Source: Candidatus Hydrogenedentota bacterium (GTDB lineage: Bacteria; Hydrogenedentota; Hydrogenedentia; Hydrogenedentales; JAGMZX01). Taken from it: 44,916 nucleotides of DNA. Position numbers and translations under genes: made by a program. The notes under the pieces are model-generated. The model had not been told where the DNA came from, ran no database searches, and saw nothing but the letters and a program-made list of their open reading frames with translations. Within the stretch, counting starts at the first letter, position 1. Each line of letters starts with the position of its first letter. The stretch spans positions 24,768 to 69,683 of the forward strand of contig JAGMZX010000011.1 in assembly GCA_018005585.1 (NCBI GenBank). Reading direction: 5' to 3'. This document shows positions 1-44,916 of the stretch, piece after piece.

Positions 1-2796
1 CCACATTTCCGAGTGCGAGTTGCTCACCGTCATCAGCGCCGCCAGCACGTGCGCGTAATCCTGCACCAGCGCATACCGCCCATCATTCATCAGGCGCTGC
101 AAATTGCCCGTGTATTTCTTGCGCGCGCCCATGTAGTGCGCGAAATCGGCGTCGCAAAGTACGTCCGCGATCAGCGCCGCCTCCCAACTGTCGGTCATGC
201 CGTTCTCATCGAGGTCCGTTTCCGCCCAGCCGCCCAGCGCCGCGTACAGTGCCGTCCCTTCCGCGTCTATCGTCTCAAGCACCGGGCACGCCGCCGGTTC
301 CTCGCCGTTGTTCTGTTCCTCGCTGTCGCAACCGCCGCCGTTCGTCGTCACGCCGGGGTTGAGCGCGTTTGCGGCAAACGTCACGTAGCCCGCCAGGTCG
401 CGCGACACCGGGGTAAATTCCGACAGGTTGCACACGCCGTCATCGTCGGCGTCGCCGCGTGACCCGAGCACGGGTTCCGCGGCCAGGTTGAAAAGGCTGG
501 CGTCAACGTCGATGCCGTATTCCGAAAACAGGGCAATCATGGCCGCGATGCTCGCCGGTTCGCCGATCGTAACGAGGCCGGTCAGTGCGCGCTCGACCTT
601 ATCCGTATCCACCAGCACATCGATGATCTGGTCTACGGGCACGCCGTACTCGTCGGACAGAGCGTCCCACAACTGGTCGAGATAGGCCTTGACGACAACC
701 TCGTTCTGCAAGTAGGCGACCGCGGCTGCCTCGAAGTGCGGCGTGTCCGCGCAAAAGAGCAGCGCGTCCTCGAGCAGTGCGTGCGCGTAATCCACGATGC
801 CGTTCCGGTCGAGGTCCGCCGTCATCGGGTCCTCGCAGATCAGGCAGACCGGATCGACAAACGGAATCTCAATCTGATGCCGGTAGACGTAGTCGAGCGC
901 GCCCGCGAAGTCCTTGCGCAGCCCCTCGGGGCACGCCGCGTGCAACACGGCATACACGTAATCCGCGCGCGTGCCGAAGAGGCTGAGAATCAGGTCGTAT
1001 TCCTGCTTGTTCGTCTGCCCATCCGCGTCGATGTCCGAATTGGCCGCGAACGGCTCGATCCACGAACCGAAAACGTTCACCGTGAACGGAATGTAAGGCA
1101 GCGTGAGCGCGTCGCCCAGGCCATCGCGCACTTTCGTGTTCATGGGGCCGCTCAGAAGGAGCAGCGTCGCCACGGCATCCTCGACGGGCCGCAGTAAGGC
1201 ATCGTAGTAGAGTTCGCTGCGCAGCCCCGCTACCGTCGTGTTGTAAGCATCCTGGAGTTGCGCGTGCAGGGGATACGCCGGGTCGCACAGCACCTCGGAA
1301 AGCGCCGCCGCTTCCCAACTGTCGGCCATGCCGTTTTCATCGAAATCGCCCAGTTCCCAGAACATGCTCAGATAGGGATAGAGCGCGGCGCCCTGCGCGT
1401 CCAGCTTCGCCAAGTGGTCGCAGGGCTCCTCTGGCTCCGGCGCGCCCGCGCCGATGGTGTAGCGCTCGCCCGTGGTGAAGTTGTCGATCCCTGTGCCGCC
1501 GAGCGGCATCCAGACGCCGTCGTAGATGGTGTTGTTATCCATCAGGTCGATGCTGAGCAGGCCGTCGCCCGTGGGCACGGCAACGGTCACGGTACGCGCG
1601 CTGCCGCTGCCGCTCACGCTCTGGATGGCTGCGCCGCTGAGACTGCCCGCAAGGTCCAGCGCGAAGTCGGCGACATCAACGCCGATCACGCCTTCGCTGA
1701 ACGTGACGGTGAAATCGGCCGTAGCGCCCGTGGGCGGATTCGCGGCGCCCGGCGCGCGCGTGATGCTCGTCACCGTCGGCGGCGTCGAATCGGCCAGCCA
1801 GTCGAAATAGACCTGGGCTACCGCGTTTTCCATCAAGTGGATGTAACCGTTGTCGCTCAGGTGGATGGGGTCGACGTCGTTTGTGCCCGCCATGGCCTCG
1901 CGGGGGCTGAACCGGTTGCTCATGCCGCCCGGGAAATCGGCGTAGCCGTTTCCGGGCCCGTCGGGGAAGTAGGCCGCGCTGGGCGGGAGGTATAGGCTCG
2001 GTATGCCGTACCAGCCCTGCATCACGCCGAAGTTGTGAACGTACGCGACGCGCTCCGTGGCGAGCGCGAAGTCTTTCTTGCGCCGTTCGAGTTCGATGAA
2101 GACGTTGTTGACCTTGACCTGATTCTGCTCGACCTGTTGCGGCGTGGTCCAGCCCAACCATGGAAAATCCGGGAGGAAAATCTGTACGTGGATGCCCCAC
2201 GCGGCGAGGAATATGGCGGTCGGGTCTTCGATGGCGGAAACGTAGATAATGATTTCATAGGGGTTGTACGGGTTCTGCCATGTGCCCCACTCGTATCCTT
2301 CCGCGATATTTGTGTAATCGTAGCCGCAGACCGCGACGCGGATATTGGGCCGCACGCTCAGGCAGTGATTGACGACGTTGCGGATGTGGTTCATCGTGGA
2401 GCCGACCAGCGCGTCGATGTGCCCGTCGCTGAAATCCCCCGCCACGCCCACATTGAGGTCATTGCCGCCCAGGCTCAGATGCACGATGTCGATGGTCGGG
2501 TACTGGTTGAGCTTCTGCGTGATGGCGTTCAGGACGTCCGGCGTGTCCCAATCGGCCGCCGTCGCCCGGAGAAGCGCCAATTCGCCGTTCTCTTCGTAGT
2601 TGCCGAGCCCCACTTGCTGCAGGACGTGGCGCAGCGCCTTCGGTTCCTGGTTCCACGGCGCGTAGGTCCAGCTATCGCCCACATACAGAATGCGAGGAAT
2701 GGCCGCTTCCGCCGTGCCCGCTGCCACCAAGACCGCAATCCCCGCCAGCAGGCAGAACCGCCCGGACATCCTTGAATCACGCATGATAGCGGCCAT
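1..2796 (-). CDS. Secreted multi-modular SGNH/GDSL hydrolase with calcium-motif repeats (3' end outside window)
   Basis: The frame is open from an ATG at 2796 to the window edge (932 codons, no stop), so the C-terminus is missing. The start follows GGGAG on the minus strand. A signal peptide covers about residues 10-31. SGNH motifs are visible: GDSW at 40-43 (Ser42 nucleophile), GGND at 110-113 and DPIH at 309-312 (Asp309/His312). A bacterial Ig-like segment follows (about 330-440). The remainder holds aspartate/asparagine loops of the dockerin or thrombospondin-3 kind (DFDENG, DIDADG, DLDRNG, DADDDG, DLDENG). A module beginning with Cys and containing DENGM-x-DSWEAA occurs twice, about 1.1 kb apart. 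Likely an exported esterase or carbohydrate deacetylase; the substrate cannot be told. It diverges from the GH2 gene. Confidence 0.85.
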   Translation of the reverse strand, partial: MAAIMRDSRMSGRFCLLAGIAVLVAAGTAEAAIPRILYVGDSWTYAPWNQEPKALRHVLQQVGLGNYEENGELALLRATAADWDTPDVLNAITQKLNQYPTIDIVHLSLGGNDLNVGVAGDFSDGHIDALVGSTMNHIRNVVNHCLSVRPNIRVAVCGYDYTNIAEGYEWGTWQNPYNPYEIIIYVSAIEDPTAIFLAAWGIHVQIFLPDFPWLGWTTPQQVEQNQVKVNNVFIELERRKKDFALATERVAYVHNFGVMQGWYGIPSLYLPPSAAYFPDGPGNGYADFPGGMSNRFSPREAMAGTNDVDPIHLSDNGYIHLMENAVAQVYFDWLADSTPPTVTSITRAPGAANPPTGATADFTVTFSEGVIGVDVADFALDLAGSLSGAAIQSVSGSGSARTVTVAVPTGDGLLSIDLMDNNTIYDGVWMPLGGTGIDNFTTGERYTIGAGAPEPEEPCDHLAKLDAQGAALYPYLSMFWELGDFDENGMADSWEAAALSEVLCDPAYPLHAQLQDAYNTTVAGLRSELYYDALLRPVEDAVATLLLLSGPMNTKVRDGLGDALTLPYIPFTVNVFGSWIEPFAANSDIDADGQTNKQEYDLILSLFGTRADYVYAVLHAACPEGLRKDFAGALDYVYRHQIEIPFVDPVCLICEDPMTADLDRNGIVDYAHALLEDALLFCADTPHFEAAAVAYLQNEVVVKAYLDQLWDALSDEYGVPVDQIIDVLVDTDKVERALTGLVTIGEPASIAAMIALFSEYGIDVDASLFNLAAEPVLGSRGDADDDGVCNLSEFTPVSRDLAGYVTFAANALNPGVTTNGGGCDSEEQNNGEEPAACPVLETIDAEGTALYAALGGWAETDLDENGMTDSWEAALIADVLCDADFAHYMGARKKYTGNLQRLMNDGRYALVQDYAHVLAALMTVSNSHSEMW

Positions 2797-2852
2797 GACA
2801 ACACACTCCCAGCACCTATGTAAGGACAATGTATGAAACCTGCTCACTGGGG

Positions 2853-2858
2853 ATTATA
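2853..2858 (-). promoter_or_regulatory. Candidate -10 element for the SGNH hydrolase gene
   Basis: The minus strand reads GGGTATAATCCCC, a perfect TATAAT 57 bases ahead of the ATG at 2796. No convincing -35 lies 16-18 bases further upstream. The G-rich bases before the hexamer recur at several other candidate -10 sites in this window. Confidence 0.45.
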
Positions 2859-3017
2859 CCCTATCGGCGGGCCGAAAGACAGCCGGGATCATACCAAGAG
2901 CATGCAGAATTATTTGGGATTACCATTGCGCTGGCCTGCACAAAAACGTTTCGCGTGGGACTGACACGCAGCGTCCGCTGTGGGGTATAGCGGGGGAGAC
3001 CGGCCGGGGAATGGCTG

Positions 3018-3046
3018 TTGATTCTGGTCTTTGCCGCAGCCATACT
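3018..3046 (+). promoter_or_regulatory. Weak candidate promoter for the GH2 gene
   Basis: TTGATT (3018-3023), a 17-base spacer, then CATACT (3041-3046). Each hexamer matches the housekeeping consensus at 4 of 6 positions. The predicted transcript would start about 75 bases ahead of the GH2 ATG and include the short leader frame at 3077. Confidence 0.3.
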
Positions 3047-3126
3047 GGGATGAGTCGATGGGAAGGGGCTTGGGTCATGCGGGGAGAAGACCAGACCCGC
3101 CAAAGCGCTGAGGAGGCAAACCTGTC

Positions 3127-5406
3127 ATGAGGCCTGTTGTGTGCGTGGTCATTGGAACGCTTGCTTGCGGCGCGCTCTGCGCAGTCTCGAATGCTGAGGA
3201 AATGCCGCGCCCCGAGCACCCCCGCCCGGATTGTGAACGGGCGGAATGGCTGACCTTGAACGGCGTATGGGAGTTCGGCGAGACCGATGCCGATGAAACG
3301 GAACGTTTCCTTGGCGCGGACGCGTACCCCGACCGGATTGTTGTGCCGTTCTGCCGCGAAAGCGCATTGTCCGGCCTGCAACGGAAAGGATTTGTGAAGA
3401 ACGTGTGGTACCGGCGCACGTTCCGCGTGCCGGCGGAATGGCGGTCGTCGCGGATTCGGCTGCATGTGGGCGCGTGCGACTGGCGGTCACGGGTATGGGT
3501 GAACGGTCAAGTCGCGGGGGAACACGTGGGGGGAAATACGCCGTTTGCCTTCGATATCACGAAACTTGTGGACCGCGGCGGTGAAAACACGGTCGTCATT
3601 CATGCGTTCGACGACACGGCTAGCGGCCTGCAGCCGCTGGGCAAACAATCGATAACGGGGGAGAGTCATGGCATTTTCTACACGCCGACGACGGGCATCT
3701 GGCAGACAGTCTGGCTCGAAGGTACGGGTGACACGTACATCCGTGAATTCCGGGTCGAGACCGGGCCTGACATGCAGCAGGCCCTCCTGGAAGTGGACCT
3801 CGACGGTCCCGCGCAAGGTTTGACGATTGAGGCGCAGGTTGAAGACGATGCGGCCGCTGTCGCCACGGCCCGGACTGCGGCCGTCTGGCGGGATAACCGG
3901 CTCGTGTTATCGATTGCGTCGCCGCGGCAATGGACGCCGCGCGACCCGCATCTTTACGGGTTGACGCTGCGTCTGCTGCGTGACGGCGAGGTCGTCGACG
4001 AAGTGCGAAGCTACCTGGGCATCCGCCGGATTACCATCGAGGGCGCGGCGGTCCTTGTCAACGGGGAAGCCATATTCCAGCGGCTCGTGCTGGACCAGGG
4101 CTTCTACCCGGACGGGGTTTGGACCGCGCCGACGGACGAAGCGCTGAAACGGGACATCGAGTTGTCGATGGCGGCGGGGTTCAACGGCGCGCGCCTGCAC
4201 CAGAAGGTATTCGAGCCGCGGCTGCTCTATTGGGCGGACCGCCTGGGCTACTTGCTCTGGGGCGAATACCCGAGCTTCGGCGCGAACTACGCCAACCCCG
4301 CCGTGAACGCGCCCATTCTTCAGGAATGGGTCGAGGTTGTGGTGCGGGACCGGAATCATCCGTCGGTCATCGGGTGGTGCCCGTTCAATGAAACCGACCC
4401 CATCTCGGGCACGCTGCAATCGGCGGTGGTGACGATGACGCGGCGACTTGACCCGTCTCGCCCGATCATCGAGAGCAGCGGCTACGCCCACACAATCGCC
4501 GACCCCGAGGTGCTTGACGTTCACGATTATGACCAGAACCCTGAGACGTTCCGGGCGCGCTGGGTGGACGGCTATGCGGCGCAATTCGACATGGGGCTGC
4601 CCGCTCGCTACGGGTCGGCGACGCCGTCGCGCGTGCCGTTCATGATCAGCGAGTATGGCGGGATTGGCTGGGCGCTCAGCAAAGAGGCCTGGGGTTACGG
4701 CAACACGCCGGAGAGCCTGGACGCCTACTACGCGCGGTTCGCAGGTCTCGCGGCGGCGGCGCTGGACAGCCGGTACCTCTTCGGCCTGTGCTACACGCAA
4801 CTGACCAACGTCGAGCAAGAGCAGAACGGGGTCTACATGTACGACCGAAGCCCCAAGTTTGACGTGGCGCCGCTACGGGAGGCCCTGCAACGGAAGGCGG
4901 CCTACGAAGCGGACCCGCCGCTGGCCGTGCGCCCGGCCAGCTATGTCTGGACAGTGCTCGTCGGCGCTCTGGCGGACGGCGACCTCGCCCGGCCCTGGCG
5001 GTACACGACGGATGCGCCCGGGGACGGCTGGCGGCAACCGGGTTTCGACGACGGCAAGTGGAACACCGGCCTGGCGCCGTTCGGCCATAAGGAAGGGGAG
5101 TGGATGGGCCGCATCCGCACGAAGTGGCAAAGCGATGACATCTGGCTGCGGCAGCGGTTCGCGTTCGACGGCGCGGCCTTTGATAGCGCCGCGCTGGTGC
5201 TCCATTTTGACAACGCGACCGAAGTCTTCTTGAACGGGCAACCCATCTGGCAACGAGACCATTGGAACGACCGCTACGACGGGTATGACGTGACGGGCGC
5301 ATTCCGCGGCGCCGTGGTGACCGGCGAAAACACGGTCGCCGCGCACACGCATCAAGATAGCGGCGGCCAGTACATCGACCTGGCGCTGCTTGTGGGCCGG
5401 CCCTGA
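3127..5406 (+). CDS. Secreted glycoside hydrolase family 2 protein
   Basis: 759 residues. The start is supported by GAGGAGG about 10 bases upstream and by a signal peptide (residues 1-24, ending at SNAEE). The order is typical GH2: an N-terminal jelly-roll sugar-binding domain (about 35-195, with WYRRTF and WVNGQVAGEHVGGNTPF), an Ig-like domain (about 200-310), then a TIM barrel. The acid/base is Glu422 in PFNETD and the nucleophile is Glu509 in MISEYGG. An additional jelly-roll domain fills about 625-759 (DDGKWNTG, VFLNG, HNTVAAHTHQ-like pattern). GH2 covers beta-galactosidase, beta-glucuronidase, beta-mannosidase and others, and the substrate cannot be set from sequence alone. No transporter or regulator is adjacent. 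Confidence 0.9.
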   Translation: MRPVVCVVIGTLACGALCAVSNAEEMPRPEHPRPDCERAEWLTLNGVWEFGETDADETERFLGADAYPDRIVVPFCRESALSGLQRKGFVKNVWYRRTFRVPAEWRSSRIRLHVGACDWRSRVWVNGQVAGEHVGGNTPFAFDITKLVDRGGENTVVIHAFDDTASGLQPLGKQSITGESHGIFYTPTTGIWQTVWLEGTGDTYIREFRVETGPDMQQALLEVDLDGPAQGLTIEAQVEDDAAAVATARTAAVWRDNRLVLSIASPRQWTPRDPHLYGLTLRLLRDGEVVDEVRSYLGIRRITIEGAAVLVNGEAIFQRLVLDQGFYPDGVWTAPTDEALKRDIELSMAAGFNGARLHQKVFEPRLLYWADRLGYLLWGEYPSFGANYANPAVNAPILQEWVEVVVRDRNHPSVIGWCPFNETDPISGTLQSAVVTMTRRLDPSRPIIESSGYAHTIADPEVLDVHDYDQNPETFRARWVDGYAAQFDMGLPARYGSATPSRVPFMISEYGGIGWALSKEAWGYGNTPESLDAYYARFAGLAAAALDSRYLFGLCYTQLTNVEQEQNGVYMYDRSPKFDVAPLREALQRKAAYEADPPLAVRPASYVWTVLVGALADGDLARPWRYTTDAPGDGWRQPGFDDGKWNTGLAPFGHKEGEWMGRIRTKWQSDDIWLRQRFAFDGAAFDSAALVLHFDNATEVFLNGQPIWQRDHWNDRYDGYDVTGAFRGAVVTGENTVAAHTHQDSGGQYIDLALLVGRP

Positions 5407-5438
5407 AGGCTTTGCGCGTGGACTGCCGTTGTGCCGTC

Positions 5439-6356
5439 CTACTGCGGGGAAGGCGGCGTGGCCGCGGCGTCTGACCAGATGATCACGGAGCCCTTTGCCT
5501 CTGCCTTTGCTTGCGTGAGAGCGGCTTCGGCGCGCTCAAGCAAGGGCTCCAACGCCGTGCCGTGCGCGGGCACGCTTACGATGCCGCTCGAGAAGGTCAC
5601 GCGGATGCCCGCGATACCGTCCCCTACGACCGACAGCCGTTCTTCGATACGCTGCGTCAGACGGCTTGCCCCGTTCTCGTCCGTTTCGGGCAGGTAGAGC
5701 AGGAAGCGCTGCCCCGACAATCGGCCCGCAATATCCACGCTCCGCATGCGCGTCAGGATTACCCCGGCGAGGCAGGTCAACAGCAGGTCGCCCATCTCGA
5801 ACCCGTGCCCGGTGTTGACCGCCGAGAAATCGTCCAGGTCCAGAAGCAAAAGGCTGCCAAAACGGGCATACCGCTCCACCCGCTTCAATTCCTCGCCGAT
5901 TTCATGGAAGAGCGTGGGCCGGTTCAGCAGGCGTGTGAGAGGGTCGACACGCGCCATGCGCAGGTAACTCTCGCGCCGCTCAATAACGGCCTGCACCCGC
6001 GCCACCAGCACCACCGGGTCGAAAGGCGTTTCGATACAGTCGTCGACACCGCTGCGCAGTGCGCGCACCTGTTCGTCCGGCTGGTCTTCGGGCACCAGGA
6101 AAAGGAACGGGATATCGCGCGTCTCGGGATTCAGGATGAGACGCTCGCGGATGCCCGAGCCGTCCACGTCCGCGGAATCGTGACGGCAAATGACCAGATG
6201 CACCGCGCATTCCTTCAGCCGCTTTGCCGCCTCCCACCCGTTGACCGCCGTTCGCACCGTGAAACCCGCGCGGCCCAGGTAGTCCCGAATTACGTTGCGC
6301 GTGCTTGTATCCTGTTCGATGGCCAGGATGGTTGCGCCGTTCGCCGGTGCGGTCAT
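5439..6356 (-). CDS. Degenerate receiver + degenerate GGDEF protein, candidate c-di-GMP effector
   Basis: 305 residues from the ATG at 6356, which has GGAGG just upstream. The frame stays open to 6542, but that stretch is Lys/Pro-rich low complexity from a G/T-rich repeat and is probably not translated. Residues 8-125 align to a receiver domain, yet the phospho-acceptor Asp is Arg58 (VICRHDSADVDG) and the conserved Lys is Thr110 (IETPF). Residues 138-295 are a GGDEF domain (DPLTRLLNR, DLDDF), but the signature is SGQRF (214-218). The inhibitory-site motif RxxD is intact as RSVD (205-208), exactly five residues before the signature. This combination is known from Caulobacter PopA, which binds c-di-GMP without making it. 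Cyclase activity is unlikely; binding is inferred. Confidence 0.85.
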   Translation of the reverse strand: MTAPANGATILAIEQDTSTRNVIRDYLGRAGFTVRTAVNGWEAAKRLKECAVHLVICRHDSADVDGSGIRERLILNPETRDIPFLFLVPEDQPDEQVRALRSGVDDCIETPFDPVVLVARVQAVIERRESYLRMARVDPLTRLLNRPTLFHEIGEELKRVERYARFGSLLLLDLDDFSAVNTGHGFEMGDLLLTCLAGVILTRMRSVDIAGRLSGQRFLLYLPETDENGASRLTQRIEERLSVVGDGIAGIRVTFSSGIVSVPAHGTALEPLLERAEAALTQAKAEAKGSVIIWSDAAATPPSPQ

Positions 6357-6399
6357 GGCTCCTCCCGCTTTGCGCGTGTTTCCCCGCGCGCCCGCGTGC

Positions 6400-6405
6400 A
6401 GTATA
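6400..6405 (-). promoter_or_regulatory. Candidate -10 for the receiver-GGDEF gene
   Basis: AGTATACT is palindromic, so TATACT can be read on either strand (minus 6400-6405, plus 6402-6407). On the minus strand it lies about 45 bases before the ATG at 6356, with a weak TTTACC 18 bases upstream. This placement supports the shorter start for the gene. Confidence 0.4.
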
Positions 6406-6457
6406 CTCACGGGCGTCTCGACGGGTAAAGGGCGGGAACAGGGAAGTCCCTTTGGCG

Positions 6458-6475
6458 GTTTGGGTTGTTTGGGTT
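6458..6475 (+). repeat. Tandem GTTTGGGTT repeat in a G/T-rich tract
   Basis: Two head-to-tail copies of GTTTGGGTT inside a longer T/G-rich stretch (about 6451-6486) that contains four or more GG/GGG runs. It lies in the divergent region ahead of the ECF sigma gene. It may be simple sequence, a weak G-quadruplex or a regulatory element; nothing here decides which. Confidence 0.5.
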
Positions 6476-6562
6476 TTCTTGGTTTGCGCGCGGCAAAGTC
6501 GCGGGGAAATGTAAACCTTTTACAGATGCGGCACGTTTTCACGAATGAAGCAGGAAGGACAG

Positions 6563-7147
6563 ATGGACCACTCGGCCCAAGGCGATAGCGAATTGGCCCT
6601 CGCCTTGAAGGCCGGGGACCGGGAAGCTTTCGAGGAGCTGGTCCGGCGTCATCAGGGCCGCGTGTACGCGGTAGCGTACCGTTTGACGGGCAACCGCGAG
6701 GACGCGCTGGATGTGGCGCAGGACGCCTTCTTGAAGGCGTTCCGGAAAATTGGTTATTGGCGGCCCATCGGCGGTTTTCTGCCGTGGCTGTTGCGGTTGA
6801 CGCGCAATCAGGCTATTGACCACCTGCGACGCCGGGAACGGCGCCGGCATGAGCCGCTCGAGGAGGCGTCGCGCGCGCAGCGCGACGGAATGACCGCGGA
6901 AACCGCGCCGGTGACGACGGATGCAGCGGTGCGCGCGCGGGAGATTGACCAGCGTGTGCGCGAGGCGCTGGTGCGGTTGTCGCCGTCGCAGAGTACGGTG
7001 TTCATCCTGCGGCATTATGAAGGTCTGGCGCTGGCGGAGATTGCCGAGCAATTGGGCTGCACGGTCGGCAGCGTCAAGGTGCATTTGTTTCGTGCGCTGA
7101 AGAAATTGCGCAAGGAACTGGCGGATTTTCAGGGTCCGGAACAATAG
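6563..7147 (+). CDS. ECF-type RNA polymerase sigma factor
   Basis: 194 residues from the ATG at 6563, preceded by AGGA seven bases upstream. An in-frame ATG at 6545 lacks a ribosome site. Region 2 is clear: FEELVRRHQGRVYAVAYRLTG then DALDVAQDAFLKAF, with WLLRLTRNQAIDHLRRR in 2.4. Region 4 follows at about 140-190 (LSPSQSTVFILRHYEGLALAEIAEQLG, then VGSVKVHLFRALKKLR). No region 1.1 or 3 is present, as expected for group IV sigma factors. The linker between regions 2 and 4 is Ala/Thr-rich. The anti-sigma gene starts 22 bases after the stop, so the two are almost certainly co-transcribed. Targets are unknown; the T2SS locus immediately downstream is an obvious candidate. Confidence 0.93.
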   Translation: MDHSAQGDSELALALKAGDREAFEELVRRHQGRVYAVAYRLTGNREDALDVAQDAFLKAFRKIGYWRPIGGFLPWLLRLTRNQAIDHLRRRERRRHEPLEEASRAQRDGMTAETAPVTTDAAVRAREIDQRVREALVRLSPSQSTVFILRHYEGLALAEIAEQLGCTVGSVKVHLFRALKKLRKELADFQGPEQ

Positions 7148-7169
7148 AGAAAGATAGGAGCCGCGCAAT

Positions 7170-8309
7170 ATGGGAATGCGTGACGCGGGTCTATGGTCCG
7201 CGATGCGGGGGCTGGCAGGGGGGTGCCGGCGCGTACGCCCCTTGCTTGTGGCCTCACTCTACGAGCCGCTCGGCGAGGACGAAGAGCAAGCCTTGCGGCA
7301 ACACCTGGAAAAGTGCGGGCTCTGTCGCGCGGAATGGGCCGGTATGCGGCGGACCGTTGCAGCCATCCCGCGGGAACCCGCGCGGTTGAGCGGCGACATG
7401 GCTCCGGCTCTGCTGGCCCGCGCCGCCGAGTGCTCCAACCGCGCACCGGTCAGGCGTTTGCTGCCCTACGGCGCAGCCGCGACGGCCATCGTCGCGGCGC
7501 TGCTCTTCGTCGTGGCGGGGCCGTTCGCGTCTTCCCCGGTCTCGGAGCGGCTGGCGACTGCGCCAATGCCCGCCGTTGCCGTGGAACCGCCGGCCGCGAC
7601 CGTCTCCGGCGGTGCGACAGACACGGAGTTGCCTGCCGGGGCAATCGCCGATTCACCGGTTGAGGAAGCGGTGTGCGAAGCGGAGCAGCTTGTCGAGAAG
7701 CACGCCTATGCGGATGCGATGCAGCTGCTGCAGGAAAGCATGGCGGCCCATCCGGGCGACCCCGCATCCGGTGTGGCGCAGGCCCGCCTCGCCGAGATCG
7801 AGTTTTGCCATCTGCGCCGTTATCCGCGGGCTTTTGACGCCTATGTGAGACTCCGAAACCTGTTTCCTGAGACGTTCAAGTCGAGTCCCGAGAGCATAGA
7901 CCGCTTCGATTTGCTGGTCGAAGGCTGGCAGGAAAACTTCGAGGCGCTGTACGCATTGGATGCCGCGCGCGGGAATGGCCCCGCAGGCTTTGCGGACTTG
8001 GAATCCGTGGTCGCGCAGTATCCCGGCAAACTTGTGGCCGGGGTGGCGCTGGACGAAATGAGGCGGATTGTCGACGGTCCGGGCGCGGAGGGCGACATGC
8101 CGGTGACGGCGGCGCTCGAGCGCGTCCGGGCCCGTTGCGCGAATCCCGTCGCCGTTGCGCAGGTTAACCTGCGCCTGGGCGACGCGTATTCGCAGGATGC
8201 GCGCAATTTGCCGCGCGCGCGGGAGATGTACCAGGACGTGTCGCGGAGCGCGCATCCGGTGCTGGCGCCAATGGCGGACGCCGCGCTGGCGCGGCTGGCG
8301 AATCCGTAA
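7170..8309 (+). CDS. Zinc-finger anti-sigma factor with extracytoplasmic TPR-like domain
   Basis: 379 residues, with AGGAG about 10 bases ahead of the ATG. The N-terminus has the ZAS zinc-binding pattern of anti-sigma factors: Cys19, then His45-x3-Cys49-x2-Cys52 (HLEKCGLC). One membrane span lies at about 99-118 (ATAIVAALLFVVAG). After an Ala/Pro-rich linker, residues 165-379 are helical with tetratricopeptide-like spacing (ASGVAQARLAEIEF, ALDEMRRIV, VNLRLGDAYSQDARNLPRAREMY, PMADAALARLA). The topology implies cytoplasmic sequestration of the adjacent sigma factor and a periplasmic TPR domain that could sense envelope proteins or cell-wall state. The large sensory region is longer than in many anti-sigma factors. 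The signal is not known. Confidence 0.88.
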   Translation: MGMRDAGLWSAMRGLAGGCRRVRPLLVASLYEPLGEDEEQALRQHLEKCGLCRAEWAGMRRTVAAIPREPARLSGDMAPALLARAAECSNRAPVRRLLPYGAAATAIVAALLFVVAGPFASSPVSERLATAPMPAVAVEPPAATVSGGATDTELPAGAIADSPVEEAVCEAEQLVEKHAYADAMQLLQESMAAHPGDPASGVAQARLAEIEFCHLRRYPRAFDAYVRLRNLFPETFKSSPESIDRFDLLVEGWQENFEALYALDAARGNGPAGFADLESVVAQYPGKLVAGVALDEMRRIVDGPGAEGDMPVTAALERVRARCANPVAVAQVNLRLGDAYSQDARNLPRAREMYQDVSRSAHPVLAPMADAALARLANP

Positions 8310-8462
8310 GGGATTCCGGCGGCACACGGCACCGGGGTGCGGGCCCGGACGGCGCAAGGCGTTTGCGGCAGTCCGCGGCGGTCTGTTACCATTTCTACGA
8401 GAGACGCAGCGGCGGGTTCACGTATCGCACGCATGCGATGCGTATAGCTTAACCCGCTGAAA

Positions 8463-8468
8463 TATAAT
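8463..8468 (+). promoter_or_regulatory. Candidate -10 element (TATAAT) ahead of gspE
   Basis: Perfect TATAAT in an AT-rich patch between the anti-sigma gene and gspE, 66 bases before the GTG start at 8535. No good -35 is visible. A small inverted repeat (ATCGCA, 4-base loop, TGCGAT; 8424-8439) lies just upstream. A start near 8475 would exclude the TTG at 8472 as initiation codon. Confidence 0.4.
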
Positions 8469-8534
8469 AAGTTGCGGCTGAACGGCCCAACGGGCCGCGC
8501 GGCCGGATTACGCACCGCGCAGAGGAACCACGGC

Positions 8535-10289
8535 GTGCCCGACCTGAAATCGTTTGAGCGATTCCTCGTGTCCAGCGGCGTCGTCGCGGAAGACCGTCTC
8601 GAACGCGCGCGGGGCGAGGCGCGCAAGCGGGGTGCTACGCTGACCGAGGTGGTCCAGCAACTAGGCTTTGCCACAGCTGAGCAGGTGTATCAGGCGCTCG
8701 CTTCCTTTTGCGAACTGCGGTACGTTGTCCCGTCGAAGATGACCATTCCGGAAGAGGTATCGCGAAAAGTACCCGCCCGGTTTGCGACCCACTACGGCTT
8801 TGTACCCATTGCGGAGAGCAATGGCGCGCTCGTCGTTGCCGTAAGCGACCCGCTGAACGCGCAGCTGCTCGATGATATCCGGCTCGTCTTGAAGCGGCGC
8901 ATCGAAGCGACGGTGGCAACGCCCGAGGAGATCGACCGCACGACGAAGGTGCTCTACGGCGTCGGCGCGGACACGATGGAGAAGATCCTCATCAGCGAGG
9001 AATCGCAGGGGCTCGTCGTCAATCTGGGCGAAACCAGCATGAGCGCGGACCTCGGCGACGAGAACATCGATGCGTCCATCATCAAGTTCACGAACGAACT
9101 CATCCTCGAGGCCATTAATTCCGATTGCACCGACATTCACATCGAGCCGTTTGAAGACCAGTTGCGCGTCCGGTTCCGCATCGACGGCATCCTGCATCAG
9201 GTGCCTACGCCGCCGTCCATTCGCGGCTTTCACGCGGCCATTGTCTCGCGCATCAAGATCATGGCCAACCTCAACATCGCGGAAAAACGCCTCCCGCAGG
9301 ACGGCAAGATACTCGCCCGGTTCGGCGACAGCCAATACGACCTGCGCGTGTCGATCCTGCCGACGCCACACGGGGAGACGGTAAACATCCGCATTCTGAG
9401 CCGGGCGTCGATGTTCCTGACGCTGGACCAATTGGGCTTCCTGCCCGAGGACTTGACGAAGTTCGAGTCCTTTATCACGAAACCGCACGGGATTATCCTC
9501 GTGACAGGCCCCACGGGCAGCGGCAAAACGACGACGCTATACGCGGCGCTGAGCAAACTGAACAACCTGGACCGCAAAATCATCACGATTGAAGACCCCA
9601 TCGAATATCAGTTGCGCGGAGTGACCCAGATGCAGGTGTTGCCGCGTATCGGCTTCGATTTCGGCATGGGCCTGCGCTCCATGCTGCGTCACGACCCCGA
9701 TATCATGCTCGTGGGCGAAATCCGCGACTATGAGACGGCTGAGATGGCGATCCGGTCGAGCCTGACGGGCCACCTGGTGCTCAGCACGCTGCACACGAAC
9801 GACGCGGCCGGGGCCGTGACCCGCCTCACTGACATGGAGGTTGAGCCGTTCCTGATCGCGAGCACGATGATTGCCTCGATGGCGCAGCGTCTTGTGCGGC
9901 GCGTGTGCCGCAATTGCAGCGCGCCCTGCGCGCCGAACCCGCAGGTGCTGCGCGAGGAATTCGGCGTTACACCCGAGCAGGTGCAGCGCGGCCAGTTCGT
10001 GAAAGGCGAGGGCTGCGACGCATGCCGGCACACGGGTTACCGCGGGCGTATCGCCATCTACGAGATGTTGCCGTTTACCAATGAAATCAAGGAGCTTACC
10101 GCGCGCCGGAGTTCATCGATCGAGGTCAAGCGCAAGGCGCTGGAACAGGGCATGAAGACGCTGCGCATGTCCGGGTGGCGCCGTGTTTACGAAGGCTTGA
10201 GCACCATCGAAGAGGTGTTGCGCGTGACGGCAGACGCGGAGACGATGGGCGCGATCATCGAGACGGGCGATGCCGCAATTCCAGTATGA
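8535..10289 (+). CDS. gspE: Type II secretion / type IV pilus assembly ATPase (GspE/PilB family)
   Basis: 584 residues from GTG at 8535, chosen for AGAGGAA eight bases upstream. The frame is open back to a TTG at 8472, next to a -10-like TATAAT. The N-terminal MshEN-type domain spans about 10-150. The ATPase core carries Walker A GPTGSGKTT (about 325), an Asp box before it (DIHIEPFEDQLRVRFRIDG), Walker B LVGEIRD and the His box STLHTND. A zinc-binding tetracysteine follows: CRNCSAPC, then CDAC. This hexameric ATPase powers pseudopilus or pilus growth on the cytoplasmic face of the inner membrane. The following pseudopilins and secretin favour the T2SS name. gspF starts 20 bases before the stop. 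Confidence 0.95.
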   Translation: MPDLKSFERFLVSSGVVAEDRLERARGEARKRGATLTEVVQQLGFATAEQVYQALASFCELRYVVPSKMTIPEEVSRKVPARFATHYGFVPIAESNGALVVAVSDPLNAQLLDDIRLVLKRRIEATVATPEEIDRTTKVLYGVGADTMEKILISEESQGLVVNLGETSMSADLGDENIDASIIKFTNELILEAINSDCTDIHIEPFEDQLRVRFRIDGILHQVPTPPSIRGFHAAIVSRIKIMANLNIAEKRLPQDGKILARFGDSQYDLRVSILPTPHGETVNIRILSRASMFLTLDQLGFLPEDLTKFESFITKPHGIILVTGPTGSGKTTTLYAALSKLNNLDRKIITIEDPIEYQLRGVTQMQVLPRIGFDFGMGLRSMLRHDPDIMLVGEIRDYETAEMAIRSSLTGHLVLSTLHTNDAAGAVTRLTDMEVEPFLIASTMIASMAQRLVRRVCRNCSAPCAPNPQVLREEFGVTPEQVQRGQFVKGEGCDACRHTGYRGRIAIYEMLPFTNEIKELTARRSSSIEVKRKALEQGMKTLRMSGWRRVYEGLSTIEEVLRVTADAETMGAIIETGDAAIPV

Positions 10290-11484
10290 GGTCAAGAAGG
10301 GCCCGGGCGAATCCGCCACGGGCATACTCGAAGCGGAAAACCAGCGCGCCGCCGCGGCACGTCTCCGCGATATGGGGTATTTCCCTATTCGCGTCGTCGA
10401 GTACACGGGCGAGGAAGAAAAGAAGGACGTGCTCCGACAGGCGCTCGTCCGCATACGCCTGAGAGACCGCAATGTCTTCTTCCGCCAGCTGGCCAACCTC
10501 ATCGAGTCCGGCATGCCCATCACCCGCGCGCTCCGCACCCTGGTCGAGCAGGCGGAAAACCCGAAGATGTCGAAGCTCATCGATACGCTCCGCGACGACG
10601 TGCAGAAGGGCAGCAGTTTCGCCGAAGCGATGGAGAGACATCCGGAGGTCTTTTCCGCGGTGCAATGCAATCTGGTGCGCGCGGGCGAGACGGGCGGCAT
10701 GCTCGAGGAAGTACTCTGGCGCCTGGTTGCCTTCGGCGAACAACAGGAGGAACTGCGGGGCAAGGCGCTTAGCGCGCTGGTGTATCCGGCCTTCCTGCTG
10801 CTCATCGGCTCGATAGCGGTTTTCATTCTGATTTCTTTCGTATTTCCCCGGTTTATCGAGGTTTTCAAGGACTTCAACGCCGACCTGCCCATGCCCACGA
10901 AGATCGTCATGGCAGTCTGCGGGTTCATGGGTTCGTACTGGTGGGCCGTGCTGATCGGGGTGGGTCTGGTCATTGCCGGGCTCGTGTACTATCTGCGTAC
11001 GGAGGTGGGCCGCCGTCACAGGGATGCGTTGCTCTTGCGCATTCCAGTTGTCCGTACGGTAGTCCAGAAATACGAGATGGCCCGGTTTGCGCGGACGCTC
11101 GGAACCCTGCTCGAGAATGGCGTGCCGGTGCTGCGATCGCTGCGGACGACCGCCGACACGATGGGAAATGCGGTGATCCGCGACGAGGTTGCTTCTATCC
11201 TCGAGGGGGTGACCGACGGGCGGAGCATGAGCGAGAGCATGACGCAGACGCCGCATTTCCCGCCGCTGGTGGTCAGCATGTTCATGATAGGCGAGGAAAG
11301 CGGCCGCATCGGCGACGTGACCAAGCGGCTGGCGGATGCCTACGACCTGGAGGTGGACCGTGCGGTGAAGGCACTGACGGCCTTGTTTGAGCCGCTGTTG
11401 ATCGTGTTCATGGGCGCCATTATCGGTTTTCTCGTGATTGCCATGTTGTTGCCGATGTTGACGTTGAGCGCGAACGTCGGGTAG
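10270..11484 (+). CDS. gspF: Type II secretion inner-membrane platform protein (GspF/PilC family)
   Basis: 404 residues, starting inside the 3' end of gspE, so translation is probably coupled. The N-terminal extension is typical (QFQYEVKKG, IDT-like GILEAENQRAAAARLRDMGY). Two T2SSF domains follow (about 70-190 and 270-395), each with the family pattern FFRQLANLIESGMPITRAL and FARTLGTLLENGVPVLRSL. Membrane segments lie at about 170-195 (LLLIGSIAVFILISFVF), 215-240 and 370-400 (LLIVFMGAIIGFLVIAMLLPML). It forms the inner-membrane platform that couples GspE to the pseudopilus. Length and order match the family. Confidence 0.95.
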   Translation: MPQFQYEVKKGPGESATGILEAENQRAAAARLRDMGYFPIRVVEYTGEEEKKDVLRQALVRIRLRDRNVFFRQLANLIESGMPITRALRTLVEQAENPKMSKLIDTLRDDVQKGSSFAEAMERHPEVFSAVQCNLVRAGETGGMLEEVLWRLVAFGEQQEELRGKALSALVYPAFLLLIGSIAVFILISFVFPRFIEVFKDFNADLPMPTKIVMAVCGFMGSYWWAVLIGVGLVIAGLVYYLRTEVGRRHRDALLLRIPVVRTVVQKYEMARFARTLGTLLENGVPVLRSLRTTADTMGNAVIRDEVASILEGVTDGRSMSESMTQTPHFPPLVVSMFMIGEESGRIGDVTKRLADAYDLEVDRAVKALTALFEPLLIVFMGAIIGFLVIAMLLPMLTLSANVG

Positions 11485-11565
11485 GCGGCGTCCCCAAAAC
11501 GGGCCAGTTTGTCGTATTATAAAGGAGGGGAAGGCGAAGGCCTTTCCCTGCATCTGGAGGTTGCC

Positions 11566-11952
11566 ATGGATAACAGAGGTTTCACGCTTATCGAGCTGAT
11601 CCTGGTCGTGGTCATTATCGGTATCCTGGCCGGCGCGGTCGTGCCGATTTTCGGCGGACGTTCGACGGAAGCGCGGATCAACCGGGCCCGGTCGGACATC
11701 AGTTCCTATCTCGGGTTCATTTCCGCGTATGAGATCGACAATGGGAAATACCCGCAGCGTCTTGAAGACCTGGTCTCCGGGAATCGCAAGTACGTCCGCG
11801 AGTTGAACAATGACCCGTGGGGCAATCCGTACATTTACACGCCGCCTTCCGGCGCCACCAGTGATGACTTCGATGTTTTCTCCGCTGGTCCGGACGGCCA
11901 GCCGGGCACCGAGGACGATGTGACTCTCAACACGGAAGCGGCGACCCGCTGA
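11566..11952 (+). CDS. gspG: Major pseudopilin GspG
   Basis: 128 residues from the ATG at 11566 (GGAGG five bases upstream); an in-frame upstream start at 11509 would bury the prepilin leader. The leader MDNRG precedes the cleavage point G|FTLIEL, with Glu at +5 and a hydrophobic stalk (ILVVVIIGILAGAVVPIF). The C-terminal part is classic GspG: INRARSDISSY, GKYPQRLEDL, NDPWGNPYIY and the acidic calcium-site tail SAGPDGQPGTEDDV. It is the main subunit of the periplasmic pseudopilus and must be cleaved by a prepilin peptidase, which is not in this window. An AT-rich TATTATAAAG at 11515 may give it an extra promoter. Confidence 0.95.
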   Translation: MDNRGFTLIELILVVVIIGILAGAVVPIFGGRSTEARINRARSDISSYLGFISAYEIDNGKYPQRLEDLVSGNRKYVRELNNDPWGNPYIYTPPSGATSDDFDVFSAGPDGQPGTEDDVTLNTEAATR

Positions 11953-11963
11953 GCACCAAGAAC

Positions 11964-12521
11964 ATGACCGTCACGTTCCGAAACGTCCCCAAACCGCAGG
12001 CTGGGGGCGCGCCGGCGGGGAATGGGTTCACGCTGCTCGAACTCGTGGTGGTGTTGGCGTTGATTGCCATTCTCACCGGCATGGTCGTGCCGGTCTACGG
12101 CGGTTCAATGGCTTCCATGCGCATGCGCAGCGCGCAGAGCGATTTTATCTCTCTGATTGAATTTGTGCAGGAGCGCGCCATAACCGATGCCCGGGAGTAC
12201 CGCCTGTACATTGACAAGGAGGAAAACACGTTCTGGGTCATGTACATGACGGGTGTGGAGGAAGGCGAAAAGGTGTTCACGGAAGAAACGCGCGAATATG
12301 GGCGTCTGCGCGAGTTTCCCGAACAACTGACCGTCGACCGCGTGAAGGCGCGGAAAGACCGGGAACGGAGCGCTTACTTCATTGCCTGTTATCCGAACGG
12401 GGCATGTGATATCGCGCGGGTCGACCTGCTTGACGCGCGAAACCGGCGCCAGCGCACCACGATAGAAACCACCGGCGTCGTCGGCAAGCTCGAGGTCGAG
12501 ACGCCGCAGACGCGGAGGTAG
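11964..12521 (+). CDS. gspH: Minor pseudopilin, GspH-like
   Basis: 185 residues. The prepilin signal is intact: a long leader of 21 residues ends in NG, then FTLLELVVVLALIAILTGMVVPVY with Glu at +5. The rest (MRMRSAQSDFISLIEFVQERAI, then beta-rich sequence with YRLYIDKEENTFWVMY) fits GspH/FimT minor pseudopilins. There is no strong ribosome site before the ATG at 11964; it lies 11 bases after gspG, so re-initiation is possible. Position between gspG and gspI supports the GspH name, which otherwise rests on general features. Confidence 0.85.
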   Translation: MTVTFRNVPKPQAGGAPAGNGFTLLELVVVLALIAILTGMVVPVYGGSMASMRMRSAQSDFISLIEFVQERAITDAREYRLYIDKEENTFWVMYMTGVEEGEKVFTEETREYGRLREFPEQLTVDRVKARKDRERSAYFIACYPNGACDIARVDLLDARNRRQRTTIETTGVVGKLEVETPQTRR

Positions 12522-12527
12522 CGCACC

Positions 12528-13001
12528 GTGCCGCGCCGCGCCGGGTATATCCTCTTCGAGACTGTCGTGGCCATGGGTCTGTTGAGCATCAGCCTGGTGG
12601 TCGTATACAACGGCATGAATCAGGGGCTCTTCATGCGCGCCCGGGCCCAGGACTTCACCACGGCCAAGTTTCTGCTTGAGAAAGTCATCGCGGAGAAGGA
12701 ATTGCAGTTGGAGATGCAGCCCGGCTCGGGCGAGGGGCAGTTCGAGGGCGACAACGAGCGATTCCGCTGCCGCTGGGAGATCACAAAGGTGCCCGTGCCG
12801 GCGCCGCCGCTGCCGCCCGCCCTGACCGAAGAAGAACGGGAACGGTTCTATAAAATGTTCAAGAAATACATGGGCCGCATTGCGGTGACGGTCCTGTGGT
12901 CCCGCCGCGGCTTTGATTACGAGATTGCGGGCGAGACCCTGATTCCACCGGAGCGTCTCTGGCTGCCGGAAGGCGAACGCGATGATGTCCAGATGCCGTA
13001 A
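12528..13001 (+). CDS. gspI: Minor pseudopilin, GspI-like
   Basis: 157 residues from GTG at 12528, with GGAGG ten bases upstream. The short leader PRRAG precedes YILFETVVAMGLLSISLVVVY; Tyr at +1 replaces the usual Phe/Met, while Glu at +5 is kept. Residues 30-60 are helical (AKFLLEKVIAEKELQLE), and a Pro-rich segment follows near 90. GspI usually initiates the pseudopilus tip with GspJ and GspK. Its 3' end overlaps gspJ by 20 bases. Divergent in its C-terminal half; the assignment leans on locus order. Confidence 0.82.
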   Translation: MPRRAGYILFETVVAMGLLSISLVVVYNGMNQGLFMRARAQDFTTAKFLLEKVIAEKELQLEMQPGSGEGQFEGDNERFRCRWEITKVPVPAPPLPPALTEEERERFYKMFKKYMGRIAVTVLWSRRGFDYEIAGETLIPPERLWLPEGERDDVQMP

Positions 13002-13713
13002 GGACAACGGCTTCACACTGGCCGAACTGCTTGTCGCGGCGACGCTGCTCAGCCTCGTCATGGCTTCCGTGTATACGCTCTTCAGCTCGACCATGCGCAC
13101 CTGGCGGCGTTCCGAGGGCGCCTTTGACATGCACCAGGTTGCGCGCACGGCCCTCGCGGTCTTCGAGCGTGAAGTAGAGAATCTGATGGATGAGGCGGGC
13201 TACCTGTTCACCGGCGAGGATGATGAAGTGACGATGTTCGTGGTGGCGGAACCGATGGACGTCGAGGAGGCCGAAGGCCCGCACCTGATGCGTGTGCGCT
13301 ATCGATTTGACCGCACCGGCGAAGAACTGGTCCGGGAGGAAGCCCTGGTCGAGATGGCGCTGCCGAACCGCCCGCCGGACGGCAAACCGGTCGAACCGGG
13401 CAAAATCAAGCTGAAGCGCAAACGCGAGTTTGTCATTGCGACGCATGTGCGCGACTTCGAACTGAGATACTACTGGATCCCCGCGCCGGACCAGCGCTAT
13501 GAAAACGAACCGCCCCAGCCCACGGAGCATTTGGTTGTCGACAGCCACGAGGAGGGCTGGGGGCTGCCGCAGGCCATCGAAGCTCGCCTGACGCTGACCG
13601 ACCCCGAGAATCCGGACCGCGAGATATCCTTTGACGTCTTGCGCACGCTGCACACGCGCACGTTTTATTATCCGCTTCGCGATCTCGAGAAGATGCTGGG
13701 GGATTTGATATGA
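12982..13713 (+). CDS. gspJ: Minor pseudopilin, GspJ-like
   Basis: 243 residues. The leader MMSRCRKDNG is followed by FTLAELLVAATLLSLVMASVYTLF with Glu at +5. The downstream pattern (AFDMHQVARTALAVFEREVENL) matches GspJ, whose stalk runs into a beta-rich head; FELRYYWIP and a late IEARLTLTDPEN segment fit this. It starts inside gspI and its stop overlaps the gspK start as ATGA. It is expected to join GspI and GspK in the tip complex. Confidence 0.88.
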   Translation: MMSRCRKDNGFTLAELLVAATLLSLVMASVYTLFSSTMRTWRRSEGAFDMHQVARTALAVFEREVENLMDEAGYLFTGEDDEVTMFVVAEPMDVEEAEGPHLMRVRYRFDRTGEELVREEALVEMALPNRPPDGKPVEPGKIKLKRKREFVIATHVRDFELRYYWIPAPDQRYENEPPQPTEHLVVDSHEEGWGLPQAIEARLTLTDPENPDREISFDVLRTLHTRTFYYPLRDLEKMLGDLI

Positions 13714-14648
13714 CGAGGCGGGAAGACGGATTCGTGCTGCTGGTCGTGCTGTGGGTGTTGGCCGTGCTTACGGTCGTGACGGTGGGCTTCGGGCGGCGCT
13801 CGCTGATGGACCAGCGCGCCGCGGCCTATGCGCTCGACCAGACGCAGGCCATGCTGATGGCCCGCGGCGCCGTGTACCGGGGGATCCTGCTCCTGCGCAA
13901 CAAGGCGGTCACGGACATGGCGGAGATGGACCACCCGCCGGTGACGCACCTGGGCCAGGAATGGGCCAAGCCTATGGACCTGTTCTCCGAAGGCATATTC
14001 GAGGGCAAGGAAGGCGTCGAAGGCGACACGTGCGCGTTTGTCATTGAGGACGAACAGGCCAAGATGAATCTGAACAGCATTCCCTTCGAGGTGCTGGAGG
14101 AGGTGGAAGCGCTGGACCGCTCCGTGCTGCGGCGAATCAAGGCGCGGCGCACCGAGGGCGAACAGGATGGCGAGGGCCCGGCGCCGTTTCACGCACCGGA
14201 GGAGTTGCGCTACATGCGCGGCGTTGATTATGAAGAGTGGTACGGCGACCGCAAAGAAACGGGCCTGCGCAACCTGTTTACCACGGTGGGCACCGAACGG
14301 GTTAATATCAACACGGCGCGCCGCGAGGTGCTCGAGTGCATCCCGGACTGTGATGATCAGGCGATCAACGCCGTGTTAGGCTATCGCGCCGGACCCGACG
14401 GAGAGGTTGGCACGCAAGACGACGTGGGATTCCTGGACTGGAACGATTTTGTCGAGCGTACGGGCATTTCGGGGGAATCCCTGACTGCCCTGAAACGGTA
14501 CGGCGACTTGTATTCCACGTATTACACGGTTACCGGCATCGCGACGAAACGAAATGGCCAGGTGCGGGCAAGCGTGACGGCTACCGTAGTGGTCATGGAA
14601 GGACAGGCCAGCATTCTGGATTGGCGGGAGAGGCCCCTTGGCGCGTAA
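13710..14648 (+). CDS. gspK: Pseudopilus tip protein GspK
   Basis: 312 residues. The prepilin-like start REDG|FVLLVVLWVLAVLTVV lacks Glu at +5, which is the hallmark of GspK and lets it cap the pseudopilus. The body has the GspK pattern: AYALDQTQAMLMARGAVYRG, an acidic region (FVIEDEQAKMNLNSI) and a helix-hairpin-helix-like INTARREVLECIPDCDD. The C-terminus (YSTYYTVTGIATKRNGQVRASVTATV) is also typical. It overlaps gspJ by four bases and gspL by eleven. Confidence 0.93.
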   Translation: MTRREDGFVLLVVLWVLAVLTVVTVGFGRRSLMDQRAAAYALDQTQAMLMARGAVYRGILLLRNKAVTDMAEMDHPPVTHLGQEWAKPMDLFSEGIFEGKEGVEGDTCAFVIEDEQAKMNLNSIPFEVLEEVEALDRSVLRRIKARRTEGEQDGEGPAPFHAPEELRYMRGVDYEEWYGDRKETGLRNLFTTVGTERVNINTARREVLECIPDCDDQAINAVLGYRAGPDGEVGTQDDVGFLDWNDFVERTGISGESLTALKRYGDLYSTYYTVTGIATKRNGQVRASVTATVVVMEGQASILDWRERPLGA

Positions 14649-16134
14649 CAGTAATCACATCAGTATTGTCCAGTGCGACGAGCGGTTGATCTCGCGCATG
14701 CGCGTGCTGTCGAAGCCGGGCAAGCTCGAGATTCTCGCCTTTGACCAGGAACACGGCGCGTGGTCGGCGCAGGATGGCACGCTCGAGGCTGCGTTGCGCG
14801 ATTTTTCGGGCCGGTTCCACCTGGCGGATGATGCCGTCGTCACGATCCTGCCGCGTCACGATATCACGACCCGCATTCTGGTGCTGCCCAGCGACAAGCC
14901 GGAAGAAATAGCGAGCATGATCCGGTTCAGCGCGGAAGAATACGTTCCCTATACCGCTGAAGAACTCATGCTCAGCCAATGCGTGCTTCGTCTGCTGCCC
15001 ACGGGCGAAGCGCGCGTGCTGGCCGCGTTTGCGCACAGGGACGTGGTGGAAGGGCACATGCGTCTGCTCGCCGGAGCGGGCATCGTGCCCGAGCATGTGT
15101 ACTTGAGCACGGCATGCCTCGCCACGGCCGTGGCAGAGGCCAGGCCGGACGCTTCGGGCGATTTCGCGCTGGTAAACCTGGCCTCCGGCGGGCTGGAAGC
15201 GCTCACGTTTGACCGGGACGGGCATTTGATGTTTGGCCGCGGCGTCGCGTCCGGTCAGCAATGGCATGCGCCCGATGGCGAAGTGGCGGGTATCTTCGAG
15301 GAACTGAGCGTGGAACTGCGGGCGACCTTGTCCGCGTACCGCCGGGAAGCGCCAGATAGCTACGAGGTCGAGCGTGTTTATCTGGCCGCCGATGCGGCGT
15401 TCGTCGAGACGCTGGCCCAAGGGTTGGAGACGGAGACGGCGGTTCAATGCCGGCCTGCGGATTTTCTTCCTGCTCTTGTCGGCAGCGGTGCCCAACATCT
15501 TGCTGCTCCTGCATTGTCGGCGCTGGGCGCCGCGCTGCTCGCGCAGGGCCGGGGCGAGGTGCTTATCGACCTCGTTCCGGAATCCGTGAAGGAAGACCAG
15601 CGCATTCGCGTGGTGAAGCGTCAGGCGCTTAAGGCGGGTTTCCTTGCCACGCTGGTTCTCGTGGCGGTTGGGCTGTGGTTCTATCAGCAGGTGCGTCAGC
15701 GGGAGGCGTACCGCGTCGAGCTCGAGACGCGCCTGCAAGGTCTCGCGGCGCGCGCGGGCGGCGTCGTGGAGAAGCGCGAGCAACTGCGGATCATCCGTCG
15801 CGAAGTGCGGCCTTCCGGTTCCGTGCTCCAATACCTGGCGAACGTTTGCCGCGCCGCGCCGGACGGAGGACTGAACCTTACCGAGTTCCGTTTTGACCAC
15901 GAGGATGGGATCGAGGTCAAGGGGCGAGCGGAGTCGCTGGACCTGATCAACGGGTTTGGCCAGTCGTTGCGCGAACTCGGGAAGACGACGGGATTGGAGC
16001 AGTTTCTCGGTGCGACGCGCATGTACGAAAACGACAATATCCCGGAACAGGACAAGCGGATTTGGGAGTACCATTACACCATTCCGTTCGAGGAGAAAGA
16101 GGCTGAGAATGCAGATGCTTCGCTCGGCAAGTGA
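14638..16134 (+). CDS. gspL: GspL/PilM-like cytoplasmic actin-fold protein with membrane anchor
   Basis: 498 residues from TTG at 14638, with GGGAGAGG just upstream and within the end of gspK. Residues 1-300 resemble the actin-like cytoplasmic domain of GspL/PilM (VLPSDKPEEIASMIRFSAEEYVPY, FALVNLASGGLEALTF). One membrane span lies at about 335-352 (GFLATLVLVAVGLWFYQQ), then a coiled segment and a ferredoxin-like periplasmic domain (about 390-480). It should dock GspE to the membrane and pair with the next protein. The gene is more PilM-PilN-like than enterobacterial GspL. The last 26 bases overlap gspM. Confidence 0.85.
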   Translation: MARNSNHISIVQCDERLISRMRVLSKPGKLEILAFDQEHGAWSAQDGTLEAALRDFSGRFHLADDAVVTILPRHDITTRILVLPSDKPEEIASMIRFSAEEYVPYTAEELMLSQCVLRLLPTGEARVLAAFAHRDVVEGHMRLLAGAGIVPEHVYLSTACLATAVAEARPDASGDFALVNLASGGLEALTFDRDGHLMFGRGVASGQQWHAPDGEVAGIFEELSVELRATLSAYRREAPDSYEVERVYLAADAAFVETLAQGLETETAVQCRPADFLPALVGSGAQHLAAPALSALGAALLAQGRGEVLIDLVPESVKEDQRIRVVKRQALKAGFLATLVLVAVGLWFYQQVRQREAYRVELETRLQGLAARAGGVVEKREQLRIIRREVRPSGSVLQYLANVCRAAPDGGLNLTEFRFDHEDGIEVKGRAESLDLINGFGQSLRELGKTTGLEQFLGATRMYENDNIPEQDKRIWEYHYTIPFEEKEAENADASLGK

Positions 16135-17140
16135 TCTCTGGCGCAAGCTTTCGCCGCGGGAACAAAGGTTGGCTGGTCTCGTGTTCGCGCTGGCCGTTGC
16201 GCTTCTTGCCGCGGTTGGACTGCGCCGCGGCTGGGATCGCATCGAGGAATTGGACAGCTCGATTATGCTGCTTGAGGACGCGATAGTGGAGAATACCCAC
16301 CAGGTCGCGCGCCGCGAGGCCGTCGAGGCGGAATATCGCGAGGTTTCCGCGCAGCATTCGAGTGCATGGTCGGCCGCGGAGATCCTGGACCGCCTGCGCA
16401 ACGAAATTTACCGGCTCGCGCACAACGTGCCATCGCCGTTGAATGCGGAAGGCGTTGCTGACCGCGTCGAAAACGATTCCGGACTCCTGGTCAATCTGCC
16501 GGAATTGGGGGAGGGCACGCTGGAAGAGAGCGAGGAAGGCTTTCGCGAATACCACATTGGCGTTAAGGTGTCCAACGTGCCTTTGCACGCATTGATCAGC
16601 TACCTCGAGCGCCTCCAGGCCAGCCCACAGTCCCTGCGCATCGATGGCCTCAACATGAAGCGCAACTTCCTGGACGACCGGGTTACGGCGGATATCGATA
16701 TCACGCGGATTATTGTGGACCGGACCGAACCGCCCTGGACCTATGCCGCGCAGCAGCCGGAAGGCTGGGTCAGCAAGGGCTGCCGCATCGCCGCGGCCTC
16801 CCTGCCCGCCTTGGGCGGCAAGCCAGCCGTGCAGGTGTCGTCGGGAGGGCCGCGGGGCGCGTGCTATTTCCCTGTGGAACTGCAGGGCGGCGCCTACGAA
16901 CTGCAGTTCGAGGCGTCTGCGAAAGGCGCCGTCATCTTACGCATTTACGACGAGGACGCGGGCAAGAACCTCGAAGGCGAACTTACATTGAACGGAGACG
17001 GCGTCCCCTATATCTACCGGATTCAATTCGCCCTGCCCGACCAGGGCGGACTGACGAAAATGCGAGTGCCGCACCTGACGCTTGAGGAAGCGGACAGTGA
17101 AGTGCTCGTCAGCAGTGTGGCATACCGCAGGATGACATGA
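16109..17140 (+). CDS. gspM: GspM/PilO-like protein with additional C-terminal beta-rich domain
   Basis: 343 residues from ATG at 16109, chosen for AGAGG seven bases upstream; the frame is open to 15956 but runs inside gspL. The N-terminus has GspM form: SDLWRKLSPREQRLAGLVFALAVALLAAVGLRRG (one membrane span at about 22-40), then a coiled coil (45-80) and a ferredoxin-like domain to about 200 (LHALISYLERLQASPQSLRIDGLNM). Residues about 206-343 are extra: WTYAAQQPEGWVSKGCRIAAASLPALGG, then alternating beta strands ending LVSSVAYRRM. This looks like a carbohydrate-binding-module or galactose-binding-like sandwich. Standard GspM stops near 160-200 residues. The fold of the extra part is inference. 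Confidence 0.8.
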   Translation: MQMLRSASDLWRKLSPREQRLAGLVFALAVALLAAVGLRRGWDRIEELDSSIMLLEDAIVENTHQVARREAVEAEYREVSAQHSSAWSAAEILDRLRNEIYRLAHNVPSPLNAEGVADRVENDSGLLVNLPELGEGTLEESEEGFREYHIGVKVSNVPLHALISYLERLQASPQSLRIDGLNMKRNFLDDRVTADIDITRIIVDRTEPPWTYAAQQPEGWVSKGCRIAAASLPALGGKPAVQVSSGGPRGACYFPVELQGGAYELQFEASAKGAVILRIYDEDAGKNLEGELTLNGDGVPYIYRIQFALPDQGGLTKMRVPHLTLEEADSEVLVSSVAYRRMT

Positions 17141-17143
17141 GCT

Positions 17144-17638
17144 ATGGAACGGCTTAGCATGTATATTGGCATTGGCGTGTTGGTTGTGGCCGGCGCGCTC
17201 TTGGCGCTGGGGCTGGTTCATGATGTCAAGCAGGAAGACCGCGCCCTTCTCGAACAGCGGCTCGCGGCGGTGCCCAAGCACGCTGCTGCGGAGGAGACGA
17301 TGGACTGGCCTTGGGCGGAATGGGAGCAGAATATCACCGCGAATGCCAAACTATGGAGCGGTCTGGTGCCGCCCCCGCCCCCGCCTGCGCCGCCGCCGCC
17401 GCCGCCGCCCCAGCGGCCCGATATGGCCGCGATGCTCAAAGATGTGTATCCTACGCGGCGTGGCGTAGGCAATAAGGTGCGCATCGTTACCCCTCAGAAC
17501 CCGCGAGGGGATTACTACAGCGTCGGCGATGCGATAAACGGTTGCACCATCGAGCGCGTGGAAAAGACGGAGGTCGTGTTTACGCTGGTCTGGCCCGCCA
17601 AGAATGAGGTACTCACGTACTCTCTGCCGCGACAGTAA
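17144..17638 (+). CDS. gspC: GspC/PilP-like inner-membrane clamp protein
   Basis: 164 residues. An N-terminal membrane span (about 6-25, MYIGIGVLVVAGALLALGLV) is followed by a helical stretch, a Pro-rich linker of about 18 prolines (76-92) and a small beta domain (about 110-160: GDYYSVGDAINGCTIERVEKTEVVFTL). This order is that of GspC, whose HR domain contacts the secretin N0 domain; the GD-x-I-x-G-x-x-I-x-x-V pattern is also that of PilP. No PDZ domain is present. It follows gspM by three bases and precedes gspD. Functional name rests on architecture and position. Confidence 0.8.
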   Translation: MERLSMYIGIGVLVVAGALLALGLVHDVKQEDRALLEQRLAAVPKHAAAEETMDWPWAEWEQNITANAKLWSGLVPPPPPPAPPPPPPPQRPDMAAMLKDVYPTRRGVGNKVRIVTPQNPRGDYYSVGDAINGCTIERVEKTEVVFTLVWPAKNEVLTYSLPRQ

Positions 17639-17727
17639 GGGCGCCGCGCCTGTCAGCCGTGGGTTGACCGCTCGCGTTGAGCAATGAGACAGACGGGCAA
17701 GCGGGGCCGGAAGGAGACGTGTGCGCC

Positions 17728-17838
17728 ATGAACTGCGCTGTGGGAAAGGACTGTTTCGAACCCGCGTGCTTGTGTGGCGCGGGTCGTGTGCGCTATATAA
17801 TGTGGTGTAGCAAGCCAAGACCACACGAAGTGGGGTGA
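17728..17838 (+). CDS. Possible 36-residue cysteine-rich peptide ahead of gspD
   Basis: Open frame ATG-TGA of 36 codons with AAGGAG eleven bases upstream and an end two bases before the gspD ATG. It contains five cysteines (3, 9, 14, 16, 27). It spans the candidate gspD -10 sequence, so either it is non-coding leader DNA or the promoter call is wrong. No homologue is recognised. Confidence 0.2.
   Translation: MNCAVGKDCFEPACLCGAGRVRYIMWCSKPRPHEVG
17796..17801 (+). promoter_or_regulatory. Candidate -10 element (TATAAT) for gspD
   Basis: Perfect TATAAT within GCTATATAATGTGG, 40 bases before the gspD ATG, in the only sizeable gap (202 bases) of the secretion locus. No good -35 is visible; TTGTGT at 17770 is 20 bases away. 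An own promoter would let the secretin be made separately from the inner-membrane genes. Confidence 0.45.
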
Positions 17839-17840
17839 CT

Positions 17841-20800
17841 ATGAGCAGAAAATCTCCGGACGCCGCCGGCGCGAGCAGCCAATCAGCATGCAAGTCTGTG
17901 CATAAGGCGCGATGGCTCGCGGCCGTCATTCTGCTTTTCCTCGCTCCGGCGACCGCCCAGTTCTTTCCGGAAGACGCCTACGGGCAACAGACGCCCGACA
18001 CGCCGCGTCCTCGACCGTCGTTGCCCTCGTCTACGCGGCCAATCCGCTTGCAGCCGGGCGGCTATGACCAGAGCGGCCAATATGGGGATTCCCAGCCAAA
18101 TGAGCCGGGGCGATCGAGAACGGGCCGCTTCGGAGACCGGAGAAGCGACAGGGACAGGGATACGGAGCAGCAGCAAGGAACGGGTTCCCAGCAGGGACAG
18201 CAGCCCTCCGAACAACCGCAGCAGGAGCAGCCCCAGGAGCAGAAGCCTCCCGGTCCGCGGGAGGCTGGTGGCCGCGAGGGGGGCGGTGGGCCAACGGTGA
18301 TTGGGCCTGGCGCGGCCGGGCGCGGCGGCGCAGCGGAGGGAGCAGGCGCGCCGGGTCTTCCCGGAGCCCCGGGGGCGGGCGCCGGGGCGGGGCCGGGCGG
18401 CTTGGGCGCTGCGGGCGGGCTGCCACGCGGACCGGCGGCGGGGGTGAACGTCATCAGCACGACCAGTTTTGAACCAGCGTTTGAACATGAGGTGGAGTAC
18501 CCGGATGTCCCCGACGCAGGAGCCGAGAACTTGATTACGGAAGAAGGCCCCATGACGGTCCTTGAGTTCCTCTCGCTCATCCACCTCTCTACGGAATGGA
18601 ACATCATTTCCACGGAGAAGGCCAATGCGGTTCAATTAAGCTTCTATCTGGTTGATACCACGCCGAAACAGGCGCTGAAAGTCCTGGAAAAACACGACAT
18701 CTACTACGAATGGGACGAGCAGAACAAGTACCTCTATGTGATGACGAAAGAGGAGTATCTCACCGAGAAATACGCGAAGGTCTCCCCAACGCCTACGGAA
18801 TTTAAGGTCGTTCACGCGGATGTCACCTATGCGGAATCCATGCTTTCTTCGCTCTTGTCTCAAGCCGGGCGCATAGTCACCGACCAGCGGACGAACCTCG
18901 TTTATGTCTGGGATACGGAAGACAACCTGGAGCAGATGAAGAAAGCGTTTGAGGAATTGGATGTTCCTCTCGAAAAACGGGAGTTTCTGGCGCGCTATGC
19001 TGACCTTGCCGACGTGGAGGCGGTGGTCACATCGCTCTTGTCCGCGAATGGCAGCTTTGTCTCCGACCCGCGGACGGCGCAGTTCTTCGTGTGGGACAGC
19101 CCCGCCGTGCTCGACCGCGTCGCGGAAGCGGTAGCGCGGCTGGATGTCCCGATCGAGCCGGTTACCTACGAGGTCAAGCATGTAAGCGCCGAAGACCTCG
19201 TTGACAGTCTGGAAGTTCTGCTTTCCGAACGGGGGCTGATCCAGGTGGACCCGCGGTATAACACGATCGTCGTCACGGATTTGCAGGAGCGGCAAGCGCG
19301 CATTGCCTCCTTGATCGAGACGCTGGACCGCGAACTCGAGACGCGCACTTGGGTGATTCAGTACGCGGATATCGAGTTCATTGCGGACCAAATCGAGACG
19401 TATATACCCAGCGAAATGGGCGAAATCATGGTGAACGACATGGTGCACCAGGTCACCGTCACCGGTCTGCCGGAGCGTCTCGACAAGATCGACGCATTGA
19501 TAAAGGTCTGGGACATCAAGCGGCAGCAGGTCATGATCGAAGCGTTCCTGGTGGACGTGGGCGAGTCCGTGGCCCGCGAATTCAACATCCGCTGGTCGTA
19601 TTTTGACAACGCGAACGCCGGACCCGTGGCGATCAACAGCCCGACGGGCGGGTTCCCGGGGGTCAATGCCGACGTGATCACTTACGGGCAGTTGCCCTAT
19701 GCCGTGCCCCTGTATGGCAACCTGCAACTGGACGCGGAGGGCAACATCACGCGGCCGCTGCTGACCGATATCGCCGGAAACACGATCATCGACCACTATC
19801 GCGGCAACCAGATTGGCGCCGCGCTGAACTATCTGGACCGCACGACCGACCTGTCCATCCTGGCTGCGCCGCGGGTGACTGTCCAGGATGGCGAGGAAGC
19901 CATATTCGAGAACGCGGAGCGCGTGCCCTATGCCTCCGCTACATCTTCATACGGCGGCTACTACGGTGGGTATGGCGGCGCGTACAGCCGGGTCGAGTTC
20001 ATCGATGTTGGCATTATCTTGCGCGTAAAGCCGCAAATAACCGAACTGGACGACATTCTGCTGGACATAGCGGCGGAAGACAGTTCGGCTGAGCTTGTCG
20101 AGATCGAGTCGTATTCGACCGGCACGGAGGACACGGTCTCGTCACGGAAAGCGCCGCAAGTGAAGGCGCGCAATGTGGAAACCCAGTTGCGCATTCACAG
20201 CGGGGACACGGTGGTCCTGGGCGGGCTGCGCCAGAGCAGCGCCGGCGAGAACATCAACCGCGTGCCTATTCTGGGCGACATCCCCGTCGTGGGGCGGTTG
20301 TTCAAGTATCCGTCGAAATCTTCCGACACGAACACGCTCATGATTTTCCTCACGCCGACGATCGTCGACGAACACACATTCCCCGAGGCGAGCATGCTGA
20401 CGGACGCGGAAGAGGACATTGCCGCGCGGCACCGGCATAACCGGAAGGATTTCTACGAGCGGATACGCGACCGGATTACCCATGGCGAACATGAGGTCAG
20501 CGTGTCTATCGGGCAGACCGGCTGCGTCCACTCAGAAGGCCAGCCCGTGACAATGGATGAGCTGCGAAAAGCGCTCGAGAGCGTGACAGACCGGGAGGAT
20601 ATCACGCTCGTCTTGCGCCGTCACCCGCGAGCGCCTTCCAAGGTCGTGGCGGAAGTCGTGGAAATCGCCATGGAGTTGGACATTAAAGTGGACTTTGACG
20701 ATGCAATGATGCCGCTCGTGCCTACGAATCACAGCGCGGAAGCCGCGCGGGCGGCCGCGGAATCCGCGTCCGCGGAGACGGTGGTTGCGGCGCCTGCGGC

Positions 20801-20873
20801 CGCCGCGGAAACGCCAGAAGCGGAGGTGGCATCCACCGGGGCACTGGCCGCGGAGGCAACGGACGGGTCCTGA
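17841..20873 (+). CDS. gspD: Type II secretion outer-membrane secretin with C-terminal ExbD/TolR-like domain
   Basis: 1010 residues from ATG at 17841 (GGGGTGA just upstream; a GTG at 17835 is less likely). A signal peptide follows a long basic n-region (about 20-43, WLAAVILLFLAPATAQ). Residues about 50-205 are Gln/Pro then Gly/Ala-rich low complexity. An STN/N0 domain lies at about 225-310, then four N1-type repeats (about 315-565). The secretin core follows: QVMIEAFLVDV, AAPRVTVQDGEEA, VGIILRVKPQI, SGDTVVLGGL, VPILGDIPVVGRLF and IFLTPTIV. Beyond the usual S region, residues about 885-955 read like the periplasmic ExbD/TolR domain: VSVSI, EGQPVTMDELRKAL, DITLVLRRHPRAP, VVEIAMELDIKVDF. An Ala/Glu-rich tail ends the protein. 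Secretins form the outer-membrane gate; the added domain may bind peptidoglycan, as TolR does. Confidence 0.93.
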   Translation: MSRKSPDAAGASSQSACKSVHKARWLAAVILLFLAPATAQFFPEDAYGQQTPDTPRPRPSLPSSTRPIRLQPGGYDQSGQYGDSQPNEPGRSRTGRFGDRRSDRDRDTEQQQGTGSQQGQQPSEQPQQEQPQEQKPPGPREAGGREGGGGPTVIGPGAAGRGGAAEGAGAPGLPGAPGAGAGAGPGGLGAAGGLPRGPAAGVNVISTTSFEPAFEHEVEYPDVPDAGAENLITEEGPMTVLEFLSLIHLSTEWNIISTEKANAVQLSFYLVDTTPKQALKVLEKHDIYYEWDEQNKYLYVMTKEEYLTEKYAKVSPTPTEFKVVHADVTYAESMLSSLLSQAGRIVTDQRTNLVYVWDTEDNLEQMKKAFEELDVPLEKREFLARYADLADVEAVVTSLLSANGSFVSDPRTAQFFVWDSPAVLDRVAEAVARLDVPIEPVTYEVKHVSAEDLVDSLEVLLSERGLIQVDPRYNTIVVTDLQERQARIASLIETLDRELETRTWVIQYADIEFIADQIETYIPSEMGEIMVNDMVHQVTVTGLPERLDKIDALIKVWDIKRQQVMIEAFLVDVGESVAREFNIRWSYFDNANAGPVAINSPTGGFPGVNADVITYGQLPYAVPLYGNLQLDAEGNITRPLLTDIAGNTIIDHYRGNQIGAALNYLDRTTDLSILAAPRVTVQDGEEAIFENAERVPYASATSSYGGYYGGYGGAYSRVEFIDVGIILRVKPQITELDDILLDIAAEDSSAELVEIESYSTGTEDTVSSRKAPQVKARNVETQLRIHSGDTVVLGGLRQSSAGENINRVPILGDIPVVGRLFKYPSKSSDTNTLMIFLTPTIVDEHTFPEASMLTDAEEDIAARHRHNRKDFYERIRDRITHGEHEVSVSIGQTGCVHSEGQPVTMDELRKALESVTDREDITLVLRRHPRAPSKVVAEVVEIAMELDIKVDFDDAMMPLVPTNHSAEAARAAAESASAETVVAAPAAAAETPEAEVASTGALAAEATDGS

Positions 20874-20927
20874 TGGGCGAGCGAGGGCGCAAGTGAGAAG
20901 GCCCTGCTGATCGAGACAAGACGGAAA

Positions 20928-20962
20928 CTGCTCCCGTGCATGACTTGCATGCGCGGGAGCAG
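20928..20962. terminator. Strong bidirectional hairpin terminator between gspD and rpmB
   Basis: A 15-pair stem (20928-20942 with 20948-20962) with one G-T wobble and a five-base loop (ACTTG). It is followed by CGTTTTG on the plus strand and by AGTTTCCG on the minus strand. It lies 55 bases after the gspD stop and 21 bases after the rpmB stop, so it can end both convergent transcripts. Confidence 0.8.
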
Positions 20963-20983
20963 CGTTTTGCGGGTTCGGTGCGG

Positions 20984-21259
20984 TCAGGATTTAGCGTCTG
21001 TGGCGGGGGTGTACGTGTATTTGCGGCGCGGCGCCTTCTGGAACTTGCCGGCCTTCAAGTACCGTGCACACACCTTGACGCGACGGACACGCCCATTCTC
21101 GTCGACGATACGTACCGTCTGCAGGTTTGGTTTCCACCGCCGCTTGGTGATGCCCGTTACGTTCTGTCCGATGCCGCCCTCGCGCTTGGCCTTACCGCGC
21201 CGTACGACGCGGTGGCCAACCGACGGCTTCTTGCCGCTGTATTCACATACTCTGGCCAT
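20984..21259 (-). CDS. rpmB: 50S ribosomal protein L28
   Basis: 91 residues. The start is certain: GGAGGTGA sits five bases ahead of the ATG at 21259. The family signature is clear: CEYSGKKPSVGHRV near the N-terminus, then TKRRWKPNLQTVRI and a late VCARYLKAGKF. Of the zinc-site cysteines seen in some L28 proteins, Cys5 and the one in VCARYLKAG are present, while the paired second cysteines are absent. The C-terminal tail (APRRKYTYTPATDAKS) is longer than in enterobacterial L28. It stands alone, opposite to the flanking operons. Confidence 0.96.
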   Translation of the reverse strand: MARVCEYSGKKPSVGHRVVRRGKAKREGGIGQNVTGITKRRWKPNLQTVRIVDENGRVRRVKVCARYLKAGKFQKAPRRKYTYTPATDAKS

Positions 21260-21469
21260 GTTGTCACCTCCGGGAGACTGCGTGATTCCGGTTATTCCGC
21301 CGGTTATGGAACCCCTTGCCGCGCCTTGGGATCACCAAGCGCCGGGTGGTATACTCGGCGGCTAGAGAGAAGGAATCTTAGCATACCGTCACATGCAGTT
21401 CAAGGGCGGACGGCGTGCTTGATTTCGGCCTTTCCAGGTATTCTCATGAGTCCGGAATGTGGCATGCCG
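21260..21469. other. Divergent region between rpmB and the lipoprotein gene
   Basis: 210 bases. It holds the rpmB ribosome site, two direct copies of CCGGTTAT starting at 21288 and 21300 (12-base period), and the promoter at 21326-21355 for the rightward genes. No clear rpmB promoter was recognised. Confidence 0.4.
21326..21355 (+). promoter_or_regulatory. Promoter for the lipoprotein-rlmN pair
   Basis: TTGGGA (21326-21331), an 18-base spacer and TATACT (21350-21355). The predicted start near 21362 leaves a leader of about 100 bases before the lipoprotein ATG. Confidence 0.5.
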
Positions 21470-22309
21470 ATGAAACGCATTTTATTCCTATTCACGTTAG
21501 TTGCAGCCGCAGCGGGGTGTCAGCGTCTGGGCCGGGAACTGGCCCCGGCGCCATTGCCGCCCGGTGCGCCGAGCCTCGCGGCTATCCTGGACGGCCTCGC
21601 CGCGAATGATGCGGCCATACAATCGTTCCGGGGTCCCTGCTCGGTAACACTCGAGTCGCCCGACCTCGCGGGGAAGCAGGTGCTGCATAAGAGCAGCGTC
21701 TATTTCCGGCGGCCCGAGTCGCTGCACGTCGTGGGCCGGAAATATGGCAGCACGGTGATGCGCCTGACTTCGGTAGGCCGGGAATTTCTTATCGAATTCC
21801 CCTCGGAAAAGAAATATTACTACCGGTTGGAGGGGGAACGGCTGGAAACCGTCGAATTCAGCGTTTCGCCCTCGGATATCGCGCGCGAAATGTTCTTTCC
21901 GGAGCCGTGGGATACTCTGGACCTCGAACGGGTGCGCCTTGTGGCCTATGAAGAACGGGACCAGACGGCGCGGCTTGAGTTGCTCGAAGCGGACGGCAAA
22001 CACGTGCGGCGGGTGGTGACCGTGCAGGGTCCGCCGTGGGTCATTGTCCGCAGCGAGCACGTGGACCGGCGCGGCAGGACGCTCTCGGTGACAACGCTGC
22101 GAGATTACCGGCAATTTGACGGCGTGAACCTTCCCGCGACGGTCGAAGCGGTTTTCCCGCTGGAAAAGACGTCCATGACGCTGGCGTTCCGGGAACTGAA
22201 ACCGAATACGGATATTGAAGACCAGTATTTCGATATCAATGCCCGCGCGCGCGAACTCGGTATCGTGCTGGACAGAACCTCGGCCGCGCCACAGCAAGGA
22301 ACGTACTGA
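21470..22309 (+). CDS. Outer-membrane-type lipoprotein of unknown function (LolA/LolB-like fold possible)
   Basis: 279 residues from the ATG at 21470; in-frame ATGs at 21464 and 21446 are also possible, none with a strong ribosome site. The signal is a lipoprotein type: MKRILFLFTLVAAAAG|C with Cys at about 18. The mature part is beta-rich with features seen in lipoprotein-carrier-like families: FRGPCSVTLESPDLAGKQVLHKSSVYFRRPESL, then FLIEFPSEKKYYY, and late YRQFDGVNLPATVEAVFP. This pattern of a surface-lining, half-barrel domain is reminiscent of LolA/LolB or DUF4292 proteins. A role in lipoprotein or lipid transfer is inference. rlmN starts 54 bases downstream. Confidence 0.75.
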   Translation: MKRILFLFTLVAAAAGCQRLGRELAPAPLPPGAPSLAAILDGLAANDAAIQSFRGPCSVTLESPDLAGKQVLHKSSVYFRRPESLHVVGRKYGSTVMRLTSVGREFLIEFPSEKKYYYRLEGERLETVEFSVSPSDIAREMFFPEPWDTLDLERVRLVAYEERDQTARLELLEADGKHVRRVVTVQGPPWVIVRSEHVDRRGRTLSVTTLRDYRQFDGVNLPATVEAVFPLEKTSMTLAFRELKPNTDIEDQYFDINARARELGIVLDRTSAAPQQGTY

Positions 22310-22363
22310 AAGCGCGCGCTGCGCCGACGCCTGGACGCTGCAGTACCCGCTGGAGAGACCACG

Positions 22364-23440
22364 ATGACGGTTCCCGCCAAGATCGCGCTGACCGGCTATG
22401 GGCCCGGCGAACTGGCCCACACCCTGGAAATGAAGCCTTTTCAGGGACGACAGGTGTTCCAGTGGCTGCACAAGCGCCGCATTTTCGATTTCGAGCGTAT
22501 GACCGACCTCTCGAAGGCCCTGCGCGCTCGTTTGGCCGCAACATGCGTTGCAGCGCAACTCACGCCCGTGGAGATGCTGGAATCGCCGCGGTCGGGAACG
22601 CGCAAGGCTTTGTTCCGCCTTGCGGACGGCGAGACGGTCGAAACGGTGCTCATTCGCGACGGCGACCGGACCACTGTCTGCGTGTCATCGCAGGTGGGCT
22701 GTGCGCTGAAATGCTCCTTCTGCGCTACGGGCCTCGCGGGGTTCGTACGCAATCTTTCCGCGGCCGAGATTGTGGAACAGGCGCTCCATCTTCTGGCTGA
22801 GGAAGACCTGGAAGGGCGCTCGCCGAATATCGTGTTCATGGGGATGGGCGAACCTTTCCGCAATTACGACGCCGTCCTGCGCGCCATTCGCCTGCTGATG
22901 GACAAAGACGGATTGGGTATTGGCGCGCGCAAGATCACGGTCTCTACCGCAGGCGAGGCAAAGGAGATCGAGCGCTTCGCGCAGGAAGCATTGCAGGTCC
23001 GTTTGAGCATATCGCTCCACGCCGCCAATGACGCCCTGCGCGACACGCTCGTGCCGTTGAACCGGCGCTATCCCCTGGCGCGGCTGCGCGAGGCCGCGGC
23101 AGCGTATAACCGGGAAACGGGGAGGCAAGTCACGTTCGAGTGGACGCTGTTTGAAGGCGTCAACGATACCCCTGCCCACGCGCGGGAACTGCTCCATTTT
23201 GCCGATGGTTTGAAGGCCTTCGTGAATCTGATTCCGTGGAATCCTGTTGCCGGCCCGCACTATCGCCCCACTTCCAAGCCCAGGGCGGAAGCCTTCCGCG
23301 ATCTCCTGACGGCGGCTGGTCTCAAGGCGACCTTGCGCACCGAGAAGGGACAGGATATCGACGCGGCGTGCGGGCAACTGCGTCGTACGCACGCCGCCGC
23401 GGGCGCACAGGCCGCGCAAGCTTCCGGCCCGGGTTTGTGA
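22364..23440 (+). CDS. rlmN: Dual-specificity RNA methyltransferase RlmN (23S rRNA A2503 / tRNA A37)
   Basis: 358 residues, with GGAGAG about eight bases upstream of the ATG. A radical-SAM enzyme that makes 2-methyladenosine. The 4Fe-4S motif is CALKCSFC (Cys113, 117, 120). The partner cysteine that forms the RNA crosslink is Cys336 (DIDAACGQL). Family signatures are complete: PFQGRQVFQWLHKR at the N-terminus, SSQVGCALKCSFCATG, VFMGMGEPFRNYD, ISTAGE-like VSTAGEAKEIERF, SLHAANDALRDTLVPLN, and NLIPWNPV. Cfr-type proteins can look similar, but the overall form and housekeeping position favour RlmN. Confidence 0.95.
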   Translation: MTVPAKIALTGYGPGELAHTLEMKPFQGRQVFQWLHKRRIFDFERMTDLSKALRARLAATCVAAQLTPVEMLESPRSGTRKALFRLADGETVETVLIRDGDRTTVCVSSQVGCALKCSFCATGLAGFVRNLSAAEIVEQALHLLAEEDLEGRSPNIVFMGMGEPFRNYDAVLRAIRLLMDKDGLGIGARKITVSTAGEAKEIERFAQEALQVRLSISLHAANDALRDTLVPLNRRYPLARLREAAAAYNRETGRQVTFEWTLFEGVNDTPAHARELLHFADGLKAFVNLIPWNPVAGPHYRPTSKPRAEAFRDLLTAAGLKATLRTEKGQDIDAACGQLRRTHAAAGAQAAQASGPGL

Positions 23441-23458
23441 CCGGCGTGGGGGCGCCGG
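23441..23458. terminator. GC hairpin between convergent rlmN and DUF374 genes
   Basis: CCGGCG, six-base loop TGGGGG, CGCCGG, directly after the rlmN stop. There is no T-run on either side, so intrinsic termination is uncertain. Confidence 0.35.
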
Positions 23459-23472
23459 CGGGGATTTCCAGC

Positions 23473-24219
23473 TCACGCTGTCCCGGGAGCCTTGCTTTCA
23501 TCAGACGGTTCCGGAGGGACAAAGACCGGCGCGCCGCACAGCTCGCGTTCGAGCGTCTCGTGCAGGTCATTGAGACGCGCCTCGATCTCCCTCCGGGCCA
23601 GCTCGACCGTCGCCGCGGCGTCGTCCGGCGGCGGCGCGATCGGCGGGCCGCAAGCGCCCAGCACGCGCGCGAACGGCTTTGGCACGGGAAAGCGGTCCCA
23701 GGAACGGAGCCGCCAGCACCGGTCTACCGCGAAGGCAAGGGGAACCACGGGGGTCTGTGTACGCGCCGCCAGAATCGCAATGCCCGGTTTCGCCCGCCGG
23801 CGCGGGCCGCGCGGGCCGTCGAGCGTAAAGCCCACGGAAACGTGTTCCAGCGCCTTGGCGAGGTTGAATAACGCGTCGGAACCGCCTCGCGAGGACGAAC
23901 CGCGCACTGCCTCAATGCCAAAGCAGTTGATGATGCGCGTCGCGAGTTCGCCGTCGAAACTGTAGCTGGTCATACTGTGATAGTTGCTGTTCCGGAACGC
24001 AAACACGCCCAGCCCCAGCGTTTCGTGCCAGATGGGCAGGATGACCTTGCCGTGTGCTTCGGTTTCTTCGAGATAGCTCCGCCCGCGAAACTCGAACCGG
24101 CACGTGCGGGCGAGCGCGCGATAGAAGCCGGCGATCAGGGGCGGGAGCGCGGCAAGGACGATGCGTTGCCGGAGCGTGAAGACGCAAGGGCTCTCATATT
24201 GGATGCCGGGGAATTTCAA
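23473..24219 (-). CDS. DUF374 lysophospholipid acyltransferase-like protein
   Basis: 248 residues from a TTG at 24219 that overlaps the panE stop (ATTGA), so coupled translation is likely; no ATG is available in frame. An N-terminal hydrophobic helix (about 17-30, RIVLAALPPLIAGFYRAL) precedes the DUF374 core: VILPIWHETLGLGVFAF, SFDGELATRIINCFGIEAVRGSSSRGG, and GFTLDGPRGPRRRAKPGIAILA. The GSSSRGG and DGPRGP motifs are strong for this family, which is related to membrane-bound acyltransferases of lipid A and phospholipid synthesis. The usual acyltransferase His appears as WHE. Probable membrane-associated acyl transfer to a cell-envelope lipid. Last gene of the recA-led gene group. Confidence 0.85.
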   Translation of the reverse strand: MKFPGIQYESPCVFTLRQRIVLAALPPLIAGFYRALARTCRFEFRGRSYLEETEAHGKVILPIWHETLGLGVFAFRNSNYHSMTSYSFDGELATRIINCFGIEAVRGSSSRGGSDALFNLAKALEHVSVGFTLDGPRGPRRRAKPGIAILAARTQTPVVPLAFAVDRCWRLRSWDRFPVPKPFARVLGACGPPIAPPPDDAAATVELARREIEARLNDLHETLERELCGAPVFVPPEPSDESKAPGTA

Positions 24220-25091
24220 TGGTGCTCGAGGCCGCGAACGAGTTGATAAATCACGCGGGTGCGCGGCGCCGGCAGCGAGGCCAGTTGCGCCCGGCGCAGG
24301 ATTTCGCCGCTGATTGCGTCGATCTCGGTGGGTTTCCCGGCCCGGACGTCCTGGAGCATAGAAGAGATGTTCGAGGCTGTTGCGCGGCAGACGTCTTCGG
24401 CGGCCTCGATAAGACTCTGGCCGAACCGGTAGCCTTCCGTCGAGGCCACCTTGGCTGCTTCCACGACGAGGTCGCGCATCAGTTGCCGCGCTTCCCTGAT
24501 GTCGAGGATCGTGCCGTTGGGCACGTTCAGAATTGCGGTAATAGGGTTGATCGCCGCGTTGATCGCCACCTTCTCCCACACCAGCTGGCCGGGCGCTTCC
24601 GTGGCTTCCACATCGAAACCGGCCTTGCGCAGCGCGGCCACCGGCGGTTCGGGATCGCTCGAAGTCCATGCGCCAAGCCGTGTCGTGCCGACGCCCGCGT
24701 GCCGGACCCGGCCCTCGCCCAGCAGCGTGGACCCCTCCGACGTGACGCCCACCAACACCCGGGCGCTGCCCACCATCGAGCACAGCGTCTCCACGTTGCC
24801 CAAGCCGTTCTGCAACGTCAGAATGGGCACGTCGGGCGGGAACCGCAGGCGTCCGGTTGCGTACGCCTTGGTCATGACGATGACGAGGTTGACGCCGGGG
24901 GGCACGGAGGTCATTACCTCCGGCTTGGTGGTCCAGACGCCCCCCTCCTCTTCGATCCAGACGCCGTTTTCATTCAGGCGCGCCGCGCGGTCGTTCTGGT
25001 AATCCACAAGAAAGGTTCTTATGCCCGCCCGCGTCAGGCGCGCCGCGAACAGGCAACCCATTGCCCCAGGACCAATAATGGCAACCTTCAT
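24216..25091 (-). CDS. panE: 2-dehydropantoate 2-reductase-like protein (ApbA/PanE family)
   Basis: 291 residues. The Rossmann start KVAIIGPGAMGCLFAARL binds NADP (GxGxxG at 7-12). The C-terminal domain holds the catalytic Lys in VWEKVAINAAINPITAI and the conserved Glu in GKPTEIDAISGEI, which are the family markers for ketopantoate reduction in pantothenate synthesis. Length matches. No other pantothenate gene is nearby, and this family also includes reductases with other substrates, so the exact reaction is less sure than the fold. It starts 19 bases after the SPOR gene and overlaps the acyltransferase gene by four bases. Confidence 0.88.
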   Translation of the reverse strand: MKVAIIGPGAMGCLFAARLTRAGIRTFLVDYQNDRAARLNENGVWIEEEGGVWTTKPEVMTSVPPGVNLVIVMTKAYATGRLRFPPDVPILTLQNGLGNVETLCSMVGSARVLVGVTSEGSTLLGEGRVRHAGVGTTRLGAWTSSDPEPPVAALRKAGFDVEATEAPGQLVWEKVAINAAINPITAILNVPNGTILDIREARQLMRDLVVEAAKVASTEGYRFGQSLIEAAEDVCRATASNISSMLQDVRAGKPTEIDAISGEILRRAQLASLPAPRTRVIYQLVRGLEHH

Positions 25092-25110
25092 CTTGCGCGT
25101 TCCTGTGCCA

Positions 25111-25977
25111 TTACGGCAGTTGTTTCACGAAGCAATCCTTGAACTCCTTCTGCAAGCGGAGCTTGTCGCGCGCCGCAATCGCCGCGGCGCGGTCGGCAAA
25201 CCCGACGACGACCACCGCGTAACTCCGGCCGCTATTGTATTCGAGGACCACCGATTCCCACCCCAATTCCTTCAACTTGCGTTGACAGGCGTCCGCGCCT
25301 TCTCTGCGCCGGTCTCCCACGAGCGAGACCACCTGCACGCCGAAGCTGCCCGGGGCGGGTTTCGGCGGTGTCTGAGCGGAAGCCGCCGACGCGTTTTCGG
25401 CGACGGGCGGTGGTGGGGGCGGCGGTGTCTCACTCGGGGGGGGCGCCGGGGCCGAAGGGGCCGCCGTTTGCTCCGGCGGCGGCTCGACGGGGGTCAAGAG
25501 GGGCGGTGTTCCCGCGGGAGGCTCGGGCGGCGCGCTTGTGGCTGCCGCAACGGGCTCGGCGGAGGCGCGGGGAGACTGTTCTTCCAGGGGTCTGGCGGTT
25601 TCAGGCGCCGCCTCCGGCGCAATCGGCGCAGCGTCCTCGGCAACCGCCGGCAACGGCGGCAAATCCACGGAAGGTATATCCGGGGGACGGGTATCCGAAT
25701 CCTGGACGGGTTCCGGGGGCAGCATAACGGGTTCCGGCACGCGCGGCGAAGTCTGTGTGCCTTGCGCACCCGCCACGACAGTCCCCTCCGCGGACGGCGT
25801 TGCATCACCGATGGACCGGTCGTATTTGCCCACCAGCACGCCCAGCAGGAAGAAGACCAGCAGCACAAACAAAGACACGCACACATAGATGACGAGCTGG
25901 CCGGGCGTGAAGTGTGCCGTCAGCTTGTCGTCGTCAGACTCATAACGCGGACTATTCCGTTGGGGTATCATGACCAT
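25111..25977 (-). CDS. Inner-membrane SPOR-domain protein
   Basis: 288 residues (start at 25977 or 25971, both inside the upstream gene). One membrane span lies at about 28-50 (LVIYVCVSLFVLLVFFLLGVLVG), giving a short cytoplasmic N-terminus. Residues about 60-210 form a Pro/Ala/Glu-rich periplasmic spacer. A SPOR domain ends the protein (about 211-288: GSFGVQVVSLVGDRRREGADACQRKLKELG, then YAVVVVGFADRAAAIAARDKL). SPOR domains bind denuded septal peptidoglycan, so a role at the division site or in cell-wall remodelling is likely. Topology matches FtsN/DedD/DamX-type proteins, but no further subtype can be set. Confidence 0.88.
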   Translation of the reverse strand: MVMIPQRNSPRYESDDDKLTAHFTPGQLVIYVCVSLFVLLVFFLLGVLVGKYDRSIGDATPSAEGTVVAGAQGTQTSPRVPEPVMLPPEPVQDSDTRPPDIPSVDLPPLPAVAEDAAPIAPEAAPETARPLEEQSPRASAEPVAAATSAPPEPPAGTPPLLTPVEPPPEQTAAPSAPAPPPSETPPPPPPPVAENASAASAQTPPKPAPGSFGVQVVSLVGDRRREGADACQRKLKELGWESVVLEYNSGRSYAVVVVGFADRAAAIAARDKLRLQKEFKDCFVKQLP

Positions 25978-26494
25978 TGTCGTTGCCGGTTTCCGGGTGT
26001 TCGAGTTGTTCCAGACGTTCCATGAGGCGGCGGCGGCCGGCCTCCATTTCGGGATAGCTGAACCGGGGGTCGCGCACCTCGATCAGGCGGTTGCCTATGC
26101 GGTCCGCAAAAAGATACAAACGCGCTTCCCCCTCGTCTTCGTCGGCTTCCTTCACCAGCCGGAAGACCTTCTGGCGCCGCAACAACTGCGCCGCCAAGAA
26201 CGCTTTGGCCTGGTCTATGCGGTCTTCCTGCTCGGCGGCCTCATAGAACAGACGCCGCAAGGGAGAGAATACCTCCGGCGGTTCCTGCTCCGCAACCTTC
26301 GGGTCGTAAAAATGCAGCGACCACTGCGAATAGGCCCCGGCCGCTTTCTCTTCCGTCCAACAGGCCGCGCAATAGTCCTCGCGATTCAGGCTCCCATCCG
26401 TAACACGCACGAGCGAGCGCAATTCCTCGTCGTGAATGAACACGCGCTGACATCCAAAACAAGCTCGGCTGGTCTTGCTAATCTTGACTTCCAT
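25952..26494 (-). CDS. Conserved-looking zinc-ribbon protein of unknown function
   Basis: 180 residues. Two CxxC pairs (CFGC at about 12-15 and CAAC at about 42-45), separated by 26 residues, look like a zinc ribbon. The rest is charged and helical (LLRRQKVFRLVKEADEDEGEARLYLFADRI, then MEAGRRRLMERLEQLEHPE). No signal peptide or membrane segment is seen, so it is probably cytoplasmic. I do not recognise a named family. It overlaps the SPOR gene by 26 bases and follows the AsmA-like gene by 48, so it belongs to the recA-led transcript. Confidence 0.75.
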   Translation of the reverse strand: MEVKISKTSRACFGCQRVFIHDEELRSLVRVTDGSLNREDYCAACWTEEKAAGAYSQWSLHFYDPKVAEQEPPEVFSPLRRLFYEAAEQEDRIDQAKAFLAAQLLRRQKVFRLVKEADEDEGEARLYLFADRIGNRLIEVRDPRFSYPEMEAGRRRLMERLEQLEHPETGNDNGHDTPTE

Positions 26495-26542
26495 CGGATT
26501 CCCGTAATGTCCTGGAATGAATATCGCAAGCGGCGCCTCGGT

Positions 26543-29539
26543 TCACCGGCCCGCGCCGACAATCGCGCCTCCAATCTTAAAGAGATCTATCAGGATTTGT
26601 CTAGGGGTATCGAGGACGCGGAAGGCTTCCGTTCCGAGTTCCGCCGCGCCGCTGACCACGGTGACCCCGACGGAGGGCAGCCCCACGACCTGGCTGCTGG
26701 GATTGAACGTGGGGCCCGTGATGCGGAACGTGAGCGCAAGGTCGTTTTGCGAGAGTTGGTGCCCTTCGACATTGAAGTAGTCGCTGAATACCGGCATGCG
26801 GCTTGCCACTTCAGGCGCGATCACGACGTTGATCAAATATTCCATGTCCGCACCCAGCACGAGGCCTCCTTCGCCCGTGATTGTGATGCCCTCGGAGTCC
26901 AGCCGCATGTTATTCGTCGAGACGTGGTCGCCCTTGAGTTGGAGATCGAAATCGAGTTCCGAAAAATGCAGCGAGGGCGGGAGGGAGGTCATGTTGCCCT
27001 GGAGGAATTCCTGGAACTGCGCGAACAGAAAGTCCGCGCTGAACCGGCCCTCGCGGAAATGAAATTCGCCGTTCCCGGCGAGCGTGCCCGGGTCGTCGCG
27101 GTCCATCTCGTAAGTGATGCCGCCGGTGACCCGCCCGTCCAGGATGCGGGGCAAATGCACGTGGTCAATGAGCACGGAAGCCGGGATATCGCGCCACTGG
27201 GCGGTGAGGCGGCCAATATTCTCCGCCTTCTCGAACGTGTAGGCGCCCTCGACGGCGCCTTCGCCCACCTGCGCGCTGAAGGAAGTGAGTTGCACGCGGT
27301 CGTCATCAAAGGCGCCCGCGGCCTTGAACTGTCTGCCGTCCCACGGCGGCGCGACGAGGTGGTCCACGGCCGCATTGAAGGTCCAGGACCGCGGTTTGTC
27401 CGGGTACTTGGCGAGCAAGACGGGGTCGGTGCGAAGCGGGAGCATCCAGGTTTCCCCGAATGGCGGTATATGGCCTTCTCCGACCGTTATGTGCAACTGC
27501 GAGGTGCGGTTATCCGGCCGCGAATTGTCCAGGGTCACGTGGACGAACGCGTCCCCGGCCTGGATCGTTTTCTCGCTGCCGTCGGGCAGCAGCGCGATCC
27601 GGTCGAACTGCCCGCCGACCTCGATGATGGCGCCGTCGGGAATGTCGTTCACGCGGTTCCACGTAAAGAAACCTGCCGTGCCCAGGCCGCCGCTGAAGGT
27701 GTACGGGACGCGAATGCAGGGTCCGACTTCCGTGACGTCGATGTGATCTGATTTGGCCCGCACTTCCATGAGGCGGTACCGGCCGTTCCGGTAGCCCATT
27801 TCAATCGTCGCGTTACCGGTCGAGGTGCCCAGCGCGAAACTGCCGGAGATGCGCGCCCGCTTGCGCGGCACGACATCGACATTCACGCCTTGCAGGGTCG
27901 CGCCGACGCCCGGTCTCTTGTAGAACCACCAGTCATGCTCGATAGCCGCCTGGGTGGCATCGACGGCGAGGTCGAGCACGTAGTGGTCGGGTTCAAAAGA
28001 ACCCGTGCAGCGGGCCGTGGCGGACCCGGCAATCTCCGTCTCCTTGATGCCCTTGCCGAGCGGCGTGTTCTCGATGTCTGACAGCGTGCCCTGCGCCTCG
28101 AAACTGCCGCGCTTCTCCGCAATCACGTAGCGGACTCGCCCAAAAAAGGGGTTCCCGGTCAATTCCAGGTTGATAGGGTCAACCGTCAGGATGCCGTCGC
28201 CGATCTGGAGCTGACCGGCGATGTGCTGGGCGCGGACCCCGGCTTTCTCGTGGAACACCTCGCCGTTGATGATACTGGCGCTGCCTCCCGCCAGCCCGGC
28301 CTGCGAAGACCACGCCAGCGTTGCGCCGCCGAGCGACAACGTGGCGGTCGGAAGCGTCTCGCGGTCCGGCTGGAAGGTAAACGTGCCCGCGCCCAGTTGG
28401 ACCTCGGCGGTGATGGCGGCGTCGGGGAGCGTGCCTGCGACGTGGACGCGAACCGCGCCGGGCTGTTCGATGTCGAAGGCCAGTTCGCCCACGTTCTCCA
28501 AGCGAAACGGCAGCGTATCCGCCAGCGCTTCGGTCAGGGGCACGTCATCCACGGCCAGAGAGATATCGACCTCCGGCCGTGCTTGGGCAAAGGAGACGCG
28601 CCCGTCCACGCGTCCCGTGAGGTCCCATGCATTCAGCAGGGCCGATTCGAGCGTCAGTTCTTTGCGTTGTGTGTCGTAGTTCGCCATCAGCGCCATCGAG
28701 CCCGACATGGCGGGCAGGAACGCGGGCTGCTTATGGAGCGCCACCTGGTCAAAGAGCACCTGAACGTGCAGCATCATCACCCGGTTGGGGTAGCCGTCCG
28801 CGCGCAAATTGGCGCTGGCGGTGCCGGAACGTAGGAGGTCCGGGACGGACGGCGACAACGCCCGCGCGGCTGCCTGCGTAATCGCGCCGCATTCGGCGCG
28901 CACACTGAAGTCTTCCGGGCTGGCATAGCGGGCGTCAATGCGGAACGCGGGCGCGGGCCCCGCAAGCGGGGAGCGGAGCGCGCCCCGGACCTTCGCGGCT
29001 ATGTCCGTCGCGTTGCTCAATCGCGAGATATCAAAGGAAACATCGTCAAGGACGATGTCGGACACGTTCCCGAGCCCGTGCAGTTCAAGGCGGCAGCGCT
29101 CACCGACAACCCGGAACGCGGCGCCGGCCGCGGCGGAGAGGTCGCGTCTTGCCGGGGCGGCTTGCCCGTCGGCGGGGGGCGAGGATGGGCTCAAGGTCAG
29201 ATGCGCCCCGTCAACTTCGATGCGCTGCATGCTGACCGTGCCGGACAGCAGGTCGGTAAGGTTGATGACCACGCGGCACGAAGGTATGCGCAGGCGCGCA
29301 TCCCACCCGCCCGGCGCGGCCGCCCAGGTTTCCACATCCTCGAAGAGGAGCGCGCTCAGACCGTCGACGGATACGGAACGGGCATTGAAACGCGCGCCGA
29401 ACCGGGATGCGATACGCTCTTCCAGCACCGCCCGCACGCCGTCCAACTGGTGTTTGGCCGCGAGAATCCCGGCGGTCAGCGCCCCGGCCAGGAGCAACAA
29501 GGCCAACAGCGCAATGCGCTTCCACGGCGCGTGCAACAC
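26543..29539 (-). CDS. AsmA-like / TamB-like periplasmic bridge protein
   Basis: About 998 residues. The start is unsure: TTG at 29539 or GTG at 29542, just 67 bases after recA, with no ATG in frame nearby. An N-terminal membrane anchor (about 8-28, IALLALLLLAGALTAGILAAK) is followed by FGARFNARSVSVDGLSALLFEDV, typical of AsmA/DUF748 families. The long beta-rich middle has repeating amphipathic strands. The C-terminus is an AsmA_2/DUF3971-like domain (FSELDFDLQLKGDHVSTNNMRLDSEGITITGEG, then LTFRITGPTFNP). Such proteins form hydrophobic grooves that carry phospholipid between membranes. Its presence confirms a two-membrane cell. The specific paralogue cannot be set. Confidence 0.82.
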   Translation of the reverse strand: MLHAPWKRIALLALLLLAGALTAGILAAKHQLDGVRAVLEERIASRFGARFNARSVSVDGLSALLFEDVETWAAAPGGWDARLRIPSCRVVINLTDLLSGTVSMQRIEVDGAHLTLSPSSPPADGQAAPARRDLSAAAGAAFRVVGERCRLELHGLGNVSDIVLDDVSFDISRLSNATDIAAKVRGALRSPLAGPAPAFRIDARYASPEDFSVRAECGAITQAAARALSPSVPDLLRSGTASANLRADGYPNRVMMLHVQVLFDQVALHKQPAFLPAMSGSMALMANYDTQRKELTLESALLNAWDLTGRVDGRVSFAQARPEVDISLAVDDVPLTEALADTLPFRLENVGELAFDIEQPGAVRVHVAGTLPDAAITAEVQLGAGTFTFQPDRETLPTATLSLGGATLAWSSQAGLAGGSASIINGEVFHEKAGVRAQHIAGQLQIGDGILTVDPINLELTGNPFFGRVRYVIAEKRGSFEAQGTLSDIENTPLGKGIKETEIAGSATARCTGSFEPDHYVLDLAVDATQAAIEHDWWFYKRPGVGATLQGVNVDVVPRKRARISGSFALGTSTGNATIEMGYRNGRYRLMEVRAKSDHIDVTEVGPCIRVPYTFSGGLGTAGFFTWNRVNDIPDGAIIEVGGQFDRIALLPDGSEKTIQAGDAFVHVTLDNSRPDNRTSQLHITVGEGHIPPFGETWMLPLRTDPVLLAKYPDKPRSWTFNAAVDHLVAPPWDGRQFKAAGAFDDDRVQLTSFSAQVGEGAVEGAYTFEKAENIGRLTAQWRDIPASVLIDHVHLPRILDGRVTGGITYEMDRDDPGTLAGNGEFHFREGRFSADFLFAQFQEFLQGNMTSLPPSLHFSELDFDLQLKGDHVSTNNMRLDSEGITITGEGGLVLGADMEYLINVVIAPEVASRMPVFSDYFNVEGHQLSQNDLALTFRITGPTFNPSSQVVGLPSVGVTVVSGAAELGTEAFRVLDTPRQILIDLFKIGGAIVGAGR

Positions 29540-29606
29540 CGCCCCCCGCCCGCGCGAGGAACCTTCCGCGCGCGTGACGGGCGAGGCGGGCCCGTTCGGC
29601 TCTGGG

Positions 29607-30677
29607 CTATTCGGAGTCAGTGTTTCCCTCGTCGGCGCCCGCGCCGGTGTCCGCGCTTCCCCCGCTCCAGTGGGCGCACCGCGCCTTCATCACTTGCGCG
29701 CGCAGTTCGCCCGTGATGTCCGGGTGCTCTTTCAGGTAGGCGCGCGTGTTTTCGCGGCCCTGGCCCAGGTTCTCATCCTTGTAGGAGAACCACGTGCCGC
29801 TCTTCCTCAAGAACTTTTCGGCGACGGCGAGGTCGAGCACGTCGCCCTCCAGGGAGATGCCCTCATTGAAGAGAATGTCGAACTCCGCCTCGCGGAAGGG
29901 GGCGCTGAGCTTGTTCTTGACCACCTTCACCTTTACGCGATTGCCCACGTTCTCTTCTTTTTCCTTGATCGAGCCGATACGGCGGATGTCGAGGCGCATG
30001 CTCGCGTAGAACTTCAGCGCGCGTCCGCCCGTGGTGGTTTCCGGGCTGCCGAACATGACGCCGATCTTCTCGCGAATCTGGTTGATGAAAATCACGAGCG
30101 TCTTGGAACGGCTGATCACCGAAGTCAGCTTGCGCAAGGCTTGCGACATCAGCCGCGCCTGCAACCCCACGTGCTGATCGCCCATCTCGCCCTCGACCTC
30201 CGCCTTGGGCACCAGCGCCGCCACCGAGTCGATGACAATCACGTCCACCGCATTGCTGCGCACGAGGCTCTCGCATATTTCCAGCGCCTGTTCCGCCGTG
30301 TCCGGCTGCGAAACGAGCAGGTCGTCGATACGCACGCCGATCTTCGCGGCAAACGCCGGGTCCAGCGCGTGTTCCGCGTCGATGTAGCACGCGATGCCCC
30401 CTTCCCGCTGCGCATTGGCGACCACATGCAACGCCAGCGTCGTCTTGCCCGACGCCTCCGGGCCAAACACTTCGACTACGCGCCCGCGAGGCAGGCCGCC
30501 CACGCCGGTGGCGATATCGAGCGAAAGGCTCCCCGTAGGTATGGACCGAACCCCCTGCGCGAAGCTGTCGTCCCCCAGGCGCACCAGCGTGCCCCGGCCA
30601 AACTGCTTCTCCAACTGCGCAACGGCGATATCCAGCGCTTTCGCCTTCGCCTTGGCCTCATCCGGCGTTACCGACAT
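29607..30677 (-). CDS. recA: Recombinase RecA
   Basis: 356 residues. All core elements are present: Walker [10 protein letters not shown] (72-80), the [13 protein letters not shown] region, DNA loop L1 [36 protein letters not shown], and L2 [14 protein letters not shown]. The C-terminal domain ends in an acidic tail ([10 protein letters not shown]), which modulates DNA binding. Catalyses strand exchange and LexA self-cleavage. It is the first gene of a six-gene leftward group; a good -35 and a LexA-box-like palindrome lie upstream. No recX follows it, which is unusual but not rare. Confidence 0.98.
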
Positions 30678-30782
30678 GGTCTTTTCTCCTCCCCGTTTCC
30701 GCCCCTCCCGCCGGTCATTGCCGCGCGGGGGCGCACCCGGTCAGGGTGTTGTTTCTCGTCTCACGGCCACGCAAAAACTACT

Positions 30783-30794
30783 GAACAAAAATTC
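30783..30794. promoter_or_regulatory. Candidate LexA (SOS) box upstream of recA
   Basis: GAACAAAAATTC differs at one position from the Gram-positive-type LexA pattern GAAC-N4-GTTC. It lies just downstream of the predicted recA transcription start and about 106 bases ahead of the ATG, a sensible operator position. No lexA gene is in the window. Confidence 0.4.
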
Positions 30795-30805
30795 ACCATA
30801 TCGAT

Positions 30806-30834
30806 ATCTTGCCACATGCGCCGCCCCGTGTCAA
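30806..30834 (-). promoter_or_regulatory. Candidate recA promoter
   Basis: On the minus strand: TTGACA (30829-30834, perfect), a 17-base spacer and CAAGAT (30806-30811, keeps the second A and last T). The predicted start is near 30799, next to the SOS-box-like palindrome. Confidence 0.5.
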
Positions 30835-31119
30835 CTCCGCCAAGATGGACCGGCGCATCCGTGTTTGCAGCGGCCCCCGACCGTTGAGGCGTAGCCGAAA
30901 GGGCCGGGGCGATGCGGTGTGCGCCGCTGGCCACGTCCGCAAAGCAGGCGGGCTTGGCCGAGGCAAGAGGAAGGGCGAGGGCATGCAGGACGAATGGAAG
31001 TACGCACATTGCGACTGGCCGCCACACAGCGGGAATCAAGCGCCAGTATTGACGGTCGTGTTCTCCTGGATTCATATTCTAAGTGCAACGGTGAGGGAGG
31101 AGCCTTTTCCGTCGGAGCC

Positions 31120-31150
31120 GTCCGTCGCTCACAAGTGAGCGGCGACGGAC
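31120..31150. other. Strong 13-pair hairpin in the recA / DUF1460 gap
   Basis: GTCCGTC GCTCAC, two-base AA loop, GTGAGC GGC GACGGAC: 7 + 6 pairs with a three-base bulge (GGC). No T-run follows on either strand, so a plain intrinsic terminator is unlikely. It lies 70 bases ahead of the DUF1460 start. Confidence 0.6.
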
Positions 31151-31220
31151 GAGCGCCGGAGTTGTCCATGCGGTATAGTAGCGGCCCGTGCGCATGCGGG
31201 AAATCCCGGAGAACACAAGG

Positions 31221-32006
31221 ATGACAAGCAGTATTTTGATTCTTTTGGTGGCGAGCGCGCCGCTTTTCGAGAGCAATGAAGCGGAAGTGGACGCCTTTCT
31301 TCTCGGGTTGCGGGGGCTGAGCTTTGAGGCGCGTCTTGTGGAGACGGCGCGGGCGTTTGTGGGCGCGCCGTACAAGGACGGTCCCTTGGGGGAGGGGCCG
31401 GAGGGCAAATACGACAAGGACCCGCTGATCGACCTCACGTGCGCGGACTGCGTGACGTTTGTCGAGCAGACGATTGCGCTGGCGGCGTCGGAGACGTATC
31501 AGGAGGCGTTCACGTTGTTGCAGCACATCCGCTACAAGGACGGGCGCATCGATTTTGAGACGCGCAACCATTTCATGGCGGTTGACTGGGTCGCGAACAA
31601 CGCCTGGTGCCACGACGTGACCGATACCTTGGGCGTGTCCTTGGCGCAGGTGACGCGCACGATCAGCAAGCGCGGCTTTTTCGAACGGGTGCATGCGCCC
31701 GAGTTGGGCCGCGACACGCCGGACGCGGACATGACCCTCGCGTACGTCCCCCTGGACCAGGTGGAACGGGCGGCGGCGCGCGTGCCCAGCCCGTGCCTGT
31801 TCCTGCTTATCGGCAAGGCCGATTGGCTGTTTGCGGTCCATTGCGGGTTGTTCGTGCGCGACGGGGAGGGGAAGGCGCATTTCTACCACGCGAGTTCGAA
31901 GGCGGGCGCGGTCATTGACGACGACCTGGTTTCTTATCTGCGTGATTCGACGCGGCACCTGGGTTTTGCCGCGTACCGGGTCGATGCGCCGGGCGCACCG
32001 AACTGA
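31221..32006 (+). CDS. Exported DUF1460 (N-acetylmuramoyl-L-alanine amidase-like) protein
   Basis: 261 residues from ATG at 31221 (GGAG nine bases upstream; a GTG at 31188 is less likely). A short hydrophobic start (SSILILLVASAPLF) may be a signal peptide. The body matches DUF1460: FEARLVETARAFVGAPYKDGPLGEGPEG, then LTCADCVTFVEQTIALA, and RNHFMAVDWVANN. The Cys in DCVTFVE (about 77) and the His in NHF (about 117) are the likely catalytic pair of an NlpC/P60-like fold. Structural work on this family supports cutting of muropeptides. Probable role: cell-wall turnover or digestion of foreign peptidoglycan. Confidence 0.85.
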   Translation: MTSSILILLVASAPLFESNEAEVDAFLLGLRGLSFEARLVETARAFVGAPYKDGPLGEGPEGKYDKDPLIDLTCADCVTFVEQTIALAASETYQEAFTLLQHIRYKDGRIDFETRNHFMAVDWVANNAWCHDVTDTLGVSLAQVTRTISKRGFFERVHAPELGRDTPDADMTLAYVPLDQVERAAARVPSPCLFLLIGKADWLFAVHCGLFVRDGEGKAHFYHASSKAGAVIDDDLVSYLRDSTRHLGFAAYRVDAPGAPN

Positions 32007-32305
32007 GTGTGACGTCTTCTCTTTCCCGATATCAGGCTCAGGCGGATGGGCATACGCGCCCGTGGGGCTGTGCGCCCGGTGCTTGCGTTTCCATGACCCC
32101 GGCGTGGGACCTGGCCCGGCAGTTGACCGAATTTCCACGAAAAACGGCGGAATCTTGAACGCGGGGCCAAATGAAGAGTAAAACGGGCGTGTCTGTGGAA
32201 TAGCCCCGTTACTTGGGGACGCGTTTGAGATCGGATTCAGCGGTGCGCTTGCCCCGCGCAACGGGCAAGCCGGCGGAAAGTCGGCTGACTGCGAAAGGAT
32301 TGCTG
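32007..32305. other. Gap between DUF1460 and HEAT-repeat genes
   Basis: 299 bases. The frame of the downstream gene is open back to a TTG at 32213, but the better start is at 32306. The first 200 bases show no gene, promoter or terminator I can support. Confidence 0.4.
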
Positions 32306-35026
32306 GTGAATGCGCGTGTGCTTGCAGCGGTGGTACTTGCAGGTTCTTTCATGCTTTGGGGACGCCCGTGCCCGGGCCAGCAGGCAGAGATAGAGGGTAT
32401 TGAGCGGCTGTTGCGCGAATTCCGGCAGTGCTGGGTGCAGAAAGACCTCAACAGCATCACGACGTTAGTCTCCGATGAGTACGCGGATTCCGGGGGCGCT
32501 ACGAAGGCCGGCGTTCGGCAGGGCCTCGAACTGTTCCTCGCCGTGGGCTTCGGGCTGTCGGTCGATCGCGCGGAAATTGACGTCGGGGTAACCCCGGCGG
32601 TCATTCGCGGCGTCGAGATGCTCGAGTTGTCCGGCACGCCGGGGTGGGCACTGACGTTCGGTGTGCGCGAAGAAAAGGGCGTCTGGCGGGTTGTCAGCCT
32701 GGAGATGGAAAATATCCTTCCGCCTGCGGCGCCCGAGCAGGCCATGACTCTGGAGGAGGCATTCCGGCTTCTCACGGTCTACGATTTTGGCAAGGACAAC
32801 CGGTGCACCGGCGTCATCGCTGAGGCCGTGCGCCAGGCACCGGGCGATGAACCGCTCCGGCAGATGTTGCAGGCGCACTTGCTTGACGTGCTGTCTGCGG
32901 ATACGCCCCGCGGCGCGAAGGATTTTGCCTGCCGGCAACTGGCCCTTATCGCGGATGAATCTTGCGTGGCCCCGCTCGCGCGCTTCGTCACGGAAGAACC
33001 GCTGTCGACCGTGGCGCTGATGGCTCTCGAAGGAATGCCCTACGCGTCCGTGGACGCAGCCTTGCTCGACGCGCTGCGGCACTGCGCGGGGCAAATGCGC
33101 CTGAGCATCATCGATGCGCTGGGCGGCCGGGCAAGCGCGGCGGCCGTTCCCGCGCTTTCGTTGCTTATCGGGGAAGGCGACGCGCAAACGGCCGCGGCGT
33201 GCATCATCGCCTTGGGCAAGATAGGGACTCCTGAGGCCTTGGCGGCGGTGGCGGCGGTGGCGGAGTCGCCCGGTGCGGCGCCGTCCGAAGTCGTGGATGC
33301 CTGCTGGCAAGTGCAACTCGAGCAGGCGGACCGACTCGGGGCGGCAAACGGCCGCGCGGAAGCGCTTGCGTTGTACGATCGCCTGCTTGCGGGCGCGCCG
33401 GATCCGGTTCGCGCGGGCGCATTCGCGGGCAAGGCCGCCCTGCTGGGCGAAGAGGCATTGCCCTGGCTGATCACCGCGCTTCGCGGCGAAGACGCGCCCC
33501 TAGCCGCGGCGGCGGCGCAGAATGCAAGGCGACTCTCGGGGCCTGAGGCTACCGCGGCTCTGGTGGAAGTTCTACAGGGAGTGTCCACGGAGTTGCAGGT
33601 GGCGATCATCGGCGCGCTGGGCGACCGGGGCGACCAGGCGGCGGGCGATGCGATACTACCCTTCCTCCAGCACCCGGAAGGAAATGTGCGGCGCGCCGCC
33701 GCGGAGGCGTTGTCGAAGATAGGCGGACCGTCCTGCATCGCTGCGCTGGCCACTCTGGCCGCTTCCGCGCCGAGCAATGAAGAGACCGATATGGCGCGCG
33801 ATGCGCTGGTCCTGCTGAATGGCGCGGGCGTCGCGGAAGCGTTGCGCGCCCATTTGTTTGACCAGCCTGCTGAAATCGTGAGGGAACTGATTCAGGCCAT
33901 CGAGAACAGGGGCGACTCACACGCGACGGCCGACCTGCTGCGGTTCGCGCAATTGGAGGACAAGGAGCGGGAAGCGCGCGCCGCCGCGTTGCGCGCAGTG
34001 GGACGGCTTGCCCCGCCCGCGGAACTCGAGACGTTGCTGGCCTTGATCGAAGGCCCGTTCACCGTGGACCTCCGGATTGACCTGGAGCAGAGCGTCCTCG
34101 CCCTGATATCGCGCGCGGCCGATCCGGATGCGGCGCGAACCGCCCTGATGCAGGCCGTGTCCGGCGCGTCACAAGTGGAAGCGCGCGGGTCCCTGTATCG
34201 GGTCATGGGCCAGGTTGGCGAGGAAGCTTTCCTGGAACCGTTGCGCGCGGGGATTCAAGACTCGGATCCCCTGGTGCGGGACGCCGCGATCCGCGCGCTG
34301 GTCGAATGGCCTCGCGCGTCCGCGCTGGACACGCTCTCGGGAATCATGGAGAGCGCCGAAGACAAGGTGCATCGCGTGCTGGCCGCGCGCGGCGTGGTCC
34401 GGCTGCTGGGAACCGCGGAAGACATCCCGGACGATGCCAAAATCGCGTACTGCCGTTCCGCGTTGGCTCTGGCCGAAACGGATGACCAGCGGCGAATGCT
34501 GCTCGGTGCGTTGGCGCAGATGCGGCTCCCGCAGGCGCTGGAACTGGCGGCGCCGTATACGGAACTGCCCGGACTGCGGGTCGACGCCTCGTTCGCGGCC
34601 CACCGGAACGTGCTGGGTGGCGCGCGTGCGCGCGCCTCGGCCAATACGGATATGGCCGGCTTCGCTATTGACGGCGATAGAGCCACCTGCTGGACCTCCG
34701 CGCGCCCGCAGGAGGCCGGCATGCATTTCGTCGTCGACCTGGGCGCGCAATACGAAATCACTACGCTGGTGCTGGACGCCGCCGCGAGCCCGAACGAGTA
34801 TCCGCGTGCGTTCCAGATTGGCGTGTCGTTGGGAGAAGAAGACCCGCAAACGGTCGCATCGGGCGAGGCGGTGAATGATGTGGTGCGCCTGACCTTTCCC
34901 CCGTCCAAAGCGCGCGTGCTGTGGATTATCTTGTCCGCGCCGGATACGGCGCCGTGGTCCATTAACGAAATAGGATTTCTGGATACGGAAAGCGGAAAGT
35001 TGGGCATACGATGGGTAGCACCGTGA
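32306..35026 (+). CDS. Secreted NTF2-like + HEAT repeat + F5/8 type C domain protein
   Basis: 906 residues from GTG at 32306, supported by AAAGGA six bases upstream and a signal peptide right after it (NARVLAAVVLAGSFMLWG). Residues about 25-130 look like an NTF2/SnoaL-type domain (IERLLREFRQCWVQKDLNSITTLVSDEY). About 140-750 hold many HEAT/PBS-lyase-like helical pairs (for example PSEVVDACWQVQLEQA, LQHPEGNVRRAAAEALSKIGG, DSDPLVRDAAIRALVEWP). Residues about 768-906 form a discoidin (F5/8C) domain: DMAGFAIDGDRATCWTSARPQ, FVVDLGAQYEITTLVLDAA, and a final WSINEIGFLD. Such domains bind sugars or surfaces. Likely a periplasmic or surface scaffold; no catalytic residues are seen. Confidence 0.82.
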   Translation: MNARVLAAVVLAGSFMLWGRPCPGQQAEIEGIERLLREFRQCWVQKDLNSITTLVSDEYADSGGATKAGVRQGLELFLAVGFGLSVDRAEIDVGVTPAVIRGVEMLELSGTPGWALTFGVREEKGVWRVVSLEMENILPPAAPEQAMTLEEAFRLLTVYDFGKDNRCTGVIAEAVRQAPGDEPLRQMLQAHLLDVLSADTPRGAKDFACRQLALIADESCVAPLARFVTEEPLSTVALMALEGMPYASVDAALLDALRHCAGQMRLSIIDALGGRASAAAVPALSLLIGEGDAQTAAACIIALGKIGTPEALAAVAAVAESPGAAPSEVVDACWQVQLEQADRLGAANGRAEALALYDRLLAGAPDPVRAGAFAGKAALLGEEALPWLITALRGEDAPLAAAAAQNARRLSGPEATAALVEVLQGVSTELQVAIIGALGDRGDQAAGDAILPFLQHPEGNVRRAAAEALSKIGGPSCIAALATLAASAPSNEETDMARDALVLLNGAGVAEALRAHLFDQPAEIVRELIQAIENRGDSHATADLLRFAQLEDKEREARAAALRAVGRLAPPAELETLLALIEGPFTVDLRIDLEQSVLALISRAADPDAARTALMQAVSGASQVEARGSLYRVMGQVGEEAFLEPLRAGIQDSDPLVRDAAIRALVEWPRASALDTLSGIMESAEDKVHRVLAARGVVRLLGTAEDIPDDAKIAYCRSALALAETDDQRRMLLGALAQMRLPQALELAAPYTELPGLRVDASFAAHRNVLGGARARASANTDMAGFAIDGDRATCWTSARPQEAGMHFVVDLGAQYEITTLVLDAAASPNEYPRAFQIGVSLGEEDPQTVASGEAVNDVVRLTFPPSKARVLWIILSAPDTAPWSINEIGFLDTESGKLGIRWVAP

Positions 35027-35081
35027 CCACGTGCGTGCCCACACCGGCTTCCCCGCGAGTCCGTCTGCGCGATGCCGGTCT

Positions 35082-35110
35082 TTGACACCCTTTCACGGCA
35101 GTTTTATAAT
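35082..35110 (+). promoter_or_regulatory. Perfect consensus sigma-70-type promoter for the Gfo/Idh/MocA gene
   Basis: TTGACA (35082-35087), exactly 17 bases, TATAAT (35105-35110): twelve of twelve consensus bases with ideal spacing. The predicted start is near 35117, leaving a leader of only about 11 bases before the ATG at 35128. Confidence 0.8.
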
Positions 35111-35127
35111 CGCAACCGGGGCTGAAG

Positions 35128-36510
35128 ATGAGTCTGAATCGAGATAATGACGCCGTATCCGGCGTGAACAAGAGGCGCGCCGCTGGCGTGACGCGCAGGC
35201 GGTTTCTGCACCGTTGCGGCGCTGCCGCCGCTGCCGTGGGGTTCCCGTCCATTATCCCGGCGTCGGCGCTTGGACTGGACGGTTACACTGCTCCCAGCAA
35301 CCGGGTTGCGCTCGGTTTTGTCGGCCTTGGCCGCGAGGGCAAACTCAAGAACCTGAAATGTCTCATGGCGGAACCGGACGTGGCGGTCGTGGCGCTCTGT
35401 GAAGTGCTCGGGAAACGGCTGAAAGGGGCGCACTTGGCGATGCAGACGTATGCGCGCGACCCGGCCGTGAGCAATTTCGACGGCTGCTTTCTCACGGGTG
35501 ATTGGCGCGAGGTGGTGTCGCGGCCCGACGTAGACGCGGTCGTCGTTGCAACGCCGGACCACTGGCACGCCCTGGTGGCCGTCGGCGCGATGGAGGCGGG
35601 CAAGGACGTACTGTGCGAGAAGCCCATCTCGTTGACGATTCGGCAGGGCCGTGTCATGTGCGAGACCAAGCGCCGTTACGGGAGTGTCTTCCAGACGGGC
35701 TCCGAATTCCGCGCAATGCGCACGTTGCGCCTTGCCGCGGAACTGGCGCGAAATGGCAGGATCGGAAAGCTGCACACCATTCGTGTCGATATCCGGAACT
35801 TCGCTGGGAATAGCCCCGCCTGGAACCCCGCCGCGCCGCCCGCGGACTTTGACTACGATATGTGGCTGGGTCCTGCCCCCGATGCGCCCTACACGCCGTT
35901 GCGCTACACCAATTTCCGCTTTATCTCCGATTATGGCGGCGGCAACCTGACGGAAATGGGCCCGCATGTTTTGTCCATAGCGCAATGGGCAAACGGAACG
36001 GAATTGACGGGCCCTGTCCGCATCGACGGCCTCGGTGTGTTCCCCACGCAGGGACTCTACGACACGCCGTCGCGATTCGAGGTAACCTACGAATACGCGA
36101 ACGGCACGGTGCTCATTTGCAGGACGGGAGAAGAGGAGCTGGAGAAGTACGCTAACGGAAAGATCCGCTTTGAAGGCAGTGACGGATGGATTGAAGCCAC
36201 GGGTTTCTCGATCGAAGCCAGTTCGCCCGCCATTGCGTCGTCGGTCATAGAACCGGGCGAGACGCACATGCGTGTGTGCCGCCAGGGCGAACTTCGCGAT
36301 TTCTTGAACTGCATCAAGACGCGGTGCAGTCCTTTCGCGCCTGTCGAAGAGGAGCACCGCACGGCTAGCGTGTGTCACCTAGGCAATATTTCCATGCGGC
36401 TGGGCCGCAAACTGGAATGGGACCCGGTCGGGGAACGGTTTGTAGCTGATGGTAACGCGAACCGGCTGCTGTGGCGTGCCATGCGCGCGCCGTGGCATCT
36501 CAATTCCTAG
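35128..36510 (+). CDS. Tat-exported Gfo/Idh/MocA family oxidoreductase
   Basis: 460 residues. A twin-arginine signal is clear (VTRRRFLHRCGAAAAAVGFPSIIPASALG, Arg pair at 23-24), so the folded enzyme is exported with its nicotinamide cofactor bound. The N-terminal Rossmann domain has the form VALGFVGLGREG; then VDAVVVATPDHWHALVAVGAMEAGKDVLCEKPIS carries the EKP motif of the family. The C-terminal domain has DMWLGPAPDAPY and YGGGNLTEMGPHVLSIA, as in many exported members from Planctomycetes-like bacteria. Probable sugar or inositol-type dehydrogenase or glycosidase of the periplasm; the substrate is unknown. It has a strong promoter of its own. Confidence 0.92.
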   Translation: MSLNRDNDAVSGVNKRRAAGVTRRRFLHRCGAAAAAVGFPSIIPASALGLDGYTAPSNRVALGFVGLGREGKLKNLKCLMAEPDVAVVALCEVLGKRLKGAHLAMQTYARDPAVSNFDGCFLTGDWREVVSRPDVDAVVVATPDHWHALVAVGAMEAGKDVLCEKPISLTIRQGRVMCETKRRYGSVFQTGSEFRAMRTLRLAAELARNGRIGKLHTIRVDIRNFAGNSPAWNPAAPPADFDYDMWLGPAPDAPYTPLRYTNFRFISDYGGGNLTEMGPHVLSIAQWANGTELTGPVRIDGLGVFPTQGLYDTPSRFEVTYEYANGTVLICRTGEEELEKYANGKIRFEGSDGWIEATGFSIEASSPAIASSVIEPGETHMRVCRQGELRDFLNCIKTRCSPFAPVEEEHRTASVCHLGNISMRLGRKLEWDPVGERFVADGNANRLLWRAMRAPWHLNS

Positions 36511-36524
36511 ACTGCCGTACCGGG

Positions 36525-36530
36525 TACAAT
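36525..36530 (+). promoter_or_regulatory. Candidate -10 (TACAAT) for the DUF362 gene
   Basis: GGGTACAAT lies 52 bases ahead of the chosen ATG at 36582, just after the stop of the oxidoreductase gene. No -35 is evident. The preceding G-run matches other candidate -10 sites in the window. Confidence 0.35.
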
Positions 36531-36581
36531 AAGACTATGGAAGGCCGGAAGATGATGTGCCGACCGAAGGACAAAGGCGAC

Positions 36582-37526
36582 ATGACACGGCGCCGGTTTC
36601 TGCAACAGGCCGCGGCGGGCGGCGCTGTGGCGCTTGGCTGGGACCTGGTCTCGCAGGCGCAGTCCCCTGATTCCCCTGAGCCGACTATGTGCATTGCGCG
36701 ATGGCAGGGCGCGCTCGATCCCGCGCCCGAGGCCGGCGCAATCACGTCTATGGCGGAACGTCTCACCGAGCAGGCAATCGCGGAATTAGGCGGTATGTCG
36801 CGCTTCGTGAAGCGCGGCGACGTGGTCTGGATCAAGCCCAATATGGGTTCCTTGCTCGGGCCGGAGTTCGCGGTGAATACGAATCCGGATGTGGTCGCGA
36901 CGCTGGCGCGGCTGTGCCTGGATGCCGGGGCGAAACAGGTGAAGGTGGGCGACCATGCCGCGTATGGAGCGGTGCGCACGTATCCCATCAGCGGAATCGA
37001 GGCGGCCGCCAAGGCCGTCGGCGCGGAGGTGGTCTATCTGAAGGACGAAAACTTCAAGGAGATGGCGCTGAATGGCGAACGGCTCAAGGTGTGGCCCTTG
37101 TACCCGGAGATCATCGAAGCCGACTTGGTCATCAATGTACCCATAGTGAAACAACACGGACTGGCCAGAGTCACCGCGTGCATGAAGAACTACATGGGCG
37201 TTGCCGGCAACCCCAGGTATCAGTGGCATCAGGACCTGCCGCGCTGCCTCTCGGACTTGACCTTCTTCATGAAGCCGCGCTTGTCGGTTGTAGACGCTGT
37301 GCGCGTCTTGATGCGAAACGGGCCCAGTGGCGGGGAACTCTCCGATGTCAGCCTGAAGGGGATCGTGGCCGCGGGGACGAATACGGTCGGACTCGAGGCA
37401 TTCAGCGCCGAGCTCATTGGGCTCGACCCCAAAGAAGGGCGGACCATGGCCTTGGCCGAGGCAAAAGGCCTGGGGCGGGTCGATTACCGGTCGTTGCCCA
37501 TGAAGGAAGTCGAGGTCAGCGGATGA
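36582..37526 (+). CDS. Tat-exported DUF362 protein
   Basis: 314 residues from ATG at 36582 (AAGGA ten bases upstream), which puts a twin-arginine signal at the very start (TRRRFLQQAAAGGAVALGW). The frame is open to 36471, and ATGs at 36537 and 36552 are possible. The body matches DUF362: VKRGDVVWIKPNMGSLLGP, LDAGAKQVKVGDHAAYG, EADLVINVPIVKQHGLARVTACMKNYMGV, and a late VAAGTNTVGLEAFSAELIGLDP. DUF362 proteins often carry iron-sulphur clusters or sit with ferredoxins, but no CxxC cluster motif is present here. Function unknown. The next gene overlaps by ATGA. Confidence 0.85.
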   Translation: MTRRRFLQQAAAGGAVALGWDLVSQAQSPDSPEPTMCIARWQGALDPAPEAGAITSMAERLTEQAIAELGGMSRFVKRGDVVWIKPNMGSLLGPEFAVNTNPDVVATLARLCLDAGAKQVKVGDHAAYGAVRTYPISGIEAAAKAVGAEVVYLKDENFKEMALNGERLKVWPLYPEIIEADLVINVPIVKQHGLARVTACMKNYMGVAGNPRYQWHQDLPRCLSDLTFFMKPRLSVVDAVRVLMRNGPSGGELSDVSLKGIVAAGTNTVGLEAFSAELIGLDPKEGRTMALAEAKGLGRVDYRSLPMKEVEVSG

Positions 37527-38149
37527 CGCGGGGGACAACCACAGAATTCCTGTGCGCCGTGGGGGGCGGCCTCATGTTGTTGCTTGCGCTGGATGCGTGT
37601 GACGCCAAGACGCAAGAGCCGCGGAAAGACGGAATGGAGTGCGCCACGGCGGCAGAAACAATGGTAGTTGCCGACGGTTCAGAGGAGACTCTTGCGCCCG
37701 TCACGGCGCCAACAGCGGGTGACGCGGCTGCATCGAATGAAGCGCCCGCGCCGCCCGCTGGCGCGGCTGAAACCGTCGAGACTTTTGTCAAGGCCTGGGA
37801 GACGCGGGAGATCGGGCTGTTGGCCGGTACGCTGTCCGAGCGCTGTCAGAGTCCCGATGTGTCGAGCCGCCTTGAATTGCTGGCCATGCTCTGGAGTTTT
37901 TTGAAGGATGGGGTACACCTTTCAATGGACCCCGGAAGCATGCTGGCAAAACAAGGTTACCCCGCGTCCTGCACGGGGACGCTCAAGAGCACCGGCGGCC
38001 AAGTGGGGATTGACCTTACGCTCATCCTGCTCGAAGAAGCGGCGGGTTGGCGCATTGTAGACGTGAGTTTCAAGTCCTCAGCGGAGGACCTGCCCGACGT
38101 GATCGACCCGAACGGGGCCTTTGTGCCCGTGCAGGGGTCGCAATTCTGA
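37523..38149 (+). CDS. Exported, possibly lipidated NTF2-like protein
   Basis: 208 residues. The ATG overlaps the DUF362 stop (ATGA), so translation is coupled and function probably linked. A hydrophobic start ends in LLLALDAC, close to a lipobox although Asp at -2 is unusual. Residues about 30-85 are an Ala/Pro/Thr-rich linker. The C-terminal domain (about 88-195: VETFVKAWETREIGLLAGTLSERC, then LTLILLEEAAGWRIVDVSF) has the pattern of NTF2-like/DUF4440 folds, which bind small molecules or act as scaffolds. No catalytic residues can be named. Confidence 0.75.
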   Translation: MTRGTTTEFLCAVGGGLMLLLALDACDAKTQEPRKDGMECATAAETMVVADGSEETLAPVTAPTAGDAAASNEAPAPPAGAAETVETFVKAWETREIGLLAGTLSERCQSPDVSSRLELLAMLWSFLKDGVHLSMDPGSMLAKQGYPASCTGTLKSTGGQVGIDLTLILLEEAAGWRIVDVSFKSSAEDLPDVIDPNGAFVPVQGSQF

Positions 38150-38252
38150 GCAGGCAGAACCATGAATTGCGCGTGGCAGTGACAGCCTCATTCTTTCAAG
38201 GGCGAGGCGCTTCTGGTTCTCAGGAGATGGCAAGCCGCCGCAAGCGGAACGG

Positions 38253-39347
38253 ATGGTGAGCATGGATACCCCGGCAGAAACAAGTCAACGTAAACCCTGG
38301 TCCCGGAGAAAGCGGATTCTTCTGGGTTGCGCGGTCTTCCTGCCCTGCGTTCCGCTGTTCGCCTTGGTGGTCGTGCTGTTGCTGGCCAGCGCGGAATTGC
38401 GCCAGAAGATAGACTCGATGCAGGTACGCGACGAGGTGGTCTTCAATGACCCTGAAGCAGTCGGCAACGGCGGCGCCGTGCAACAGAAGATCAGGTCCTC
38501 CGGCCATTACGGCGGAGAGGCAATTTACGACGTAGTCTACACATTGGACGGGTTGGGGCGCCGGGTCACGCCGGTTCAAGGGTCCGAGCAGCGCACGCGC
38601 TTCATGGCGTTCTTCGGCTGCTCCTTCGTATATGGTCATGGCGTCAATGACAATGAGACGCTGCCCTACTATGTGGGGGAGTTGTGCTCCCAATACAGAC
38701 CCTACAACTACGGGCTGCGCGGCCAAAGCCCGCAGCGCATCATGGAATATATTCAACAGGGTCGACTGGGCGAAGAGATTACGGAGCGGGAGGGCATTGC
38801 GGTGTACGCTTACATTCCACATCACCTGGACCGCGTGATAGGCGCTATGCCGTGTTTTAACGCATGGATTGCCGAACATCCCTATTACTTTCTCGATGAA
38901 GCGGGTCGGCTCGTGCACGGCGGTACGTTTAGAACAGGGCGTCCGTGGAGATCCCGGCTGTACGACGCGTTATGGGACTGGCCCGTCTTGAATTGGTTTA
39001 GTTTTACGCTGCCAACCAAGCGCACACGCGAAGACATTGACCTGCTTACGGCGATCATATGCGCATCCAAGATGTCCTTCGAACAGCAATTCCCGGGCTG
39101 TCCTTTTGTCTTCCTGTATTTCTACCGCAATCTGGCTGATCCCGCCATAAAATGGGATGACTATCTGCGAGAAAGCGTGGAAAGCAAGGGAGTCCAGTTT
39201 ATAGATGCTACCGCCTGGCAGACAGAGGAGATATTATCGAAGTATTTGCTTCCCGATTATCACCCAAAGCCGGTGATGCACAAGCGTGTCGCGCAGGAAC
39301 TCGTACACGGCCTGGGTCTCTGTTCCGCTGCCGGACCTTCTCATTGA
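38253..39347 (+). CDS. Membrane-anchored SGNH-like hydrolase
   Basis: 364 residues (ATG at 38253; 38262 also possible). One membrane span at about 20-46 (RILLGCAVFLPCVPLFALVVVLLLA) leaves the rest outside. The core resembles SGNH/AlgX-like proteins: FFGCSFVYGHGVNDNETLPY (GCSF at 122-125 with Ser124 as likely nucleophile and Cys in place of the usual Asp), NYGLRGQSP, and PDYHPKP with Asp335/His337 as the C-terminal pair. Such proteins usually work with an MBOAT acyltransferase in polysaccharide O-acylation, but no MBOAT is here. The second half has fewer G/C third positions than the neighbours, which may mark separate origin. Confidence 0.72.
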   Translation: MVSMDTPAETSQRKPWSRRKRILLGCAVFLPCVPLFALVVVLLLASAELRQKIDSMQVRDEVVFNDPEAVGNGGAVQQKIRSSGHYGGEAIYDVVYTLDGLGRRVTPVQGSEQRTRFMAFFGCSFVYGHGVNDNETLPYYVGELCSQYRPYNYGLRGQSPQRIMEYIQQGRLGEEITEREGIAVYAYIPHHLDRVIGAMPCFNAWIAEHPYYFLDEAGRLVHGGTFRTGRPWRSRLYDALWDWPVLNWFSFTLPTKRTREDIDLLTAIICASKMSFEQQFPGCPFVFLYFYRNLADPAIKWDDYLRESVESKGVQFIDATAWQTEEILSKYLLPDYHPKPVMHKRVAQELVHGLGLCSAAGPSH

Positions 39348-39575
39348 AATGGCAGGGCCGGATGATAACGTTCAAGATGTCGACGGAATCAGCGAACTGG
39401 TGCGTCGATATCGTGAGTACCTGAGATGACTTGGAAGCGGCGCGCGGCAGGAGTCTCCGGGCGCGGCAAGCCCGTGAATTCCATCTTCAGCCGCGCCACA
39501 CCGCCGGGGAAGAGGAGACAGGCCGGGCCCGGCTCGCGACGCGCGAGTTCGTATTTTAGATATGAGGAGTATTGC

Positions 39576-41714
39576 ATGAAGGTGAATCATGATATCGTTT
39601 ATGTATTGTTTTGTGTGTCCCTCGCCTGTGCGGGCCTTGCCGCGCGCGCGGAGATGGAGCCGGATATCATTCTTGCCGACTTCGAGAGCCGTCATTACGA
39701 CGGCTGGCAAGCGAAGGGCGAGGCCTTCGGCGACGGCCCCGCGCTGGGCACGCTCCCGAACCAGATGGATGTGAGCGGATACCTGGGACGCCGGCTGGTA
39801 AACAGCTTCTGCGGGGGTGACGGCACGACGGGCACGCTCACGTCGGCGCCATTCGTGATTCAGCGGAGGCAAGTCTGCTTCCTCATCGGCGGCGGCATGC
39901 ACCCCGGCGAGACGTGCATCAACCTGCTCGTGGACGGTCAGCCCGTGCGCTCCGCCACGGGACCGAACGACCGCCCGGGCGGGAGTGAACGGCTCGCGTG
40001 GCAGTGCTGGGATGTTTCTGAATTCGCGGGCAAGGAAGCCGTGATCGAGATTGTGGACCGGCACACGGGCGGCTGGGGGCACATCAACATCGACCAGATT
40101 ATCCAATGCAACGAGGCGCCCGTGCGGGAAGGGAGGCTTGTCATGAAGGCGGAGAGGCAGTTTCTGAACCTTCCGGTAAAGAACGGCGCGCCTATGCGGC
40201 GGATGCGCGTGCTCGCCGCGAACGGCGCTGTACGGGAATTCGACATCGAACTGGCTGAGGGCGCACCCGACTTTTGGACCTTCCTCGGCCTGACGCCGTT
40301 CCTCGGGCAGGAGGTCGTGGTCTCTCTGGACGCCATGGAGCGCGATTCACGAATCCTCGACGCGATTGCGCAGGGCGACACGGTCCGCGGCGCGGAAGAC
40401 CTGTATAGCGAGGCGTTGCGTCCGCAGTTTCATTTCTCGTCGCGGCGCGGCTGGAACAACGACCCGAACGGGCTTGTGTTCCACCAAGGCGAGTATCATC
40501 TCTATTACCAGCACAATCCGTACGGCTGGAAATGGGGCAACATGCATTGGGGGCATGCGGTGAGCCCTGACCTGGTGCACTGGACCGAACTTCCCATCGC
40601 GATCTATCCCGCGCAATACGGCGACTGGGCGTTTTCGGGCAGCGCGGTCGTGGATGTGAACAACACGGCCGGATTCAAGGCCGGCGGCGAGGACGTCATT
40701 GTCGCCGCCTTTACAAGCACGGGCCGGGGCGAATGCATCGCGTACAGCAACGACCGGGGCCGCACGTTCACGGACTATCCGGGCAACCCCGTGGTCCAGC
40801 ATGCGGGGCGAGACCCGAAAGTAATCTGGCACCAGCCCACGGCGCAATGGGTCATGGCCGTATACGACGAGGAAGAGGGCAAGAAACGGGGTATCCGCTT
40901 CTATACGTCGAAAGACCTGAAGCAATGGACATACCAGAGCCGGGTCGAGGAGTATTTCGAATGCCCGGAGATCTTTGAAATCGCCCTTGACGGAGAACCC
41001 GCAAACACGCGCTGGATTGTGTACGCGGCGAACGGGGCGTATTCGATCGGCACGTTCGACGGGCGCGTCTTCACGCCGGAATCCGGCCCGCATCCATTCA
41101 ATTTCGGCAACTGCTTTTATGCATCACAGACCTACAACGGCATTCCCGCGGAAGACGGGCGGCGCATTCAGGTCGGCTGGGGCACCGTCAATATCCCCGA
41201 CATGCCCTTTAACCAGATGATGACATTCCCCTGCGAACTGAGCCTGCGTTCGACGCCGGAAGGACTCCGGCTCTTCGCCCGGCCTGTGCGCGAGGTCGCA
41301 CTGCTGCACGGCGTGAAGCATGAGTGGGCGGACAAACCGATTCCGGAGGGCAGCGAAGCGCTGAAGGGCGTCGCGGGCGACTTGTTTCATGTCCTTGCGG
41401 AAATCGAACTGGGGGACGCGCGTGAGGCCGGTTTTGTCGTGCGCGGCGTGCCCGTGCGTTACGATGTCGAGAAAGCAGAATTGGCCTGCGCCGGCAAATC
41501 CGCCCCATTGCAGCCGGAAGACGGGCGCGTCCGGCTCGAACTGCTCGTCGATCGCGTATCCATCGAGGTTTATGGCAATGAGGGACGCGTCTACATGCCC
41601 ATGGGCGTCATTCCGGGCGCGGACGCGCACGGCCTCGAAATGTACGCGCGCGGCGGTGGCGCGAAGGCCGTCTCGTTGGAGGTGTACGAGATGCAACCCG
41701 CTTGGCGGCGGTAG
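39576..41714 (+). CDS. Secreted glycoside hydrolase family 32 (levanase/fructosidase-type)
   Basis: 712 residues from ATG at 39576, with GAGGAG six bases upstream and a signal peptide (about 1-25, IVYVLFCVSLACAGLAARA). The frame is open back to 39426 but without a signal. Residues about 33-175 form an N-terminal beta domain (ADFESRHYDGW to GWGHINIDQI), common in GH32 of Planctomycetes-like bacteria. The catalytic propeller shows WNNDPNG (Asp296 nucleophile), FSGSAV (353-358), RDP (412-414, transition-state Asp413) and FECPEIF (Glu462 acid/base). A GH32C beta-sandwich ends the protein. Cleaves beta-fructosides such as levan, inulin or sucrose; which one is not clear. No fructose transporter or kinase is adjacent. 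Confidence 0.93.
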   Translation: MKVNHDIVYVLFCVSLACAGLAARAEMEPDIILADFESRHYDGWQAKGEAFGDGPALGTLPNQMDVSGYLGRRLVNSFCGGDGTTGTLTSAPFVIQRRQVCFLIGGGMHPGETCINLLVDGQPVRSATGPNDRPGGSERLAWQCWDVSEFAGKEAVIEIVDRHTGGWGHINIDQIIQCNEAPVREGRLVMKAERQFLNLPVKNGAPMRRMRVLAANGAVREFDIELAEGAPDFWTFLGLTPFLGQEVVVSLDAMERDSRILDAIAQGDTVRGAEDLYSEALRPQFHFSSRRGWNNDPNGLVFHQGEYHLYYQHNPYGWKWGNMHWGHAVSPDLVHWTELPIAIYPAQYGDWAFSGSAVVDVNNTAGFKAGGEDVIVAAFTSTGRGECIAYSNDRGRTFTDYPGNPVVQHAGRDPKVIWHQPTAQWVMAVYDEEEGKKRGIRFYTSKDLKQWTYQSRVEEYFECPEIFEIALDGEPANTRWIVYAANGAYSIGTFDGRVFTPESGPHPFNFGNCFYASQTYNGIPAEDGRRIQVGWGTVNIPDMPFNQMMTFPCELSLRSTPEGLRLFARPVREVALLHGVKHEWADKPIPEGSEALKGVAGDLFHVLAEIELGDAREAGFVVRGVPVRYDVEKAELACAGKSAPLQPEDGRVRLELLVDRVSIEVYGNEGRVYMPMGVIPGADAHGLEMYARGGGAKAVSLEVYEMQPAWRR

Positions 41715-41765
41715 AATCCGTCGCCCGGCGCCGGGCGCAGAGGCGCGGCAGGCGTGAGCAGTGTC

Positions 41766-41789
41766 CCTCTGTTCCTGCAGGAGCAGAGG
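41766..41789. terminator. Hairpin after the GH32 gene
   Basis: CCTCTG-T-TCC, loop TGCA, GGA-G-CAGAGG: ten pairs including one T-G wobble, 52 bases after the GH32 stop. No T-run follows, so it may stabilise the 3' end or act with Rho. Confidence 0.45.
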
Positions 41790-41831
41790 CGCACTTCCCG
41801 CCAAGCCGCGCGCCGGACCGCGGGACCACCA

Positions 41832-41861
41832 TTTACAATCGCGGAAATGGTCTGATAGAGT
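41832..41861 (+). promoter_or_regulatory. Candidate promoter for the clostripain-type gene
   Basis: TTTACA (41832-41837, 5 of 6), 18-base spacer, TAGAGT (41856-41861, 4 of 6). The predicted start near 41868 gives a leader of about 110 bases before the ATG at 41979. Confidence 0.4.
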
Positions 41862-41978
41862 CTGGCCGTTTTGTGCGTCAGGGGTGGTGGAAGACGCAGG
41901 GGCCGGGGCAACGTCGTGCTCCGCGGAACGAGTCGGGAACGCCGCCGGATAACCGGTCACGGTTTGTGGGAGGCAGTT

Positions 41979-43559
41979 ATGCAGACCCTGCAGGGTGGAC
42001 GACATGGTGGGCTGGTGTTTGTGCTTGGCGGCGGCGTGTTGCTGCTGGCCCTGACCCCGGGCTGCTGGCTGTGCAATGATGAGCCGGAGACCTATCCGAA
42101 CCGCGTGGAGGTTCACAACCAGTCCACGCACACCATTGCGCGCGTATACGTGAGCCCGTCCAGCAGCGCCTACTGGGGAAACAACCAGATCAATTCAACC
42201 ATACCGCCGGGCGGCGTGCATGCCATCAGCAGCGTTCCGAATGACAGGTATGACCTGCTCGCGGAAGACACCACGGGGCAATGGTATTGGGAAACGTATG
42301 GCGTAGACCTCTACGACGGGTCTACGCTGACGTGGAACCTGCTGGGCGGCAGCGACGCACCGGCCGGGACCGGGGCCGCTTGGACGTTCATGGTGTACCT
42401 CTGCGGCGATAACAACCTGGAAGACGCAGGAATCTTGGACTTCCTCGAGCTGGCCTCCGTTGGGTCGACCTCGCAAGTAAACATTGTCGTCATGATGGAC
42501 CGGTGTCCGGGCTACGACACGAGCTATGATAATTGGACCGACACGCGCCGCGGGCGTGTGGACCGGGGCGACGTGCCCAGTGCTTCCTGGGGCGAAGGGA
42601 TGGGCGAGATTAACATGGGGTTGCCGGAGTCGCTCTCCAGCTTTGTTGTCTGGTCCGCGCAGACGTTTCCCGCGAACCATTACGCGCTGGTCCTCTGGGA
42701 CCACGGCAGTGGCTGGGACAAGCGCCTGGCCCCGGGCGCGAAGGCCGTATGCTTCGATGACAGTTCCGGCAACAACGCGCTGCACATGGAGGAGTTGGAA
42801 GCCGCGCTCCAAACCGCGGTCGCGGCGCTGGGTCGGCCCATCGATTTGATAGGCTTCGACGCATGCCTTATGGGCATGGCGGAGGTGGCCTACCAGATTC
42901 GCAACTACGGCGAAGTCATGATTGGTTCGGAAGAACTCGAACCGGCCTACGGCTGGCCTTATCACCTCGTGCTCGAGACATTGACCGCCGAGCCGTCCAT
43001 TTCCGCTCGGAATATCGGGAAATGCATCGTCAACTCTTACTATTCCTCTTACGACTACACGGAGATTCTGTCGGCGATTGACTTGACGCTCATGGACGGC
43101 GTGGCCGGCGCGGTGCGCACCTTTGGCAGGGCGCTCCGCAGCGACTGGAACCGCAACACGAGCGTCTGCGTGTCCGCGGCGAACGGCGTAATCAACGCCG
43201 TGGACGCGGCGGTGATTCATGAGCGCCACGGAAGTCAATGGCAGTATGCCCACGGCATGGCCGTCTACTTCCCCTACGTGTTCAATAGATATGATCCCGG
43301 CTATGACAACCCGGCGTACATCCGTTTCCCCACGGATACCGAATGGAACCTGTTCCTTCGCGAGTATTACGGCGGCATGAGCACCTCCTGGGTCGGCGGC
43401 GTGAGCGATGAAGTACAGAGTTTTGGCCCCGACGGCGATCACGTGGACCTCTACGACCTTGCAGACCTTGTGCGCGTGCGCGCGCCGGGCAAGAGAGAAC
43501 CCGCGCCCGAACCCGCGACCGCAAACCATGTGCGGGATTCCAGAGCGCACCGGCCATAA
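41979..43559 (+). CDS. Clostripain family (peptidase C11) lipoprotein
   Basis: 526 residues from ATG at 41979 (GGGAGG five bases upstream). A lipoprotein signal ends LLLALTPG|C with Cys29. Residues about 40-122 are a small beta-rich domain of unknown type (VEVHNQSTHTIARVYVSP). The peptidase follows: AAWTFMVYLCGDNNLED opens the caspase-like fold, His242 lies in LVLWDHGSGW and Cys296 in LIGFDACLMGMAEVAYQ, the catalytic dyad of clan CD. Clostripain-like enzymes cut after Arg and are matured by self-cleavage. A membrane- or surface-anchored protease is likely; whether it processes exported proteins of this genome is open. Confidence 0.9.
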   Translation: MQTLQGGRHGGLVFVLGGGVLLLALTPGCWLCNDEPETYPNRVEVHNQSTHTIARVYVSPSSSAYWGNNQINSTIPPGGVHAISSVPNDRYDLLAEDTTGQWYWETYGVDLYDGSTLTWNLLGGSDAPAGTGAAWTFMVYLCGDNNLEDAGILDFLELASVGSTSQVNIVVMMDRCPGYDTSYDNWTDTRRGRVDRGDVPSASWGEGMGEINMGLPESLSSFVVWSAQTFPANHYALVLWDHGSGWDKRLAPGAKAVCFDDSSGNNALHMEELEAALQTAVAALGRPIDLIGFDACLMGMAEVAYQIRNYGEVMIGSEELEPAYGWPYHLVLETLTAEPSISARNIGKCIVNSYYSSYDYTEILSAIDLTLMDGVAGAVRTFGRALRSDWNRNTSVCVSAANGVINAVDAAVIHERHGSQWQYAHGMAVYFPYVFNRYDPGYDNPAYIRFPTDTEWNLFLREYYGGMSTSWVGGVSDEVQSFGPDGDHVDLYDLADLVRVRAPGKREPAPEPATANHVRDSRAHRP

Positions 43560-43587
43560 CGGGCGCCAGGCGCGTCAACGGGCCCAG

Positions 43588-44916
43588 TCAGGTCCCGGCC
43601 TTGCCCCCTTCGGCGGGGATGCCGTACTCGCGCATTTTGCGCCACAGCGTCGACCGGGAAATGCCCAGCCTGCGCGCCGCGACGGTCTGGTTGCCTTCGC
43701 AGAGACGCAGTGCGCGGCGAATGTGACGCTCTTCCATCGTCGTCAGCGGCACAATACCTTCATCGGGTTCATGGACCAGCGCCAGACGCTTGCGGGGGCC
43801 GTGCCGGACAGCGTCGGGCAGGTCGCGTGCCCGGACCAGGTCCGTATCGGCCAAAATGACGGCGTGTGCAATGATGCTTTCGAGTTCCCGCACGTTGCCC
43901 GGATAGTCGTATTGCCGCAGCAGCGCGGCTGCTTCATCGTCCAGACCCCGGACGGTTCTGCCGAATTTCGCGTTGAAATGTGCGATGAAGTGGCCCGTGA
44001 GCACGCCGAGCGCGTCCATGCGTTCGCGGAGGGGGGGAATGCGTATGGCGACCACGTTCAGGCGGAAATACAGGTCTTCCCGAAACTGGTTCGCGCGCAC
44101 CGTCTCGGCAAGGTCCTTGTTGGTGGCGGCAATAACGCGTACGTCCACGCGCCTGCTGTGACTCGAACCTACGGGCCGGATCTCGCCGTTTTGCAGCACG
44201 CGAAGCAGCTTGGCCTGGGTGACCAGCGACATGTCGCCGATCTCATCCAGGAAAACAGTCCCGCCCTCGGCTTCCTCGAAGAGGCCGCGCTTGTTGTTGT
44301 CCGCCCCCGTAAAAGCGCCCTTGACGTGGCCGAACATCTCGCTTTCGAGCAGCGCCTCCGGCAATGCCGCGCAATTGATGGCGATGAACGGCATGTCGTG
44401 GCGGCGGCTCAAGCGATGGATCGAGTTCGCGAACACTTCCTTTCCCGTGCCGCTTTCGCCGAGCAGCAGGATCGTACTGTCCGTTGGCGCTACCTTCGTA
44501 ATCAGCTCGACTACCCGCTGCATCGCGGGCGTACTGCCCACGAATTCCTCGAACAGCGTCTGCTCGTACTGGTCCATCCGGTTGCGCTGTTGCAGCATGC
44601 GCGCGGCCTTTTCGACTACCAGCGCCACATCAGAAGGTGGACTGCTCTTGGGCAGGTAGAAAAACGCCCCGTGGCGTATCCCCTCCAGCGCCTGTTCGAA
44701 CTGGTTCAACGCAAAAAGGAGGATGAGCTGGCATTCCTGATTACGCTGCCGGAGGAAGGAGACCAAATTCATGTCGGCCTGTTCCGCCAGCGCGAGGTCC
44801 AGCACGACGATGTCGAATGTGTGCCTGCCCGCGAGCCGGAGCACCCCCTTGGCGTCATGGCAACGCTCAATATCGGAAACCGCCCCCTCCAGGAAATTCA
44901 CCAGTGTGGTGGCATA
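43588..44916 (-). CDS. NtrC-type sigma-54-dependent response regulator (5' end outside window)
   Basis: 443 codons, open to the right edge; the true start and first part of the receiver lie beyond. The remaining receiver has the phospho-acceptor context FDIVVLDLALAEQADMN and the conserved Lys in FFYLPKSSPP. The AAA+ domain is complete: Walker A GESGTGKE, the sigma-54-contacting loop GHVKGAFTGAD, Walker B GGTVFLDEIGDM and the arginine finger region FREDLYFRLNVV. The C-terminal Fis-type helix-turn-helix (NQTVAARRLGISRSTLWRKMREYGI) binds enhancers. Near the receiver end it matches the PRK-type regulators with EFVGSTPAMQRV. No histidine kinase is visible; it may lie outside. Confidence 0.95.
   Translation of the reverse strand, partial: YATTLVNFLEGAVSDIERCHDAKGVLRLAGRHTFDIVVLDLALAEQADMNLVSFLRQRNQECQLILLFALNQFEQALEGIRHGAFFYLPKSSPPSDVALVVEKAARMLQQRNRMDQYEQTLFEEFVGSTPAMQRVVELITKVAPTDSTILLLGESGTGKEVFANSIHRLSRRHDMPFIAINCAALPEALLESEMFGHVKGAFTGADNNKRGLFEEAEGGTVFLDEIGDMSLVTQAKLLRVLQNGEIRPVGSSHSRRVDVRVIAATNKDLAETVRANQFREDLYFRLNVVAIRIPPLRERMDALGVLTGHFIAHFNAKFGRTVRGLDDEAAALLRQYDYPGNVRELESIIAHAVILADTDLVRARDLPDAVRHGPRKRLALVHEPDEGIVPLTTMEERHIRRALRLCEGNQTVAARRLGISRSTLWRKMREYGIPAEGGKAGT

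Follow-up and report, generated by a model that had tools for sequence, protein, structure and literature searches.

A putative two-calcium spacer domain in surface proteins of Candidatus Hydrogenedentota

Short D-rich calcium loops are a feature of the bacterial TSP3 repeat (PF18884) of secreted bacterial proteins and are also present in the domain described here (hereafter "the unit"). The dockerin type I domain (PF00404), which is likewise extracellular, combines a calcium loop with a helix; at one locus (L051) it fills the C-terminal slot behind a unit, which is itself not matched by PF00404. The loops of the unit also resemble the EF-hand and Dx[DN]xDG calcium loops as treated by Rigden et al. 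(2011; PMC3123361). Each is 12 residues long with ligands at positions 1, 3, 5, 9, and 12, but unlike in those systems the unit holds two such EF-hand-type loops at a spacing of about 95 residues, with a helical insert between them. A term search of the text of PMC10866078 returned no match.

The unit was recognized at one edge of a 44,916-nucleotide stretch of a Candidatus Hydrogenedentota genome (the window), within the 5' part of a gene with the following features:

1..2847, minus strand: gene for a secreted multi-module protein, 5' part (ORF call; intact ortholog L053:4576-9906)
1804..2703, minus strand: SGNH hydrolase domain (GDSW, GGND, and D-x-I-H motifs)
1582..1791, minus strand: Ig-like stretch (Big_5/Big_12, sub-threshold)
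925..1422, minus strand: unit A1, 166 aa (modeled with confidence as a helical domain with two loops)
1312..1347, minus strand: predicted calcium loop 1 of unit A1, DFDENGMADSWE (loop pattern)
1000..1035, minus strand: predicted calcium loop 2 of unit A1, DIDADGQTNKQE (loop pattern)
328..846, minus strand: unit B1, 173 aa, homologous to A but diverged (A-B profile comparison)
781..816, minus strand: predicted calcium loop 1 of unit B1, DLDRNGIVDYAH (loop pattern)
418..453, minus strand: predicted calcium loop 2 of unit B1, DADDDGVCNLSE (loop pattern)
1..288, minus strand: unit A2, truncated by the window edge and a scaffold gap (repeat alignment)
181..216, minus strand: predicted calcium loop 1 of unit A2, DLDENGMTDSWE (loop pattern)

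The reading frame starts with a GTG at position 2847 and is free of stops down to window base 1 (949 codons), where it enters a 100-N scaffold gap. A preliminary description of this DNA had recognized the frame but began it at 2796, which is an internal ATG. Its expectation that the gene continues past the edge, perhaps with more copies of the repeat, was borne out on both counts. A partial C-type unit, units B2 and A3, and a C-terminal domain lie further along the same scaffold, in a part interrupted by two 100-N gaps, and an intact ortholog of 1,776 aa (L053:4576-9906, Candidatus Hydrogenedentota) carries six units and a duplicated C-terminal domain. This ortholog begins with a hydrophobic stretch (signal-like, by eye), followed by the SGNH domain, the Ig-like stretch, and units A1, B1, A2, and C; a GEGEGE linker, units B2 and A3, a second linker, and the C-terminal domain complete it. 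L053 was the best locus in a scan of named species genomes, and its unit A1 is 86% identical to that of the window gene. Matches to TrAA12, one of which exceeds the cut-off (in L053), track the GEGEGE linkers and were dismissed as low complexity. A paralog in the window's genome (L010:7585-11604) has no SGNH domain; it starts with units A, B, A, and C, a linker, another B unit, and a further linker, and ends with a P_proprotein domain, a linker, and the C-terminal domain as in the window gene. Two more SGNH paralogs (L010:11647-12711 and L011:5789-7048) are truncated at contig ends, and the repeats and GEGEGE linkers seem to be the cause of the assembly breaks at these genes.

With SGNH/GDSL hydrolases (PF13472) the window protein shares the GDS, GND, and DxxH blocks, in agreement with the earlier reading of the enzyme part as an SGNH-type hydrolase. 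The GDSW, GGND, and D-x-I-H motifs are invariant in all five aligned paralogs and orthologs (alignment A9), and the residues of the catalytic Ser, Asn, and Asp-x-x-His blocks (S11, N81, D278, and H281 of A9) are likewise unchanged in 5/5. The domain may be enzymatically active. It differs from described family members in that it scores below the cut-off of the Pfam model (Lipase_GDSL_2; 19.4 bits against 32.9) and, in the intact ortholog, is followed by six calcium-loop units. L028, from the window's genome, also remains below this cut-off (28.9 bits), and a sequence search of the PDB with the SGNH domain gave no convincing relative. Where an Ig-like domain had been placed behind the enzyme, residues 353-422 form an Ig-like stretch, whose Big_5 match (E=0.0048) is below the cut-off.

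Where at least five loops had been reported, the pattern D-x-D-x-[DN]-G occurs five times and no more, at residues 501, 605, 678, 799, and 878; in 20,000 shuffles of the protein such loops averaged 0.11 and never exceeded 3. The motif DENGM-x-DSWEAA, described as repeated about 1.1 kb apart, occurs at residues 501 and 878 (377 codons, or 1,131 bp), each copy being preceded by a Cys-led stretch. The repeat is, however, longer than first described, comprising 158 to about 194 aa and two loops per unit. The loops at 678 and 799 are part of B1, a diverged copy of the A unit, and the homology of types A and B was established by profile comparison (probability 97.5, E=5.1e-12).

For an assessment of conservation, 152 units were aligned and 57 kept after removal of those that were shorter than 110 aa, contained X, or shared 90% identity or more with one already retained. 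Across the whole unit, the eight most conserved positions are all calcium-ligand positions, a ranking with some bias toward loop-bearing copies because the profile used for gathering the 57 units contains the loops. Loop 2 carries D, D, N, and E at positions 3, 5, 9, and 12 in 57/57 units and begins with D in 54 of the 57. Loop 1 has D at position 1 in 47/47 aligned units and at position 3 in 45/50, N or D at position 5 in 51/57, and D at position 9 in 55/57. Its position 12 is less conserved (E in 39/57, H in 10), so site 1 may be the weaker one. Nine units of the window's genome have eight invariant residues, every one inside the two loops, and on the strength of these patterns both loops are predicted to bind calcium. 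Outside the loops the paralogs diverge widely; apart from the loop flanks (129 and 142), eight non-loop positions are at least 70% conserved, namely 22, 40, 45, 63, 87, 106, 159, and 162 of the reference unit.

The unit was detected in 45 of 68 genomes of the phylum (E<=1e-5), a count that includes the window's own genome and some genomes that contributed rows to the query alignment. A set of 386 genomes of relatives again gave 45 positive genomes, all of them the own genome or members of the same genus or order, and among the best nine candidates scored per genome the unit was absent from the approximately 318 genomes of this set outside the phylum. Among named species genomes it occurs at seven or more loci, six of Candidatus Hydrogenedentota/Hydrogenedentes and one of an "uncultured bacterium," and searches of plasmids and viral contigs revealed no relative. 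So far, the unit thus represents an unnamed domain family of Candidatus Hydrogenedentota that is present in many surface proteins and absent elsewhere in the genomes tested. The preliminary description had proposed a lineage-specific adhesion or assembly module; lineage specificity stands for the genomes tested, but adhesion or assembly by the unit itself is not supported. For this phylum, whose members have been seen almost exclusively in metagenomes, the unit is a domain that can be named and is ready for structural work.

The proteins that carry the unit are diverse. Units follow the SGNH domain in the window gene, L053, and L054, a metalloprotease-like domain and P_proprotein in L056 and L046, an SBBP propeller in L047, a TolB-like domain in L058, and a C-type lectin domain in L059. 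P_proprotein, the SBBP propeller, the C-type lectin, and a surface Ig-like domain are matched over the respective cut-offs; the SGNH, metalloprotease-like, and TolB-like assignments are below them. Two units at L050:1-2472 sit close to the end of an exceptionally long open frame, which in G011 spans 7,674 codons and by eye has PKD-like repeats. The C-termini of 21 distinct, closed unit-bearing frames consist of a membrane segment with a basic tail (12 frames), the C-terminal domain (6), or another ending (3), among the last the true Dockerin_1 of L051 (40.2 bits). This count excludes frames without a stop or with X near the end (including the window gene) as well as near-identical C-termini, and it draws on loci fetched by similarity; some of the six frames with the C-terminal domain came from searches for that very domain (L079 and L083), and L085 was added by a later search. 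From the unit end to the stop, the 12 membrane-tail frames have 35-43 residues in eight cases and 122-264 in four. Since the sole exosortase (PF09721) match is below the cut-off, we do not claim an exosortase partner for these tails.

As the units often have a functional domain on one side and an attachment-type end on the other, we consider it probable, with a fair margin for error, that the unit is a lineage-specific two-calcium structural spacer of surface-attached proteins. It would form a compact, mostly helical domain that has a calcium loop toward each end and, in the model, helices and a short hairpin in the middle. After export, extracellular calcium would occupy both loops and lock the unit as a rigid block, a calcium-dependent folding that we suppose by analogy with what is generally known of extracellular calcium modules. 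Blocks in rows could then serve as a stalk that keeps an enzyme or binding domain, here the SGNH hydrolase, off the attachment point. This point might be a membrane segment at the C-terminus, a dockerin, or the C-terminal domain peculiar to the phylum. The architecture thereby points to the likely holding place of the phylum's secreted enzymes. Instead of being a passive spacer, the unit might be a ligand-binding or adhesive module for a sugar, a mineral, or a partner protein. The occurrence of the unit in several kinds of secreted proteins, some with lectin or protease-like partners, and the strong divergence of paralogs outside the loops would suit such a role, but the eight conserved non-loop positions resemble, by eye, a core and not a binding site, and the closeness of the units to the tails is better explained by a spacer. 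Ligand binding or adhesion is an unlikely function, and that of a structural spacer the more likely one.

That the loops are ordinary TSP3, EF-hand, or dockerin repeats with nothing new in between appears improbable. Every loop fits the 12-residue EF-hand pattern, weak EF-hand sequence matches exist, and both TSP3_bac and Dockerin_1 are present elsewhere in the window's genome. The 25 genome places matched by TSP3_bac (a 22-position model) and the eight matched by Dockerin_1, all at E<=0.1, nevertheless never overlap a unit, which agrees with the initial impression of dockerin- or TSP3-like loops in different surroundings. A direct match to a named Pfam domain, the finding that would have spoken against novelty, did not emerge, as all Pfam and NCBIfam matches on the unit are below their cut-offs. 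When 11 units were scanned against Pfam, none exceeded a cut-off; there was one sub-threshold match to EF-hand_5 (E=0.62), and the other weak families appeared once each. A weak match to the pilus-like Amuc_1099 family, which could be taken in favor of a known repeat, recurs over loop 2 in four proteins, where its E-values of 0.014-0.11 and scores of 12-15 bits fall short of the 50-bit cut-off, and spore_YtaF matches unit B1 of L053 (E=0.0013, 18.2 bits against 149.6). A PDB search with the 11-unit profile (A4) ranked EF-hand proteins first, albeit weakly (calbindin, E=0.0042), with loop 1 aligned to calbindin and Eps15 loops and loop 2 to calmodulin loops; the best 60 of its 165 matches also include two "serine protease" entries.

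What further separates the unit from such repeats is its conserved length of about 160 aa with a confidently predicted fold of its own. AlphaFold predicted unit A1, aligned with 11 relatives and modeled as protein without calcium, to be helical, at high confidence (pLDDT 95.4, pTM 0.90), with helices at residues 3-18, 34-45, 53-68, 73-90, and 92-105, a hairpin at 115-122, and helices at 138-147 and 152-160. Across the 57 units the loops follow the 12-residue EF-hand pattern of oxygen ligands at positions 1, 3, 5, 9, and 12, nearly without exception in loop 2 and less strictly at position 12 of loop 1, but in the predicted A1 structure the loops are not directly flanked by a helix on both sides: helix 3-18 stops well before loop 1 (26-37), and loop 2 (130-141) is preceded by the hairpin and coil. 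Foldseek searches with this model gave best E-values of 2.0 against the PDB and 1.4 against a viral library, and VIA, limited to Foldseek's candidates, reached a best Z of 2.7 (rmsd 3.5 over 79 residues); no EF-hand chains were among the matches listed. In a two-unit model the B half was poorly predicted, and it swamped the fold search, which was uninformative. The A1 model is compatible with a new fold but no proof of one, and the combination of a confident prediction with no detectable PDB match makes the unit a good target for crystallography.

The C-terminal domain, which in several of these proteins follows the units, is about 100 aa long and contains two copies of a pattern consisting of D-x10 or D-x13, then E-L-L-R-[VL]-I-Q-[FL]-[YF]-N, and then E-D-G-[FY]. 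It has 78 matches in the window's genome (E<=1e-3), corresponding to fewer than 78 proteins because several matches are contig-end fragments. The domain was found in 41 of the 68 phylum genomes, with at least 73 matches each in G001, G021, and G015, and the 386-genome set likewise yielded 41, all from the own genome, the same genus, or the same order (twelve candidates scored per genome). Of 28 distinct closed frames, 26 have at most 10 residues between its end and the stop, the exceptions being L098 (777 residues after it) and one L103 frame (27 after). Pfam gave EF-hand matches on this domain that were all sub-threshold, Dockerin_1 overlaps one of the 78 places (C123:9128-9415; 16.2 bits, below the cut-off), and a search of viral contigs found no relative. 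The exact motif was not encountered in the part of the literature searched. The same genome has eight matches to the cohesin family, six of them over the cut-off. In 14 well-known control genomes, cohesin was matched in 2 (1 over the cut-off), TSP3_bac in 4 (2 over), Dockerin_1 in 5 (2 over), and exosortase in 1; single matches to these families are therefore not rare elsewhere. The places relevant here are:

L009:6706-7005, minus strand: C-terminal domain, duplicated, with the ELLR-IQ-YN pattern (one of 78 genome places)
L097:2066-2830, minus strand: cohesin-like protein ending in the C-terminal domain (cohesin match)
L097:324-977, minus strand: cohesin-like protein, hydrophobic basic tail by eye (cohesin match)
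L102:577-1761, plus strand: cohesin-like protein, hydrophobic basic tail by eye (cohesin match)
L098:532-3135, minus strand: C-terminal domain ahead of a sub-threshold cohesin match (Pfam)

Between the two cohesin-like frames of L097 lies an ORF (L097:984-2222) with a hydrophobic basic tail, again by eye, and no Pfam cohesin match. Cohesin matches and dockerin-reminiscent calcium loops might suggest that the unit itself docks to the cohesin-like domains of its genome, but this is most improbable, given that the Dockerin_1 matches do not overlap with units and that the C-terminus seems to be the place for docking, since units occur in runs of up to six and once before a true dockerin. The assembly-like element is the C-terminal domain beyond the window; dockerin-like in pattern and separate from the unit, it may be the better lead and merits a study in its own right. 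This domain and the cohesin-like proteins possibly constitute a cohesin-dockerin-like display system, although the true dockerins of the same genome could be the cohesins' real partners. A phylum-specific display, in which dozens of secreted proteins per genome dock via the C-terminal domain on cohesin-like proteins, some of them anchored by a C-terminal membrane segment, while stalks made of the two-calcium unit, with a new fold, keep the enzymes at a distance, is a doubtful proposition as a whole. The C-terminal domain makes it testable whether the phylum builds its own cohesin-dockerin-like surface system. For the unit, a two-calcium spacer remains our preferred reading.

Type II secretion or pilus genes (T2SSE, T2SSF, N_methyl, and secretin) are encoded near the SGNH gene (window positions 8472-20873). 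In G001, a member of the same genus, neither these genes nor the glycoside hydrolase family 2 gene were detected within 40 kb of surrounding sequence at the ortholog, and a functional link of the window gene to the secretion genes was dropped for this reason. In the window, a glycoside hydrolase family 2 gene (3127-5406, plus strand) is divergent from the SGNH gene, and a response regulator-GGDEF fusion is encoded at 5439-6542 (minus strand).

Follow-up and report, generated by a model that had tools for sequence, protein, structure and literature searches.

A C-terminal ExbD/TolR-like periplasmic core in the type II secretion secretin of Hydrogenedentota

Why should a secretin, a pore of the outer membrane, end in a domain that resembles the periplasmic part of the motor proteins ExbD and TolR? 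The question is raised by one open reading frame in the window, i.e. the whole stretch of 44,916 nucleotides of DNA from Candidatus Hydrogenedentota, a little-known phylum, that was analysed here. A sequence-only reading had placed such a domain at about residues 885-955, after a complete secretin core. Profiles and predicted fold bear this out, with the core of the domain at residues 885-953. The reading frame starts with an ATG at 17841 and stops at 20873, and an in-frame GTG is present at 17835. Its layout is as follows.

17841-20873, forward strand: gspD, secretin with C-terminal ExbD/TolR-like domain (ORF of 1010 aa; Pfam Secretin and Secretin_N)
17841-17957, forward strand: probable signal peptide (hydrophobic residues 23-43, hydropathy maximum at residue 25)
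17988-18455, forward strand: low-complexity linker rich in Gly, Pro and Gln, residues 50-205 (composition)
18513-19565, forward strand: putative N0-like domain and four Secretin_N stretches, about residues 225-575 (PF03958, E 1.2e-36)
19833-20369, forward strand: complete secretin barrel domain, residues 665-843 (PF00263, E 2.8e-41)
20376-20480, forward strand: two post-barrel helices at the S-domain position, residues 846-880 (AlphaFold, tail helices 3-23 and 26-35)
20493-20699, forward strand: ExbD/TolR-like periplasmic core, residues 885-953 (family-wide Pfam, hhalign, AlphaFold/Foldseek)
20616-20636, forward strand: R-x-H-P-x-A-P loop, residues 926-932 (lowest entropy of the core among 64 windows)
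20730-20870, forward strand: disordered C-terminal extension rich in Ala and Glu, residues 964-1010 (composition; beyond all domain matches)

Within the tail, the helices span residues 848-880, the ExbD-like core residues 885-953, and disorder prevails past about residue 963, the borders after 953 being approximate. The post-barrel helices have low confidence in a replicate AlphaFold model made from the tail of a divergent lineage (G012).

The secretin is the GspD of a type II secretion system (T2SS). This assignment is based on the operon and not on the score of the curated GspD model: the best NCBIfam models are those of PilQ and GspD, which are equally near, and both stay below their cut-offs (PilQ, 252.2 versus 284.35 bits; GspD, TIGR02517, 248.2 versus 351.35 bits). 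According to Pfam and NCBIfam, gspD is the final gene of a gspEFG(HIJ)KLMCD operon, the other genes of which are listed below.

8472-10289, forward strand: gspE, ATPase (TIGR02533, E 6.5e-177)
10270-11484, forward strand: gspF (TIGR02120, E 2.5e-118)
11509-13713, forward strand: pseudopilin genes, gspG followed by three genes with N-methylation motif at the gspH/I/J positions (PF08334, PF07963)
13710-14648, forward strand: gspK (NF037980, E 1e-25)
14638-16134, forward strand: gspL (TIGR01709, E 8.9e-10; PilM_2)
15956-17140, forward strand: gspM, the true start probably internal to the ORF (T2SSM, E 9e-5)
17144-17638, forward strand: GspC-like protein with transmembrane helix, polyproline and HR-like domain (position and layout only)

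The GspC-like protein has no GspC match in Pfam or NCBIfam. In relatives its gene is kept beside gspD, and the operon neighbourhood is likewise conserved. In most families the protein has a long conserved polyproline after the motif W-x-x-L-[VI]-P, a layout similar to that of TonB; the polyproline is absent in the f4 lineage. Downstream of gspD lie a gene for a LolA-like lipoprotein (21446-22309) and then rlmN, a pair that is conserved in several families; the lipoprotein could be a pilotin or have a role in targeting. Directly upstream of gspE, genes for an ECF sigma factor and for an anti-sigma factor of the zinc-finger type are found (6545-8309), which may regulate the T2SS. Glycosidases of the families GH2 and GH32 and a clostripain-family peptidase are encoded near the operon (3127-5406, 39426-41714 and 41871-43559), and it is possible that they are substrates of the system.

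The identity of the tail does not become evident from the single protein. The sequence-only reading had named PF02472 as the profile that the segment should match, and here the window protein alone falls short: it reaches 14.2-14.9 bits (E 0.028-0.048, about residues 885-945), below the gathering threshold of 25.4 bits. The expected match was obtained, however, with the orthologs. Tails were drawn from 30 loci of relatives belonging to at least ten families, and 28 of them were aligned (alignment A1). PF02472 matches 17 of these 28 tails with a best E of 1.6e-6, every other Pfam family matching at most one, and in the genome scan the ortholog of G002 exceeds the gathering score with 26.6 bits.

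A comparison of profiles points in the same direction. Aligned by hhalign with a profile of 25 true ExbD proteins from the same phylum, the tail gave a probability of 96.7% and an E of 3.9e-10. The score against the periplasmic part of ExbD was 58.6, while none of 200 column-shuffled ExbD profiles scored above 20.1, and none of the other domains of the secretin, which served as a further control, above 19.1. Outside the phylum, the tail profile mostly retrieves free-standing ExbD-sized proteins, with E down to 2e-9 and over the same core columns. A sequence search of the PDB with this profile returned no ExbD; its matches were all weak and concerned designed repeat proteins, at the 'IGQ-G' turn.

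The fold comparison proposed in the sequence-only reading was also favourable. The AlphaFold model of the window tail has a mean pLDDT of 81, the core blocks of the G012 tail reach 85-93, and the order of strands and helices is identical in the two models. In a Foldseek search of the PDB with the window tail, the top five matches were all the periplasmic domain of E. coli ExbD (E 4.9e-5 to 2.1e-4; TM-score 0.61-0.79 over the target), and the same domain accounted for the five best matches of the G012 model. TolR ranked 15th with the window model and sixth with the G012 model.

Since the family-wide Pfam matches, the profile-profile comparison and the predicted folds agree, the ExbD/TolR identity is firm, albeit entirely computational. 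The fused segment is thus almost certainly the ExbD/TolR periplasmic core, located after the usual post-barrel helices of the Hydrogenedentota T2SS GspD. An accidental resemblance, or an origin of the tail from a duplicated N domain of the secretin, is hardly credible. The marginal Pfam score of the single window sequence would fit such an explanation, but the hhalign score lies far above those of the shuffled profiles, both predicted folds are ExbD-like and true ExbDs from other phyla are retrieved. The duplication was rejected on account of the low scores of the secretin's own domains.

The core has some features that distinguish it from ExbD. Hydropathy reveals no transmembrane helix in the tail. 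The N-terminal swap strand is absent as well: the hhalign alignment begins at ExbD position 50, after this strand, and both AlphaFold models place helices where it would be. The last strand is present in the model (residues 949-952), its register being approximate. By entropy, R-x-H-P-x-A-P is the most conserved seven-residue stretch of the core (rank 1 of 64 windows). It corresponds to the ExbD pattern R-x-D-x-x-A, which reads R-x-H-x-x-A in the secretin tail, the near-invariant aspartate being replaced by histidine. In ExbD the equivalent segment is the strand-helix loop where two protomers touch, i.e. the dimer interface (PMC10907165), and the dimer-contact region of TolR is likewise found at this loop (PMC4646322). 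Saturation of most synonymous sites limits the use of dN/dS; in pairs that still yield a ratio, it was about 0.09 in the core versus 0.02 in the barrel for the pair L031/L032, and 0.43 versus 0.08 for the pair from the window's own genus. Judged from these sequences, the core looks constrained, but more loosely than the barrel.

The fusion is a phylum-wide feature and is tied to the T2SS. The search for the same fusion in relatives, as suggested by the sequence-only reading, detected it in 58 of 68 Hydrogenedentota genomes and in 36 of the 38 genomes of good quality. The tail usually occurs once per genome and in ORFs of secretin size; a few genomes add weak matches of ExbD size, and G051 gives fragments only. 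Ten genomes have no match to the tail profile. Six of them (G044, G050, G067, G064, G065 and G061) also have no close GspL, and there the T2SS has apparently been lost or is missing from the assembly. In the four others, which have GspL (G030, G040, G017 and G023), the contig stops before or inside gspD. An intact gspD of this T2SS lacking the domain was not found among the 68 genomes. The genus g33 (G044, G050 and G067) comprises genomes that are 90-93% complete and possess neither a close GspL nor a tailed secretin, an apparent loss of the T2SS. Two adjacent gspD copies, each with an ExbD-like tail, were observed at L073 and G039:C27:8384-11362.

Within the genomes covered, ordinary secretins lack the tail, as had been supposed. 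The window's genome has a single match to the tail profile; its other secretins have no tail, and the paralog L112 ends soon after the barrel. In about 590 genomes of other phyla we saw no secretin with such a tail among the ORFs considered, which were all but one of 678 aa in G658 and two giant ones of about 4750 aa, and viral contigs with the tail were not found either. The search for related loci used a closer subset of tails (A3), the alignment A1 being too diverse. Two long ORFs outside the phylum were rejected as tailed secretins: the protein from G251 is not a secretin, and that from G201, which is sugar-epimerase-like, seems to match by chance. The former (L109:1070-2728) is an exported protein of 553 aa that ends in an ExbD-like domain and is followed by a similar protein in which no such domain was detected. 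Another arrangement was observed within Hydrogenedentota, where a protein of 1099 aa (L111:367-3663, G002 contig 208) has N-terminal ExbD-like stretches, without the ExbD membrane helix ahead of them, and then many ankyrin repeats; in this protein the ExbD core apparently serves as a free module. The titles and abstracts retrieved by searches of the open-access literature contain no description of a secretin-ExbD/TolR fusion, although an earlier annotation of the architecture may exist.

What the domain does can be approached by analogy. In TolR, strand swapping masks peptidoglycan binding, and the protein binds once both ends are removed (PMC4646322); ExbD binds peptidoglycan transiently, apparently upon loosening of the dimer (PMC10771500). 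Having neither membrane helix nor N-terminal swap strand, the secretin tail resembles the truncated, peptidoglycan-binding TolR. The ExbD/TolR core would thus have left the motor, and without the closing strand it may be permanently open and available to peptidoglycan or to a peptide. Because the tail follows the barrel where the S-domain sits (PMC6532946), the 15 subunits of the secretin would present up to 15 copies around the outer-membrane ring, facing the periplasm. These might form pairs through the R-x-H-P-x-A-P loop and fix the ring to peptidoglycan, which would replace the scaffolding that is done elsewhere by GspB or a pilotin. A precedent for a secretin held to the wall is provided by GspB/OutB (PMC9239104). 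We tentatively regard such a passive anchoring to the wall as the most likely function, ahead of a docking site for a peptide and of a purely structural role in the ring, though it may well be wrong. Several points speak against it. The exchange of aspartate for histidine in the loop implies a changed binding surface, and the last strand is kept although the peptidoglycan-binding form of TolR lacks both swapped ends. In addition, a pilotin may be present in the form of the LolA-like lipoprotein encoded downstream, and the core changes more rapidly in evolution than the barrel does. That wall anchoring might replace the pilotin, as the sequence-only reading had proposed, is plausible. A pilotin of the AspS type was found in none of 30 relatives by a search that recovered the E. 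coli control; GspB above the cut-off was likewise found in none of them, but this search also found nothing in the control genomes, which makes this absence weak evidence.

It is rather unlikely, yet worth considering, that the paired domains take up a short strand of a partner, as ExbD does with the D-box of TonB, and thereby couple the ring to it. The partner could be the polyproline-containing GspC-like protein, a TonB/TolA-like protein or one of the secretin's own flexible ends. The top structural matches are indeed complexes of ExbD with TonB or the D-box, and the edge strand of ExbD that recruits the D-box, its last one (residues 130-134; PMC10907165), has a counterpart in the tail, the register of which is uncertain. 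However, Foldseek matched the monomer, and the complexes rank high only since the crystals contain the ExbD core. The adjoining GspC-like protein resembles TonB in its transmembrane helix and polyproline, but no clear D-box motif was seen in the GspC-like proteins, and those of the f4 lineage have no polyproline while the secretins there keep the domain. A strict link between domain and polyproline was rejected for this reason. Alternatively, the domain could pack on its neighbours in the ring and stabilise the 15-mer without any outside ligand. Its location directly after the S-domain position would fit, since in GspD rings of known structure the S-domain touches the adjacent subunits (PMC6532946), and so would the conserved loop, which is the dimer interface in ExbD. 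A ring of 15 subunits does not allow even pairing, though, and other GspDs are stable without the domain, assembled ExeD even without its S-domain (PMC6532946). This purely structural explanation also appears unlikely to us.

Very improbable is a drive of the secretin by ExbB/ExbD or TolQ/TolR through the tail, which the sequence-only reading had considered besides wall anchoring. The domain is homologous to the periplasmic part of these motors, and ExbD is encoded three times and ExbB four times in the window's genome. These genes are on other contigs, however, with no motor gene near the operon, and the T2SS is already equipped with an ATPase of its own, GspE. Lacking the transmembrane helix, the tail has no counterpart of the segment that ExbD/TolR needs for its work in the motor. 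Coupling is therefore unlikely on account of the missing membrane part and of the missing ExbB gene nearby, and the absent N-terminal swap strand argues against it as well. We also consider it very unlikely that the ExbD-like domains, by binding ExbD or a TonB/TolA-like protein, link the T2SS pore to the proton-driven Ton/Tol machinery. If this were true, assembly or opening of the pore would be coupled to the energy of the inner membrane across the whole phylum.

The fusion adds to a T2SS secretin an ExbD/TolR core through which the pore may be attached to the cell wall or a partner protein. It also indicates that this core is usable without the proton motor, so that its binding can more easily be told from the action of the motor, and as a domain of about 80 residues it has an experimentally tractable size.

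Compared with known GspDs (PulD, EpsD, ExeD), the Hydrogenedentota protein has the same Secretin and Secretin_N domains, signal peptide, gsp operon and post-barrel helices. However, known GspDs end at the S-domain, whereas this one continues with an ExbD/TolR core and then a disordered extension. With ExbD/TolR (PF02472; PDB 8P9R, 8VGC, 8PEK and 5BY4) the tail shares the profile and, as predicted here, the fold, including the Gly turn, the central strand, R-x-x-x-x-A, the second helix and the last strand. It differs from them by the missing membrane helix and swap strand, the histidine in place of the loop aspartate, the fusion to a secretin and the absence of exbB or tolQ nearby. The N-terminal transmembrane helix of the ExbD/TolR stator, with its aspartate in the proton path, is absent in the tail, and the hhalign alignment covers the periplasmic part only. 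How secretins are held and targeted to the outer membrane varies across bacteria, including pilotins, GspAB and AMIN domains. GspB/OutB, the scaffold between GspD and peptidoglycan, might share with the tail the role of holding the secretin to the wall, but GspB is a separate inner-membrane protein, whereas the Hydrogenedentota module lies inside GspD. A built-in wall-binding module is known from PilQ secretins with AMIN domains. These are N-terminal, however, and unrelated to the ExbD-like tail, and Pfam detects no AMIN domain in the window secretin. The Hydrogenedentota tail is also built into the secretin but has a different origin, and almost all T2SS-bearing members of the phylum retain it.
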